NCBI GenBank assembly: GCA_000827205.1
Contig: KN832573.1
Span: 157,610 to 221,609, forward strand
Length of the DNA: 64,000 nucleotides
Direction of reading: 5' to 3'
DNA from: Plicaturopsis crispa FD-325 SS-3
Taxonomy: Eukaryota > Basidiomycota > Agaricomycetes > Amylocorticiales > Amylocorticiaceae
Position 1 is the first letter of the stretch. Every line of letters begins with the position of its first letter. The translations under genes were made by a program, and so were the position numbers. This document shows positions 1 through 64,000 of the stretch, in pieces. Below the pieces are notes generated by a model, which saw only the letters and a list, made by a program, of their open reading frames with translations, was not told the origin of the DNA and ran no database searches.

Positions 1-783
1 GCGCACGCGGCAAGAGTGCATCGTTCAGGCGGCGGCACGTGGCGCCCGACGCGTAGGCGACCATGTCAGTGACAAAATGTCGAGCTCATCGTGCGCAACG
101 ATGAGCTCAATTAATTGGTGGCAAATTCAATGTTGTACAGACTGCGGCCAGCGCGCGGCGACGAGCGACGTTGCTGCGCGCCGTGATGCGCGGCAATATT
201 GAGTACATATTTAATTTTTCTACTGATTTTATCGATTTTATCGGTCTTGCCTCCCGCCCTCGGCGTGCCAACGAGAGGTAGCGGAGGCGATGAGCTGTGA
301 AACATAGCCACGGCGGCCACAGTGCAGCTGAGTTACTCAATGCTTGACGCTCCGCATTGAGCAGGTTACATACCCGGGCAGTTGCAATGTCTCCGGGGAG
401 TGGCTGGGGGGTACGCACCTATATGCGGCCAAACCCCTCAAATTTCTTCCTGGCGGCTCGCGGCGACGGTAGATCTGACTAGTCTCTCCTAGACAGACAC
501 CAACAGTCGTTCCTCCATTCTGTAGATCTGACGTCTACGCATTCGCTATGTGCTCACTTCACGTATGTCTTGCTTAACGTTTGAACACGAGTTCCGACAC
601 TTTTGCCCTGGGCACCAGAAAAAGTCAAGGACCTGTTCGTCCAAATATCTTAAATTCCCACTACTATGTGTAATACTCGTATGCAAGTGACCGCGCCCAA
701 CACCTCTACAAATGGTTAAATATCGCTTCTACATGCTAAGAACGCAACCCATGCACAAAACGCGCCCTGGTGGTTGAGAACGT
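1..783. other. Intergenic region at window edge
   Basis: No convincing coding exon was found on either strand. The stretch lies downstream of the P450 that ends at 784 and contains a perfect hairpin (82-108), listed separately. It could include the 3' flank of a gene beyond the left edge. Confidence 0.5.
82..108. repeat. Perfect 11-bp inverted repeat (hairpin)
   Basis: The arm GAGCTCATCGT (82-92) is followed by a 5-base loop and by its exact reverse complement ACGATGAGCTC (98-108). In single-stranded form this would be a strong hairpin. It is not next to a recognised gene start; it lies about 675 bp beyond the P450 stop codon. It could be a transcription-end structure of an unseen neighbour, a palindromic protein-binding site, or chance. 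Confidence 0.7.
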
Positions 784-2875
784 TCAGTACGCGCGCGTGG
801 ACCGCACATACTCCTTGTCCTCCGGCGTGAGATCCTGCTCATACGGCGTGAAGTGCACGGACTGCTCGACGAAGTGCCGCTGGATGAGCTCCGCCTTCTC
901 AGCCGAGCGCGGCGTGATCGTGCAGCGGAACGGCAGCGGCGTCGCATTCACACCCTTTACATACGCACACAAATCAGAACGCATTCGACACAAGTACAGG
1001 GGGGTGATACAGAACGCACCTCAGTAAACGCCCATAGATCAGGAGGCACAATGCCACCCGTCGTCGGGTCCCGCGCCGGTCCAAAGTTGAACGCCCAGAG
1101 GAAGTTGGCGCAGTTGATTTCCTGTTAAATACAGTTAGCTGAGTACCACAAAGGGGACGGTTGACGGAGACGCACAACGCCAGCCTTGCCAGTCCTTATT
1201 CCAGGGCACACGCGACGCCCACCACCGAAGAGCAGGTTCTCGCGGCGCGCAGGGTCGTCAGGTGCATCCAAGCGCACGCCGAGCGGGTGCGCGAGGTAGC
1301 GTTCCGGCCGGAACTTCTCGGGCTCGTCGAAGTAGCGCTCGTCGTGGAAGATAGCCCCTGCATTGCAAGCATGTTGATTAGTATTGCGTTATGTGTGGGG
1401 GAAGGGGAGGGGGGACGCACAGAGGTTGATGAAGAGTGCGGCGCCCTCGGGGAAGTACATGCCATCGATCTGAGGGTGGGAGTCAGCGTGAGGGTGCGGG
1501 CGCGATGGCTGGCTGGGCGGGACTTACGACTTCGTCTTTGGCCATGGCGTGGGGAATCGCTAGGGGGCCAACGGGCCTGAACCGGATCGCCTACTCTCTG
1601 GTCAGTACAAAGAAATGGTTAACAAGCGGACATTGACGCACCTCTTCGATGAATGCGCGCATATACGGGAGATTCTGCATGTCCTCCCACGCGGGTGGGC
1701 GGTCGGGTCCGACGACGGCGTCAATCTCGGCCTGGGCCTTCTTTTGCACTTCCGGGTACGCGGAGAGGAAGAGGATGAGGTCCTGGAGGATAGCAGAGGA
1801 AGTGTCCGAGCCTTCGAGAAGTGTGCCGCCGAGGTTCCTGTCCACACGGTCAGCGCCGCACAAAATACAAGCAAAGCAGACGAGCTCACAGGAGCATAAG
1901 ATCCGAGAGACCCCACTCCTTGCGGTTAGCGTACGCCTCCTCGAGGAACGCGCCGTTGCCCTTCCCGCTGTCGACCCTGTTCTTCACGAGGCTGAGCAGC
2001 TGGCCGAAGAGCGCCTCCTGCCGGCGGCGCACGCCCATGACCTGGCGCTTCCACGCGGCGAAGCGCTCGGGCACCCAGTTGAGGATCGGGAAGAGGTCGA
2101 CGGGCGGGAGCTTGCCAAGCTCGAGCACGTACATGAAGTCGAGCTGCAGCTGCGTGAAGGTCTTCGCCTCGTACGTGCTGGAGCGCGGCGCGCGGTGGCC
2201 GTAGATGATGGTGAGGAAGAAGGATGTCGTCAGGCGCGAGATGTCGTCGTAGAAGTTCTGGAGAATGCATTAGGTTAATGGGTTGTAGGCTAGAAAGACG
2301 GGGAGCGCGCACGTCAGGGTTGCGGAGCATGTCCCACATGAGCTGTGCGGCCTCGGCACGCTGTACAGGCTTGAACTTGTCCATGTTCTCAGCCTTCAGC
2401 ATCGTCATGGCTGCGCGCCGCAAGGTCTTCCATGTGTCGTTCGCTGCGCCAAGACGTCAGTCTGTATGTCCGACAGACACCACGGAGGGTCATGTAACTC
2501 ACCGAATCTGCCGGTACCGATATTAAGGTTGTCCGGAGTAATCATGTCTGCCACGATACTCTCGGGACGATTCGAAGTCACCGCACCGCGCTTGTCGATG
2601 ACCTCCTTCACGGCAGTCGGCGAGTTGAGCACGATCAACGTCTGGTTCATCACCTTCAGCGAGAAGATCTCGCCATACTGCTTCGACCACTCCGTGAACT
2701 GATAATGCGGCCATTTCTTGGGGAACTGGAAAAGGTTTCCGAAATAAGGAATGGTGGGAGGGCCGGGGGGTAGGCCTTTGGGCCGCTGGCCTGAAGTGAA
2801 GATGTTGTACGCTAGGTACACCGCGACGGGCACGAGTATGGCGAGCGCGGTGGTGGGGCCCAGTTCGAACGCCAT
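784..2875 (-). CDS. Cytochrome P450 monooxygenase (paralog of the 12.3 kb P450)
   Basis: Predicted haem-thiolate monooxygenase anchored in the ER by its N-terminal hydrophobic helix. From the ATG at 2875 the protein begins MAFELGPTTALAILVPVAVY, followed by the proline-rich hinge LPPGPPTIPYFGN. The I-helix oxygen-activation region reads GTLLEGSDTSSA, and the haem loop reads FGGGRRVCPGI with the axial Cys near 1210. The last exon runs from FRCTITPRS to a stop at 784-786. Multiple short GT-AG introns interrupt it. Just after the haem Cys the sequence is IRTGKAGV, less typical than the IAFAKTSL of its paralog; this may be real divergence or an exon-edge artefact. It is transcribed divergently from the ABC transporter. 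The family resembles fungal P450s commonly labelled O-methylsterigmatocystin oxidoreductase-like; the substrate is unknown. Confidence 0.9.
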
Positions 2876-4850
2876 GGCGTTGAATAAGATCTGGGAAGGT
2901 GGAGGGGGCGGAGACGGGGGCTTCTTCGAGAATCATTGCGAGTAGTCGCTTTTGTAAACGATACGAGTGGTGTGCGGAGGGCTTTGCAATCGCCAGTCAG
3001 GGCATGGCCTAGCCACCGGCACTGCTCACTGTGATAGGATGTGAGTAACGCTTTGCAGGGGAAAATGGCCTCTGATGGCAGGCACACTCACAGGAATATG
3101 CGAATTGGGAATCGCCGCTGCCCATTCGGATACGATACAACGCTGTACTATCGGCGGGCATTAGATTCCGGATAACAAGACCTCGCGTTTGAGTACGTTC
3201 TGTGGCCTTGGACTCTGGAGCTTGACCTAGCTTGACGTAGAACCATGGACGCAGTACAGTTATTAGAAAGTTGTTCAGGGCAGTCGATGTCCATTCAAGT
3301 TGTGCAAGAGCGCCGTGTTAACTTCTCGACAATTTCGATGCCAGATTGCGACTTTGTGCAGAAGGAGTTCACGTAGTTCTCTTGTAAAATCGATGTGTCG
3401 GTCAGGTGTCGGTTCCTCGTATATCAAGTTGACGCTGGACGTTGAGTGAGATCAAGAACAGCGGCGCTGTGCGCGCTTGTTGTGCGCCTCGCCGGCCAGA
3501 CGCGACGGGATTCGGAACCCTGAGGCAGACCTTCTTGCTCTCAACGACCACGTCGGACGCGTCCTCGACGCGCCCATATCTGTTCACCATATGCGAGTGA
3601 TTGCTCGAAATCTTCAGCTGCCAGGAAATGTTGCTCGTATGACGCGGTACTCAGAACGCGACCCCGCTCCCCCAAACCTGTCCCCATGATCAGGCGCTCG
3701 GTCCAGCGCAGGTCCAGCGCTCCGAGCCTGCTACGGTCGCCTGACTGTACTTACCAGACGGAAATATCATAAGAGCGCTATGAACATGGTTCCGGGGTGT
3801 AATGCATGACGCTGGTGAGCAGTGAAATACTTGAAAGATGAGGCTCGTGTGGGGCACTAAGTTCTGGCCGGATGTTCTATACTTATAGACTTGGGCCTCG
3901 GAGGTGCCGTCATGACAAGGAACATTATGGAAGGAGAAATGAAAGCAATCAAGTCTATCTCCGCGCGCAAGACGGCGCATGACTTTGACCGCCACCGCGG
4001 TCCAGTGAAACTTTGCGAGGCGATAGCATAGCGAGCAAGCGCCCCCCATTTTGAAGGGATGCCATGCATCCGATGGGATTGCTCATATCTGGCTTCAGCA
4101 TACTGCAAGGCCTCCATGCCCACTCGAGCATGGTCCGGTGCCATCTCTGGATTTTTAACACAATAGACTACGCCCGTACTCAACGCTACGCCTTTTTGCT
4201 GTTCCGATGGTATTGACCAATTTCTTTCTCAAGTCCGTATACAACGCTCACGTCATTTCCCGCCGGATCAAGTCTCCGATTGCAAATCAATTGCACTTGA
4301 ACTGCATTGCTATTCCGGGTCTCATTGTGGGCCAAGGCAATTCAAACTCTACGCCGCCCTTCACATTCAAACGGATACGTACTTACATGGGCGCCCCGCC
4401 GCATTGCCCGAAGGTGAGCCACCCCGTATTAGCATATATCCTCAACTTTACGCGAATTTCAAGTGAACCACTTCCCAGCCGCCTTGAGCGCAGACGATAA
4501 GACACACCGAGGCGAGCAGTCGTCCCAGTTTGCAGTGTGGCGCCGTCCCAGGCGGAGCAAAGAATTTGAATTGAAACTCCGCGACTGTGCCCGATGGCCA
4601 GAAAGAGCAATTCACGTCGTGATAGTCGCCGGCGTAAGCAGCTTTATGCCAGACTTACCAAGTACTGACGCCCATACCCAGCCTCACGCCTCCTTCACCC
4701 CGCAGACCATTAAAAGCCTTCGCGAAGGTGCCCCATGGTTTCTTCGACCCCCGCCCATACCGCCGTCGACTGTAGGCGTGCTTTTAATCTTCCCCTACTC
4801 TCCCAGACCAATAATTCCCTACACGCTCTGCACGACCCTAGACGACCGCC
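2876..4850. other. Divergent intergenic region, P450 / ABC transporter
   Basis: About 2 kb separates two divergently transcribed starts, so both promoters must lie here. Pyrimidine-rich tracts occur just before the ABC start (about 4780-4850), as is usual for basidiomycete promoters. No reading frame resembles a known protein, and no transposon ends were recognised. Confidence 0.5.
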
Positions 4851-7800
4851 ATGGACGGAGAACGTCCACCCGTAATTTCTATATCGTCCGCGCGCCTGCG
4901 GACCGCTTTCGAAAATGAGAACACCAGCGAACCCAGTTTCTCCAACATCGAGCTCGTGAACATTGGGCCCAAGCTCGACAATGTGTTCCACCTTAGCGGG
5001 ACCCAGGGCGCGCCGCTGCGCGAGACCGAGACACTCGTTGAAGAGAAGGGCGACAGCCCCTTTGACTTCAAGTCGACGCTGGACAAAGACAAGAAGCAGA
5101 GGGATGCGATGGGCCTTGGCGGCAGGGAGCTGCCTGTGGCTTTTTCGGTGCGTTGCTCGATGTTCACGAGATGGCAAGATTGTGCTAATACTTTTCGTGA
5201 GTAGGGTCTAACGGTTACTGGCGAGGCATCAGGCGCGCGGTACCAGCCAACGATCGGTTCAATCCTGAACCCCGTCAACCTTGCGAAGAAGGTTCTCGAG
5301 CTACGCAGACCCACACCCGCGAAGCCCATTCTCCACCAATTTGAGGGCGCAGTGAAGTCCGGAGAAATGCTGCGTTCGTCGTTTCCTAATTTTCTTATGT
5401 GCGATCGGTACTTATGTGAGTTTAGTCGTCCTTGGACGGCCTGGGTCGGGCTGCTCCACATTCCTGAAGACGCTCGCTAACCATCGCGAGGCGTACACTC
5501 GGATCGACGGGGAGGTCGTATACGGCGATGGTATCGACTCCAAAGAGCTGCAGAGGCGTTTCCGTGGTGACGTTGGGTACAGTGCGGAAGAGTGCGTGCC
5601 TATCTCAAAGCTTGCTACGCATCTATCTAACATGTTTTCACAGCGACGTACACCTCCCAACATTGACGGTGGGCCAAACGCTGGAAGTATCAACTACGTC
5701 CCGCACGCCTGCACGGAAAGCACGCCTCGCCAATGTGACGCGGAAGCAGTTCCAGGAACGTACTATCGATATTCTGGTCAAGTACGTGCACATCCCTCCT
5801 CTCCGTATATGTCGGTACTGAGACAATCTTCAGCGTTTTCGGGCTGAAAGGGGCCGTCAACACGGTTGTTGGAGACGAGAATCTGCGTGGTGTGAGTGGA
5901 GGAGAGAAGAAGCGTGTTTCCATCGCCGAGATGATGAGCACGCGCGTCAAGCTCGGGTGCTGGGACAAGTGCGGCGTCCTTCATTCATTGGCTCAAGCAC
6001 TTGCTAACCATAAATTCCGTAAAGTTCCACGCGTGGTCTCGACGCCTCCACTGCGCTCGAGTTTGCACGCGCTCTGCGCACCGCCACGGACATGGTGAAC
6101 CTCACCACCGTTGTGTCGATCTACCAGGTGCCCGACCGCATCACGAACGTCTTCGACAAAATCTGCCTCATCTACGAGGGGCACATGATCTACTTCGGCC
6201 CCGCACACCGCGCGCGCGACTACTTCGTCGAGATGGGCTTCGAGCAGAAGCACCGCCAGACGACCGCGGACTTCCTCGTCGGCATCACGAACCCGTATGA
6301 GCGCACCGCGCGCGCGGGGTGGGAGACGCGCGTCCCGCGCACGCCGCAGGAGTTCGTCCGTTACTTCCGCCGGCACCCGATCGGGCAGGCGAACGCGGCG
6401 GAGGCGCTGGAGATGATCGAGAGCGGGAAGCGCAACAGGAACGGGCGCGAGCAGTACAAGCTCAACGCCGTCGCCGAGAAGGCGCGTGGCGTGCCCATGT
6501 CCAGCGCCTACACCATCGTGCGTTTTTGCGTCCCTCTTCATGTGTATGTGATATGGCTAACACATCGTGCCGTCCACAGAGCATACCGGCCCAGATTCGG
6601 GAGATCATGCGCCGGCGTTTCCTGCTCATCAAGAACGACCCTTCGCAGATCATCCAGATCGTCAACTTCTTGTTCTCCGCTACGCTGACAGGTAGTGTGT
6701 ACTTGAAGCTCAAGCAAACCACCGATGCGTATTTCTCGCGCGGAGGAGTGCTCTTCTTCTCTGTGCTCTTCGGCACGATGCAGAACTCGGCTGAGATTCC
6801 GAGCATGTACGCGCAGCGTCCGGTCGTGGCGCGGCACATGAAGTCTGGGATGTGTACGTCGTTTCCATTTGGTGTCATCTTCGTTCGCTGACCCGTTTTG
6901 CGCCACAGTCTACCCCTTCATCGATGCCTTGGCTATCAGTGAGTGTTTCTGCGGATCGCCTTGAATGTTTAGACTAAACTCGTCCCTCGTACAGCTGTCG
7001 TCGACGCCCCCATCACCTTAATCACCCAAATCCTCTTCTCTGTCGTCGTCTATTGGATGGCCGGGCTTCAGAAACACGCGGCCAACTTCTTCATATTTAT
7101 TCTCTTTATCACGTTCATCAATCTCACGACCAAAGGTTCGAGCTACTCGACACTCCGGGGGAAGACCACACACTGATCGTTTTTTGGATCATCAGCGTTC
7201 TTCCGTGCGCTAGCAGCGAGTTTCAGGCAGAAGGCTACGGCAATGGGCATTTCAGGAATCTTCTTGCTCGTGTTTGTTTTGTATACTGGATATTTGATTC
7301 CCTTGCCAAGGTATGTTCCTGTGCTCTCTGCACTGACAACGACTTACGGAGGGTATGTTTCTCTACAGCATGATAGGTGCTTTGCGATGGCTCACTTGGA
7401 TCAATCCGCTTCATTATGGTTACGAGGTGAACTTCTTGCCTTCTTCGTTCCGCATCTTAATGCTGATCTGTCTGACAGGCTTTGATATCAAATGAATTCC
7501 ATAACCTTGAGGGACTCTGTACCTCACTGGTTCCAACCGGCCCTGGTACGTAGTCATATCGCAGACTGGGATGGCTGTATGTTGACTGACCTACTATATG
7601 CTAGGCTACGAGGACATTACGCTCACCAATCAGGCATGCACACTCGTCGGCTCTCAAAGTGGTCGTGCCACCGTCAACGGAGACAAATACATTGCTTTGG
7701 CCTTCAACTTCTCTTACGGGCACATGTGGAGGTGCGTACTACCCTGTCTGAGCCGCCCATGCGTGCCAGCATTTCTGACCATCCTCCAGGAATTTCGGCA

Positions 7801-10760
7801 TTCTCGTCGCATTCTGGCTTGCCTTCGTCGCGTGGTTCTCCTATGCGACGGAGCGCGCTGGCATGGTCCCCGAGAGCACCTCGCAGCACCTCTACAAGCA
7901 GGGTGCGAAGATCCCCGAGCACGACGAGGAGAGCGAACCGAGCCCAGGCGACGCCGAGCAGGGGGGCCGCATCGAGGAGGTCCTGCGCGACTACATGCAG
8001 CGCCGGCAGTCCACCGCCTCAGAGCAGATCGGCTCGTCTCGCGTGTTCTCGTGGCAGCACCTCAACTACGACGTATTCCCCGGCGGTGATAAGAAGCGCC
8101 TGTTGAACGATATCTCTGGCTACGTCGTTCCCGGAAAACTGGTTAGTTGACTTGCGTTGTTGGGTACATGCACTGGCGCTGACTTCGACTGGCAGACGGC
8201 GCTGATGGGTGAGACCGGTGCTGGAAAGACCACGCTGCTTAACGTGTTGGCGCAGCGGGTGTCCACTGGCGTTATCACTGGTGACCTGCTCGTTGACGGA
8301 TCGCCTCTACCACGGGACTTCGCAAGGCAGACCGGATACTGCCAGCAAATGGGTGTGTGACACTTCATCATATCTAAGTGCTCGAACAGAGTCTCATGTA
8401 CTATCTTTGTCTTCCAGATATACATCTCGACACCAGCAGTATGTGTTCCTCTCAGTTTCCTCCCCGTGCCTGTACTGATTCGTCTTTTCAGCTGTTCGCG
8501 AGGCACTTATGTTCTCTGCACTTCTCAGGCAGCCGGCTTCGGTCTCCGTCGAGGAGAAGCGTGCTTAGTGCGTTCGTTTCAAACAATCCTTTGACAGGAT
8601 CTGACCTTTTGTTTTACAGCGTTGAGGAAGTGATCAAGATGTGCGAAATGGAGGATTACGCAGACGCCATCGTCGGCTCAGGCAGCCAAGGTCTGAGCGT
8701 CGAAAGGCGGAAGCGTTTGACTATCGGCGTCGAGCTTGCTGCTAAGGTGCGTCTATGTGATTACGATCTCGGCATCACGCTTACATTGCCCCCGCATCAG
8801 CCCCAATTGCTCCTCTTCCTCGACGAGCCTACCTCCGGTCTCGACAGTCAGTCTGCATGGCAAATTGTCACCTTCTTGAAGACGCTCGCCGACCGCGGCC
8901 AAGCCATCCTGTGCACGTGAGTCCCCCCCACATAGATCTTCAATGGACCAGCATTAACGATGCCACACAGTATCCACCAGCCGTCCTCTGAGCTCTTCCA
9001 GCAGTTCGACCGCGTGCTGCTCCTGCAGAAGGGAGGACGGACAGTCTACTTCGGCGACCTTGGACACAACGCGGAGACCCTTATCGACTACTTCGAGCGC
9101 AACGGCGGGCGGCACTGCGAGGTCGACGAAAACCCAGCAGAGTACATCCTCGACGTCATCGGCGCGGGCGCGACCGCCAAGGCTGCAATCGACTGGCACG
9201 CGACGTGGAAGCGCTCTGGCGAACGCGACGCCGTCGACGCCGAGCTGCAGCGCCTCGCGGCGCGCAGGCACGACGTTGCGGGGCCGGCCAACGAACAGGT
9301 GGCCGAATACGCCGCGTCGTTCAGCACGCAGTTCTCTGCACTGTATACACGCTCGATCCAGAACTACATGCGCAACCCGTCGTACATTCTCAGCAAGTTC
9401 ATTCTCAACATCAGTGCAGGTGAGTAGGCCGTGCGAGTGCAGGGTCGTGCATGACCAGACGCTGATAGGTGTTTGTCCTCGCAGGGCTCTTTATCGGATT
9501 TACGTTCTTCAAGGCAAAGGACTCGCAACAGGGCCTGCAAAACAAACTCTTCGGCGTGTTCATTCCTTGTGAGTTTTGTTCTCCGTTCCGCTGTTTGCGT
9601 TGCGTGCTAACGTCCGGATAGCGACGCTCATGTCGCTGTCGCTCAGTAACCAGCTGCAGGTGCCGTTCATGTGAGTGCCTGAGCACGCCTTCGACGAGGG
9701 CTGTCACTGACTCGTTTCTGGGCACAGTAACTTCCGCACCATATGGGAGGCACGTGAGAAGGCTAGCAAGATGTACCACTGGATCCCGCTCACCACGACC
9801 AGCATCGTGCGTCCCCTTGACTTGTCTGTGTCGATGCGCGTACTGACGGGCCTGCGTGCAGGCCGTTGAACTACCTTTCAACATCATAAGCGCGACGTTC
9901 TTCTTCTTCTGTTGGTACTGGACCGTAGGCTTCCCGAACGACTCGGACCGTGTCGGTTACCAAGTGCGTGCACCGTGACATTGTTGACTGTGCGCGCAAG
10001 CTGACCATGAGTACAGTGGCTCATGATCTCGTTCTTGTTCCCGCTGTACTTCGCGACGTTCGCACAGTGGACGGCGGCAATGGCGTCGAACCCGCAAGGA
10101 GCGGCGCTCGCGTTCACGGGCTTCTTCGCGTTCGGGATCACGTTCAACGGAGTGATGCAGCCGTTCTCGCACCTCATCACCTTCTGGCACTGGACGTGCG
10201 TGTCCTCTCTTGTGTCGGTTATGGGATTCTACTAACGCACTGTCTACAGATACTTCCTCTCCCCGTTCACGCACCTGATCGACGGGCTGTTCTCCAACGG
10301 CGTCGGCGGGCAGCGCATCGTGTGTGCGGCGACGGAGCTGACGACGATTGTGCCGCCGGACGGGCAAACGTGCGGGGACTACCTCGGTCGGTTCATCGCG
10401 GCGAGCGGTGGGTACCTCGTGGACGTTAACGCGACGACCGGGTGCGAGTACTGCTCGATGAGCAGCGCGGACACGTATCTGTGCGTGCTCATTCCGCTCA
10501 TCTGATTCTTCGCGTGCTGATGCTGACGCATCTTCTTCTGCAGCACGTCCCTGAACATGTCGTTCTCGAACCGGTGGCGCAACGCCGGATTCATGTTCTG
10601 CTACATTTCATTCAACGTGTGTTTCTCCGCTCGTGTTTTTGTCGTGAATGTGCCACTGACGCTGCGACAGATCTTCCTCACGTATCTGCTCACGTATCTG
10701 TTCCAAGTCCGCAAGGGCTTGCCGCTGCCGTCGTTCAAGCGGTCGAAGAAGTCGGCATGA
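4851..10760 (+). CDS. PDR-type ABC transporter (ABCG full-length efflux pump)
   Basis: Predicted plasma-membrane drug or metabolite exporter with the layout NBD1-TMD1-NBD2-TMD2. NBD1 has the fungal PDR-type degenerate Walker A GRPGSGCS (Cys instead of Lys, about 5440), the signature [13 protein letters not shown] (about 5890), and after a spliced junction the Walker B region ending NSTRGLDAS (about 6030). NBD2 has a canonical Walker [10 protein letters not shown] (about 8210), the variant C-loop [12 protein letters not shown] (about 8695) and Walker [15 protein letters not shown] (about 8810). Hydrophobic blocks follow each NBD. The C-terminus ends [12 protein letters not shown]. This asymmetric pair of ATP sites is normal for Pdr5/Cdr1 relatives. 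The ATG at 4851 opens a frame that continues through the conserved PDR N-terminal region. Paralogous P450s on both sides suggest it exports an oxidised metabolite or a xenobiotic; that link is inference. Confidence 0.93.
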
Positions 10761-12257
10761 TGCTCTTGATGATTCTGTAATTTAGGCCTGCGTGAATGGA
10801 CTGCTATTGATTTCGCGTATAGATGATGATGATTGATGTATCATTTGGAAATATTGTAGTGATTCATAATTATTTATGTTCTGGGTTTGACCTTCGACTC
10901 CTCCGAGCTTGCAAATAGCAAGCCTGTCAGATGAAGATACAGCAAACGGCGCGCCAAGTGAGCTTCGCAAGGCATTGCATGCAAGGCCCCAATAATTTCC
11001 CATTCATGCACGGTAATGCACTGCGTATGCTCTCTCTACGACTATTGATCTGTACGGTGGGGCCCCGGGGGTCATTTCCAAATCCAAAATAGGCAGGCAT
11101 TGGCCGACTTCCTTTGTTTGTTTGGACATGAGTTCACAGCCAAACAACGCGAGCAACTCAGCCACTGACATCGCTAGACGCGGCGGCCGGCTGTCACTGT
11201 CACTGAGACTTTGTTGCCCTTTTTTCATGTTCTCGTGTTCTGCGTCGATTCCAGCTTTCCGTTCTCGATCCTATGCTCAATTCAATCCTGACGCTTCATA
11301 CCGGCGAGCCGCATTCAAGATGTCAGTTTGTGCTCGATTTTACGCTATCGTTTCATCCACCAGCGCCTGCGTCGAAAATAGGGAAAACCCAGCGCTCAGT
11401 ACGGTGATCGTGGCTCAGCCCTGTAGAATACACGCAGGCCATCTGTAGATCTCGCTCTACATTCTACGCTTCAGAGATGTATGACACTCAGTAAGCGGAC
11501 ATTGTACTGGTAGCGCCGACGCGTGCTATGGTAGTAACCACACATGACGAACCTTGAAAACTCACCAACTCTGCACACCTTTGGTGCTTGGTACCCGGGT
11601 CATCGATATCTGCCATCATCGCGCGGCATATTAGTGTCTCCAACCTCTCGATCCACACAGGGGCGCGAACAGCCTCGGTCCTCGAATGCACAGCGGCCGC
11701 AACACTGCGGCGACATGTCGCCAACAGTCTATCCAACCGTTTGTAATGTCAGCCGGTAAACTGGTGCGTATAATCGTACTCAATCCAAACTATATTTTTA
11801 CTGACTCTAAAATGCAGTTGACATATGTTTCGCGGAGGGCCGTCTTCGTCACAGCCTCGTTTACGGCGTACAAACATGAATTTTGAATGCGCTTTATGAC
11901 GTCTGAACGCTCCGGCCACAGAAAGCAGTGCCCATACCATCTTCTTTATGGGCGTCAAGGAGTCATTCCCTGCGAGCCACATTCCGACGCCGTGTCCAGG
12001 TCTGGCGTGCCTGTCCATCGCTTCCCGAAATCATAGAAACATAGCCACTTCATCTGTGCACTTCCCCGAGATGGTGGGCCGCAAACCATCACTACTCATC
12101 CATTTGTTAGTCTAGCCCCCTGCGCTCCCCCGTCATCTACGGCCTGTCCCAGCCCCGCACGGCATACCACCAGCCCTCGCACAATACAGCGCCCTATTAA
12201 ACCAGGCCCAATTGTGGTTCTCTTATTCATCCCACACTCACCCACTCCACCAGCAAG
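10761..12257. other. Intergenic region between ABC transporter and P450
   Basis: About 1.5 kb with no convincing exon. It holds the ABC 3' flank and the promoter of the downstream P450; a TATTAAA motif sits at 12195-12201. Nothing else was recognised. Confidence 0.5.
12195..12201 (+). promoter_or_regulatory. TATA-like element of the P450 at 12258
   Basis: TATTAAA lies about 57 bp before the ATG, with C/T-rich sequence following. Position and composition fit a basidiomycete core promoter; not proven. Confidence 0.4.
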
Positions 12258-14459
12258 ATGTCCTCGACCTCCGCCATCCTGCCCGCCTCGCTCGCAGCCC
12301 TCCCTGCGGGACATCTGCTCGTGCCTCTCGCGGCCTCGCTCCTAATTTATTCAGTGTACTATGTCTATAACATCGGTGCCCGGGCCAGGAACATGCCTCC
12401 GGGGCCGCCTACGGTGCCCATCATCGGCAACCTCAACGTCTTCCCGAAGAGCCATCTTCACATGAAGTTCACGGAGTGGTGTAAGTACCCATCCATTCAA
12501 TGTGGAAGGACTCAGCTCACTGGTTGTGTTTGCTGGAATGCAGCCAAAATCTACGGCGACGTGATCTCGCTCAAGGTCTTCAACAACACCGTCATCGTGC
12601 TCAACACGCCGACCGCTGTGAAGGAGCTCATCGACAAGCGCAGCATTGCCACCTCCAACCGCCCCAAGTCGATCCTCGCGGACATGATCACGCCACACAA
12701 CCTTAACATTGGTACCGGCCACTACGGTAAGTGGCCGCATCTGCCGAAATCGTCACTATCGGGCGCTGACATCATGACCTTTCAGCAAACGAGACATGGA
12801 AGGTCCTGCGCAAGGCGTCCACGCAGCTCCTCAGCAACGAGAACATCCGTTCCCTCCAGCCGTACCAGCATGCCGAGGCCACGCAGCTCATGTGGGACTT
12901 TTCGCGTGACCCCGAGGTACGTCCTATTTACCGCGTTCCTTCATTCACGCATGGAAAGACGTGCTGATGATATGGCGTTCCACAGAACTGGTATACGCAC
13001 ATTCAGCGCTTCACGACGTCGTTTGCGCTCGGCATCACATACGGCAAGCGCGCGCCCCGCGTCGAGTCCAAGGACGTCAAGGCGTTCCTGCATGTACAGC
13101 CGCAGTTTCTCCACGCGCTTGAGTTTGGCACCATGCCTCCCGTGAGCCTATCCGCTTACTCTATTTGTGATGTCCTTGCTAACGAAGACGGGTATTGCAG
13201 GTCGACCTGTTCCCGATCCTGACGTACGTGCCTGAGCGCTTTGCGCACTGGAAGCGCGTCGTGAAGACCGTCAAGGCGCTGCACGAGGAGATGTACGAGG
13301 ACCTTTTGAGCACCGTCGAGCGGCGCCTCGAGAAGGGCCAGGCTGCCAACGTGTTCATGGAAGACGCCGTTATCAAGGCACAGGAGTGGGGTCTCACTCG
13401 CCGCGAGCTTCTCACGTACGCTGCTCTTCGTTACCCCGGTTGCCCTGCGACTAACCGACGTACAGGAACTTGGGTGGTGTTCTTCTCGAGGGCTCTGACA
13501 CTTCTTCGGCTACTCTCCAGGGTGTGGTGCTCGCGCTCGTCGCGTTCCCCGAGGCGCAGAAGAAGTGCCGCGAGGAGATCGACCGTGTCGTCGGCAGTGA
13601 CCGCGCCCCGACACACGACGACTTCCCCAACCTGCCTTACACCGCCGCATTCATCGAAGAGGTGCGTATCTCTTTCCCCGTCACCTTGCCTATTTTGGCT
13701 GCATGCTAACCTCGTCCGCAGGTCAACCGCTTCCGCCCCGTCAGCCCCCTCGGGCTCCCGCACGAGATGGTCAAGGACGAGATCGTCGACGGTGTTTTGT
13801 ACCCCAAGGATGCAGTGCTCTTCATCAACACCTGTGCGTCCCTTCCTTTACCTTACGCGAGCTGCTGAGCTGAGTATATGTGCAGGGGCGATCTTCCACG
13901 ATGAGCGCTACTACGACCGTCCCCACGAGTTCATCCCGGAGCGTTTCCTCAAGCACCCCCTCGGCATCAAGGACGAGAGCACGGACGACCCCGCGCGTCG
14001 CCAGAACATGCTATTCGGTGGCGGGCGCCGCGTGTGCCCCGGCATCGCGTTTGCTAAGACTTCTCTCGTACGTCTCCGCCTCCTCTGTGATGTGTGGTCG
14101 AAGGTACTGATGTTGTTGGTGTGCTCAGGAAATCAACGTGCCCAACTTCATCTGGGCGTTCGAGTTCTCGCCCGAGATCGACGCGGCGACTGGCAAGCCG
14201 ATCCCTCCCAACATCAACAACTTTGCCTCCGTACGTCTTTCCGCATATGTTGTGTGACTATTTGCTAACGTGTGCGCGTATCCAGGGCATCACGGCGACC
14301 CCTGGACGGTTCAAGTGCACGATCAAGCCGCGCTCGCAGAACCACCTCGACGTGATCGAGCGCCAGTTCGCCAAGGCGGCTGAGTTCCTCACTCCGTACG
14401 AGCTCGAGCTGTCCCCGGAGGACAGGGCGTACAACGCCAAGTACCGCGACTCCTACTAA
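12258..14459 (+). CDS. Cytochrome P450 monooxygenase (paralog of the 0.8 kb P450)
   Basis: Predicted ER-anchored haem monooxygenase. It starts MSSTSAILPASLAALPAGHL, followed by a hydrophobic anchor and the hinge MPPGPPTVPIIGN. The I-helix reads GVLLEGSDTSSATLQ (about 13475-13520). The K-helix region includes AAFIEEVNRFRPV across an intron, and the haem loop FGGGRRVCPGIAFAKTSL is at about 14010-14065. It ends SPEDRAYNAKYRDSY at the TAA closing at 14459. The first exon joins TGG-T|CC to give EWSKIYGD. It shares long identical blocks with the P450 at 784-2875 (TAVKE, IDKR, TSNRP, ADMITP, NLNIGTG), so the two are recent paralogs flanking the ABC pump. Substrate unknown. No defect seen. Confidence 0.92.
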
Positions 14460-14714
14460 GCTCTAGATATAGTATACAATCATTCAGACGGCAGTTTCTA
14501 CGTATCATCCAAGCATTCATTTCTCTATTCATACTCCAATTCTCTTAAAGTTTGTGCCATCGTCGGGACTAGAGGTCATACTTATCGATATCGCGCTGGT
14601 GGTGTGTGGTGTATCTAGACTACATAACGGTCTGGAAATATATTTAATGCGCGATCCACAATGCATTTATGAGCCTGCGAGAGGAGGTGACGATGTGGAT
14701 GCAGCTTCAATATT

Positions 14715-15529
14715 TCAATGGTAATGGCCCTGCTCGATCGCATAGGACACCTCCGCGACCCAGTTCTTCCCATCGCCCTCCGGCGTCCACAGCCCCCAGA
14801 GGCGCATGTCAGTGAACTGCAGCCCGTCCCGTCCGATCGCAAGCCCACCCGGCTGGCGCTGCTCCCTGGCGCATATCTGAGTACCCTCTTAGTTAGTTTA
14901 CAACGAGAAGGAGGGTAAACGCAACGACCTACCTCGAAGAATTCCTCGTAGCACATCGCAACGCCCTGCGCCACCGTACCCAGGCACTCGCTCCCGAAGC
15001 GCAGCGCGCGAGAAAACTGCACGTGCTCGTACCCTGGCCACTGTACACACCATCTCGTCAGCACCAACCTAATCCCATGCAGCGTCGGCGGGCACTCACA
15101 TGGATATGCAAAACGATACTCTCCACGGGCTTCACCAGCTCCCTAACGCTTCTCGCATGGTCCCCAATGCTCGCACGTGCGTGCAGGAGGCGCCACATCG
15201 CCACCCCCGCCGCGCCTGAGGAGCTAGAGGGGTGCGGGGGAAACGCGAGGAACGTCCAGCGCGGGGTCGGCGGGAAGAGCGCGTGCTGCGCGAGGGCCCA
15301 GTGCTCTGTCGCGCCGACGGTGGCACGCCGGAAGCCGCGAGCGGCGAGGGACGCGGACTGCCAGGCGCGCGGGCGGCGCGTGTTCTTGTCGCATCCTACG
15401 CAGGACTCGTCGCCGCAGCCGTGTGCTGCAGCAGCCTGGACACAAGGCGGATGTTAGCGTCAGTGTGCGTGACGTCTCGGTGGGACGACTTACCCGGCTG
15501 GTTTCTTGGATGGATCTTTTCGGAGGCAT
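14715..15529 (-). CDS. Orphan protein of about 213 aa, function unknown
   Basis: Four exons join cleanly with GT-AG introns. Exon 1 is MPPKRSIQETSR. Exon 2 starts AAAAHGCGDESCVGCDKNTR, which has closely spaced cysteines, and continues to SIVLHIH. Exon 3 is WPGYEHVQFSRALRFGSECL through YEEFFE. Exon 4 runs from ICAREQRQPGG to IEQGHYH and the stop at 14715-14717. There is no signal peptide or membrane helix. The C-terminal half is rich in aromatic residues and could be a small globular domain. I do not recognise the family. A TATAAG motif lies about 75 bp upstream on the same strand. Clean phase-compatible splicing over four exons is the main support that it is real. Confidence 0.7.
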
Positions 15530-15600
15530 GCTGAGAGTTGTTCGGATGTGTGGCTTAGTGCTGGGGTGGTTTGCTGGAGTCGGATACCATGGCGGCGCGT

Positions 15601-15606
15601 CTTATA
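15601..15606 (-). promoter_or_regulatory. TATA-like element of the orphan gene ending at 14715
   Basis: Read on the minus strand this is TATAAG, about 72-77 bp before the ATG at 15529. The spacing is plausible for a fungal core promoter. Confidence 0.35.
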
Positions 15607-16194
15607 CGCGGACGACGTGCCAAAGCAGCGGGGGTGCTAAAGCGACGCCATTGAGCCACAGGTGAAAGCGTCCTGCGAATGGCAAAGCCCTGGACGCTAT
15701 ATGCACTCTTTGGCGCCCCTGACATGAACACGCTTTGGCCGGTGAAAGGACGACTTCGAGAGCCACTCCCGCCATAATGCAGCCCGAACAGAAATCATCG
15801 GGGCGTTCCTCGGGGCGTTCCGTACCAGATGGGTGGCACTGTCTTGGTCAAAGGCGTTGTGAGCACTACACAGAGCGAGTGAAAGCAGCGTGAAAGAATA
15901 TTACTGTGAAAGGGTGAAACGGTAGGTGAAAGATATGATAACGTGGCTCTTGATTTGGCTCGAAAGCCTTTGCCAAATAACGCCCGCGCTCGATATTCTC
16001 AATGCACGCACCACGATGTATACGCCCGAAATACGGCGATGTACCGCACTTCGCAACAGAAACTTGCGTCCACACCGTTGGCACGTGGCGAAACAAAAAC
16101 GTTCGGCCAAAGCGCAACCAAAGCACGTTAACAATGAGGCAGAAGACCGTTCCCACAAAAAGGCCAGTATGCCAAAGCGTACAACCGCTAGTCG
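15607..16194. other. Intergenic region between two divergent orphan genes
   Basis: No credible exon. Short related G/A-rich stretches occur near 15725-15740 and 15880-15920 (variants of gtgaaagg), but no ordered repeat was established. Confidence 0.4.
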
Positions 16195-16200
16195 TATAAA
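16195..16200 (+). promoter_or_regulatory. TATA box of the small gene at 16243
   Basis: TATAAA lies 43 bp before the ATG, a tight and canonical spacing for a core promoter with a short 5' leader. This supports the small gene being expressed. Confidence 0.5.
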
Positions 16201-16242
16201 TGGCCGCGACAACGTACCGTTCAAGCCTACCCACACGTAAAC

Positions 16243-16763
16243 ATGCCTCGAAGATACCACGCGACGTCACTGGATCCGTGCGATTACAACTTCGTGGTGA
16301 GTCGCACCCATTCGCGCGTGCGGTCCCCTGCTGATCCTGAGCGCTCGGCAGACGAACGACGAAGTTTGGGCGCGCGACGCCACACGCGGCATCTGGCGCC
16401 GGGCCGTCGTGTGCTCAGAAGGGCACTGGCAGCCATTCTCTGTGAGTAGCCCGCATCAAGATAGACAAGTAGCTTCCCTCACCTGCTTCACAGAAACATG
16501 CGCAGAACACGAAATTGTATAGATTCTGGTACTGCAAGATCGTGAGCGCCATCATGCCCAAAACAGACCTGCCGTGCATGACGCGACTGTGCCTTTCGCC
16601 GATGCTGGGTGATCTCAAACCAGACACCTTGGCCGTGCGCGAGCTGTTATACACGGCAGGTCTCTTGAACGAGGAGGACGCAGAAGATGTGGAAGCTGAA
16701 ATAATAGCCGTTAGGGCTGTGGCGAGATTAAAAGAGAAACAGAGGCGGAATCGGTCGTTGTAA
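16243..16763 (+). CDS. Small orphan protein, 137 aa, function unknown
   Basis: Three exons were read: 16243-16296, 16352-16441 and 16494-16763, all joined in phase 0 by GT-AG introns of 55 and 52 bp. The protein begins MPRRYHATSLDPCDYNFV, continues TNDEVWARDATRGIWRRAVV and ends in a charged helix rich in Glu and Ala followed by ARLKEKQRRNRSL. The C-terminal 40 residues could form a short coiled coil with a basic tail. There is no signal peptide or transmembrane segment, and I recognise no domain. Three exons of exact codon length (54, 90 and 270 bases) and a TATA box at good spacing argue that the gene is real. Confidence 0.65.
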
Positions 16764-17301
16764 TTCATTTTTTTAAGGATGGAGATACAAGCTATGCTAG
16801 AAAATGGAGGGTATTTGTGAGTAGCGTTTGGAGAGATACGCTCATGGACATACCTATTGCGACTACGTAGGGGGCGACTGCCCACCCTTCCTCGACAGGG
16901 CTTTCCATGTAGAGACATGTCATGGTAATCCATCCGCTAAGTTTCCACAGACATCCACGCTCAATGACGAGCAAGACACAGCGACGCCTTAGTCGGGCAA
17001 CGACGTCGACCTTGAAGCTCCTTACAGCTAGCTTGAATCGATATCACGGAGGAAAGTACAAGATCAGAAATGAAAGTTGAAACATTAGATGGAAGGATCA
17101 GTAAAAGTCGCTCCCACGGTCAGTAATTATTGAATGTGGGGCTTCTTGACGGATCTTGTTACTGAACGCCCCACTGCGTCGACTTCTGACACTCGACGTC
17201 CACAACAATCCGATTGTAATTCCTTCATAACTTGCAGCGTTCTTCACCGGGCAGGCCCTCTCGCACACAAAACCCGGACTGTAGATACTCAAGGATAAAT
17301 A
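16764..17301. other. Intergenic region upstream of the ORP gene
   Basis: 540 bp with no gene seen. It must contain the promoter of the ankyrin-PH-ORD gene; no clear TATA box was picked out. Confidence 0.4.
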
Positions 17302-20300
17302 ATGAGCCCCGCCACGGTCTCTCCGTCCTCCACGTCTGCCCTAAGCACCGAAACGAGTGAGCACTTGTATCTGGGCCCCAATGCTTCCAAACCGTTGAAC
17401 GCGTTCACCTACCCAGATCCCGCCGAACCGCTTTACCAGGTCAAATTACTAGCGGCTCTGCGCAGCGGTACGTCACGCACCTTCACATGTCTCGTACGAA
17501 TCCTGACACACAGCGCCAGGTGATCCTGCGCTCATCCATCCATTTCTGACCGAGATCGGAAAGGACAGACGGAAATCCGCAGAAGGGGAAGTGGACGTTG
17601 GTGCTGCCGCTTTGCATCTGGCTATTCGCTGTGCATCTGGTGCGTATCTAATTGGATTTACAACTGTCTAATCGCTGACCTCGGGCGCAGTTGATACTGT
17701 TGCACTCCTGTTATCTCACCGAGCTATCTCTCCGAACGGAATATACGCAGACACGACTCCACTACACCTTGCTGCCTCTCTCGGCCGTGTAGACGTAGTG
17801 AACTTGCTGCTAGAACAAGAACGCATCGACGATACCCTCAAGGATTCCCGTGGACGGACCTGCAAGGAAGTCGCCAAGGGCAAAGATGTCCTACGCGCCA
17901 TCGCAGGTATGTCCTTCCTTCTGCCACGATAATATGCAATGACGCTCAGGCACCCACGTGCAGATTCTCGCGCTCTATTAAACGCGTCATACCAATCGCA
18001 CTTGCGGACCTACATTCATTCCCCGCCCACCGCGCCTCCGAACCCCGCATTTCTCGCGCTGCTCGACTCTCCCCGCGTGCGATTCGTGAATCTGTCGTAT
18101 CTCGACGATGCGACTGGGTCATCGCTGCTCCACGAGGCTGCGAAGCGCAAGGACCTGCGGTTGATCGAGCTCGCGGTGCGTGCAGGCGCCGATGTGTTCG
18201 TGCGCGACCGCAGAGGGAAGATGGCGTATGACGGGGTACCGAAAGACGACCGCGTGCGCGTCTTCCTCCGGCAATGTGAGTGATTTCCCTCAAACGCAAA
18301 CACAGGTGCACGGTCTCATTCCATACAGTTGCGAACCACGACACGACCCTTATCGACGCGCCCATATCCGAGCCGCCAGCGCTGAAAGGCTATCTGAATA
18401 AATACGTGAACGTCGCGCGCGGCCACCAGACTAGGTGGTTCGTGCTCAAAGGCGGCGTCCTCTCGTGTTCGTCCGCACTCGTCATCTCTCATAATAAAAA
18501 AAAACCTAACACATGTTACCAGACTACCGGCACCAAGAAGACGAGACCGTCGCCAGCCGCGGCTCAATATCCATGAAGACGGCCGTGCTCAAGGTCGCGC
18601 CGGGCGGCGAGAAGCTGCGCTTCGAGGTGCACTCAGTGCCCTCGCGCGGGCACCAGTCCGTGCAGAAGTGGTACATGAAGGCCAACCACCACGTCGAGGC
18701 GCACCGCTGGACACAGGCGATCGGGAAGAGCATAGACTGGTACAAGCGCGAGCGCGAGGAAGAGCACGCGCGCATGAGCGGCGACAGCGACGCGAGCGGG
18801 CTGAAGCCCGCCTCCCTTTTCCGGTCAGGCAGCAGCGCGGTCTCGCGGCGGAGCGCGGTTTCGCAGAGGAGCACGGGCTCGACGCACGCGGAGGACACGG
18901 GCGGGGAGACAGACGGCGATGCGAGCCCTGTGATGAACCACCCTGGTGACGGCTCACATGAGGACGACGCTGAGGATAAGAACGACGAGTCGTCCGATGC
19001 GGAGTCTACTCACCGCGCGCCCCCGCACGACTCCACCTTCGAGCTGCAGGGCAACTCCACCACCGCGCAAGTCGAGCTTACTGCCCAGCTGCTCTCCGAC
19101 CTAGCCCTGCCTGCGAACGCGTCGCCTCGCGCGCACGAGGTCAAGTCCGCGATCAAGGACTCGCTCGCGACGGTGCAGGGGATGCTGCACGACTACATGG
19201 TGATGTCGAAGGCGCGCGAGGAGTGGTGGAAGTCGACGCTGCGGCAGGAGCGGCAAAGGCAGGCGCTCTGGGAGGAGAGCCTGCGCACGGTCGTCAAGGA
19301 GGGGGAGGTGCTCGAGCAGGAGCTGCGCGACCGCTCGCGCAGGCGCGGGAGCCGCTTCCTCGCCGCGAGCGAGAGCGGGATGGGGACGCTGAAGCAACGG
19401 CCCCCGAACCTGCCGCTGTCCTCGGCGGACGTGCGCGAGTTCGGCGCGCGGGAGCCGCAGTCGTACTTCCCCGCCGTGCAGGCGTCCGCGTCGCCCGCTG
19501 CCACGCCCCAGCCGATGTCGAGCCTGCCCACACCCCGTCCGGCGCCCACGACCGCGGCGAGCTACGAGTCGGAAACGGGGCTGGACACGGACGACGAGGA
19601 CGAGTTCTTCGACGCGATTGAGAGCAACAATTTGCCTAACCTGGTGGTGAATGAGTCCCTTGCGAGTCCCGTGCATTCGCAGCTGGCGTTGCCCGAGGAG
19701 TTCAATCTGGAGCCGTTCGTGGCGTACAAGAATCTGCGCAGTCATTTGGCGATCAGCAGTGACGACCGGCCGTCGACGAGCTTGTGGTCGGTTTTGAAGC
19801 ATAGCATCGGGAAAGATCTAACTAAGGTAAGAGCCAGCAATTTTATCTCCATTCTCCACGCTCACCGTCTACTTTGGCCGCATAGATTTCGTTCCCCGTC
19901 TTTTTCAATGTGAGTCTTGCATAAAGCGTGTATCACATGTATTGTGTATTCATTCTATGTCGAATAGGAACCCACTAGCATGCTTCAGCGCATGGCCGAA
20001 GACATGGAATTCTCGGAATGCTGTTAGTCGAACCCCTCTTCTCAACAATAATCAGAACATTGACATTATCATTCCAGTGGATGCCGCCGCTCGGGAATCT
20101 GATCCATTGAAACGCATTGCGTTCGTAGCCGCGTTTGCGATGTCGAATTATTCATCTACCATCGGACGCATAGCGAAACCATTCAACCCCATGCTTGTAT
20201 GTCCCTTCTATTGTCGACGTAGTTCCTGCCCTGATTTTGCTGTAGGGCGAGACCTTCGAATACGTCAGGCACGACAAGGAGTACCGCTACGTGTCTGAGC

Positions 20301-21470
20301 AAGTTAGCCATCATCCGCCCATCTCTGCGTGCTGGGCGGACTCTCCGTTGTGGTACTACTATGGAGAAGTCGATGCACAGAATAAGGTACGTCATATTTG
20401 GCGCGAGGATGTTTCGTGGTCTGACCTCCACTTCCCTAGTTCATGGGCAAAAGCTTCGAGATTGCGCCGAAAGGCATAGCTCACTGCGAGCTGCTTCTTC
20501 CCGAAGAGAGTGCTGCACACGATGGGTACCCTAAGGCTACTGGTAAACTGCATGAAGGCAAAGTTGTTGAGCATTATAGCTGGAAGAAGGTCACGACGAA
20601 CGTTTCTGGCTTCATTCTTGGCTCCCCAACTATTGACCACTACGGAGACATGGTGGTGCGTGTTCTTTTCACACTAACTTGCTGATGTTACCTCATGCCA
20701 CGCACTCCGTTAGATCACGAACCACCGCACCAACGACACCTGTGTGCTGACTTTCAAACCTCGCGGGTGGCGCGGCAGAGACGCGTACGAAATCTCCGGG
20801 TTCGTCAAGGATTCTTCAGGCCGCGTCGCCTACGAGATCGCAGGCCGGTGGAACAGCCAACTGGTCGCCCGAGAGGCTGGTGCTGGCAGCGGATTCTTGC
20901 ACCCCGACGTCGCGGTGAGCGGGCCCAGCTCGCCCTCCGCCACACGCGAATACATTCTTCTGTGGCGCAATTCCGAGAAGCCGCCTGCCCCGTTCAACCT
21001 TACACCGTTTGCTGTCACTTTGAACGACTGTCCGACCGATACCCTGAAACCCTATGTGTGCCCGACCGATTGTCGGCTGCGCCCTGATCAGAGGGCGTTC
21101 GAGCTTGGAAAATACGAACTTGCGAACGAGTTGAAGAATGCCCAGGAGGAGAAACAGCGGGTATGTCTTGTCGCCCTCTCACCATATCGTATACGCTAAC
21201 ATACACACTTCTCCGTAGGCGACAAGACGTGCCCGTGAGGAGGGCAGGCTGCCAGACCACCGGCCACGCTGGTTCTCCGCCGTCACAGACGGAGACACCG
21301 GCGAAAGGCTGTGGGCCCCAGCGCGCACGGAGAAGGGTGACCTCGAGTATTGGGCGGAGCGGACGAGGGTGTTCGTCGAAGGGGGCGTGGAGAAGAGTGA
21401 ATGGAAGGAGGTGGATCCGATATTTGTGGAGGAACCGGGTGAGCTCAAGGCTCTCATAGGAAGCTCATAG
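17302..21470 (+). CDS. Oxysterol-binding protein-related (ankyrin-PH-FFAT-ORD, Osh1/2-like)
   Basis: Predicted lipid-transfer protein at ER contact sites, exchanging sterol and PI4P. The layout is as in yeast Osh1/Osh2. N-terminal ankyrin repeats include DTTPLHLAASLGRVDVVNLL and SSLLHEAAKRKDLRLIELAV. A PH domain runs from LKGYLNKYVNVARGHQTRWF to the HHVEAHRWTQAIG helix. A long Ser/Asp-rich linker follows. A canonical FFAT motif EFFDAIE (19602-19622), preceded by DTDDED, should bind VAP proteins on the ER. The C-terminal ORD starts with GKDLTKISFPVFFN across an intron and carries the family signature EQVSHHPPISA (about 20300), whose His pair binds PI4P. The protein ends ELKALIGSS at the TAG closing at 21470. 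More than ten short introns; roughly 1,150 aa. Likely a housekeeping gene, not part of the flanking metabolic clusters. Confidence 0.92.
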
Positions 21471-22056
21471 CGTTGTTGTTGTACGAACCTGCCATAGCAT
21501 TATCATACACGTAGCATAGTACTTTCTTAAATGTTTATCTATTGGGAGTTCAACTGGGTTGTAGTATAGCGAGTCCTCCTATCAAAGCAGGAAACGACAG
21601 CCTGAGGGGAACGAGATAATTTGCAAGGTCGCATACAACTTGTAAGGAGCTTGATGGCTTCGATCTCAAGACTTAGCTTAAGGAAGAGACAAGACGCCAA
21701 CTTAGTTACTAGCAGGGGCTCGGAGGCGCAAGCGTCCTTACCTGCAGTTGTGTATCCAGCTCCAAGATGCAATGACTTCACGTTCAGTTACATCCATTAA
21801 AATAATTAGAGATCAGTCCAACTATCTAGCATACATCATGGCGGCTACATGGCCCAAGAAACAGCGAATTCCTACTGCGGTGCAACTGATCGATATCTAT
21901 GATATTGTACGACAACCGACAGTGATTACTTGGAGGCAGCATATTCCTCAGCGGTCTTGACGATCAACGACCGCAATGCAGGCGACCGCGGCGTGATTTG
22001 GCATTTGAAAGGCAGAGGACGACTTCAAAAGCGGGATCGTTAGCTTCGGATCAGTT
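21471..22056. other. Convergent intergenic region (ORP / P450)
   Basis: Both neighbours end here, so this is 3' flank. No exon, repeat or RNA gene was recognised. Confidence 0.45.
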
Positions 22057-24171
22057 TCAGTAGTGGCTGCACACGCACTGGAAGAAGCCTGAGGTGAATT
22101 CGGGAGTGAAGGACACCTCTTTGCCTTGCGCGTCGACCTCTTTGCGGATGTCGAATGTGGCAAGGACGGAGGTCAACGCAAGCCAAACCAAGGCATCCGC
22201 GAAATGCCTCCCCGGGCAGATGCTGGACACGTGGTCAAGCTTTAGCAAATCTATAGGATGGAGGCTTGATTAGGGAAACTTACCGTCTTCCAAAGCCGAA
22301 GGTACCGCCTAACCTGGGGTCAGGAAGGTCCGGGTTGTCGAGATATCTCGAGGGTCTGAATTTGTCGGCGTCGGGCCCGTAGATCTTCTCGTCGTGCAGG
22401 ATTGCCCTATTGCACATCATTTTAGTCATGCAAAGTGGGCAAAGTTATGATATCAAGCTATACCATGCGTTTCCAAATACGATTGTGCCCTTGGGAATGA
22501 AAGACCCCTTGTAAATATCGTCCTCCATCAACCTGTGAGGAACACCTATGGAGAGGGATTCTATGAGACCGCGCATGCAGAAAGTTGAGCGTCAAACCTA
22601 CCCAAAGGCAATGCCGGGTTCCACCGATAGAGCTCCTTCAAGAGTGCTTCCACATAGGGCAGCGACTCGCGGTCCTCGAAATCAGGAAGCCGTTTGTCAC
22701 CAACGACTGCGCTCAGCTCCTTCTGCGCCTCCTTCTGCGCTTCGGGGTAGAGAACCATGGCAAGAATGAAAGACTCCAACGTCGTGAGCATCTATAGCGG
22801 GTTAGATACGGTCATGATCCGACAAGGAAAGAAACATACAGTGTCCGTGCCAGCTTAGATTCGTTCGACGAAAACATCAGTAACGAGAAGTAAGACCAAT
22901 GGACTGAACTCACCTCCGTATGTCGTTGCCGCAGCACCTTGGTAATCGTACTCAGTGACACTAGAGTCGCCCTGAGACTCCTCAATCATCGTAGTGGCAA
23001 ACGAGGTTACTGCACGTCCGTTTTTCTGAGATATGGTCAGGATCCGGTGGACTTCAAAGCATAACGGATGCAAATGACTCACTATCATGTCTTTCACGAC
23101 ATCCCAGGGCTCTTCTCTCAGCCCGTCAAAGGTTTTGCGCCATTCCCTAGCCTGTTTCTTGAAGGACGTGAACGGTACCCATTCAGGAAGATATCTCACT
23201 ATCTTGATGTCAGTTTCACCCATAGATGCCATACACTATTGAACGTACAGATGGGAATGACATCGACGTAGAAAGCTCCAGGCTTCGATATTTCGGCGAA
23301 CGCATTGATACCATCGTCTGCAAGCTTGAGGAACGGATCATCCCTGTTCTTGACAGCGAAACTACATGCAAGCTTCGGGTCAGCAACTGAAACCTGGAGC
23401 GATCATGCCATGTGTACTGACCCGTATGTCATCTCGACGAGAACTGATCCTCCAAGACTGTCGAAAGAGCGTGAACAGAAGGCCAGTGAATATAACCATT
23501 GCTACATACTATCTCAGATGCTCAACATAGTCGGCGGGATCCTTGAGAAGATTGAGTAGAAGTTCGCTGGTAGCCTTCGCATGCAATGGCCAGAACGCAG
23601 ACGCTGCGCCGGGGTGGAACCGTCCGTGGAAGATCTTGCGGTGCTTGCGCCAGGTCGAACCATACTCCAAGATGACAAGCGGCCAGTCTGCGAGACCCAT
23701 CCTAAATGAGAATGTCAGCGAAGAGCTACAAGATGCAGAAAAGTTAACATACATCTCCATCATTGGGGTAATAACACGATCGCTGTAAATCGATGACCTC
23801 TTCTCGAATATCTCGTGCGCCGCCTCAGCTGTGTTCACGTATACCAGCGGTTGCCCGATGACATTGAGACCGATGATATCACCTTTGCCAAAGTGTTAGA
23901 AAAGAGGCGGACAAGGTCAGAGGCAGAGATAAGCCTTACCGTATGTCTTGCTCCACTCCATGTAAGTTTCACATTCTCTTTCGAAGACAATGTCGCGGAT
24001 GTTTCCTACTAGAGGAAGAGGTTTAGGTCCCGGAGCGAAGGGGAGACCCTGAGCGTTCCTCGAGCGTCCAAGTATAACATTGCGAATCCACCACAGCACC
24101 GGAAACCCGACCAGTAATGCAGTCAGCGGTGTGCGCAGCGAGGGAGGTATACCTCCGATGATCGATGACAT
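22057..24171 (-). CDS. Cytochrome P450 monooxygenase beside the terpene cyclase
   Basis: Predicted ER-bound monooxygenase from a family different from the two P450s near 1 and 13 kb. From the ATG at 24171 it begins MSSIIGGIPPSLRTPLTALL, with a hydrophobic anchor and the hinge FAPGPKPLPLVGNI. The I-helix is spliced through two introns to give AATTYGAGTDTMLTTLESF (about 22930-22780), with the AGTDT oxygen-activation motif intact. The haem loop, also split by an intron, joins to FGFGRRICPGRHFAD, with its Cys near 22220. The C-terminus is FFQCVCSHY, stop at 22057-22059. It is divergently transcribed from the terpene cyclase across a 1.3 kb shared promoter region, the usual layout for a terpene-tailoring P450. 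That it oxidises the cyclase product is inference from position. Confidence 0.88.
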
Positions 24172-25482
24172 GGTGGAGGATGCGGAGGGAGGGAGGGCGA
24201 TATCTCGGGAAGCCAGTATGTTGGCGTAATATAGTATCCCCTCATAAGGGAGGCCGCTGAAGAGGCGCCCGCCACCGCCGTTGTAGACTCAATATACAAA
24301 ACGGGTGACTGGGGCTCGCCACATGCCTTTTTCAGAGTAATCAGCGCTGGTCCGAGGCTGTTCCTATCAAAATGCGCAATGAGCATGCCAATTTAGACGT
24401 CCGGTAAGTCTGGAGGACGAGCTGCGGCAATATGTATGCTCAACGGCGTGCCAGTGTCCGCTGGCCATTCGACAGTCAACCCTTTCTTTTGCACCAGGTT
24501 CTAAGATATTCTTCGATAAGAGTCGGAAACAGTGTACGCGTCCATTTTCCGTGGAGATCCAAGCGTCAAACCGGGGCATGTAAAGCACATACAAGTGAGC
24601 ATACAGCGAGTCAAGGGAAGCTTGGTATCCAACATAAACTCTGAACTAGAAGAGCTTCCTAATCGGAGTATTTGTCAGCATTTGGGAGGTTCTCGGGCGG
24701 TGTTGCTTGCAACGTTTTCATCTCCACCTTTATGCGAGTCGTGCCTTCATGTTTCAATCCGTTACATATATCACTGCGCCGCTCGGTTTGATTTCATCCC
24801 CGTTGACTGATTGTCCAATCTTGCGCGGATCTTTTCCTGTGACTCAAGTTGCGGACCAGTGCCAGTGCACGATTGAGATTTGGTACTAGTCGTCAGCGGC
24901 ACCGACATCTCCCCGTCTTAGCCACATACCAGTGAGCGATATCAGTTTCAATCTCCAGCATTCATTATACCAGCATAGTGACGGAGACCTTACTAGATTT
25001 CTGTACATTACACCGTCCAATGGAGGACAATACGCTCTCTAGAGGTGTTGAACAAAGCGCAAGCATCGCCTCTATCGGTGTTCATCCTGATGTCGTAAAT
25101 GCGGCGAATGAACACCAGTCCCCGTAACCCACTCATTCCAAGTCGTTTGATATATGAATGGTAGATCTTCCTTTTCTGTAACCTAGCACCGCTCTCCAGC
25201 GCAGCCCATTCGGCGGGTCTGCCGCCGTGCACCCCTTGATATCTAACGCATACTGACTCTACAGTTGACGAATGTCGGCCGCGAGGCAGAAAGGGTCTAC
25301 ACAGGCACGAACAGCTCCGGCTATGGGCGCCAGTCTACGGCCACCAGGCAGTCCGGCTTGCATACTTAAACAGAGCGCTCTGTATATATACAGCAAGCCC
25401 CCCTCCCCGACCAATGTTTACCTCTATCATTTCCTATCCTTTTAACGTATTCACTTCACTCGCCTCGTCCTTCTTATACGGA
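24172..25482. other. Shared promoter region, P450 / terpene cyclase
   Basis: 1.3 kb between divergent starts with no exon seen. Close to the cyclase it holds two overlapping 12-bp palindromes (25371-25392), listed separately. On the P450 side there are CCCCT motifs near 24236, which resemble fungal stress-response elements; functional meaning is unknown. Confidence 0.5.
25371..25392 (+). promoter_or_regulatory. Overlapping palindromes incl. TATA element, terpene cyclase promoter
   Basis: CAGAGCGCTCTG (25371-25382) and TGTATATATACA (25381-25392) are both perfect 12-bp palindromes and share two bases. The second contains TATATATA, placed about 93 bp before the cyclase ATG, so it probably includes the TATA box. 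The adjoining GC-centred palindrome could bind a dimeric regulator. A C-rich tract follows directly. Confidence 0.55.
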
Positions 25483-26664
25483 ATGGCGCCTTCTACAAAC
25501 GCTGATGAGTACGATAGCATCTCGTATCGCCAGGCGAAGCTAGCTCCCGTACGTTTTCTCTCTTGAATTGTCGAATGAATCACACTAACATAATCGTTAG
25601 TCTTTACCCGCCAGGCTAGATGGCACTCGGGATGTTATTGTCTCCTTCCTCGAGCGATGCAGCATCCCGTATCCTCACGATCCGTATGACTACGAATTCG
25701 ATGCGGCGACTCGCGCCGACGGTCTTCGCCGTGGATACTTGATGGAGGGTCCCAAGTCTCTTGGGCCGTTCGTTCCTGGTGCTGTCGCAATGGCTACAAC
25801 GGCGTACGCCCACCTGCCGGACAAGGAGGGCCAGATTCTCATGTGTCTATACACCACTTTCCTTATCTACCTCGACGACGTGTTCAATGAGGACATCGAC
25901 ACCGTGAGGGAGTTCAACGAGCGCTTCATCCACCGGGAGCCGCAAGGCGACGAGGTCCTTGATAACTTCGCCGATCTCTTACTGCAGATCCCGAAGTACT
26001 TCGTGAGTCTAGCTATCTTCTCTGATTTTTTCAGGATTTTGACCGTAATGGAAGGGGCGGGTTGTTGCAAACATCATGATTACGAGCACGCTGAATTTGG
26101 TCACTGCATTGCTATTGGAGTACGAGACGCAAGGAATGGCTGTAAGTATTTTTTTGCGAAGATTACCACTTGGCGATACTAATGTATCTTTCAGCTCGGA
26201 TCTGGTGCGCAAGGCTACCCAACTTTCTCCCGCGTCATGTCGGGTGCTTCGGAAACATATGCCCTATGGATGTTCCCTCCTGAGCTTCCTCTGCGGTCAT
26301 ACATCCAAGCACTGCCGGAACTGATGATTTTCATCAACAACGGAAAGTACGTCTGAAGTGTCCCAGTTACTCTCGACCAAGAAACTGATCAAATTGCATC
26401 CACAGCGACATACTCTCCTTCTACAAGGAGGAGCTTGCAGGGGAGGTCGTCAACCGCGTGTCGTTCATTGCCGATAGCCGCGACATCTCGAAGAACGAGG
26501 CCCTGCGTCTGCTCGAGGACGAGGCTGTTGCCGCGCATGACCGCGTAGTCCAGATCCTGGCGCCGCACAAAGGTGCATCGGAGGCGTTCCAGCATTTCAA
26601 GCACGGATACGTTGGCTTCCACGCGTTGGCGAAAAGATATAAGTTGGACGAGCTCAACCTCTAA
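25483..26664 (+). CDS. Terpene cyclase, trichodiene-synthase-like (class I sesquiterpene synthase)
   Basis: Predicted Mg-dependent cyclisation of a prenyl diphosphate, probably farnesyl diphosphate. Five exons (25483-25548, 25601-26002, 26055-26141, 26195-26346, 26406-26664) give 321 aa. The Asp-rich metal motif is LDDVFNED at about residues 113-120. The NSE/DTE metal motif is NDILSFYKEE at 236-245, completed across the last intron and matching N-D-x-x-S-x-x-K-E. The C-terminal KRY near residue 311 matches the basic pair that holds diphosphate in this family. The acceptor of intron 2 was set at 26054 because the nearer one (after TTTCAG) puts a stop in frame; the chosen join gives YFGRVVANIMITSTLNLVTA, fitting the family. 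It is all-alpha, soluble, with no signal peptide. The product cannot be predicted. It is the likely core gene of a local terpenoid pathway. Confidence 0.88.
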
Positions 26665-27204
26665 ATATTTATCTTCGGTCGGGGTGCACTTATTATATCG
26701 TTTACCAAACGCTGTCGCATAGATTAATTATGGTTTGGAGAGACGTGGCTTTTCTAGTCCTGGTAGACACAGTGTATGTTCAACTTCTATTTCTTATGGA
26801 CAAGTTATATACAGACGCACAGCGACAACCTTTTTTGCATTACAAATATCATCCTCCATACGTGGTGTCCACAATCCTGATTTCCTTCTACTCATCCAAC
26901 TGTATCTCGCTGCCGCTGCTTGGGCGTGCGTGGTTCTCTGATATGCGAGTTCTTGACCCCTAATACAGTAGCCTGTGCTCGGAACGATTGTGTCGAATTC
27001 ACTGCTTCGTGTGTTGCGAACTTGCAAACGATGTGAAGTTTGAGTCGTCCTCAGGATTCAGCGACGAGATACTACATGGGCACTAAGTAAGTAGGGTGTC
27101 TGGGGTGTAGGATATCTAGGTTCGGGGTCCGTCAGGCACTAACATGCATGTACATTGGACAAACATACAAGTCAAATGTCCCTCATCTAATTCCCTTCCC
27201 CTCG
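26665..27204. other. Intergenic region downstream of the terpene cyclase
   Basis: 540 bp of A/T-richer sequence with no credible exon. It ends where the SDR relic begins. Confidence 0.45.
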
Positions 27205-27500
27205 ATATTCCCTTCACACCCTCCTCGATTCCAATCCACCCCTCACGTCCCAGCTCCTTCAGTATTGCGGTGCTTCTCGAACTGTCGATGCGACTCAGGT
27301 TAAGCGCAGTCTTCCAGGCAAAATAAAATGCACGGGCAAATCAGTGCGGTCGGGACGGAGCTTCCGCACCATGCTCAGCAGTTGGTCTCATGAGAACGGC
27401 TCCGCGGCCGCCCAGAGACGATAACCAAGCGCATCGGTCGACGGTCTCGCAGACAAATCGCACGCAGCCACCAGATACCGTCCGGGAGGCGTATGTACGA
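27205..27500 (-). pseudogene. Decayed 3' fragment of an extended SDR reductase gene
   Basis: On the minus strand this stretch reads, in broken frames, YRLWAAAEPFS, then MVRKLRPDRTDLP, then NLSRIDSSRSTAILKELGRE and GWIGIEEGVKG. These match in order the C-terminal third of the SDR genes at 27700-28903 and 53941-55120. The frames carry stop codons and a shift between blocks, and no NAD-binding N-terminal part was found upstream. The wording (WAAAEPF, RPDRTDLP, STAILKE) is closer to the distant copy at 54.8-55.1 kb than to the adjacent intact gene. It is therefore a third, truncated family member left by duplication or rearrangement beside the cyclase. Confidence 0.75.
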
Positions 27501-27699
27501 GGTCTCGCGTCATGAGATTTCTCCTAGATGTGGCGCTAGATCCGGGACCCTCTGAGTCTTGAGCAGTACAGCATCCCACCGTTTGAACTGTGTTTCTGTC
27601 AAATCATCAACGCTCTCAACACTTCGGAAAGGAGCAGCCAAAAATGCATCCCTAATCAACATACAAGATCAATAAGTACACCTCCCCACACCAGCTCAC

Positions 27700-28903
27700 C
27701 TACTGCCCCTCGATATTCGCCTCCAAACTCTCGTCCAGCCCGACCCACCCATCGCGCCCCATCTCCTTCAGCAGGGCCGTGCTCCTCGAGTTATCCACGC
27801 GGCTTAGATTCGGGAGTGTCTCCCACTCGAAGCGCTCGGGCAGGTCCGTCGCGCGCGCGGGCCGCAGCTTGCGCACGATGCCTAGGATCTGGCTGAAGGT
27901 GAAAGGCGCGGCGGCGGCGTAGAGCCGGTACCCCGGCGCGCTGCACGACGGCAGCGTGAGCGCCGCGACGTGCAGACGCGCCGTGTCGCGTACGTCGACG
28001 AACCACTCTGTAGGACATGAGTCACGCGTCAGCCAGGCCGCTGAGGAGACTATGCACGATAGGACGAAGAACGCACGGTTGGGGAACCCGGCGAACTGGT
28101 CGCCCTTTCCGGAGAGGATGGTGAGCGGGAACAGTGCGGTGCTCTGCAGCAGCGCGGGGCCCAGCGCAGGCCCAAAGTTCGTGTCCGGCAGCACCGTATT
28201 GAGCACGAACCCAGGCTACAATCACGCACGCGCACCTTCCTCAGTCTCCCTTAGCACCTGTAGCGTGGCACTGGGGACGCACCTTCTCCTCCTCAACGAA
28301 TTTCCACGCGGCCTTCTCGCCCTCGGTCTTGCTGACCGCGTAGACGTGGTATCCGCGATGCGGGTCAGACTCCGCGGAGGCCGCGCTGACGTCGTTCCAG
28401 CTGTGCTCATCGCGGGTGTATGCGGTGCCAGGGGTGGGCCAGCCGGCGGCGACCGTGGAGGAGGTCAGAACGAAGCGCTTCACGGAGGGCGTGGCGGCGG
28501 CGGCGCGCAGGACGGCGAGGGTGCCCCGGACCACGGGCCCGACGACCTCATCCATGTTCTGAGACATGCTGACGTCGGACGCGACGTGCGCGATTCCGGA
28601 CACGCCTGGACAGGTGCATCAGGTAAGTTGCCCCGTGTGAGGGGGGAATAGAGAGTATAACGAACCTTTGATCGCTTCGTCGAGTGCCCCCTCGACAGTT
28701 ACATCGGGAATTTCTACGACCTCGAGGCGCCCCTCCCCAAACTCGCGAGTGAATTTCTCGCGCAAGAAGGTTGCCTTTGCCGCCGAGCGTGTCGTCCCGC
28801 GTACAGTGTATCCTGCTTGGAGGAGCTGATGCGCTACATGGGAGCCGATGTAGCCTGTAAAGCCGGTAACGAGAACAGTCGAGCCCCCTGGTATTGCGGA
28901 CAT
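27700..28903 (-). CDS. Extended SDR: NAD(P)-dependent reductase/epimerase family
   Basis: Predicted NADPH-dependent carbonyl (aldehyde or ketone) reductase of the Gre2/dihydroflavonol-reductase-like branch. From the ATG at 28903 it begins MSAIPGGSTVLVTGFTGYIG, a TGxxGxxG Rossmann loop. The catalytic Ser/Thr lies in RFVLTSSTVAAG and the Tyr-Lys pair in YAVSKTEGEKAAW. It ends LDESLEANIEGQ, stop at 27700. Four coding exons; one junction joins FPN to QWFVDVRDTARLH. An upstream GTG-initiated extension to 28951 is possible but unlikely, as the ATG fits family alignments. A near twin lies at 53941-55120 and a broken copy at 27205-27500. Its place beside the cyclase and P450 suggests reduction of an oxidised terpenoid; that is inference. 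Confidence 0.9.
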
Positions 28904-29525
28904 TGCAAAGGAGTTGTTGTCGGTGCCATCGAAGCTCGACAGCGGCTGCACTTATGATACCCACGGGTGACCCACCTTGATCCGTCAGAAGTACACCGAT
29001 GAATCGATATATCGATAACTGGGGAAAACTTTCTCATCGATGTCAGATTTGCCATTGACCCTGGTAGACGCACTGGTATTCGAGCTCAGCAGTCAGCAGG
29101 CCCATAAGGAAAGGGTACGAGCAAAACGACATGATACGACTGTGATTTTACGCTTCCAGAATACATCTATGCAATTTGTATCTCTGCTTGCGGTCGACAA
29201 GTACTGCGAATGGCAGGAGAAGGTAAGTATGCAGCGAGCATGATGCCTCGACAACGAACAAGAGTGCTCTTAAGACTCGCGAGCAGTTGATGCTAATATG
29301 AGCGTGCTAGAGACGTAGCCGGCTGTCCTGCACTCGGGCGCCAGTGATCATTGTTCTAGCACTCGAGTCGCTTGTCGATGGGTGACGCACGATCATGCGT
29401 ACGCCGTACACGCTATGTTGTACGCAGGCGTCTTCTTGGTGGCGGCGGGCGATGGTGATCAAACAGAGATCCTGAAAATCTGGTAAGGCCTGATTGCAAG
29501 CGACAAATGGCACAGAACGCACCTT
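28904..29525. other. Intergenic region upstream of the SDR gene
   Basis: 620 bp with the SDR promoter, including a 14-bp palindrome (29003-29016). A 67-codon plus-strand frame at 29040-29243 reads like protein but has no recognised homology and was not called. Confidence 0.45.
29003..29016 (-). promoter_or_regulatory. 14-bp TATA-centred palindrome upstream of the SDR gene
   Basis: ATCGATATATCGAT is a perfect palindrome 100-113 bp before the SDR ATG. Like the palindrome before the terpene cyclase it is centred on TATATA at nearly the same distance from the start. It may be the TATA region, a dimeric binding site, or both. Confidence 0.45.
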
Positions 29526-29858
29526 TTACTGATACATGTCGGAGTGGTACTCGTTGCTTTCCACCCCGTCGCGGCCCTGCGCCTCCACCCGGACGACCAG
29601 TTTCCAGGGTATCATGACCTGCCCGACATACCGTCCGTTCGGGTTCTCCTCAGGACCCAGCCTGAACTCCTCTGCATTGATCAAGAGGATGTTGAGCGGC
29701 TGATCGGTGCCGACAAAGGTGCCAATGAAGATGCGACCGTCCTTGACGGTGATGCGCAGCGTCTGTCGCAGGAGTGCCCTGAGGTATTGGATGGAGGCGG
29801 GGGCTCGCGAGGAGTCTGAGATCGGCGGCGACGGAGGTGGCAGCGGAGGCGACGACAT
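29526..29858 (-). CDS. N-alpha-acetyltransferase 38, NatC auxiliary subunit (LSm domain)
   Basis: Predicted small subunit of the NatC complex, which acetylates protein N-termini co-translationally. It is intronless, 110 aa. After a proline-rich start (MSSPPLPPPSPPISDSSRAP) comes an LSm fold: Sm1 covers LRQTLRITVKDGRIFIGTF with VGTDQPLNILL, and Sm2 covers GQVMIPWKLVVRVE, where the usual nucleic-acid-binding RG is changed as in Naa38/LSMD1. The ATG at 29858 is chosen; an upstream in-frame GTG would add an implausible hydrophobic leader. It ends EYHSDMYQ. A housekeeping gene, apparently unrelated to the neighbouring metabolic genes. Confidence 0.85.
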   Translation of the reverse strand: MSSPPLPPPSPPISDSSRAPASIQYLRALLRQTLRITVKDGRIFIGTFVGTDQPLNILLINAEEFRLGPEENPNGRYVGQVMIPWKLVVRVEAQGRDGVESNEYHSDMYQ

Positions 29859-30097
29859 GACCACCAGTAGCAGCACGACTCGGAAAGTGAAGGAAAAGTG
29901 GAGGAAAAGACAAATGTCATCAGAGGGCGTCCTCGCTATGGTTCCGTATTTCCCACGATAATTTCCGACACTTTGCCTCGAGGCTCGCACGTCGGTAAGT
30001 CGAAAATCCTACCAGACTCTGGTGTTCAAACGTTCAAGATTTATGTGTGTGTTCTGTCAGCCTGACTGCGGAATACTCATATTATTATACAGCGTCG

Positions 30098-30217
30098 ACA
30101 AACTTGCATCGCATGAAGAAACCCAGCGGTTACGGGAGTGACGCGCTGAAGGCGAATGAGTACCTCGAATCGCAGGCACACGTCGGGAAGGCTGTGATCA
30201 AGATCGTGAATGATTGA
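30098..30217 (+). pseudogene. Relic 3' end of an MDR oxidoreductase gene
   Basis: An open stretch ends [20 protein letters not shown] then IKIVND and a stop at 30215-30217. It is nearly identical, also at DNA level, to the C-terminus of the intact MDR gene at 35494-37086 ([19 protein letters not shown], then IKVSKN). Nothing upstream within 250 bp resembles the rest of that protein, so only the last 25-30 codons of a second copy survive. It has the opposite orientation to the intact gene, 5.3 kb away. It suggests an inverted duplication or a lost paralog next to the terpenoid genes. Confidence 0.7.
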
Positions 30218-30440
30218 GGGTACCGCTGTATCCGGTCTGGTTCAACATGTCGGACAAACCGATTAGACTCTCAGCATCACGGAATACAGCAGCTCAATTA
30301 GCGAGCGAAAAAGCAGCACAACATTCCATTAAGCAACACCTATACTGCATAATTATAAACAAATCTAGAAGTGTTTATACCATGAACCTATCCACCGCAT
30401 ATCCCTCCATATATCCACCAAGCGCACAAAAAGCGCCGCT

Positions 30441-33400
30441 CTATACGTCCTGAGGCCTCAAAGAATTCGTCCTCGACCCCATCTCGACCCCAGCGCCCTC
30501 GTGCCGCGGAGTGCGCAGCCCAACGCCGCGTATATGATACTGCTCCCCCACGAGCTCCTTCACCGCAACCATCAGCCTGTCGAGGCGCGACATGATCCCG
30601 AACGCCGTCGACACGCCGACGCAAAACACCCTGTATTAGAAATCCGTCAACCCGTCAGCTCGAACGCCAATCTCCATGGCAATGCGGAGGCACGTACATG
30701 TACTGCTCGTTCTCGAGCGTGCTCATCGTCATCGTGCGCGGGAGGCCGTAGTCGTCTTCGGACTCCTGCTCGATGACGTCTAGCCCCTGGTGGCGGATCA
30801 TGAAACGGTCCACCAGGGGGCACGGCGTGATCTGCGGCAGGGGCGTGCCCGTGCGCAGAGACGTCGAGATCATGCCTGCGACACACAGTATCAGTTTCAC
30901 GACGTGGTACCAAAAAATGAAGACGTCGCGCACTGATGACGGCGAGCACGTCGCCCTGGAAATCCGAGTCCATGAAGCGCGTACGCCGCATAAAGGCTTG
31001 TGTCCACGCGGGGTTCAAGTGCTCGACGACAGACATTAGATGCGACAGGGAATATGCGATCTGGCTATCAACGTCACGGTATATCCTTATCAGTATCAGG
31101 ATGAAAACCAACTCGGACAACTTACAGTTGTATTTCCAGGATTTTGTGGTACCTATCCGCAGGCCATCTACCTCGTAACGAAAACTGTTTTCAAAGACTC
31201 AGTTAGCGAACAACGGCAGTACGGAGTCAGGCCAATGAAACCGACCTCATATATAACATTCGCCTTCAGCGTTAGTGACCGCTTCAGTTTACTTCGGATC
31301 GCGATCAGACTCTGTACGATTTCGGTGTTGTCTTGCTTCCTCGACGAATTCGCAAAAGACAATATCGAGCAATAGATATTCCCAACTTCCGTGCACACTG
31401 TCGATAGGGACGTCCGCTGATACCGGCGGATCGTGGTTGAGGGAGGGAGGAATGAGAATATGCTGCGACACAGATATGATGAGCGATGAACTCGAAAGCC
31501 TTGTAGGAATGTACAGATGTACTTACAATGCCGCCGTAACACCCGCCGTGACGAGGACAAAGCGTCTCTGTGAACACGTTTAGAAAGACAGCGTTTTTCG
31601 CCTAAACATTCGACTCACCCAAGCGACAGAGAACCCTGATCCCGGCGAGCTAGGAAGGAATATATGTTGGTCCTGATACGAATACCCCACAACCTGTCGC
31701 ACCAAGCTTAAGCAAAGCGACTACAATGCAAACACAAAACACTGACCAGTATCGAAGTGACGAAGAAAACGAGATTGGTCATGGGCGGCCCCGGCCAGTA
31801 CAGCCGTGCGTAGAAGAAGAACGGGAAGCAGACACCATACACGGCCGCTATCCCGTACGGACTCCCGCGGCCATTGCCTGTCGAGATGTACCTAGGGAAT
31901 TGATTTAGTCGATAGCCAGGGTATCATGCAGTAAAGAAACGGACCAAAGGGTCATGCCAACAAGTCCTCCCAAAGACGTACTTATTATTCGAGATACTAG
32001 CCCGAACGTGGTGTCGCCACGGAACCGAGCGATTGTCAATTGGCCCATGAACCTGTCGAGATTGCGATCAGCCTAGTGTTGAGGCAAAGGAGAGAAAAGT
32101 CTCACGTCGCCCAAACAAATTTATTGTCTGTAAAAATGCACGTCAGTATATTCATACACTACGCACAATGGAATAGTAAAACGACTTACTGTAAGCAAAC
32201 GGTGCAGAAGAGCGAATGAGCGAGGGTAGGGAGAGCAAAACTGCACGAATGTCAACGCCGTAAGTCCAAGTCGACAATTGAGTCATGACAACGGGACTCA
32301 CTAGATAACACTCCTGCTTTTATAGCAAAGAGAGCGTTGCCGCTGCCGAGACCCTTAGTAGCATTATAAATGAAGTTCATGACCGCCTCGAATGCGTTAT
32401 TTGGAGGTAACGCATCTGGGTCCCGCCGCCGGGGCATCCCAAGGTCGTCCACCCACCCAGGTTCCATACCAGGGATGATTTCTGTGTCACTCGCGCTCAG
32501 AACCACACAAGCATTTCAAGAGTTCGCATGGATAGCGTACCGGGATTTTCCTCGTCGTCGTGCTCCAGATTATCCGTCGCATCCCACGTGCTCCACGAAA
32601 ATATCTTGCCTACACCATCGACAGGCGTCCAGATCCTGTTCCGTTTCCTCTCCTTCTCCAAGCGAATGATCTCCGATAGCTGCGAGGCAAAAACCGTCAA
32701 TTGCTGCTTCGCCGTCGCACGATAAAAACTCACGGTATCGATAACACGAAGCCCAAACGACATGAGATGGTACTGGTACACGTAGCAGTGGAAAAGATAG
32801 CGATGGGGAGGTGCTGTTTCGCCCTCCGCAGACAGCGACGCGTGCTTGGGATCGAAAACAGATCGGTAGGGATCTAGCACCAACAGCCTGAGAGCAAAAG
32901 GGTAAACCAAAACTGCACCTAATGATATAATAAGTGTCTACGCACCGTTTATCGCTCCTAAATGTTTCAAGGACAGTAAGCATCTCGGCCCGGAGATCTT
33001 CATACTTCGTAATCCGGGCCTGCGTCGCCCTCTCCCGCTCCTTCCCCTTCCAAAACTTCAGCCGCCCGTCCCTTACATGCACCAGCCACTCCTGTATGCT
33101 CTCCAGCGCACTCCCACAATGCCCCAGCAGCTCGTCGCACGACTCCTGCAGCAGCGCCGTCGCGCGCGCGGTGAAGAGCACCGAGTCCTCGCCCATGCGG
33201 TGGTCCGCCTCGAACTGCAGGTACCGCTGCGACTCGAACACGCCCACCGGCTGCTCGCGCGACATCGCCAGGTGCAGCAAAGACGTGTGTAGCATGTGGT
33301 GGTGCGCGTGCGGGCTCTTCGCGTGTGCATGCCCGTTGTGGTGCGGCGGGAAGAACCCCCCAAAGTGCGAATGCGGGGAGCCGAGGTGGGAGCGCGGGCG

Positions 33401-35114
33401 CGAGCGGCTGCGCGTGGGCGTGTCGAGCCCGTGCACGTGCATCGAGCGGCGGTGCGTTGCGCTCGCGGAGTTGGGGGCGGACTCGCGCGTGCTGACGTAC
33501 GACGCGCGCGGGGAGGCGAGCATCGAGGGCCGCCCGGCGTCCTTCTCCCCGCGGGCGGGCGAGTGAGGGCGGGAGGGGCGGGGCGTGCCGGGCTGCGAGG
33601 TCATAGGAGTGCCGGGCCGCGACGGCGCGGGCGTGATGGGGAAGCGCTCGCGCGTGGGGTCGATGAGCGTGAAGTAGATCGTCATGCCGTTCGCGCGCAC
33701 CGCGAGGCGGCGGAGCATGTTGTGGATGTGCGCAAAGTCCGTGGGCGCGAAGCGGCTATAGATGATGTCGGTGCGGAGGAGGCGCGCGGAGGCGGCGAGG
33801 GGGACGAGGGCGCTTTCGGACGCGTTGACTGAGGCGAGGATCGCGGCAGGGTTGAATGCCTCGTCCTGGGTGTCGGTTTTGAGGATTTTGCGGTGGTGGC
33901 CGAGGGAGGTTACGAGTGGGGTTAGGACGGCTTGACAGCGCGTTGTGAACTGCGCGGAGACGGTAGACGGGAACACCAGAACGGAGCAGATGATTGCCAC
34001 GGCAGAATGCATGGCCAGTGGAACGATAATGACTTGACCAAGCTACGAGCTGTCAGGCAACAATGCTTGGCTTCTTCACAGAAACTCACTTTGTAGTATG
34101 GGTAAGGGAAAAAGACCCCAGTTGTTAGAGATATATCTGCGAGGAGAGGTTAGCGAAGGATCAGGAGAGAAACAGTGCAACACACCTACGGCGATGCATC
34201 CAAATATGCACGCAAAAGTGTACGGGCCTGGCCCTTGCCTAGCTTTCACATAGAGGAAGAAGGCACTACCAAAGAATATAAACACCGCCATAATGACAGT
34301 GGGCTATGGAGAAAATTGTTCATCAATACTAGTGATAAGAATATGGGAGTGAACGAACCGCGAGCTGTATATAGTCTCCTGAAATCGCGTCGATATAGGT
34401 AACAGACGTATCGCGATTCGTACGCGCTAGATCCGCCAATTTCATGGCTAAACACGACCAGCTTTGTATTCGTGTTAGTGAGGTTGAGTGCGAGGCATCA
34501 AAGCACTTACGCCCATGCCAGAGCATTGAACGAGATAATTAAGGTCTCGCGTTCCATTACGGCTACAAAGGGGTCCGAGGGCGGTGAGAGAAACGAGGCT
34601 TCATTGAAAGTATAAGCAAGTGCCTTGTCAATAAACTTTCGTAGGATACTACGCACCAATCAGTATAAGAAAGCTAGCCTGATTGCGAGAGCTGTTTAGA
34701 TACATGACGTAATAAAGGACGTTTTGACATGCTCACCTGGCCCATGGCAGATTCGACAGAGGGAATGACAAAAAGTACCAAAGATATCCATGCTGCGATG
34801 GCACATCGGATAGCGACCTTTATCTTTGACCAAGTCCAGTTTGCAGGAATCCAAGCCAACTGCTGCGGTAGCGTGAACGACGATTTCTTGGGCGCGGTCG
34901 TCGTCGAACTCGCATCATCATTCTCCTTCCCGCCGCTGTCGCGCTCTTTGATATCATGGTAGGATCCTGAACCTGGTTGGTCACCATTCTCTGGAATTTC
35001 TAGCCGGACCTCGCGTTCTCGGAGACGAGGAGTCTTTGGCGGATCCGGGGCTACCTCGCCGTTCGTTGGGGGTGTCGTGAGTGCATTAGAGTCGTTCAGC
35101 GTTGCGTTCGGCAT
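30441..35114 (-). CDS. ArAE_2/DUF2421 polytopic membrane protein (putative aromatic-acid exporter type)
   Basis: A large multi-exon membrane protein with the arrangement of fungal ArAE_2_N plus DUF2421 proteins (sometimes called brefeldin A-sensitivity related). From the ATG at 35114 it starts MPNATLNDSNALTTPPTNGE with a polar, phospho-site-rich tail. The first membrane block follows (WSKIKVAIRCAIAAWISLVL; then MAVFIFFGSAFFLYVKA; VIIVPLAMHSAVAIICSVLV). A very long soluble insert at 33950-32950 holds Pro/Arg/Ser-rich and His-rich runs (HSHFGGFFPPHHNGHAHAKS). A second hydrophobic block and a C-terminal soluble region (EDDYGLPRTMTMSTLENEQY, then GIMSRLDRLMVAVKELVGEQ) lead to the stop at 30441. 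Over a dozen short introns; well above 1,000 aa. An upstream TTG-start extension exists but the ATG is preferred. Transport substrate unknown. Confidence 0.82.
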
Positions 35115-35493
35115 GAAAAAAGAGAGTACAGGTGAGAAACCAGGGCAGAGCAAGGTCGCATAGAAGGCAGAGGAGCAGAAATTTCGGAGAGTATTTTTGG
35201 TTCGGGGAGAGGTGGAGTGTCATGGAGTCTATTTTGGGACAGGGGCCTCTTATCATGGCACGTGGCAAGTCGCGTGGCCGCCGTATCGCTCGAATCAGAA
35301 ATATCAAACGTCTAAACGCCTAAAAATCGGGCTTGCGCAATTAATATTGCAAATGTATCAACTTTCCGGAGCAAACTGCGCACGAGTGCATTAAAATTGA
35401 CGGCGAGCGCTTGCGAATTATTCATTGCATTTGGTCTTTTCTTCACGACTACCGTACACACCCTTTTAGATTCCGCCAAGGCAACGCTAAAGC
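35115..35493. other. Intergenic region between two minus-strand genes
   Basis: 380 bp containing the promoter of the membrane-protein gene and the 3' flank of the MDR gene. No other feature seen. Confidence 0.45.
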
Positions 35494-37086
35494 TCAGTTC
35501 TTTGAAACCTTGATCACAACCTTTCCAACGTGTGCCTGCGATTCCAGATACTCGTACGCCTTTAGCGCATCCTCGAACGCGAACACCTTGTCCACCACGG
35601 GCCGGATGTTGTTCGCCGCTATCAGGCGGTTCATGTCCTCGAATCTTTCGCAGAACCACCTCTGTTAGACAGCGCCGAGGGCCCACGAGCAGGTGGCAGA
35701 GTACGTACTGAGCAACAGAGCCGATTGAGATGCCGCGCAGAGAAAATGCTTTCATAATCGCGTAGAGCGGGATGTTGATGTCGCTCTTCCCCTGCAGTCG
35801 CGCGGCGCATCAGTACGCTGTCTTACACGGGGAGCTCAGAGTTGACGCGCACCTCTGCGACGAAGCCGATGGCGTGGATGAACCCACCAATGCGGACGGA
35901 CCCGATGGTCTTTTCGATCGTCCCCGGGCCGCCAACCTCGATGATGTGGTCGACGCCGCGTCCGTTGGTCTTGCAAAAGAACAGTGTCAATCGAACACTG
36001 CAATCGGAAAAGGAGAGCAGTTTCGTATACGCACAATCTTCAGCACCTCCTTGTCCCAGTCCGGCGTCTTCTTGTAGTTGATCAGGTGGTGCGCGCCGAG
36101 TGACTTTGCGATCTTCAGCTTCTCGTCAGAGGACGAGGTCGCGATGACCGTCGCGCCAGACGCTGCCGCAAACTGCAGGGCGAAGCTAGCAAGGGTTGTC
36201 GTGCGAAGTGCGTGTCAGTGAGATCATTACCACAAAGAGCCGAGCGGTACTGACATGGATACACCACCCGTTCCCTGGACGAGAACGGTGTCTCCTCCTT
36301 TGAGGGGAACCGGGCCCAGGAGCGCGTTGTATGCAGTCACCGCCGCACATCTACACAGGTTAGATCCTGGTCAACTATCATCAAATGCAAGCTATCCGAA
36401 ATGCAGTACGCACGGGAGTGTAGAAGCCTCCTCGTAAGACAGCTGATCCGGAATCTTCACAAGGGACTATAACACAACATATCAGCACACCTTACTCCAC
36501 AATTCTTATAGCCCGCACGCATACGCACATGCACAGGGAACGTCCTATACTCCGCCAACACGCCGTCCACCGGCGCGCCCAGCGCCGTTTTCTTGATCGC
36601 CTCCGTCGTGTCCCCGTGCACATGGTCTAGCGCAAAGTTCGCGCACACGCGGTCGCCGGTCGCCCATTTCCCCGCGGCGGCGAGGTCGGAGCCGAGCTCA
36701 ACGATCTCGCCTGCGGCGTCGGACGTCGGGATGACGTTGGTTTTCGCGCTGGAGGGAGAGGGGGTGAGTGGGGCGCGAGGGGGAGGGGGAGGAGGGGCGT
36801 ACGGCATGGGGTAGGTCCCTTTTGCTATGATGAGGTCGCGGTACTGTGGGACCGTTAGGACGCGTTGAGTGTGAGTCGGTTCAGGACATGCTCGTACGAC
36901 GTACGTTCAGGGACACGGCATGGATCTTTACCAAGACCTCATTTGCTTTCGGCTTTGGCATAGGCGCCTCGGAAAGGGTGAGGTTGTGGATTCCATCGAA
37001 CTAGATGTACGTTGAGACGCGATCCACGAGGGGTATATAGACCCACATACCTTGGGGAGGTGGTATTCGCGGGAGATTGCTGACAT
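35494..37086 (-). CDS. MDR-family NAD(P)H oxidoreductase (quinone-reductase/alcohol-dehydrogenase-like)
   Basis: Predicted soluble medium-chain reductase of about 350 aa. From the ATG at 37086 it begins [12 protein letters not shown], then (after an intron) [20 protein letters not shown]. At the usual catalytic zinc position it has NYRDLII, without the zinc-binding Cys, so it resembles zinc-independent quinone-oxidoreductase members. [14 protein letters not shown] is the conserved core and [10 protein letters not shown] the Rossmann loop. It ends [13 protein letters not shown], stop at 35494-35496. A C-rich 55-bp intron (about 36750-36804) removes a proline run, giving [18 protein letters not shown]. 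The last 25-30 codons are duplicated at 30098-30217. Substrate unknown; many fungal homologs lie in secondary-metabolite loci. Confidence 0.88.
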
Positions 37087-37728
37087 GCTTACTTTCGTTT
37101 ACTGGAGGTCAAGCTTGAGATATTCACGTTTGCTAAAGTGAAGGTATGGGGCCTGTAATCTACAAGTGCGGGGTATTTATCTGTCGGGAGATGGTCGAGA
37201 ACATGACGCCATGGCTTACTTACCAGCTGCTGACTGGCTGTCCAAACCGTGGAATAGGTGATAAATATAATATGTGCATTGTGTTCAACACTGATTGGCA
37301 GTGACTTGGTGAGATTGCATAGCAGCAGCGATGTGCACAGCATGTCGCCCAAGTACTGTTGGTGTATAACTCGTGTGTAAGCGAAAACGCGTTGCGCACA
37401 AACGCGATATATGCAGAGGCGTCGATTGAATCTTGATAAGATCGGTCGCGCGCGTACTGAGTACTGAGTACTGCCAGGCTGAATGCGGGATGGGAGGCGG
37501 GGAGTCCACATTGATATAGTACAATGAATTAATAACAGTGAATGCTATGTATGCAGCAGTTACATAGAGGAGAAACGTTTACAAGACCACGGTTGAACGT
37601 CGTTGCATCTTCCTATGCACGCAACCAAAAATCAATATAACCAAGCATCGATAACTATCGCGGGAGAGAAATATATAAACCAATTTCCAACCTAGCCAGT
37701 ACGCACTTGCCAAAAAATGTGCCCGGAC
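37087..37728. other. Intergenic region upstream of the MDR gene
   Basis: 640 bp with no exon seen. It contains a short tandem GTACTGA repeat (37454-37473) and an A/T-rich stretch near 37500-37690. Confidence 0.45.
37454..37473. repeat. Tandem GTACTGA repeat, about three units
   Basis: Two full GTACTGA units and a third lacking its final base run from 37454 to 37473, about 370 bp upstream of the MDR start. Too short to be a diagnostic minisatellite; possibly a clustered binding site. Confidence 0.6.
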
Positions 37729-39055
37729 TCAGAACCCTTCAAGATCTCGCTCAAAGCGCTCTGGCTTGTACGTCTTGAAATTATACCTGACGCCCTCGCG
37801 CGCCTCCAGAGCTTGGAACTCCGGCAGGCCCGTGAACCAGCCCCCATTGATATCGCCCATGGTCTTGTACGTCTCGTATGCTGTGGTCGCGTATCCAATG
37901 AGCATTACACATCACGGGATGACATGGGAGGATCACTCACCATCGTCGGGCGCGATGGGTATTGGTCGCTGCCCATTCCCAGCCGCCGCCGCCTCAATCA
38001 TCAGCTGCACTTTGCAGCTCCGCTCGAGGCACCCAAAGTAAAACACGCTTGCTTCGATTGTGGGCGTTGCGACCAAGAGGCCGTGGTTCTGCATGATCAG
38101 GGCCTGGGGCGAGATAAGTGTACATGGACGAGAAGAATAGAAGGGAGAAATACCTTGTTGTTGCCCAGAGCCTGGGCGATCTGCTGCACCTCTTCTTCCT
38201 CTGTCACGATGCCCTTGAACTGACCATAGACCCCGTGGTCCTAACACCCACGACGCGTTAGCTAGACACGTCTACTTAGAAGCACGCAGACTTACATTAT
38301 AGAAAGCGCACACGTCCTGATTATATGGCTCGAGTTTCTTCCCGAATGCGCCGAACGCTTTTCCGTGGATGGTGTGTGCATGTGCTATGGCGTGGACATC
38401 CGGACGTGCGCGGCTACAGCGAAAGATTAAGCCGACGTTTCCGCGACCGTCTCAACACTCACTGCACAGCGGAGTGGATCATGAAGCCTGCATAGTTCAA
38501 CAGCTTTCCCGGCGCAGATTCTTTTTGGACGCGCCCATAGTGGTCCACAAGCATCAGGTCGTCCGCATGAATCGTAGAGAAATGGGCACCCTAATGAGAT
38601 TGATATACATATTGTGAGAAACTACTACAGTGGTCGGATGTATTGAGCATGGTGCTTACGAAAGGGTTGACCCAGAAACAGTCAGGCTTGATGGGATCCT
38701 TCAAGCACGAACGGCATAATTCTACTGCATACCAGTGGATCCCGATTGGCACTCACCCGTACAGTAATATGCCCAGCAACACCTTCGTCGTACTGGAAAT
38801 GGCCTACACATCGCATGTTGGTGAGCAACGATTGGTGGGAGCGACATCGTCCTCCTCACCGAATATGCGGCACGCCTGTGCGAGGCGGAACTTCAGAAAG
38901 GCCCGCTCTTCGAGCTTGGACGGGAATTTGGGGTGTTTGGGGAACGCGCTGCGCGTGTTCTCGTCGACGTACTCGAGCTGCTTGGTGTACTCGAGGTCGT
39001 CATTGTGCTCGGTGCGCGTCGCAGCTGCAGTGGTTTCTGTTGCAATGGGAGCCAT
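37729..39055 (-). CDS. Class II aldolase / adducin-family protein
   Basis: Predicted metal-dependent aldolase-like enzyme, cytosolic. From the ATG at 39055 it starts MAPIATETTAAATRTEHNDD; the fold begins around RAFLKFRLAQACRIFGE. Metal-site histidines are visible in DVHAIAHAHTIHGKAFGAFG, with a third in ALIMQNHGLLVA. Conserved glycines in DHGVYGQFKGIV and the C-terminal GGWFTGLPEFQALEAREGV block match fungal members. It ends PERFERDLEGF, stop at 37729-37731. Six or more introns. Whether it is an active aldolase or epimerase, or a non-catalytic adducin-like protein, cannot be decided here. A TATAAA element lies 55 bp upstream. Confidence 0.88.
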
Positions 39056-39109
39056 CGTCGATATTCAAATTGTGTTGTGGGTCCGTCATCTATCTCAATG
39101 AGCACACTC

Positions 39110-39115
39110 TTTATA
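39110..39115 (-). promoter_or_regulatory. TATA box of the class II aldolase gene
   Basis: Minus-strand TATAAA located 55-60 bp before the ATG at 39055, good spacing for a core promoter. Confidence 0.45.
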
Positions 39116-39549
39116 CCTCCATTAGTCCGGCAAATGACGTTATCGGCACGGGAGGGTTTACGGGGAGCTGCTCGTAGTCTCCGGTGTCGGGTATGGAATT
39201 GCTCGTTCGAACAAGAAGAGGAAGTTGATTGCAATTACAGACTTGAGGCGTAAGATGATGAGTCGGAGGCGTCGGACATTGACATCGGATCTAATGACGA
39301 CGATTTTGGGGAGCGGCGCCCAGGGTGGGACACTACACAGCGAAGAATCAGAGCCCTGACATGAAAGTGGGTGTCGATGGAAGCCTACCTCTGTTCGCCG
39401 ATAGGCGTGGCTTGAGTTAGCGGAGGAGACACACCCGCAGACCCTTGAATTCGCATCTATGGCTGCAGTCTAGCCAAGGGGTGTGCGGCTTGCTAAAGCA
39501 TATCTGCATATGATAAGGTCCCGTGCAATGGGTAGAAGCCAAAATATCG

Positions 39550-40010
39550 TGTCTTCGAAGAGAGCAGCGAAGTGCACACCTGCTCCTGGGTGCTCCTTCA
39601 CGCCCGGCATTTTCTGTGTGCCCAGGGAAGCAATAAAAACACCCTTATCTACGACCAGTAGAAAGGACAGTCAAGTCAAGCAAACGACTTTTTTGACGTG
39701 TTCCGAATTTCTTTGTACTTCATAAGCCCACGTCTAGGTTGTAAACAAGTCAAATATGCATACGTACCTGCATCGTTGTACTTCTCCGCGACCGTGCATG
39801 AGTAAGCGTTTAGCGCATCGGGGGTTATAGGAGTTAAACGCAGCGGAAAGAGAGCAGACAGCTGCGTATAGATAGCGAGTGGGGGATGGCCGGGACGAGT
39901 GTTGACCTATACCTGGCAGGTGGTTGGCTGCATCAATCAAGTCCACCAGTTTAGCACCACTCGATGGCGCCACGTCGAGCACTGCATGTGAGGTACCTAT
40001 GCTTCGTGGA
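39550..40010 (-). other. Unidentified coding-like fragments, possibly a decayed or novel gene
   Basis: Minus-strand frames read coherently but do not assemble into a clean gene. HAVLDVAPSSGAKLVDLIDA is at about 39930-39990. RPGHPPLAIYTQLSALFPLR, LTPITPDALNAYSCTVAEKY and ND lie at about 39770-39906, followed by a GT-like donor. KGVFIASLGTQKMPGVKEHP then GAGVHFAALFED is at about 39555-39640. Further weak blocks such as CHAFLIACESSLHYMKR occur near 40200-40245. Stops interrupt the joins I tried. I do not recognise the family. The first block faintly recalls the SAM-binding motif of RNA cytosine methyltransferases, but the neighbouring sequence does not support that. Confidence 0.3.
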
Positions 40011-40249
40011 CGAAGGCGGTGGCGGCGGCAATCACAACGCACCGTGGTTCTCATGCTTGTAAAGTGGGCATATGAGGGTAAGCACGGCACACGGTCACGG
40101 AGGAGTGACAGACCGACCTTCGCATTGAGTCGATCTCGCTTAACGCAACCTTAACCCAAACACATACGGCTAAACCGATTCATGAGTCAATGTTTTTGCG
40201 CTTCATGTAGTGCAGCGACGACTCGCACGCAATAAGGAATGCATGGCAG

Positions 40250-41763
40250 CCTGTGAAATCAGGGAATCAGGGATCGTGTCTCAAGAGGTACGAGAAGTAT
40301 CAGGGTGAGGCACGTCAGTCCTGCAAATGATAAACAGGTGCCAGTCGGGGCGCAAGTCATGAGACGCGTTGCGCGTAGACCGAAGGCTGAAGATACTCGG
40401 CAAATCCTAGAAAAAGAAGGAAGACTGCTGTAAGCGGACAATAGAGGCCGAAGAGGGAACGAGGTGGATGTCCTGCACCTCACGTAGTACCCGGGCCCAC
40501 ACACTTGTCTCTTTCGTGATCAGATCTTTTGAGTGACTGGGCAGGATATCGGGGAAACCTTACTGCCTCTCTTTTTCGTGGCGACTGCCGATCAAGAAAG
40601 AGGTGTAGATCCGTAATAGCATGCTATCCCCATGATCAACCGCGGTCGTAGTCTGCCAAAAGGTGTCAGAGAAGGAAATCGAAAATTCGATGTATATCGC
40701 ACCATGGGCCGACGGTATACGTGTGCAGACATTTCCAAAGAACACCCAAGGCAGGCGACAGCCCCCCGATTGTTCGGCCTTCGGGGACTATCAAGAATTG
40801 GGTCCTATTGTATCGACTTTGACTGGATGATTTCTTCCTTCTAGAAGAGCAAAGTGCTCACTCTCAAACACGCGAGGGGTCAGTCCCGATTGAAGGATAA
40901 CACAAGCATACGAAACAGACCTTTTCTGAGCCATTGAGATTGATAGGATCTCGGCGGTGTTTTCACTGTCTGTCTCAATACAAGCTACCGGTCACACTTC
41001 ATAAATTAATTATAGGGTGACGCGACGGCCAGGAGAACGGAGCATACCTGTACACGTCACGGTATTCATGTCTTGGCAGTCTGGATCCTCGTATTGTTAC
41101 CTGGGACTGTATCGTTTCGCCGACGATGCCCTCCATCGTGGTACAATATTGCGTGTAGATACCGGGGCCCAATCCCAAGGTGGAGCACGAGCGATCTGCG
41201 GTATTAATTTAGCCGTGCTCAGCGTTCACAGATGATCCGTAGTGGCCTCCATTGTGACCGGGGTGCCCTGGCTGTTTTGCTTTGAGGCGCTTTGGCATCA
41301 TTCACTACATTCAGTGCATATGTACATTATATGGACTGGCATGGACATTGTTTTCAGTTTAGGAAATACAGCATCAGAGGTGAAGGCACGTACGACGGTA
41401 CTACTCAGGTACGACCTCGTCCACCGTTTCTCAACCGGGATTACCAAGCGTCCGCTCTCCCAGCCTTCTGAATGCTCAGAGTCTATCAGGCGTGAGGGCG
41501 TCCATGCATGATACAGGGCAAAGTCAGGTCCAAGTTCAGCAATTTCGGCAGCAGGATGGCAAAGAGTCAAGGGCAATGAGCATGCAATTTCTAGTTGCAA
41601 AGACGGTGACTGTGGAGGTGGCGGCGAGCGAGAAACATGGCCACGTGAAAACTCCCACGCCCCTGAGCCTCGTGCGCTGGATTTGCGGCACGGTGCGAGG
41701 CTGCTGCAGTACTCTCATGAGCTTTGTCTTGCTTTCTTCCGTTCTGCAGTGAAAAGGGACCTG
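40250..41763. other. Gene-poor region upstream of the BRCT gene
   Basis: About 1.5 kb with no confident exon on either strand. The promoter of the plus-strand BRCT gene must lie at its right end; no clear TATA box seen. Confidence 0.4.
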
Positions 41764-44700
41764 ATGCAAGACACGAACAAGCCCATATTTGACGGAGTCG
41801 CCTACTATCTACCTCCGTCACTTTCCGCGCAACGCCAGACAGAAATCTCGACTATTCTCAACCAAAACGGCGCGATCTCCGAGTCTCTCGAGCATGCTAC
41901 GCACATTATCACCAATACACACTATTTTGAGGGCTGGAGAGACATAGATGAGCATGCGAGCATTGTTTCGGTGCGTATCTACCGTGGAAATCACGAGGGT
42001 GCGCTCGTTTGACGCGTCGTTGACTGTAGGAAGAATGGGTGGATCGATCTATAATCCTAGGAAAGCTGCAACCGTGCGTATGACCTTGTAAGCTCTCTGT
42101 TTCTACGATCTGATGAACCAGCATTAGACCCCAGTACTACTCGGCGGATCCAGCGATGATCTTTTCGGGCGTGGTCGCGTGTGCCACAGGCGTGCGTCGC
42201 CAACTCTGTCTTCAGTCGCGATCAATGCACTAACACAATCCTTGCAGCTCACCGCCTCGGATCTCGAAGTGCTCAGCGCCGGAGTGGTCGCCCTCGGCGG
42301 GCAATGGCGCACAGGCCTCACGAAAGACGTGACCCATCTCTTCGCGCTCTCCGCTGGCTCGTATAAATACGAAACCGCCATGCATTTCCGGAAACTCACA
42401 GGTCTGAAGGTGGTTCTCCCCCACTGGTTTGACGACGCCGTACGACTTGGCATACGGTCTCTGCCAACGACGGAGTACGAATGGCCGAACCCCAAGATGC
42501 TGCAACCGTTTCCCGATGACGGCGCGCCGGAAGGAGTCACATCTCTCAAGAAGAGCAAGACTCCAACCGGAGACAAACGCACCCTGTATCATACAGCGCA
42601 AATATCACCGGATGCTGGGGAAGCGCGGGCAGAGAAGCGAAACGTATGGCAGGGGCGAAAGATAATGCTGAGTACTACTTTGGAGCTGGCTGGCGGGAGG
42701 CGAGAGGCCGTCGAAGCGGGAATTCTACGCGCTGGTGGGGATATTGTTGAGTTTGAGTCGAACGGTGGCGACGGTGATGCGCGGGAGGAGGCTCAGAGGG
42801 TTGAAGAGGCCGACGTCTTCGTAACGCGATATCGACACGGAAAAGCGTATATCAAGGTACGTGCCACGGCTGTTGTGCATGCTAACTTCACTGAAGCCTG
42901 CGATAGGCCGTGAAGGCGAAAAAGACGATAGGTACTCTGACATGGCTATTTCACGTCGAGTCGACTGGTATCATCTCCAGCCCAACCGATCAGCTTCTAC
43001 ACTATCCGATACCGAAAAGGCCAATCGAGAATTTCTCGCACCACGTAAGCCTAGCGCCCCATCCTTCATTGCTGTATTTTCACCGTTAAACGGCAGGAAA
43101 TCACGGTCACAAATTATACTGGAGATGCCCGTGAGTACTTGAAGAAACTCATCATCGCCATGGGTGCGACCTTCACAGCTAGCATGTCCGCCAAGAATAC
43201 TGTCGTCATTGCCGCATTGTAAGCAGCCTCACATCTCTTCTGGCACAACACTAACGGTATTATGCAGCATCCACGGGAACAAGACCGAACGCGCGCGGAG
43301 CTGGTCCATCCCCATCGTCAATCACACCTGGCTGGAGGACTGCTTCGTGCAATGGCGCAGCCTCACCGTCGGCCTGGAGAAGTATATACTCTTCCCACCG
43401 CGGTTTGACTTTGCACAGGTGCTTGCTGAACGGGGTGTGGGGAAGATGGTACTTGACGATGCCGAGTTGGATATCGGTGGCGACGAAGATGAGGACGATG
43501 AGCCCGAGGCCAAGAAGGCCCATCCGCTCGAGCCTGTCGGGACAGGGATCAGCGCGACGGATGCCATGGAGGTCGAACACGATTTATTTGGCCCAGACAA
43601 CGGAGACGCGATGGACGTCGATGATGAGACCACGACTCGCTCAAGAACGCGCACGGTCTCTCCGAAGAAAGCCCCAGCGAGCAGTGCCAAGAAAACTCCC
43701 AAGAAGAGGCCCACGAAGCCTCAAAGCGAAGGCAGCGATGATGACAACCTTCCCACCAAACCCGTCCGGCGCCTGACACGGAGGAGCGGCACCAAGTTCG
43801 AACTCTTCCCTCCAACTCCCTCGCCCGCTAAACAAACGCGGGCGGCGCGGAGAGCTCAGGAGGCTGAAGAAGCTGCCTCAGCGCGTCAAGGGAAGCAGGT
43901 GCTCAGCGACCTGAGCGACATGGAATCGGAGATTGAGACTCGCAAGAGCACAAAGGCCAAGGCCAAACCCCGTGCCTCCAACAAAACTGACGACGACACC
44001 GACGCTGGTTCGCGACACGACGATAAGGGCAAAGCACCGGCCACGACCAACGGCAAGCCATCTCGCACGCCCCAGCGCATGGACTCAGTCCTTATCCCCC
44101 CGCTACCGAAGTCGCCCACGAAGACTCCACGGCGCACAGAATCGCTCCGCATTACTGCCTATGAGGCATCCGCTCCCTCCCCGCCCAAGCGTAGCCGCCC
44201 CGTACCATCGACGAAAGCGTCTTCGGCCGACTCGCACTCACAGCCCGCAGACGATACCTCCGGGCCAATGCCGCCGAAGAAAGGGCGCGCTGCGCACAAC
44301 AACAGAGTCGAATCGTCCGTTGACTCTGCCCAGCCTGTAGCAGGCCCTAGTGGACTGACGCGCACGCCGTCTCGGCGCTCCGCCGCCACGAAGGCGACGC
44401 AGAAGTTGCACGACGAGATCATGCCTGACGTGCTCAACTACCAACACGATATGAAAAAATCGGGACGGGCGAGGGACAGGGCTTTCGACAGGAGCGTCGA
44501 CATGACGGACCATAGCGCGCCTGCCAAGAAACGGCGCCAGTCTGGCCACGCTGAGGAGCTGGCGGCGGTGTCTGATGATGAAGGTCGTGATAAGAAGAAG
44601 AAGCGGCGGGTAGGTAGTAGGGAATCGGGTAAAGGCGTAGACAAGGCTTTAGCTAACGGAAAGGGCAAAGCCAAGTCGAAAACCTCGCGGAGAAACACGT

Positions 44701-45647
44701 CGGATGCTGAGAGCGAAGCTGAAGGCAGCGTCCCTGCTCGAAGCAAAAGCCGCTCTGCGAAACAGAGGGTGGTAGATGGGGACGTAGACACCGCAAGGTT
44801 AGTTTTTCTCCCTTATGTCTGTGCGATCGGTCTTAAGCTTTTTCTGAGTAACAGCTCTTCGTCAAATTCGCATGGAATCAAAGTGATGACAACGGGCGTC
44901 TCGCTAACAGATGATGTGGTCAAGGTGCGTTCCGGGCGCACGTCTCGCTGCGCTCCATGTCTCATTTTTTTCACCGTAGAACCTCAGAAAGATTGGTATC
45001 AACATGACCACAAAACCTTCGGAATGTACCCATGTTGTGACGAAACACCTAGGGCGGACAGAAAAGCTCTTATGTGCTATGGCAGTCTCGCCCTTCGTTT
45101 TGACCGAAGCTTGGGCAAATGCCACCGCTGCTGCCAAGAGAGTTATGCGTAAGTCTTTCTCTATAGCCCACAGCTATCCCATAACTAAACCGTTTCCACA
45201 GCGGAAGACGAGTACGCGCTCCAGGATCCCGAAAGCGAAAAGAAGTTCAACCTAAAGCTCTCGGATGCCCTTGAACGCGGCAAGCTCGTCGGTGGCCGGC
45301 TCTTGTCGCAAAAGACCTTCTACGTGACGCCGAAAGTCAAGATCGAGACCAAACTGCTCAGGAACGTCATTGCCGCGAATGGCGGTACAGTAAGCACCCT
45401 CCGCTTGCTTACCATCACGGGTGTCTTGTACTTATGCGTAGATGACTAGCTTGTGACCCAATCGCCAACACTGCGCATATTGAAGGGGAATGTGAACCGC
45501 CACGTTATCTCTTGCCCAGAGGATGCGTCGATATGGAGGCCGCTCGCGGAGGCGGGCTTTGTTATATACAACCCCGAGCTTATCTTGACGGGCGCCTTGA
45601 AACAAGAGATGGAGTGGAAGAATCCGAAGCACATCTTGTCGGGATAG
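41764..45647 (+). CDS. Multi-BRCT DNA-damage scaffold (Brc1/Rtt107-like)
   Basis: Predicted nuclear scaffold for replication-fork repair. The ATG at 41764 begins MQDTNKPIFDGVAYYLPPSL, the first BRCT. Further N-terminal BRCT units follow: FSGVVACATG joined to LTASDLEVLSAGVVALGGQW; the RNVWQGRKIMLSTTLELAGG block; and one ending NHTWLEDCFVQWRSLTVGLE (about 43320-43380). A long charged linker (about 43450-44790) is rich in Ser/Asp and Lys/Arg with many SP/TP sites, suggesting phosphorylation and nuclear localisation. The C-terminal tandem BRCT pair contains SECTHVVTKHLGRTEKLLCA, the WANATAA helix and GRLLSQKTFYVTPKVK, ending WKNPKHILSG at 45647. In Brc1/Rtt107 the C-terminal pair binds phospho-H2A. 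Roughly 1,100 aa with several short introns. Family assigned by architecture. Confidence 0.82.
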
Positions 45648-45974
45648 GCCAAGGATATGTCCCGAACCAGCTTACCGTGTACTTTCTAGATACCACATTG
45701 CTTATTCTGTTGTTCGAGTGTATTCAATATTCATACACATATTTGTGACGCATTTCCAGGGTGCTGTAATAGCCTCGAGCAAATGTGAGAACGGGTGCAC
45801 GAAGGGCGATGCTCTCTTCGGGAAAAACTAGATACCAGATTTATTTCAGAGCTACGGGAAAGCAAGAGAGAACGAGTGTACAATGTAGCATCAGATGCAG
45901 GCTGGGATATTGAATATGTCATAGGTAATATAAAAATCATAAGGGCATGAGAGGGCACCGTGAATATACGAGGA
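45648..45974. other. Convergent 3' intergenic region (BRCT / SH3-TBC)
   Basis: 327 bp between two convergent stops, A/T-richer than the flanking exons. Only 3' flank sequence seen. Confidence 0.5.
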
Positions 45975-48900
45975 TTAGCTTCGAGGAAGAGATATTGAAC
46001 CACCGGGGACGCGGGACTGTGCTTGTCGTTTGACTTGGGCTTCCATTTTCACCCTTTGTTTCCGTAGATCATCGTCTTTGAGCTTCATAGAGTGTGCAAG
46101 CGTGACAAAGGCTTCTGCCGTCGGCGGCAGCGAGTTCGGTTGGGGGTGGAGAAGGTTCAGCATGACGGCCTGCTCGCCAGTGGCGTCGAGCAGTTGTCGG
46201 CGGCAACACTGGAAAAGTGCCAAGCCAACTCGAAAGAGGAATGGGATACCTAGAGTTTGGACATCAGACCTCCCGTATCTGGGGAGGAGAGGGTAATGAT
46301 ACGTTACCTTCGAAGAAGAATATGTCCCAAACTCTCAGAAGATATTCGGTGGGCAATGATTCGGCAAACAGGTTCGTGAACCTATGGCACGGTCAAAACT
46401 GGACGCGGCAAGAAGAAATAAACGTTTGACTCACCATGGTCGGCAAACGGTGACCGGCGACATGCCCATGTCGACAAATATCTTCTTCGCAACGGCGGCG
46501 TCATTGTTTTCGACAGCTTTGCAGAACAGTGCCCCGTCTACCTCCATCTGGGTTGTGTTCAGAGAGAAGTATGGGCGTAGAAAGGCATCCATGAGAGAGA
46601 CAAAGATCCAGAAGGCATCCTCTTCAGGAGATAGCGATAACAGATGGCCAGCGATACACGTCAAACCTGCCGAACCATATGTTTAGAAAGAGCAGACGAA
46701 GATGGTTTAAAAGAAAATAGTTTGAGAGAAGCTCACCGGGGTCATATTGAATATCAGGAACCATAGTGATGTAAGCCTGGAGCAAAGCGGCGACCGAGGC
46801 CTGCGTGCAATGTATCTGCGAGTGATCCATGAAGAATTTACGAATATCACGCTCGATGTCGTGCGAAGCTGAGACTTTGCCGCGCTTTCCCAGCTGAAAA
46901 TAGAGCCCAGCCATGCCTTTGGCTTTACTGTCCGTTAAGTGAGCCCATACCAGATACCGCACAGACGCCGGAACGCCCTCGAAAAGCAGCTTTTTGACCT
47001 TTTTGCTTTTCTTGGCCTGGGCAGCAGGAGTGGAACTCATGACGGTCATCCACTTCAGCTCCCGCTGACGGTGTGCATCCATTGTGGCCTGCGAGTCCTG
47101 AGGCTTCGGTGCTTTCGAAGTCGACACATTTGAGACCTCTGATACAGCAGTGGGCGGTCGCGGGACACCCGCTGGTGCAGACCTGATAGAGTTGGCTGGA
47201 CTCTCGGCACGCAATAGACCTGCATGGTCGGGTCTTACGTCGGGTAGATGGCCGAGGGAGGGCGCATCCTCACTTGTCCGCGGTGAGGACACCTGAGGGA
47301 TCGTCGGCCGAACAAGTTCGAAATCCATGTCTTTTACCTGCACAGTCTCGTTGTCCGTTCCAAAATCGGCCGCGACGGGACTGGACAGCATGCTCATTGA
47401 GTCGTCTGGGCGAACAGCTCCCATACTGCTCTTCGAGCGAAGATTTGGCATAGACATCTTTGCTCGGAGGGAGCCATGTCGATGAGGCGGAGATCGTGCG
47501 GATGAAGAGGCGTTGCGGGGTAAAGGCGGCGGCGGCGAAACCATCTGTGTCCGACCATCACCCTCGGACGATCGAGACAGCGGTAAGGTGGACCAAGCAG
47601 GCGGAGAGGACTCGTGCCCTCGGCTACGCGGGGAACCGGAAAGGCTCTCTTGGTTCATCGAAGAATTAGACGGAGAGGTGGGAGACGCCGGCTCATTCTC
47701 CGAAGGTCCGTTGCTTTGTCTTGACAATGACGGACGGGCCGTGGCGAGGGGCGAGGAGGCTTCAGACCCAATGGTCGTAGTCGAAGCCGCATGTCTGAGA
47801 CCGAGCCTATGAGGCACGGGCTTGGTCTGTGCTGATGCAGGGAAGCTGAACTGCGCAAGCGGGCTCGAAGGTGATTTGCTTGGCTGTTGGGCTGCGGATC
47901 CAACGCCGACTACGCTGTTATTGCGGGGCAGAGAGAGTGGAGATGGTGCATGGGATGATCGTATAGACGTATGCGGTGATATAGTACTTTTCGATGTCGG
48001 TACAGAAGTGAGTGAGGACGCCGACGACATTCTGGTAATAGATGACCGTCCAGAAATGCTTGATGAGGGCTTGCTACCTTCTTCGCTACTATAAGGATGT
48101 CAGCTAGGCTACGAATTATGAGATGAATGAAAAGACGCGCCTGCGTGTTCCAGATGATATAGCATCGGAAGCAGCAGAGTTAAACCCCGAAAATGATCTT
48201 GATCGAGGACGCAAGGTGGATGCCCGAGGGGTGAAGTTTGCACGAGCCAGTACATTACTTCGGCGCTCAGTCGCTGGTTGTCCTGCAGAGTCGGTAGATA
48301 CACGCGCTGCCTCCTGGACAGGGGGTTGTGCCGGCGATGCCGTTCTATCAGCCGGCAGCAGAACGTTATTGGCAAGCGGAGATGGCATAGTCGTGCCGCG
48401 TTTAGGAACATTCAGTGGAGGGGTACCACTGGTTCTATTAACAGGTAGCATGGGGGGAGGTGCAGGGAATGGTTCAGTAGAAAACGATATTGGAACAGGC
48501 CCTATCGCGTTCGCAAGGTCAACCTCGCATCGGCCATAGATAGTTGTCCGTCGAATCATTCCATTGGGACTGACTCGTGATGCGATGGCCTTTTGGAGGG
48601 TAGTCACGACAGATCCGTTACCAATAGAGGGACGGGAGGCATGATGGGGAACTTGACGAGCATACATAGGCGCAGATGGGGAGACGGGAGGAACTGGTGC
48701 ATTAGGATGTGGAAGGAACAGACTTCTCCGTGGCGAAGAGCCTGGTTGAGAGTCTGAGGGGTTGACAGGCCTTAGACCGCCATGAGTTTCCGGCGGGCTG
48801 GTTGGTGGTAACTCCCCTTGGGAATTCGACTCTGGACTCCATGGGGACGGTATGGGGTCTGTACTGTGGTTATCTGATGACACTCGAGGCGGGCGAGGAA

Positions 48901-50984
48901 CGGCCTGAGCCTGTGCGAAGTATTGACCTTGGTGTAGGGGAGGAGAGAGTAGAGGGGGACTCGACAAAGTGGGCGATGGAAGGGGTGCAGTGGACGAATC
49001 AGGATTCACAACAATTAACGGGGACGGAGGGCCCGATCTTAATTTGCTCTGCCGCGAAAAGGACGTGTGGTTCGATCGTGGAGACAACGATATGGACGAC
49101 GCCGTTGAGTCCCGGACCCTCGAATTCATGTCACTTGAAATGGAGACATCAATGCCTTCATCATCATCGATGACAATGGGACCTCTTGAGGTATCAGGAG
49201 TATTGTCCGACTCCTCTATATCCTCGCCAAGTGGAGCGAACGGAGTACCCCGTTCAGTTTCCAGCCGCATACGCAGAGCAGACGCGACGCCTGCATTCGA
49301 GGTTGCTGTTGCAGGCCCAGAGCTCAAAGGCGGCGAGGCAGTCGAGGTCCCAGAATTCGGGTCCATGCCAGGCGATGGATCTGGCGACCCGAAAGACGTA
49401 TGCAGCAGGGGAGAGACTGCGAGATCGAGCGGCGCCGGCCTTTCCCGCGCCTGGCCCACAGCGGACTCTAAGTGGGTGGTATGCAATGGAGGGGAAAGGT
49501 CGGACGATAGGGCACGATGGTTAGAGAACTTCGATGACTGTGTCTGAAACGAGTACTGCGACGCGGCCGACTGCGCGCGGTCCGTGCTCGGGCGGGGGAC
49601 TGGGGGGATTTCGCCCACAATAGAAGGAGTGCGGTTGGATCCTTGGGAGATGGACATCCGGGAAGCCATAGAGTACCGCGAATATCGATAATCGTCATAT
49701 ATGTCTGACGCGCCTTCCCAATAATCACCGGCATCCGACCGCTGCAATGAGTTGGGGGAAGAGACATGTGAAGATGACCTCGACCGCGTCGTAGCCGCGT
49801 CGTCGTGCAGAGGAGGGGGCATGGGCAGAGGGGCCAGAGGTGTTGAGTAATTTTCTGCTGTGGATCCGTAAGAGTCGATGGATGCCCGAGATTCTGCGAC
49901 CTCCGGGGTAGTGGCAGCACTACGACCGCCTGTAGACGACCAATCGTCATCCCCGCCATTGGCAAAATCCTGCAGCAAGGACAACCCAATGCCCACCTCA
50001 CCATCCGACATTGCTGCGGAGATACGGGTACTTGGCTCAGAGGCGTCAAAAGTCTTGTCCACGGACAGTTGTCCCGTCGAGTCGAACCGACCGCGAGTGA
50101 ATGACGACGGTGTAATGGTGTCCTCATTGACATCGACAGAATGGTAAGCCGATGACATCTGGGTCGGCTTGTTTTCGACCTCGGAAAGCACTAGCCGAGG
50201 GGACGCTTCCCCGCGGTAGGAGTCTTCACCATTAGCTTTGTTTCCAGTTTCTGCCCGCGGTGGTGTGTCAAGCGCTGACTCTGTCGCAGTCGACGTAGAT
50301 GAAAGAGGCGGAACTCCCATTTCATCCTCTGGGTACATACTCGAGGGAGACTCTGAGTCCGATCGTGGAGGAGGCGTGGGCCGCTCAGTATGCCCTGAGG
50401 AGGAAGGGATGGGCTGCGAAGGGATAGGCGGCGACGGTGCATGGGCTGCGAGAGACGACCGCAGAGCTATTGACGGACTTGGAGAGCTAACAAGTACGCG
50501 CAATGCCGACACGTCTGAGTCGCGCACATTCGGCGAGGGCATACCTCCGGAGACGGGTGACGGTGACTTCGACGAGAAAGGTGATGCTTTGGATGCTGCA
50601 GTCGAAGCGCGTTTTGTCATGACTGGCTTTTTCAACTTCGAGTGGAATTGGACATCGATGCCTTGAAAACGGCCCACGACGCCCTCGCAGTATCCCTGTA
50701 TGAGCACATAAGTTGATTAATCTAAGAGGACGAAAACAAAGTGTACGGCCACGCACAAGGTACACCTCCTGCTCTGGCAGCTGCAATAGCACGGTGATTT
50801 CATCTCCCTATAAGCGGTAAACTCGACCATTAACAAGCGTCCGGAGTGAACCCAAAAGCCAACGCACTTTAAGGAACATCAAATCTTCAGCACGCTCTGC
50901 GACACAGTCTTTCACAGCGGTGCATTTCCCAATCCCGCCCTTCGCCGCGAAGCGAGTCCACCTAGCAAGCTCGGCGGCGTCCAT
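45975..50984 (-). CDS. SH3-TBC domain protein with degenerate Rab-GAP catalytic fingers
   Basis: Large protein of about 1,450 aa. From the ATG at 50984 it begins MDAAELARWTRFAAKGGIGK. An SH3 domain follows (CTAVKDCVAERAEDLMFLKG, then DEITVLLQLPEQEVYL and GYCEGVVGRFQGIDVQ). A disordered Ser/Pro-rich region of about 1,000 residues comes next, then a TBC domain from GVPASVRYLVWAHL (about 46980) to LPTEYLLRVWDIFFFEG. It ends PGGSISLPRS at 45975. TBC domains accelerate Rab GTP hydrolysis with an Arg finger (IxxDxxR) and a Gln finger (YxQ). Here the first reads IERDIRK, with Lys at the Arg position, and the second reads YDPG instead of YCQG. It may therefore be a non-catalytic Rab binder. An intron at 48089-48140 appears to use a GC donor. 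Ordinary exon-intron structure otherwise. Confidence 0.85.
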
Positions 50985-51837
50985 TCTTCGCGATTCAAAC
51001 TTGACGAGACAAACAGGCTACAGCACGTAGGCAATCCCAAAAACGCTGTACGCGAGTGTGAATACAGCGCAGGTTCTAGAGTGCGCTAGCAGAAAGCTGA
51101 TTCTTGCTTCTCCCGTAGCTTCTACGATGTCTACACGACGCTGAAGAAAGACCCAGAGAGAGACCCAGAGAGGAAAAATTAATGGGGAAAGGGTAAGCAG
51201 ATCCAGAAGACAAAAGAGCGACGGGGTATGGATGCAGAGATTATGCCTGACGGCGACCTAGATGGTGGTGGTCGAGCGAAAAGACGCAGTCGACTGGCAC
51301 GTCGCGTATAGGCGCCTATTACACAAATCATCGAACACACGTCCTAAAGACGGAGGCAAAATATCGGTCAATTCTGTATCACTACAGCCCCAGAGATCAC
51401 AGCGGGCATCTTTGGTGTGCACCAGGTGTGCACGTCGCCGCAGCTAGACGCCCTTCAAGCTTCAAAACTCGGAGGACAGGCGTTTCATTTGTATCAATGT
51501 GCAATTTATCTGATAGGCCTAACAAATCGCCTACTTACCAGACCAGGGCTCGTCAGGTCCCAGGGCAGCCAAGTACTGCATACTAGACGGCCGACGTCCA
51601 GGTGAATAAACGGTCTATACGATATGGGTACAGTGTCGTGAGGTGGTAAGAGTGGCAGACGTCCGCCAAAAAGAAGATAAGTATGATGGTGCACAGGCGT
51701 AATGATAAACGAAACGGGCTTATCACAGTATGTACCCTAGCGCTTAGCGCTCAGCCTCTAAACGACGTCCATATACCCGTGCCGTGGGCCCAAACCCACG
51801 CACATCTGGCTCCAAACTGGCCTCCAACAACGCTTGG
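50985..51837. other. Intergenic region upstream of the SH3-TBC gene
   Basis: About 850 bp including the SH3-TBC promoter and the 3' flank of the membrane-protein gene. No exon recognised. Confidence 0.45.
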
Positions 51838-52931
51838 TCATGATGACGGCGAGGACATGGCCTCCGAGGATGTAGATTGGTTCTTCGGGGTGCCGGGACG
51901 GTCGATTTCCTCCCATTCGTCGATCGCCTCCACGTCGGACGCGCCGCCACGACTGCTAGACAGTCGTGCAGCGATGCGGTTCCGAAGGATACATATGCCG
52001 CGTACGAGTGAGAATATGATCACTTGCCCGATGGCGATGCCGAAAACATACGCCGCCACCAGACCGTGCTTTGTGATGGACGGGTCAAGGAAGCTGTACG
52101 CTGTGGTAGCAGATATAGTCAGTTGCTAGCCGAGCGGAAACGGAACATCGCGTGCGCGAGAGACGTACTGTAAAACCCTGCCGTGGCGTGTGTGATGTAG
52201 GCCAAGGCTAGATAGAGAGCCAGGATGACTATAAGGAAAGGCAAATGGCTCCACGGCGCAGGGCCCACAAAGCCAAACAGAATTTCGAACAGAGCGAACA
52301 CGCAGTTCAAGGCATGCTGCGATATGTTGGACCATACTGAGGGATACATGAGACTTCGACAGCAATCTGTTCAGGGGGGGAACACGTACGGCCATATTGA
52401 GTGTCTATAGCAGATGGATCCGCAGGCAAAAGGATCCCCCAATATGCAATAGTTACAATGAACGCTAAATTAATGACGGAATGAGTATCATCAGAAGCAC
52501 GATGAATGCAACGAATCTACTCACGAAAGGTCGTGATAGTGGATTGCAGAAGTAGGTGCAGGAATTGCAAAGGCCGTGGCCAATGCTGAAGCGGATACTG
52601 CCCGCCTTTTTTTAGCGCGTACGCAAGCGTTTGCACGCCTGCAGCAAACAGGTACGATAGCAGTCCGATATATGTCAATCTCGTAAAATATGCAAAGTAC
52701 CTGTCCATGGCGTTAAGTACATCATACATGCCCCATGATGAGTCGAAACACGTACCCAGGACCATTGTCTATCCGCGCCAGAACATAAATAGAAGTGCAA
52801 AGAGCGTATAACGCCAACAACAGGCGGGTTAAGGCGAGGACGAGCGGGGAGAAGACAGGTGAGGTGACCAAGCGATGTTCGGGGTCGAACGGCACCGAAA
52901 CGCCAAACGTTGCATAGGACAGGGAGCGCAT
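51838..52931 (-). CDS. Polytopic integral membrane protein, possibly FAR-17a/AIG1-like
   Basis: From the ATG at 52931 it starts MRSLSYATFGVSVPFDPEHR. Around six hydrophobic segments follow, including ALTRLLLALYALCTSIYVLA, RLTYIGLLSYLFAAGVQTLA, STITTF with FIVTIAYWGILLPA, HALNCVFALFEILFGFVG, LPFLIVILALYLALAYITHA and VAAYVFGIAIGQVIIFSLVR. The cytosolic tail is acidic and Ser-rich (EAIDEWEEIDRPGTPKNQST) and ends EAMSSPSS at 51838. A 55-bp intron joins ARIDNGPG to YFAYFTRL; the unspliced reading breaks the frame. The pattern (short N-terminus, WSNISQHALN, aromatic helices) recalls AIG1/FAR-17a-type proteins, some of which hydrolyse fatty-acid esters of hydroxy fatty acids, but I cannot confirm the catalytic Thr/His pair. 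Function unknown. Confidence 0.75.
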
Positions 52932-53940
52932 CGGCCCTTTCGCGGACGACTGCAGACGAAACCTGGACGAAACGAGTGTGGGAGGTGGCAGGCCACTATG
53001 GCAGCAGCAGTTTTGAAGATACCCCCAATTGCAACGTTCAGTAACCAGGTGGTCGTTCGGCTATCCAGCTCTTCTACGCAACATATATCAATTGACATGT
53101 TGTCAAGAAGTCAGCACGCGCGTTCCTCCAGCGTTTCTCATAGCAGACCAGAGCATTGACCGCGAGCGAGCATATAGAGCCAGCAAACACAGTCCGTCGA
53201 GGAAGTACAACGGCACCGACGTGCATTTGAGCGAAGTCGAAGTTCAAAACTTGGGAAGGCAAGCTGGAACGGGATTCAAACGCTAGCCGGATGAAAGTGT
53301 ACTGCCTGCCATGTTACGGTCATTTTTGTTACCAGTTTGTTACCACTCTATGCCAGCCCTTGACCAGTGTTATGCCCTATACTTACTTGCAGAGACATCG
53401 CACTACGTCCTCTTTGCGAGCGCACCCTGGCATTTTCGAGCAGCCGGTCTCGCTGAATAAGAGCGTCCAGTCAACTGCTCAAGCGGTCACAGGGGTCATC
53501 GACTTGCGCTTGACCCGGGGACTGTCCAGCCATGCTCAAGTACCACCTGAATCCGACTCGGATGCGAATTCTCTACCGACACGGGGTGCACAGTCGCCCG
53601 ATCTCGTACTAGTAGCGTCGCCACCGTATTGCGCAGTGTGCAGGCTCGGTGGTGTAACTAAGACTCGCTAGACGGCGCTTCGGGCTTGGTAAGTGTTTAT
53701 TCAGACAATCTCAACTTCAGCTGGCAGAGCTCACAGAACTCGCAGCGTGCTTACAGAGCCACCTACGATGTAGAAGAAGTGCTTACAGATTCAAATTGAA
53801 CGCTTACAACGCGCTCAAGCAGATTACACGAAGTTCCGCGATCCGCACAGTTCTATAAGTGAGTGCTATTATATTCTAGCAATTATCATAAACAATTCTC
53901 TGGAATTATCCGACGTAACTTCAAAGACTCCAACCTCACA
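52932..53940. other. Divergent intergenic region (membrane protein / SDR)
   Basis: 1 kb containing two promoters. A plus-strand frame at 53291-53671 is open but has biased, non-protein-like composition and was not called. Confidence 0.45.
53854..53859 (+). promoter_or_regulatory. TATA-like element of the SDR gene at 53941
   Basis: TATAAG lies 82-87 bp before the ATG; plausible core promoter position. Confidence 0.4.
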
Positions 53941-55120
53941 ATGACAGTAATCCCCAAGGGCTCGACCGTTCTCGTCACCGGCTTCACGGGCTACATCGGT
54001 GCACATGTAACGGACCAGCTCCTCGGAGCAGGGTACACCGTTCGCGGCACGACACGCTCGGCGGCGAAGGCCACGTACCTGAAAGACAAGTTCACTCGCG
54101 AGTATGGTGCAGGGCGCCTCGACGTCGTGGAAATTCCCGACATATCCGCCGACGGGGCATTCAACGAGGCGATCAAAGGTGCGTTTACGCCTTCTCCGCG
54201 CCCCGACCTCTCCTGACCGAGCTGGCCAGGCGTTTCCGGCGTCGCACACATCGCGGCCGACGTCAGCATGTCTACGAATGTGGACGAGGTCGTCGGGTCC
54301 GCGGTCAAGACTACACTCTCCATCCTGCGCGCGGCCGCGGCCACGCCCTCGGTGAAGCGATTCGTCCTGACGTCGTCATCGGTCGCCGCCGGATTCCCGG
54401 CGCGCAACGTCGCCTACACTCTCACTGAGAACAGCTGGAACGACGTCAGCGCGAAGGTCGTGGCGAGCGCTGAGGAAGACCCGCTGAAGGGCGTCCATGT
54501 CTACGCGGTGAGCAAGACCGAGGGGGAGAAAGCGGCCTGGAAATTCGTGAAGGAGGAGAAGGTGCGTCGATTGCTTCTGACTGACGTTGTACGTTCTATT
54601 GACTAACGTGAAATTGCAGCCCGGGTTTGTGTTCAACGCGGTGCTCCCGGACAACAATCAGGGACCGTTCCTCGATTTGAAGCCACAAAGCTCTGCTCAC
54701 TTTGCGTTGACTGTACTTGCCGGCAAAGGTGACGGATATAAAGGATTCCCCACCCGTGCGTGATGCCCCCTACAGCTCCCCCCGGCCGCTCTGACATACC
54801 TCACACATTCTGCAGAATGGTTCGTCGACGTGCGCGACACCGCGCGCCTGCACGTCGCAGCGCTCACGCTCGAGTCGACCGGTGCCCCTGGTTATCGCCT
54901 CTGGGCTGCCGCGGAGCCCTTCACGTTCAACCGCATTCTGGCCACAGTGCGAAAGCTTCGGCCCGACCGCACTGACCTGCCCGAGAGTTATGCTTGGGAC
55001 ACCGAGCCCAATCTGAGCCAGATCGACAACTCAAGGAGCACCGCCATCCTGAAGGAAATGGGACGCGACGGGTGGATTCCCTATGAAGAGAGTGTGAAGG
55101 AAAACATCAAAGGACAGTGA
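53941..55120 (+). CDS. Extended SDR: NAD(P)-dependent reductase, paralog of the 28 kb gene
   Basis: Predicted NADPH-dependent carbonyl reductase. It starts MTVIPKGSTVLVTGFTGYIG (Rossmann TGxxGxxG), has the catalytic Ser in RFVLTSSSVAAG and the Tyr-Lys pair in VYAVSKTEGEKAAW. After an intron it continues PGFVFNAVLPDNNQGPFLDL, then GFPT joins to QWFVDVRDTARLHVAALTLE. It ends YEESVKENIKGQ, TGA closing at 55120. Four exons at the same positions as the gene at 27700-28903, with which it shares most residues, and closely related to the broken piece at 27205-27500. It leads a run of three co-oriented metabolic genes (SDR, dienoyl-CoA isomerase, aldehyde dehydrogenase); joint function is inference. 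Confidence 0.9.
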
Positions 55121-55455
55121 TTTGGAAAATGTAATCTCAGCTTGCGCTATGTATTCAAGTATACCAGTGAAGTTCGACGGTTGACCTACGCATGAGACTG
55201 GGTGTGGAATTCTTCCGCACCGTCAACCGTGTCAACGCTCGTCCAGCTGGTAAATGTGAAATGAGGGGTAAGTACAGCAGGTCCATAATCATATGGAAAG
55301 TTAACTTATTCGGCCGGGTTTCACTGTTACCGTGTACTCCCATGTGGTTGACCCCGCGCTCTCAGCTAAGCTCTGTCAGTACAGATTACATGGCCATTCC
55401 ATATACGCCCGCCTTCTCTTGCACCTACCCCATTGCACACTGATACGAATCCGGC
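55121..55455. other. Short intergenic region between SDR and isomerase genes
   Basis: 335 bp between co-oriented genes; 3' flank and promoter only. C-rich tracts precede the next start. Confidence 0.45.
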
Positions 55456-56596
55456 ATGTCGAATTTCTCAACAGAGTTCGTGAAGGTCACCGAGCCGGTG
55501 CCGCACGTCCTGCTCGTCGAACTCGCAAGGTCAGTCGGCCGAGCTTGAGTGGGGACGCAGGAGACTGACGGTTACTCGTCTCTCAGAGCCCCAGTAAACG
55601 CGTTCAACGAAGCGTGAGGCACCAACCTTTCCGGAAGTCCAGCAGGTCACTTACCCATGATACGACCAGGTTCTGGACACAGTACGGGCAAGTGTTCGAC
55701 AACATATCTGCGAGCACCAACGACGTCCGGGCTATCGTGCTTGCGTCTGCCCTCCCAAAGATATTTGCCTCGGGAATCGACCGTGCGCTGCAATGCTACT
55801 CTGCACCTTCAATCCCAGACTAAAATGAGTGCTCAGTGACTGCGTTGGACCATATCAACAACCTCCACCCCGAGCCCGCGCGGCGTGCCTTCGAGCTCCG
55901 GTCGCATGTCAAGGCCTTCCAGAATAGCATAGCAGCGCCTGAGCGCTGCCCTATACCAGTCATCGTAGCCGTCAATGGGCCCGTATATGGCCTAGGGGTG
56001 GACATTATATCTGCTTGCGACGTCCGATACGCCTCTTCGGACGCTACGTTTGCTATCAAGGTGCATGCCCATTCACCACAGCCTCAAATACTGTGATACA
56101 ACTAACAGCTTGATCAGGAGGTTGATGTGGGCCTCGCCGCAGATATAGGTTCGCTTGCCCATCTGCCTAAGATAACCGGCAACACGTCGCTTTTGCGCGA
56201 GCTTGCTCTCAGTGCGCGCACATTCTCTGTGGTGGAGGCGGAGAAGCTCGGTCTGGTGTCGAAAGTCGTAGACGGTGGTCGAGACGCGGTGGTCAAGGAG
56301 GCCCTCAGTCTCGCGAAATTAATCGCGAGCAAGAGTCCCGTCGCAGTCCTAGGGACAAAGCACCTTCTCATGCACGCCCGGGATCACTCGTACGTTCATC
56401 GCTGTCAACTGCTCATATGTACTGCTCGCGGCTCACCTACCTGCACCACAGTGTGGCAGAAAACATGGACTACACCGTCGCGTGGAATGCGGCGATGTTG
56501 CAAACGGGGGATCTGAGCGCTTCCTTCAAAGCGTTAACGGCCAAACCTAAACGGCAGCCGCAATACGAGGGCTTGAAACTACCTGCGAAGCTATAA
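55456..56596 (+). CDS. Dienoyl-CoA isomerase (enoyl-CoA hydratase/isomerase family), peroxisomal
   Basis: Predicted delta3,5-delta2,4-dienoyl-CoA isomerase acting in beta-oxidation of unsaturated fatty acids. The ATG at 55456 gives MSNFSTEFVKVTEPVPHVLL; spliced exons continue ELARAPVNAFNEAFWTQYGQ and IFASGIDLTALDHI. The crotonase core is AVNGPVYGLGVDIISACDVR, then after an intron EVDVGLAADIGSLAHLP. Asp in GVDI, Glu in KEVD and Asp in AADI sit where mammalian ECH1 has its three key acidic residues. It ends GLKLPAKL; the terminal AKL fits the PTS1 consensus for peroxisomal import. Six introns, roughly 285 aa. Between an SDR and an aldehyde dehydrogenase it could belong to a lipid- or side-chain-degradation group. 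Confidence 0.9.
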
Positions 56597-57140
56597 TGAT
56601 GATGTATACATGCCGTCGATATACAGGTACGATGCCCGAATGCACACTTCTACTGGATTTCACTTGCGTGATAGTGCTCTAAGCACTGAATGTTTATCGA
56701 TTCTCATGTTTTCATCGTCCGCATGAGGTTCCGCTTGTCGGCCCCCTCTCTGTATGCCAGGGTCCCATATTCTCATTATGGATTTCGATGCGCTCTTCTC
56801 GCCCTTCCTGATTCCTTTTTCATGCTGTCCTGCGCCTTTCTCACGATTCATTGGCATTGGGGGCACCCTCCGAATTCTTTCACATGTACGTCGTCATCTT
56901 ACCGTCGTTTAACTGGCTCGTAATCCTCACAGAAGCCCGAGCACAGGAGCATATTACATGGACGTGGTCCAGGTATGGGTGCCAACTCCCCGTTAATAGA
57001 AGGAGGCACTTCTCTCGTCATCCATGTCCGGAATCTCGGCACTATGAGAGTCAGATAATAAGGACGAAGCTCACAACATTGGGGACACCTAACTTCAACT
57101 TAGTGCCAATCCGCGTCCTACAGTTTCACAGTCACTCACC
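56597..57140. other. Intergenic region upstream of the aldehyde dehydrogenase
   Basis: 540 bp with no exon seen and no clear TATA box; presumed promoter of the ALDH gene. Confidence 0.45.
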
Positions 57141-59350
57141 ATGTCGCGAACATTCACCTATAAATTCGACACTCCAACGTATAAAGGCGTGTCCTCGTTC
57201 GATGTAGGCCTCTTCATCGATGGACAATTCGTCGATTCTGTCGACAAAGAGACCATTGAGTGAGTCTCAGACCTCTCGTATCCTATGCTCGCTACCGAAC
57301 ATACCACGCATTCAGCGTCGTCAACCCCGGTATGTTTGCCGACTTATAAAAATGCTTCGGAGTCACTGATTACATTTGACCAGCGAACGGGAATGTCCTC
57401 ACATCTGTCACCGCCGGAAGCGCGAAGGACGTCGATATTGCCGTTCAAGCAGCGAAGAAGGCGTACAAAAGTACATGGGGTCTGAGGGCGCCGGGCGCGC
57501 GGCGTGCGAGACTGCTGAACAAGCTCGCGGACTTGATTGAGCAAAATGGGGATGAACTGGCTGCCCTTGAGGCACTCGATGTCGGTCAGTAGATGCTTGC
57601 AGTTACCCTGCTCCTCTGTGAATGGCACACAGAGCGACAACTAACGCTCAATGCGACAGGCAAGCCGTACAGGAGTGCGCGTTTGTTCGATGTTGGCGGA
57701 ATAGTGTCTACTCTCCGGTACTACGCCGGATGGGCGGACAAAATCCAAGGCAAGACCATCGAGGTGCGCACTTTCCCCTAGTAGAGCTTTCCAGGTATCC
57801 TGACTGTGGTACAGACCACCGAGAAAAAGCTCGCCTACACTAGGCACGAGCCCATCGGCGTCGTCGGCCAGATTATCCCCTGGAACTTCCCCAGCACGTC
57901 CATTTCAAGTGTCTCTCCTCGCACAACCAACTAACTCAGCGCAGTGATGATGCTCTCGTGGAAGATCGGGCCCGCGCTCGCGTGCGGGAACTGTATCGTG
58001 CTGAAGCCCTCGGAACTCACGCCTCTTACCACCCTCCGGATCGCAAGCCTGATCAACGAGGCGGGGTTCCCTCCCGGCGTCGTGAACTTTGTCAACGGCT
58101 ACGGGCACACGGTCGGCGATGCTATCACCACTCATCCTGGGATCGGCAAAGTTGCCTTCACCGGTAGCACTGTCACGGGACGGAAAGTGCTGGAGGCGGC
58201 TGCGAGGAGCAACTTGAAGAATGTGATACTCGAGCTTGGCGGTAAAAGGTCTGCCCCATAATTGTGTCCCAGTGGATACGTGCTGACGGTTACGGATTGC
58301 TTTCGTAGCCCTAGCATCATCTTTGGTATGAGACCACGAAACGACTGTTAGAGTGAATCTAATACCTCTCTATGCAGACGATGCTGACTTGGATGTCGTC
58401 ATACCCTGGACCGGGCATGGGATTTAGTGAGCCTATTTTTGCTCTCACTTCAGCTGACGCTAACAATTACAACGTGGTTCAGCCTCAACCAAGGACAAGC
58501 GTGCTCTGCCTCATCTCGACTGTATGTGCAGGAGGGGATTTACGACGAGTTCATCAAGCGGTTCACCGCCTTTTCCGAGGCTATCACGATTGGCGACCCA
58601 TTCGACGGAGCGACTAAACACGGTCCTCAAGCGTCGAAGGCGCAATTCGAGGTCAGTGTCCAATTTACTCCGAGTAAGCATATGCTGACACTCACTCGCT
58701 ATCCCCACCACCCAGAAAATTCTCGGATACATTGAGTCCGGAAAGAGCGAAGGTGCCAAGGTGCAGTACGGAGGCAACAGACACGGGACGGAGGGATATT
58801 TCATTCAGCCTACCATCTTCACGGAGTGCAAGCCGCACATGAAGATCGTCCGGGAAGAGATCTTTGGTCCCGTCGCCGTCGTTAGCAAATTCAAGACCGA
58901 GGAAGGTACGTGCATACAGTCTTACCGTCGTATCTCTTTCCCTTACATAGGGCGGTGGTTGCTTTGGTAGAGGCCATAGAGCTGGCCAACGACAGCAACT
59001 ATGGCTTAGCCTCATCCATCTTCTCCACGAACATCAACACGGCCATCCGCGTCGCCCATGCCATAGAAGCTGGTACCGCCTGGGTGAGTCTTGCGTACAC
59101 TAGTACTGGTAATAAAAGCACAGTGTCACTCATTGGGATACAGGTCAACTGCGCAAACTTCCCGGAGCCATACATACCCACCGGCGGTTTCAAGCAGTCT
59201 GGAATTGGACGAGAGCTCGGGGAATACGCACTTGCAAAGTAAGCATGGAGATGCCTGCTGCTCAGGGTTGTTTCGCTTGTCTGACAAGATGTTTACAGCT
59301 ATACCGAAGTGAAGGCAGTTCATGTGAACCTCGGGTTACAGATGCGATAG
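57141..59350 (+). CDS. Aldehyde dehydrogenase, NAD(P)-dependent
   Basis: Predicted oxidation of aldehydes to carboxylic acids, about 500 aa. It starts [20 protein letters not shown]. Conserved blocks in order: [13 protein letters not shown] (substrate/cofactor Asn), [34 protein letters not shown] (cofactor loop), [13 protein letters not shown] with the general-base Glu, [14 protein letters not shown] with the nucleophilic Cys (about 58500), and [17 protein letters not shown]. The intron before the Cys exon must end at the AG following TGGTT to give GHGIYLNQGQAC. It ends [15 protein letters not shown] at 59348-59350. Many short introns. No organelle signal seen, so probably cytosolic. Last of three co-oriented metabolic genes. 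Confidence 0.92.
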
Positions 59351-60984
59351 ATACTGGGAGGAGGATCGCTCAACGAAGCTATGCGCTGTATGGCACAATA
59401 TGGCGCGCTGTACAACAGAACGTGCTCCCTAACGAGACGTTATCACCGGACACGAGAGTGCCAGCACGGAAGGGAATATATATAGAGTATGTAAAAACCA
59501 TATGTACTTCGACTATGGGGACAGGCATATACAGAATTGCGACATGCATGAGAGTCAGACTCAACGACCCACCCGTACGAATCATGCCAGTGGCAACTGT
59601 GCTGCTAGATTTACGACTGGTGGAAATGCAGGATCCGCACGTCGAGCCCTGACCGCAGGTGAAGCCCTGCGATAACCGCCCACAGGTTCCACGAATTGCT
59701 GGCCGCTAGTGACGAGAGCTGGAAAGACATACATGTGCTTGGCGGCGGTGCCAACAGATGCGAGTGCAAGGGCGACGATCGAAAGGGCTACGTTTGCATA
59801 AGTGTCCGTCGCAGGGTGCCGCTTTCTAGGAGATCGGCATGCACATAACTGCAAACGGCCGTATCCTGCGAACGGGGGGACTTGATGCTGTGACATCCCG
59901 TTCCTCGTCCGAGCGAACCAGAACCATTCGGCCATCATCGTCGGGCGGAGGTGTGGAAACGGGGGGACGTCGGGGAGGCGGCGGGGAAAATGGAATCAGA
60001 TGGTGTAGATCGAAGGCCGCTTGTTGCAGAATGGACACGAAGCGCTCGTTCTGATGAAGAGCTGGGCACAGATCTCATGACTACGAGTCGGTAGAGACCT
60101 CCGAAATTCGTGAGGAAAAACGGGGGGAAGAGGTTGGGCGAAGTGCGCGTGTAGGGCATTGGTTATCCGTGTTTGGTCCTGAGTAGCTCCCCGAGGCAAA
60201 ATAGTCAGCTTCAACGGCCGAAGATTACACTCTGCAATATACTACTCCAAGGCAGATACACCTCGCGAAACCTTCCGCGAAGACAACAATTTTGACGCAC
60301 CCTTTTGCCTTGGGAGTTTTGAAAGATATGCCGACTCCACGACGAACGCAGTCAAACTTCAAAGCTTGCTTGAAGGCAGCGGGCCTGGTGTACGCGGAGA
60401 CTGCGTCTGGATTATTGTTAACATAGATATTAAGACGTGTATGGAGTAACACTGACCGCCATGATCTTGTGAGCAACGTCGACGGAACGCGCCTCCGCTC
60501 CCGTAATATTTCCTTCTGAAGCGACAGGTTGGGTAAGTGAACGGCACGTAGTGGTCGCTACCACATCATTCTAAGGTATCAAAAGAACGCATCGCGCTGC
60601 AGCTCGTGTAAAACATGAGCCGGCCGAACCCGCAAGGTTTTATGTTGGAAGGGCGGCGAGCGGCCTCGAGCACGCCTCGAGTTACACTGCTTGGGCACGC
60701 TGTGAGAAACGGGGACCTGGGAAGGACACCCAAACACGTACCGCCGAGAAAAAGATAACTTTTGTGCATAGTCAGCTACTGAAAGCTCCGGTCTACAAGG
60801 ATTTTGCGCAGGCTCTTGTAGCCCGGCCAAGAGGATGTGGATCATGGCAAGAGGCAAGCAGCATACGCGCACGATGATTCTCCGAGTCCGAAGACCTCGA
60901 AGCAGGACAGCCACCGATCGAAACCAAATCGAAACAGTCCGATAGTTCCGAGGCGAGCGCCACAAACAAAAGCAAATATTGCCC

Positions 60985-61005
60985 TCGTCGTCGTCGTCGT
61001 CGTCG
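60985..61005. repeat. TCG trinucleotide microsatellite, 7 units
   Basis: Seven perfect TCG units in non-coding sequence. Such a tract is prone to length change and could serve as a strain marker. Confidence 0.8.
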
Positions 61006-61269
61006 AGCCTTGGCTCTTGCTCCGTACCTAATCGACCGTCAAGACATCAAAACACATACCGCTCTGTAGCCCGTCTTATTATCCAAAAACCTACGTAGTG
61101 CACCGTACGCGTCAAAGAAAAGACGTGCAGCGCACTTAATCTCAAGCTATCATATCAAGGCTTCCGGGCCGGCGTATTCTCTGCAGATCTATCTTTCCAT
61201 TCCCAACTTTTCGCAAAAAAGTTCATGTAATTGTGACTTGGGTACGCCCATTTGCTGGTCTCTAGGCCG

Positions 61270-61277
61270 TATATAAG
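61270..61277 (+). promoter_or_regulatory. TATA box of the Ecm3-like carrier gene
   Basis: TATATAAG lies 48-55 bp before the ATG at 61325, canonical spacing. Confidence 0.5.
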
Positions 61278-61324
61278 GTACCCCGCTATCATGATTTCGC
61301 GTATACCGCCCCCCACATACTGCG

Positions 61325-63251
61325 ATGCTGTCTGCCGGTGCTCTCATTTGGGTGTCCCTGCGCCCCCTCATACGGTTGTGAGTATTCGAGCTAGCTCATG
61401 GTCAAAGGGGCGTGCTAACATCGGATGCGCACAAGGGTCATATGTGCGGGATGCGGGTTTGTTATCACTCGCGCCGATATCTTTCCCCCGGCGGCGTCAG
61501 CAGGCGCTGGCCAAATCATTATTGTGAGCTCCTGTCCATGCTGGGTACGATTTAGTGCTAACGACTGCCCAGAATGTTACATTACCATGTCTAATGTTCT
61601 CGAAAATTGTACCCAGCTTCACTTCTGATAATATCGGAGCATTAGGTCAGTGTTTTTCCAATATGCCGCCGTGGAATATGCTCAAGAGTTATCTGCTCGA
61701 TAGGACCTCTTGTACTTGTTGCGATCCTGTATGAGCTCATCGGCATAACCATCGCGTGGATTGTAAAACAGTTGTTCTGGGTACCGCACCGGTTTCGTTA
61801 CGGCATCCTCACAGCAGGAGGCTGGGGGAACTACGGAGACATACGTGAGTGGCCAATCGCAATCCCTCGCGTGGTTTGCATGTTGACTGTATGAACCAGC
61901 GACGAGCGTCATCTTGAGTATAACGGGAAGCGTACCGTTTAGTGGTGTGGATGACCAGAATTTATCCGTTGCATATGTTGCGGCATTCATCCTTGTATTC
62001 TTTGTATGTCCCAATGGCCCGATAAATATAATCCTTCCATTTCCTGACGATCTTCCTTCGGCAGGTTACATTGTTCCCGCTCGGCGGGCACAAATGGATT
62101 GCCATGGATTACGGTGGACCTGAAGTCGAGGACGAAGAAATCCGAGAGGAACTACGTCTAAAGCAGAAGGCCATTCTGAACTGGCCGATGAAGTTTATTC
62201 GACGTACCCGCCACCGTTCACAGGGTAAAGAATTCCCAGAACCCAAGGACATCGAAACTCCCATCCGCGATGAAAAATCGGGGAACTCGAGTGACGGCGC
62301 CGGCATGTGCCAGAGCTCAGCAATGTGCTACGAGGCGTCGTCCCCCCTGCCCTCCCCTGCCCAGTTTGCCATGAACGGGCGGAAACACGTCTCCTTCTAC
62401 GCCGACGGCGCAACCACCGCTGTCCCCACAGAAGTCATGCACTCCCAGGTCTGCTCCCCCGCTGCTACCGACGTCGCCGCCTCCCGCATGGTCTCCCCCA
62501 CCGCCTCCGTAACCCATGTCGGTGACACCCTCCCACAAACCACTCTTCTCGCGTTGCACACCGTGTCCTCCCCGGCACCGCTGTCCCCGGCGCCGCGCAC
62601 GCGCCTGGGCAGCGCGCTCGCGCTGCTGCGGACGTTCGTCGTGTCCCTCGTGCAGCCCGCGTCGAGCTCTATCATCCTCGCGTTCCCGATCGCGCTCGTG
62701 CCGACGCTGAAGGCGTTATTCGTCGCGGACGTGCCGGGCACGCACATCCCGAACGCGCCGGACGGGCAGCCGCCGCTCGCGTTCGTCATGGACACGACGC
62801 AGTTCATCGGCGCGGCGTCCGTCCCGCTGGGGCTCGTACTCCTCGGTTCGGCGCTCGCGCGCCTGAACGTCCCGCGAAACCAGTGGGGCTCGCTGCCGCT
62901 CGGCGCGATCTCGGCGCTTGCCGTCGGGAAGACACTGATCATGCCGGTATTGGGTGTGCTCATCTGCGAGGGCCTGGTCAAGGTTGGGGTGATTGATGTG
63001 GAGGATAAAGTGCTGCGTTTCGTGTGCATGTGGGTGCTTTCACCGGGTGTCTCGGAATGTGCTCGCTAACGTTCTTTCACGGTAGATTTTTCTCGTGCTT
63101 GCCAACTGCCACCACACAGGTCTTCCTGACGCAGGTGTACTCGGGCACTGGCAGCGCCGAGCACCTTTCCGCCTTCCTCATCCCGCAGTATATCCTCATG
63201 TTTATCTCCATGGTCGCGTTGACAGCGTACACCCTTCAGTTGTTATTCTAG
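61325..63251 (+). CDS. PIN-like membrane transport protein (Ecm3 / auxin-efflux-carrier family)
   Basis: Predicted ten-helix carrier split by a cytosolic loop, related to yeast Ecm3 and plant PIN-like proteins. Short exons join MLSAGALIWVSLRPLIRL to VICAGCGFVITRADIFPP, then AGAGQIII to NVTLPCLMFSKIVPSFTS and LVLVAILYELIGITIAWIVK. The family block YGILTAGGWGNYGDIPTSVI is complete after splicing, followed by FFVTLFPLGGHKWIAMDYGG. A Ser/Pro-rich hydrophilic loop of about 150 residues follows (62120-62600). The C-terminal helices include QPASSSIILAFPIALVPTLK, VPLGLVLLGSALARLNVP and TTQVFLTQVYSG, ending TAYTLQLLF at 63251. About 550 aa. Transport substrate unknown in fungi. Confidence 0.88.
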
Positions 63252-63475
63252 TTGTTCTCTGGGACTTTGGATGGAGGCCGCTAGTAACGATATTCACGAT
63301 CTCGACGACATTGATGTTGGACAGGTTCTTATTCAGTTTCATATACACTTACTTAGACGGCCATTTATAGTCGTACACATAGAATTCGTGCTAGGTCATA
63401 TTAGATCATAAGCCCTAGATATACATGCATGTCCCGCCGCCCTGCTCCCAATCGCGTATCCTGTCGTGTTCTTCA

Positions 63476-64000
63476 TTAACAATTTTCTTTGTCCCATTTC
63501 TCTGCGACGGCGTCGCCAGCCTCCGGGCCCAAAAGCTCAAGCGTCTTCATCCGGGAGGCCCAGCGCGCACGGCGGTCGATCTTCAGCGCGTCCGCGCACC
63601 CCATAACTGGACTGGCAGGCGGGCTGAACACATCCGCGACAGCAGCGGTCGCCTCCGGCCCCAAAATCTGCAGGGTCTTGCGCGCGCGCCGCTGGAGCCT
63701 GAGGTGCTCCGGCACCTCGGGGACGGGGCTGTGTGGCGTGGCGGGCTCTATCGGCGCGGGCGTCGGCAGCGGGGTGAGCGCGTCCTCGATGGCGGCGGTG
63801 GCCTCGGGCCCGAGCAGCTGCAGCGTCTTCATGCGGGAGGCGGCTTTCGTGCGGCGCAGACTCCGGGGCGAGGACGGGCTAAGCGGGCTGCCTGGCGGGC
63901 TGAAGGAGTCTGCGACGGCGATGGATGCCTCGGGCCCCAGGATCTGCAGCGTCTTGTTCTTCGATGCCTGTCTGTTGCGCGTCTGGCGGAGGTCTGACAT
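63476..64000 (-). CDS. Four-repeat KTLQ-x-LGPEA protein, function unknown (may be partial)
   Basis: An intronless open frame of 174 aa starts with ATG exactly at the window edge (64000) and stops at 63476. It contains four spaced repeats: KTLQILGPEASIAVADSF, KTLQLLGPEATAAIEDAL, KTLQILGPEATAAVADVF and KTLELLGPEAGDAVAEKW. Each is preceded by a basic patch (KNK, RTKAASRM, RLQRRAR, RRARWASRM). The first three are followed by a Pro/Ser-rich spacer (SPPGSPLSPSSP, PLPTPAPIEP, SPPASP). It ends DKENC. Spacing is about 40-45 residues. There is no signal peptide or transmembrane helix. Each unit could form a basic-amphipathic helix, and SP sites could be phosphorylated. I recognise no named family. Because the ATG is the last base in view, an upstream exon or longer N-terminus cannot be excluded. 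Confidence 0.75.
   Translation of the reverse strand: MSDLRQTRNRQASKNKTLQILGPEASIAVADSFSPPGSPLSPSSPRSLRRTKAASRMKTLQLLGPEATAAIEDALTPLPTPAPIEPATPHSPVPEVPEHLRLQRRARKTLQILGPEATAAVADVFSPPASPVMGCADALKIDRRARWASRMKTLELLGPEAGDAVAEKWDKENC

What the first reader, a model, noticed from the sequence alone, without database searches (positions are those of the whole stretch)
22057..28903. Compact terpenoid locus: P450 / terpene cyclase / SDR
A class I cyclase with intact metal motifs (LDDVFNED, NDILSFYKEE) sits divergently from a P450 and next to an NADPH reductase, a minimal cyclise-oxidise-reduce set. The cyclase is trichodiene-synthase-like, a branch less well characterised in basidiomycetes than the protoilludene-type enzymes. 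Motifs are seen directly; the pathway is inference.
Basis: partly seen in the sequence, partly recalled or inferred. Interest (0 to 1): 0.7.

Follow-up and report, generated by a model that had tools for sequence, protein, structure and literature searches.

The report
Ordinary mushroom sesquiterpene synthase locus
A mushroom-type fungus carries an apparently intact sesquiterpene-making enzyme gene beside an oxidising enzyme gene and a common reductase gene; each is of a familiar kind, and nothing found here shows that the three form one pathway.

Summary
The three genes are really there at 22057-28903 and all three frames are intact after splicing. The cyclase is a TRI5-family (PF06330) class I sesquiterpene synthase with the FYK motif of 'clade IV', a known and widespread basidiomycete group. 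Its NSE motif is canonical; its Asp-rich motif is DDVFN, with N in the fifth position, a place where characterised relatives also vary. The genome search found 11 TRI5 genes at 8 places. Only this place has a detected P450 within 50 kb. Finding one within about 3.4 kb of at least one of 8 places has a chance of about 11% under random placement, so the linkage is suggestive, not significant. The SDR is an aldehyde-reductase-II-type enzyme from a dispersed family; no cyclase was found near its other full-length copies. A frameshifted SDR relic lies between cyclase and SDR, so the SDR's position is better explained by its own family's duplication. Best reading: a working clade IV cyclase, its product possibly oxidised by the divergent P450, with an incidental SDR. 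New member of a known kind; low interest.

The parts
22057..24171 (-). Cytochrome P450, 12 exons, 501 aa, AGTDT / ELYR / FGFGRRICPG motifs (motif meanings recalled)
   Evidence: Spliced by script and corrected by hand; PF00067 E 8.9e-69; closest paralog C11:1079045-1081157, about 52-85% identity by matched piece; closest PDB chains are generic (mammalian CYP2 family)
24172..25482 (.). 1.3 kb intergenic stretch between the divergent P450 and cyclase start codons; TATATATA about 100 bp before the cyclase ATG (seen by eye)
   Evidence: Sequence; one 22-nt imperfect direct repeat and one short palindrome; no open frame chosen there by the codon score
25483..26664 (+). TRI5-family (PF06330) sesquiterpene synthase, 5 exons, 321 aa
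   Evidence: Spliced model; Pfam E 5.9e-19; PDB relatives longiborneol synthase CLM1 8h4p E 7.2e-22, SydA E 3.9e-21 to 8e-21, trichodiene synthase 1jfa E 1.3e-11; 10 paralog models 44-60% identical
25874..25888 (+). Asp-rich motif DDVFN (first metal-binding motif; fifth position N)
   Evidence: Sequence; compare DDVFQ of LbSTS6 and DDAFQ of Cop6 in PMC10608071 Table 2
26407..26433 (+). NSE motif (N)DILSFYKEE; the N codon is split by the intron 26347-26405
   Evidence: FYK is the clade 4 signature in PMC10210940
27209..27480 (-). SDR pseudogene relic: only the C-terminal part is recognisable (query residues 244-330), in two frames with an in-frame stop
   Evidence: tblastn 58% identity and three-frame translation; blastn 76% to the SDR copy at C14:617k and 72% to that at C20:302k
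27700..28903 (-). Extended SDR, aldehyde reductase II / dihydroflavonol-reductase-like, 4 exons, 335 aa, TGFTGYIG and YAVSK motifs (meanings recalled)
   Evidence: closest PDB chain aldehyde reductase II 1ujm E 2e-70 (run with the 358 aa draft model that still held intron 28008-28076)
20714..21470 (+). Left flank: 3' part of an oxysterol-binding protein gene
   Evidence: PF01237 E 6.6e-38 for the open frame 20714-21196; the last exon by eye
29526..29858 (-). Right flank: LSM-domain protein gene (NatC/LSMD1-like is recalled; start codon by eye)
   Evidence: PF01423 E 1.5e-8 for the open frame 29529-30008

Best explanation
The locus holds a functional clade IV (TRI5-type) sesquiterpene synthase. 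It binds farnesyl diphosphate with Mg2+ through its Asp-rich and NSE motifs, probably isomerises it to nerolidyl diphosphate, and closes a ring at C1-C6 (or C1-C7) to give a cuprenene/barbatene/bisabolene/daucene-type hydrocarbon or a mixture. The divergent P450 may oxidise that product, or may be an unrelated neighbour. The SDR is an independent member of an expanded carbonyl-reductase family and most likely has no special link to the cyclase. Shown: gene structures, families, motifs, paralogy, the SDR relic, lack of repeated linkage. Inferred: activity, cyclisation type, any P450 step.
For: Intact 5-exon cyclase over the TRI5 cut-off, related to solved TRI5-type cyclases. In the alignment of 11 proteins NDxxSFYKEE and the C-terminal RY are kept in 11 of 11 and the sensor Arg in 9 of 11; the two exceptions, C13a and C13b1, are poor models there. 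FYK signature of clade 4. Characterised clade IV enzymes with Q, P or S in the fifth Asp-rich position have reported products. SDR: five other full-length family members (C20:302k, C14 twice, C4, window 53941-55117) plus two fragments; in blastn the duplicated stretch is the gene itself and not its flanks. P450 within 5 kb at 1 of 8 TRI5 places and at 1 of 14 terpene-synthase places.
Against: Per site, a P450 within 3.4 kb has a chance of only about 1.5%, so taken alone the P450 linkage at this locus is notable. The genes on both sides (OSBP, LSM) have no evident role in terpenoid metabolism, so the three enzyme genes do form an island. Two further P450s and a PDR-type ABC transporter lie within 25 kb to the left. 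No expression or product data.
Confidence: 0.62

Rival explanations
1. A true three-gene pathway: the cyclase makes a sesquiterpene, the P450 oxidises it to an alcohol and on to an aldehyde or ketone, and the NADPH-dependent SDR reduces a carbonyl to set the final alcohol.
For: The three genes form an island between an OSBP gene and an LSM gene. P450 and cyclase are divergent and could share a promoter region. Cop6-cox1-cox2 is a known TRI5-type mini-cluster (PMC7396576 passages), and P450 or SDR genes flank STSs in Desarmillaria (PMC10146329 passages).
Against: The SDR belongs to a dispersed family; its four full-length copies outside the window have no relative of this cyclase within about 9-10 kb. 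An SDR relic lies between the genes. No other TRI5 place repeats the arrangement.
Confidence: 0.2
2. A two-gene unit: cyclase plus divergent P450 make an oxidised sesquiterpene, like a reduced Cop6-cox cluster. (This overlaps with the best explanation, which leaves the P450's role open.)
For: Divergent arrangement, both genes intact; of 14 terpene-synthase places found it is the only one with a detected P450 within 5 kb.
Against: About 11% chance of at least one such pair among 8 TRI5 places (the P450 list is a lower bound, so the true chance is higher). The P450's closest paralog on C11 has no relative of this cyclase in the 20 kb read around it. The intergenic stretch is long (1.3 kb).
Confidence: 0.4
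3. The cyclase gene is decaying or inactive (non-acidic fifth position in the Asp-rich motif, non-consensus acceptor).
For: DDVFN instead of DDxxD/E; AAG acceptor at intron 2.
Against: Full-length frame with the NSE, sensor Arg and RY residues kept; AAG acceptors recur in two paralog models at the same intron and in the P450; active relatives have Q, P or S in that position.
Confidence: 0.1

Closest known systems
Clade IV / PF06330 basidiomycete sesquiterpene synthases (Cop6, Omp8-10, LbSTS6, PcSTS06, TvSTS14)
   Same: TRI5 domain, NDxxSFYKE motif, DDVF-type Asp-rich motif in Omp8, Omp9 and LbSTS6 (PMC10608071 Table 2)
   Different: Fifth position of the Asp-rich motif is N; product unknown; direct identity to these enzymes not measured because their sequences were not held
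Cop6-cox1-cox2 lagopodin mini-cluster of Coprinopsis cinerea (PMC7396576 passages)
   Same: TRI5-type cyclase directly beside a P450 gene
   Different: One adjacent P450 here, not two flanking; an SDR is present here; no product or co-expression known
Trichodiene synthase (TRI5 proper, 1jfa)
   Same: Family and motifs, phmmer E 1.3e-11
   Different: Weaker match than to longiborneol synthase CLM1 and SydA; nothing found here suggests trichodiene as product
Aldehyde reductase II (1ujm; Sporobolomyces salmonicolor as source is recalled)
   Same: Extended SDR, E 2e-70 in two stretches that cover most of the length
   Different: Substrate unknown; one of six full-length family members found in this genome

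Membership tests
TRI5 / clade IV sesquiterpene synthase | PF06330 match above the curated cut-off | tested here: met
   68.6 bits against 25.2
TRI5 / clade IV sesquiterpene synthase | NSE motif NDxxSxxxE with the clade 4 FYK signature | tested here: met
   NDILSFYKE; signature from PMC10210940
TRI5 / clade IV sesquiterpene synthase | Asp-rich motif D(D/E/N)xx(D/E) | tested here: inconclusive
   DDVFN: first two acids present, fifth is N; many PF06330 rows of PMC10608071 Table 2 also depart here
TRI5 / clade IV sesquiterpene synthase | C1-C6 type cyclisation of FPP/NPP | not testable with these tools
   Needs enzyme assay
Terpenoid biosynthetic gene cluster (cyclase plus tailoring genes acting together) | Physical linkage of cyclase and tailoring genes | tested here: met
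   P450 and SDR adjacent
Terpenoid biosynthetic gene cluster (cyclase plus tailoring genes acting together) | Linkage repeated at paralogous loci in the same genome (supporting, not strictly defining) | tested here: not met
   0 of 10 other TRI5 genes has a detected P450 within 50 kb (P450 list is a lower bound); tblastn of the window P450, SDR and 20 other window ORFs against the 97 kb read around them gave 0 hits
Terpenoid biosynthetic gene cluster (cyclase plus tailoring genes acting together) | Co-expression or conserved synteny across species | not testable with these tools
   No transcriptome and no other fungal genomes held
Aldehyde reductase II-type SDR | Near full-length similarity, Rossmann TGxxGxxG and YxxxK | tested here: met
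   1ujm E 2e-70; TGFTGYIG and YAVSK
Cytochrome P450 | PF00067 match, heme Cys motif, ExxR | tested here: met
   E 8.9e-69; FGFGRRICPG, ELYR. CYP family not assigned; NCBIfam matches are all far below their cut-offs

The most novel reading that the evidence does not exclude
A lineage-specific three-gene pathway in which a single P450 and an aldehyde-reductase-II-type SDR recruited from an expanding family make a new oxygenated clade IV sesquiterpenoid.
Probability: 0.18. Interest if true: 0.35.

Novelty: new member of a known kind. Interest (0 to 1): 0.15.

Why it matters
It adds one more clade IV sesquiterpene synthase, in a genome where 11 were found, to a group with comparatively few assigned products. 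It also shows that neighbouring oxidoreductases should not be read as a pathway before checking how common and how dispersed their families are in the same genome.

Tried and rejected
Mushroom linalool/nerolidol synthases as the closest functional relatives: dropped, because the passages seen describe DExxD/D(D/E)xxD and WxxxxxRY motifs and no link to TRI5 (PMC7890063 and PMC11740858, passages only). PMC12864622 (passages) was looked at for the same question; the terms trichodiene and TRI5 do not occur in it.

Segmental duplication of the whole locus: tblastn of the window P450, SDR and 20 other window ORFs against 97 kb around the 10 TRI5 paralogs gave 0 hits besides those of the cyclase itself; for five of the seven places this reads only about 3-6 kb on each side. 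Around the SDR copies and the C11 P450 (120 kb) only hits of the SDR family and of P450 ORFs to the C11 P450 appeared.

Bacterial-type promoter and terminator scan of the intergenic stretch: at shuffle level and made for bacteria, so ignored.

My first cyclase model started one base off and was discarded. My automatic P450 model missed the heme-motif exon and was corrected by hand. The first SDR model (358 aa) kept one intron; the 335 aa model replaces it. The first P450 distance count used a hand-thinned list of the 107 rows and was repeated with all 107, with nearly the same result. PDB and NCBIfam searches with the P450 gave only generic or sub-threshold matches.

A paper search for 'DDVFN' listed three papers, none on terpenes by its title (listing only). 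Species identity was not determined. Structure prediction was not run: the tool asks for letter-for-letter translations, and these proteins are spliced. Paralog models C13a and C13b1 are poor in the middle (skipped or misread exons), so their identities to the window enzyme are rough.
Full report
What is there. The window lies in a genome of 33.2 Mb in 49 contigs, at contig 20, 157610-221609; gene structure and families are those of a basidiomycete, but the species was not determined. Between an oxysterol-binding protein gene on the left and an LSM-domain protein gene on the right lie three intact genes: a P450 (minus, 24171-22057, 501 aa), a TRI5-family cyclase (plus, 25483-26664, 321 aa) and an extended SDR (minus, 28903-27700, 335 aa).

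The cyclase. It scores 68.6 bits against PF06330 (cut-off 25.2) and stays just below the cut-off of PF19086 (21.8 against 23.7). Its nearest solved relatives by sequence are longiborneol synthase CLM1, SydA and then trichodiene synthase. The NSE motif NDILSFYKE carries the FYK signature that PMC10210940 reports in 92% of its clade 4 sequences (passages). The Asp-rich motif reads DDVFN. In PMC10608071 (part 1 of Results and the tables read) Cop6 (DDAFQ), LbSTS6 (DDVFQ), Omp10 (DDIFP) and PoSTS16 (DDISS) also lack an acid in the fifth position and have reported products, so a departure there is normal in the clade.

Paralogs. A genome search with PF06330 gave 11 rows, one per gene, at 8 places. 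The same genome shows 6 PF19086 places (10 rows). Both searches are lower bounds by the tool's own statement. Ten spliced paralog models align with the window enzyme at 44-60% identity, two of them (C13a, C13b1) with doubtful middle exons. In a tree of these 11 proteins the window enzyme is sister to the pair C13b2/C13b3 (ultrafast bootstrap 99, SH-aLRT 98). The AAG acceptor at intron 2 recurs in the C2a and C5 models.

Is the P450 linkage more than chance? A search with PF00067 gave 107 rows, which merge to 77 places; this is a lower bound, because 92 of 178 candidates were scored. Of 8 TRI5 places, 1 (this one) has a P450 row within 50 kb; the next is 56.9 kb, on C1. Of 14 terpene-synthase places, 1 has a P450 row within 5 kb; the next closest is 11.6 kb, on C6. 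Under uniform placement 1.5% of the genome lies within 3.4 kb of a P450 row, which gives 11% for at least one of 8 places. The linkage is therefore suggestive for this locus by itself and unremarkable for the family as a whole. The P450's closest relative, on C11, has no relative of this cyclase in the 20 kb read around it, and no terpene synthase row lies on C11.

The SDR. Its closest solved relative is aldehyde reductase II, 1ujm. The genome holds five other full-length members, at C20:302192-303385, C14:616650-617841, C4:1211246-1212508, C14:1002692-1003873 and inside this window at 53941-55117, plus an N-terminal fragment at C20:142314 and the relic described next. The four copies outside the window, and the fragment, have no relative of this cyclase or P450 in the 20 kb stretch read around each; the copy inside the window lies 27 kb from the cyclase. 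In blastn the similarity stops at the gene's own ends. Between cyclase and SDR lies a C-terminal SDR relic in two frames with a stop. The SDR's place is best explained by local and dispersed duplication of its own family.

Mechanism. The best-supported chain is: FPP plus Mg2+ binds at the two motifs (shown as sequence only), ionisation and C1-C6 or C1-C7 closure as in clade IV (inferred from family; PMC10608071 gives 1,6 and PMC10210940 gives 1,7 for its tested enzyme), possibly P450 oxidation (inferred, about 0.4), and SDR reduction (inferred, about 0.2).

Comparison with what is known. The Cop6-cox1-cox2 mini-cluster makes lagopodin B from alpha-cuprenene (PMC7396576, passages). P450 or SDR genes flanking STSs were reported in Desarmillaria tabescens, where 6 of 12 STSs are clade IV (PMC10146329, passages). 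PMC11122449 (abstract and Results read) extracted 517 TRI5-type synthases, 305 of them from basidiomycetes, and required neighbouring P450 or redox genes when choosing 23 for expression; 10 of the 23 were active. The finding is therefore a new member of a known kind. I did not search for this very gene in print beyond the motif search.

Limits. No other fungal genomes, transcriptomes or STS sequence sets were held, so synteny, co-expression and identity to characterised clade IV enzymes were not tested. The chance estimate assumes uniform gene placement, and distances are from row starts to approximate cyclase centres. Meanings of P450 and SDR motifs and the NatC/LSMD1 label are recalled, not from a call.

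Noticed in passing
window 1199-2932 (-) and 12201-14265 (+): Two more P450 genes, on either side of a PDR-type ABC transporter gene (about 6973-9424 +), within 25 kb of the finding; they are distant from the P450 of the finding (24-48% identity by matched piece).
   Followed up: partly
window 53941-55117 (+): A second full-length SDR of the same family (60-69% identity by matched piece, introns included), with an aldehyde dehydrogenase exon at 57935-58258.
   Followed up: partly
window 27209-27480 (-): Frameshifted SDR C-terminal relic between the cyclase and the SDR.
   Followed up: yes
L014, L015 (C13:155000-173999): Three TRI5-type cyclase genes close together, two of them very similar to each other (C13b2 and C13b3); another pair is on C1.
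   Followed up: partly
window 46627-50716 (-): Two long adjacent open frames (491 and 866 aa) without any Pfam match at E 0.001.
   Followed up: no
window 30658-36906 (-): A BRE4/ArAE-type membrane transporter gene followed by a zinc alcohol dehydrogenase gene to the right of the LSM gene.
   Followed up: no
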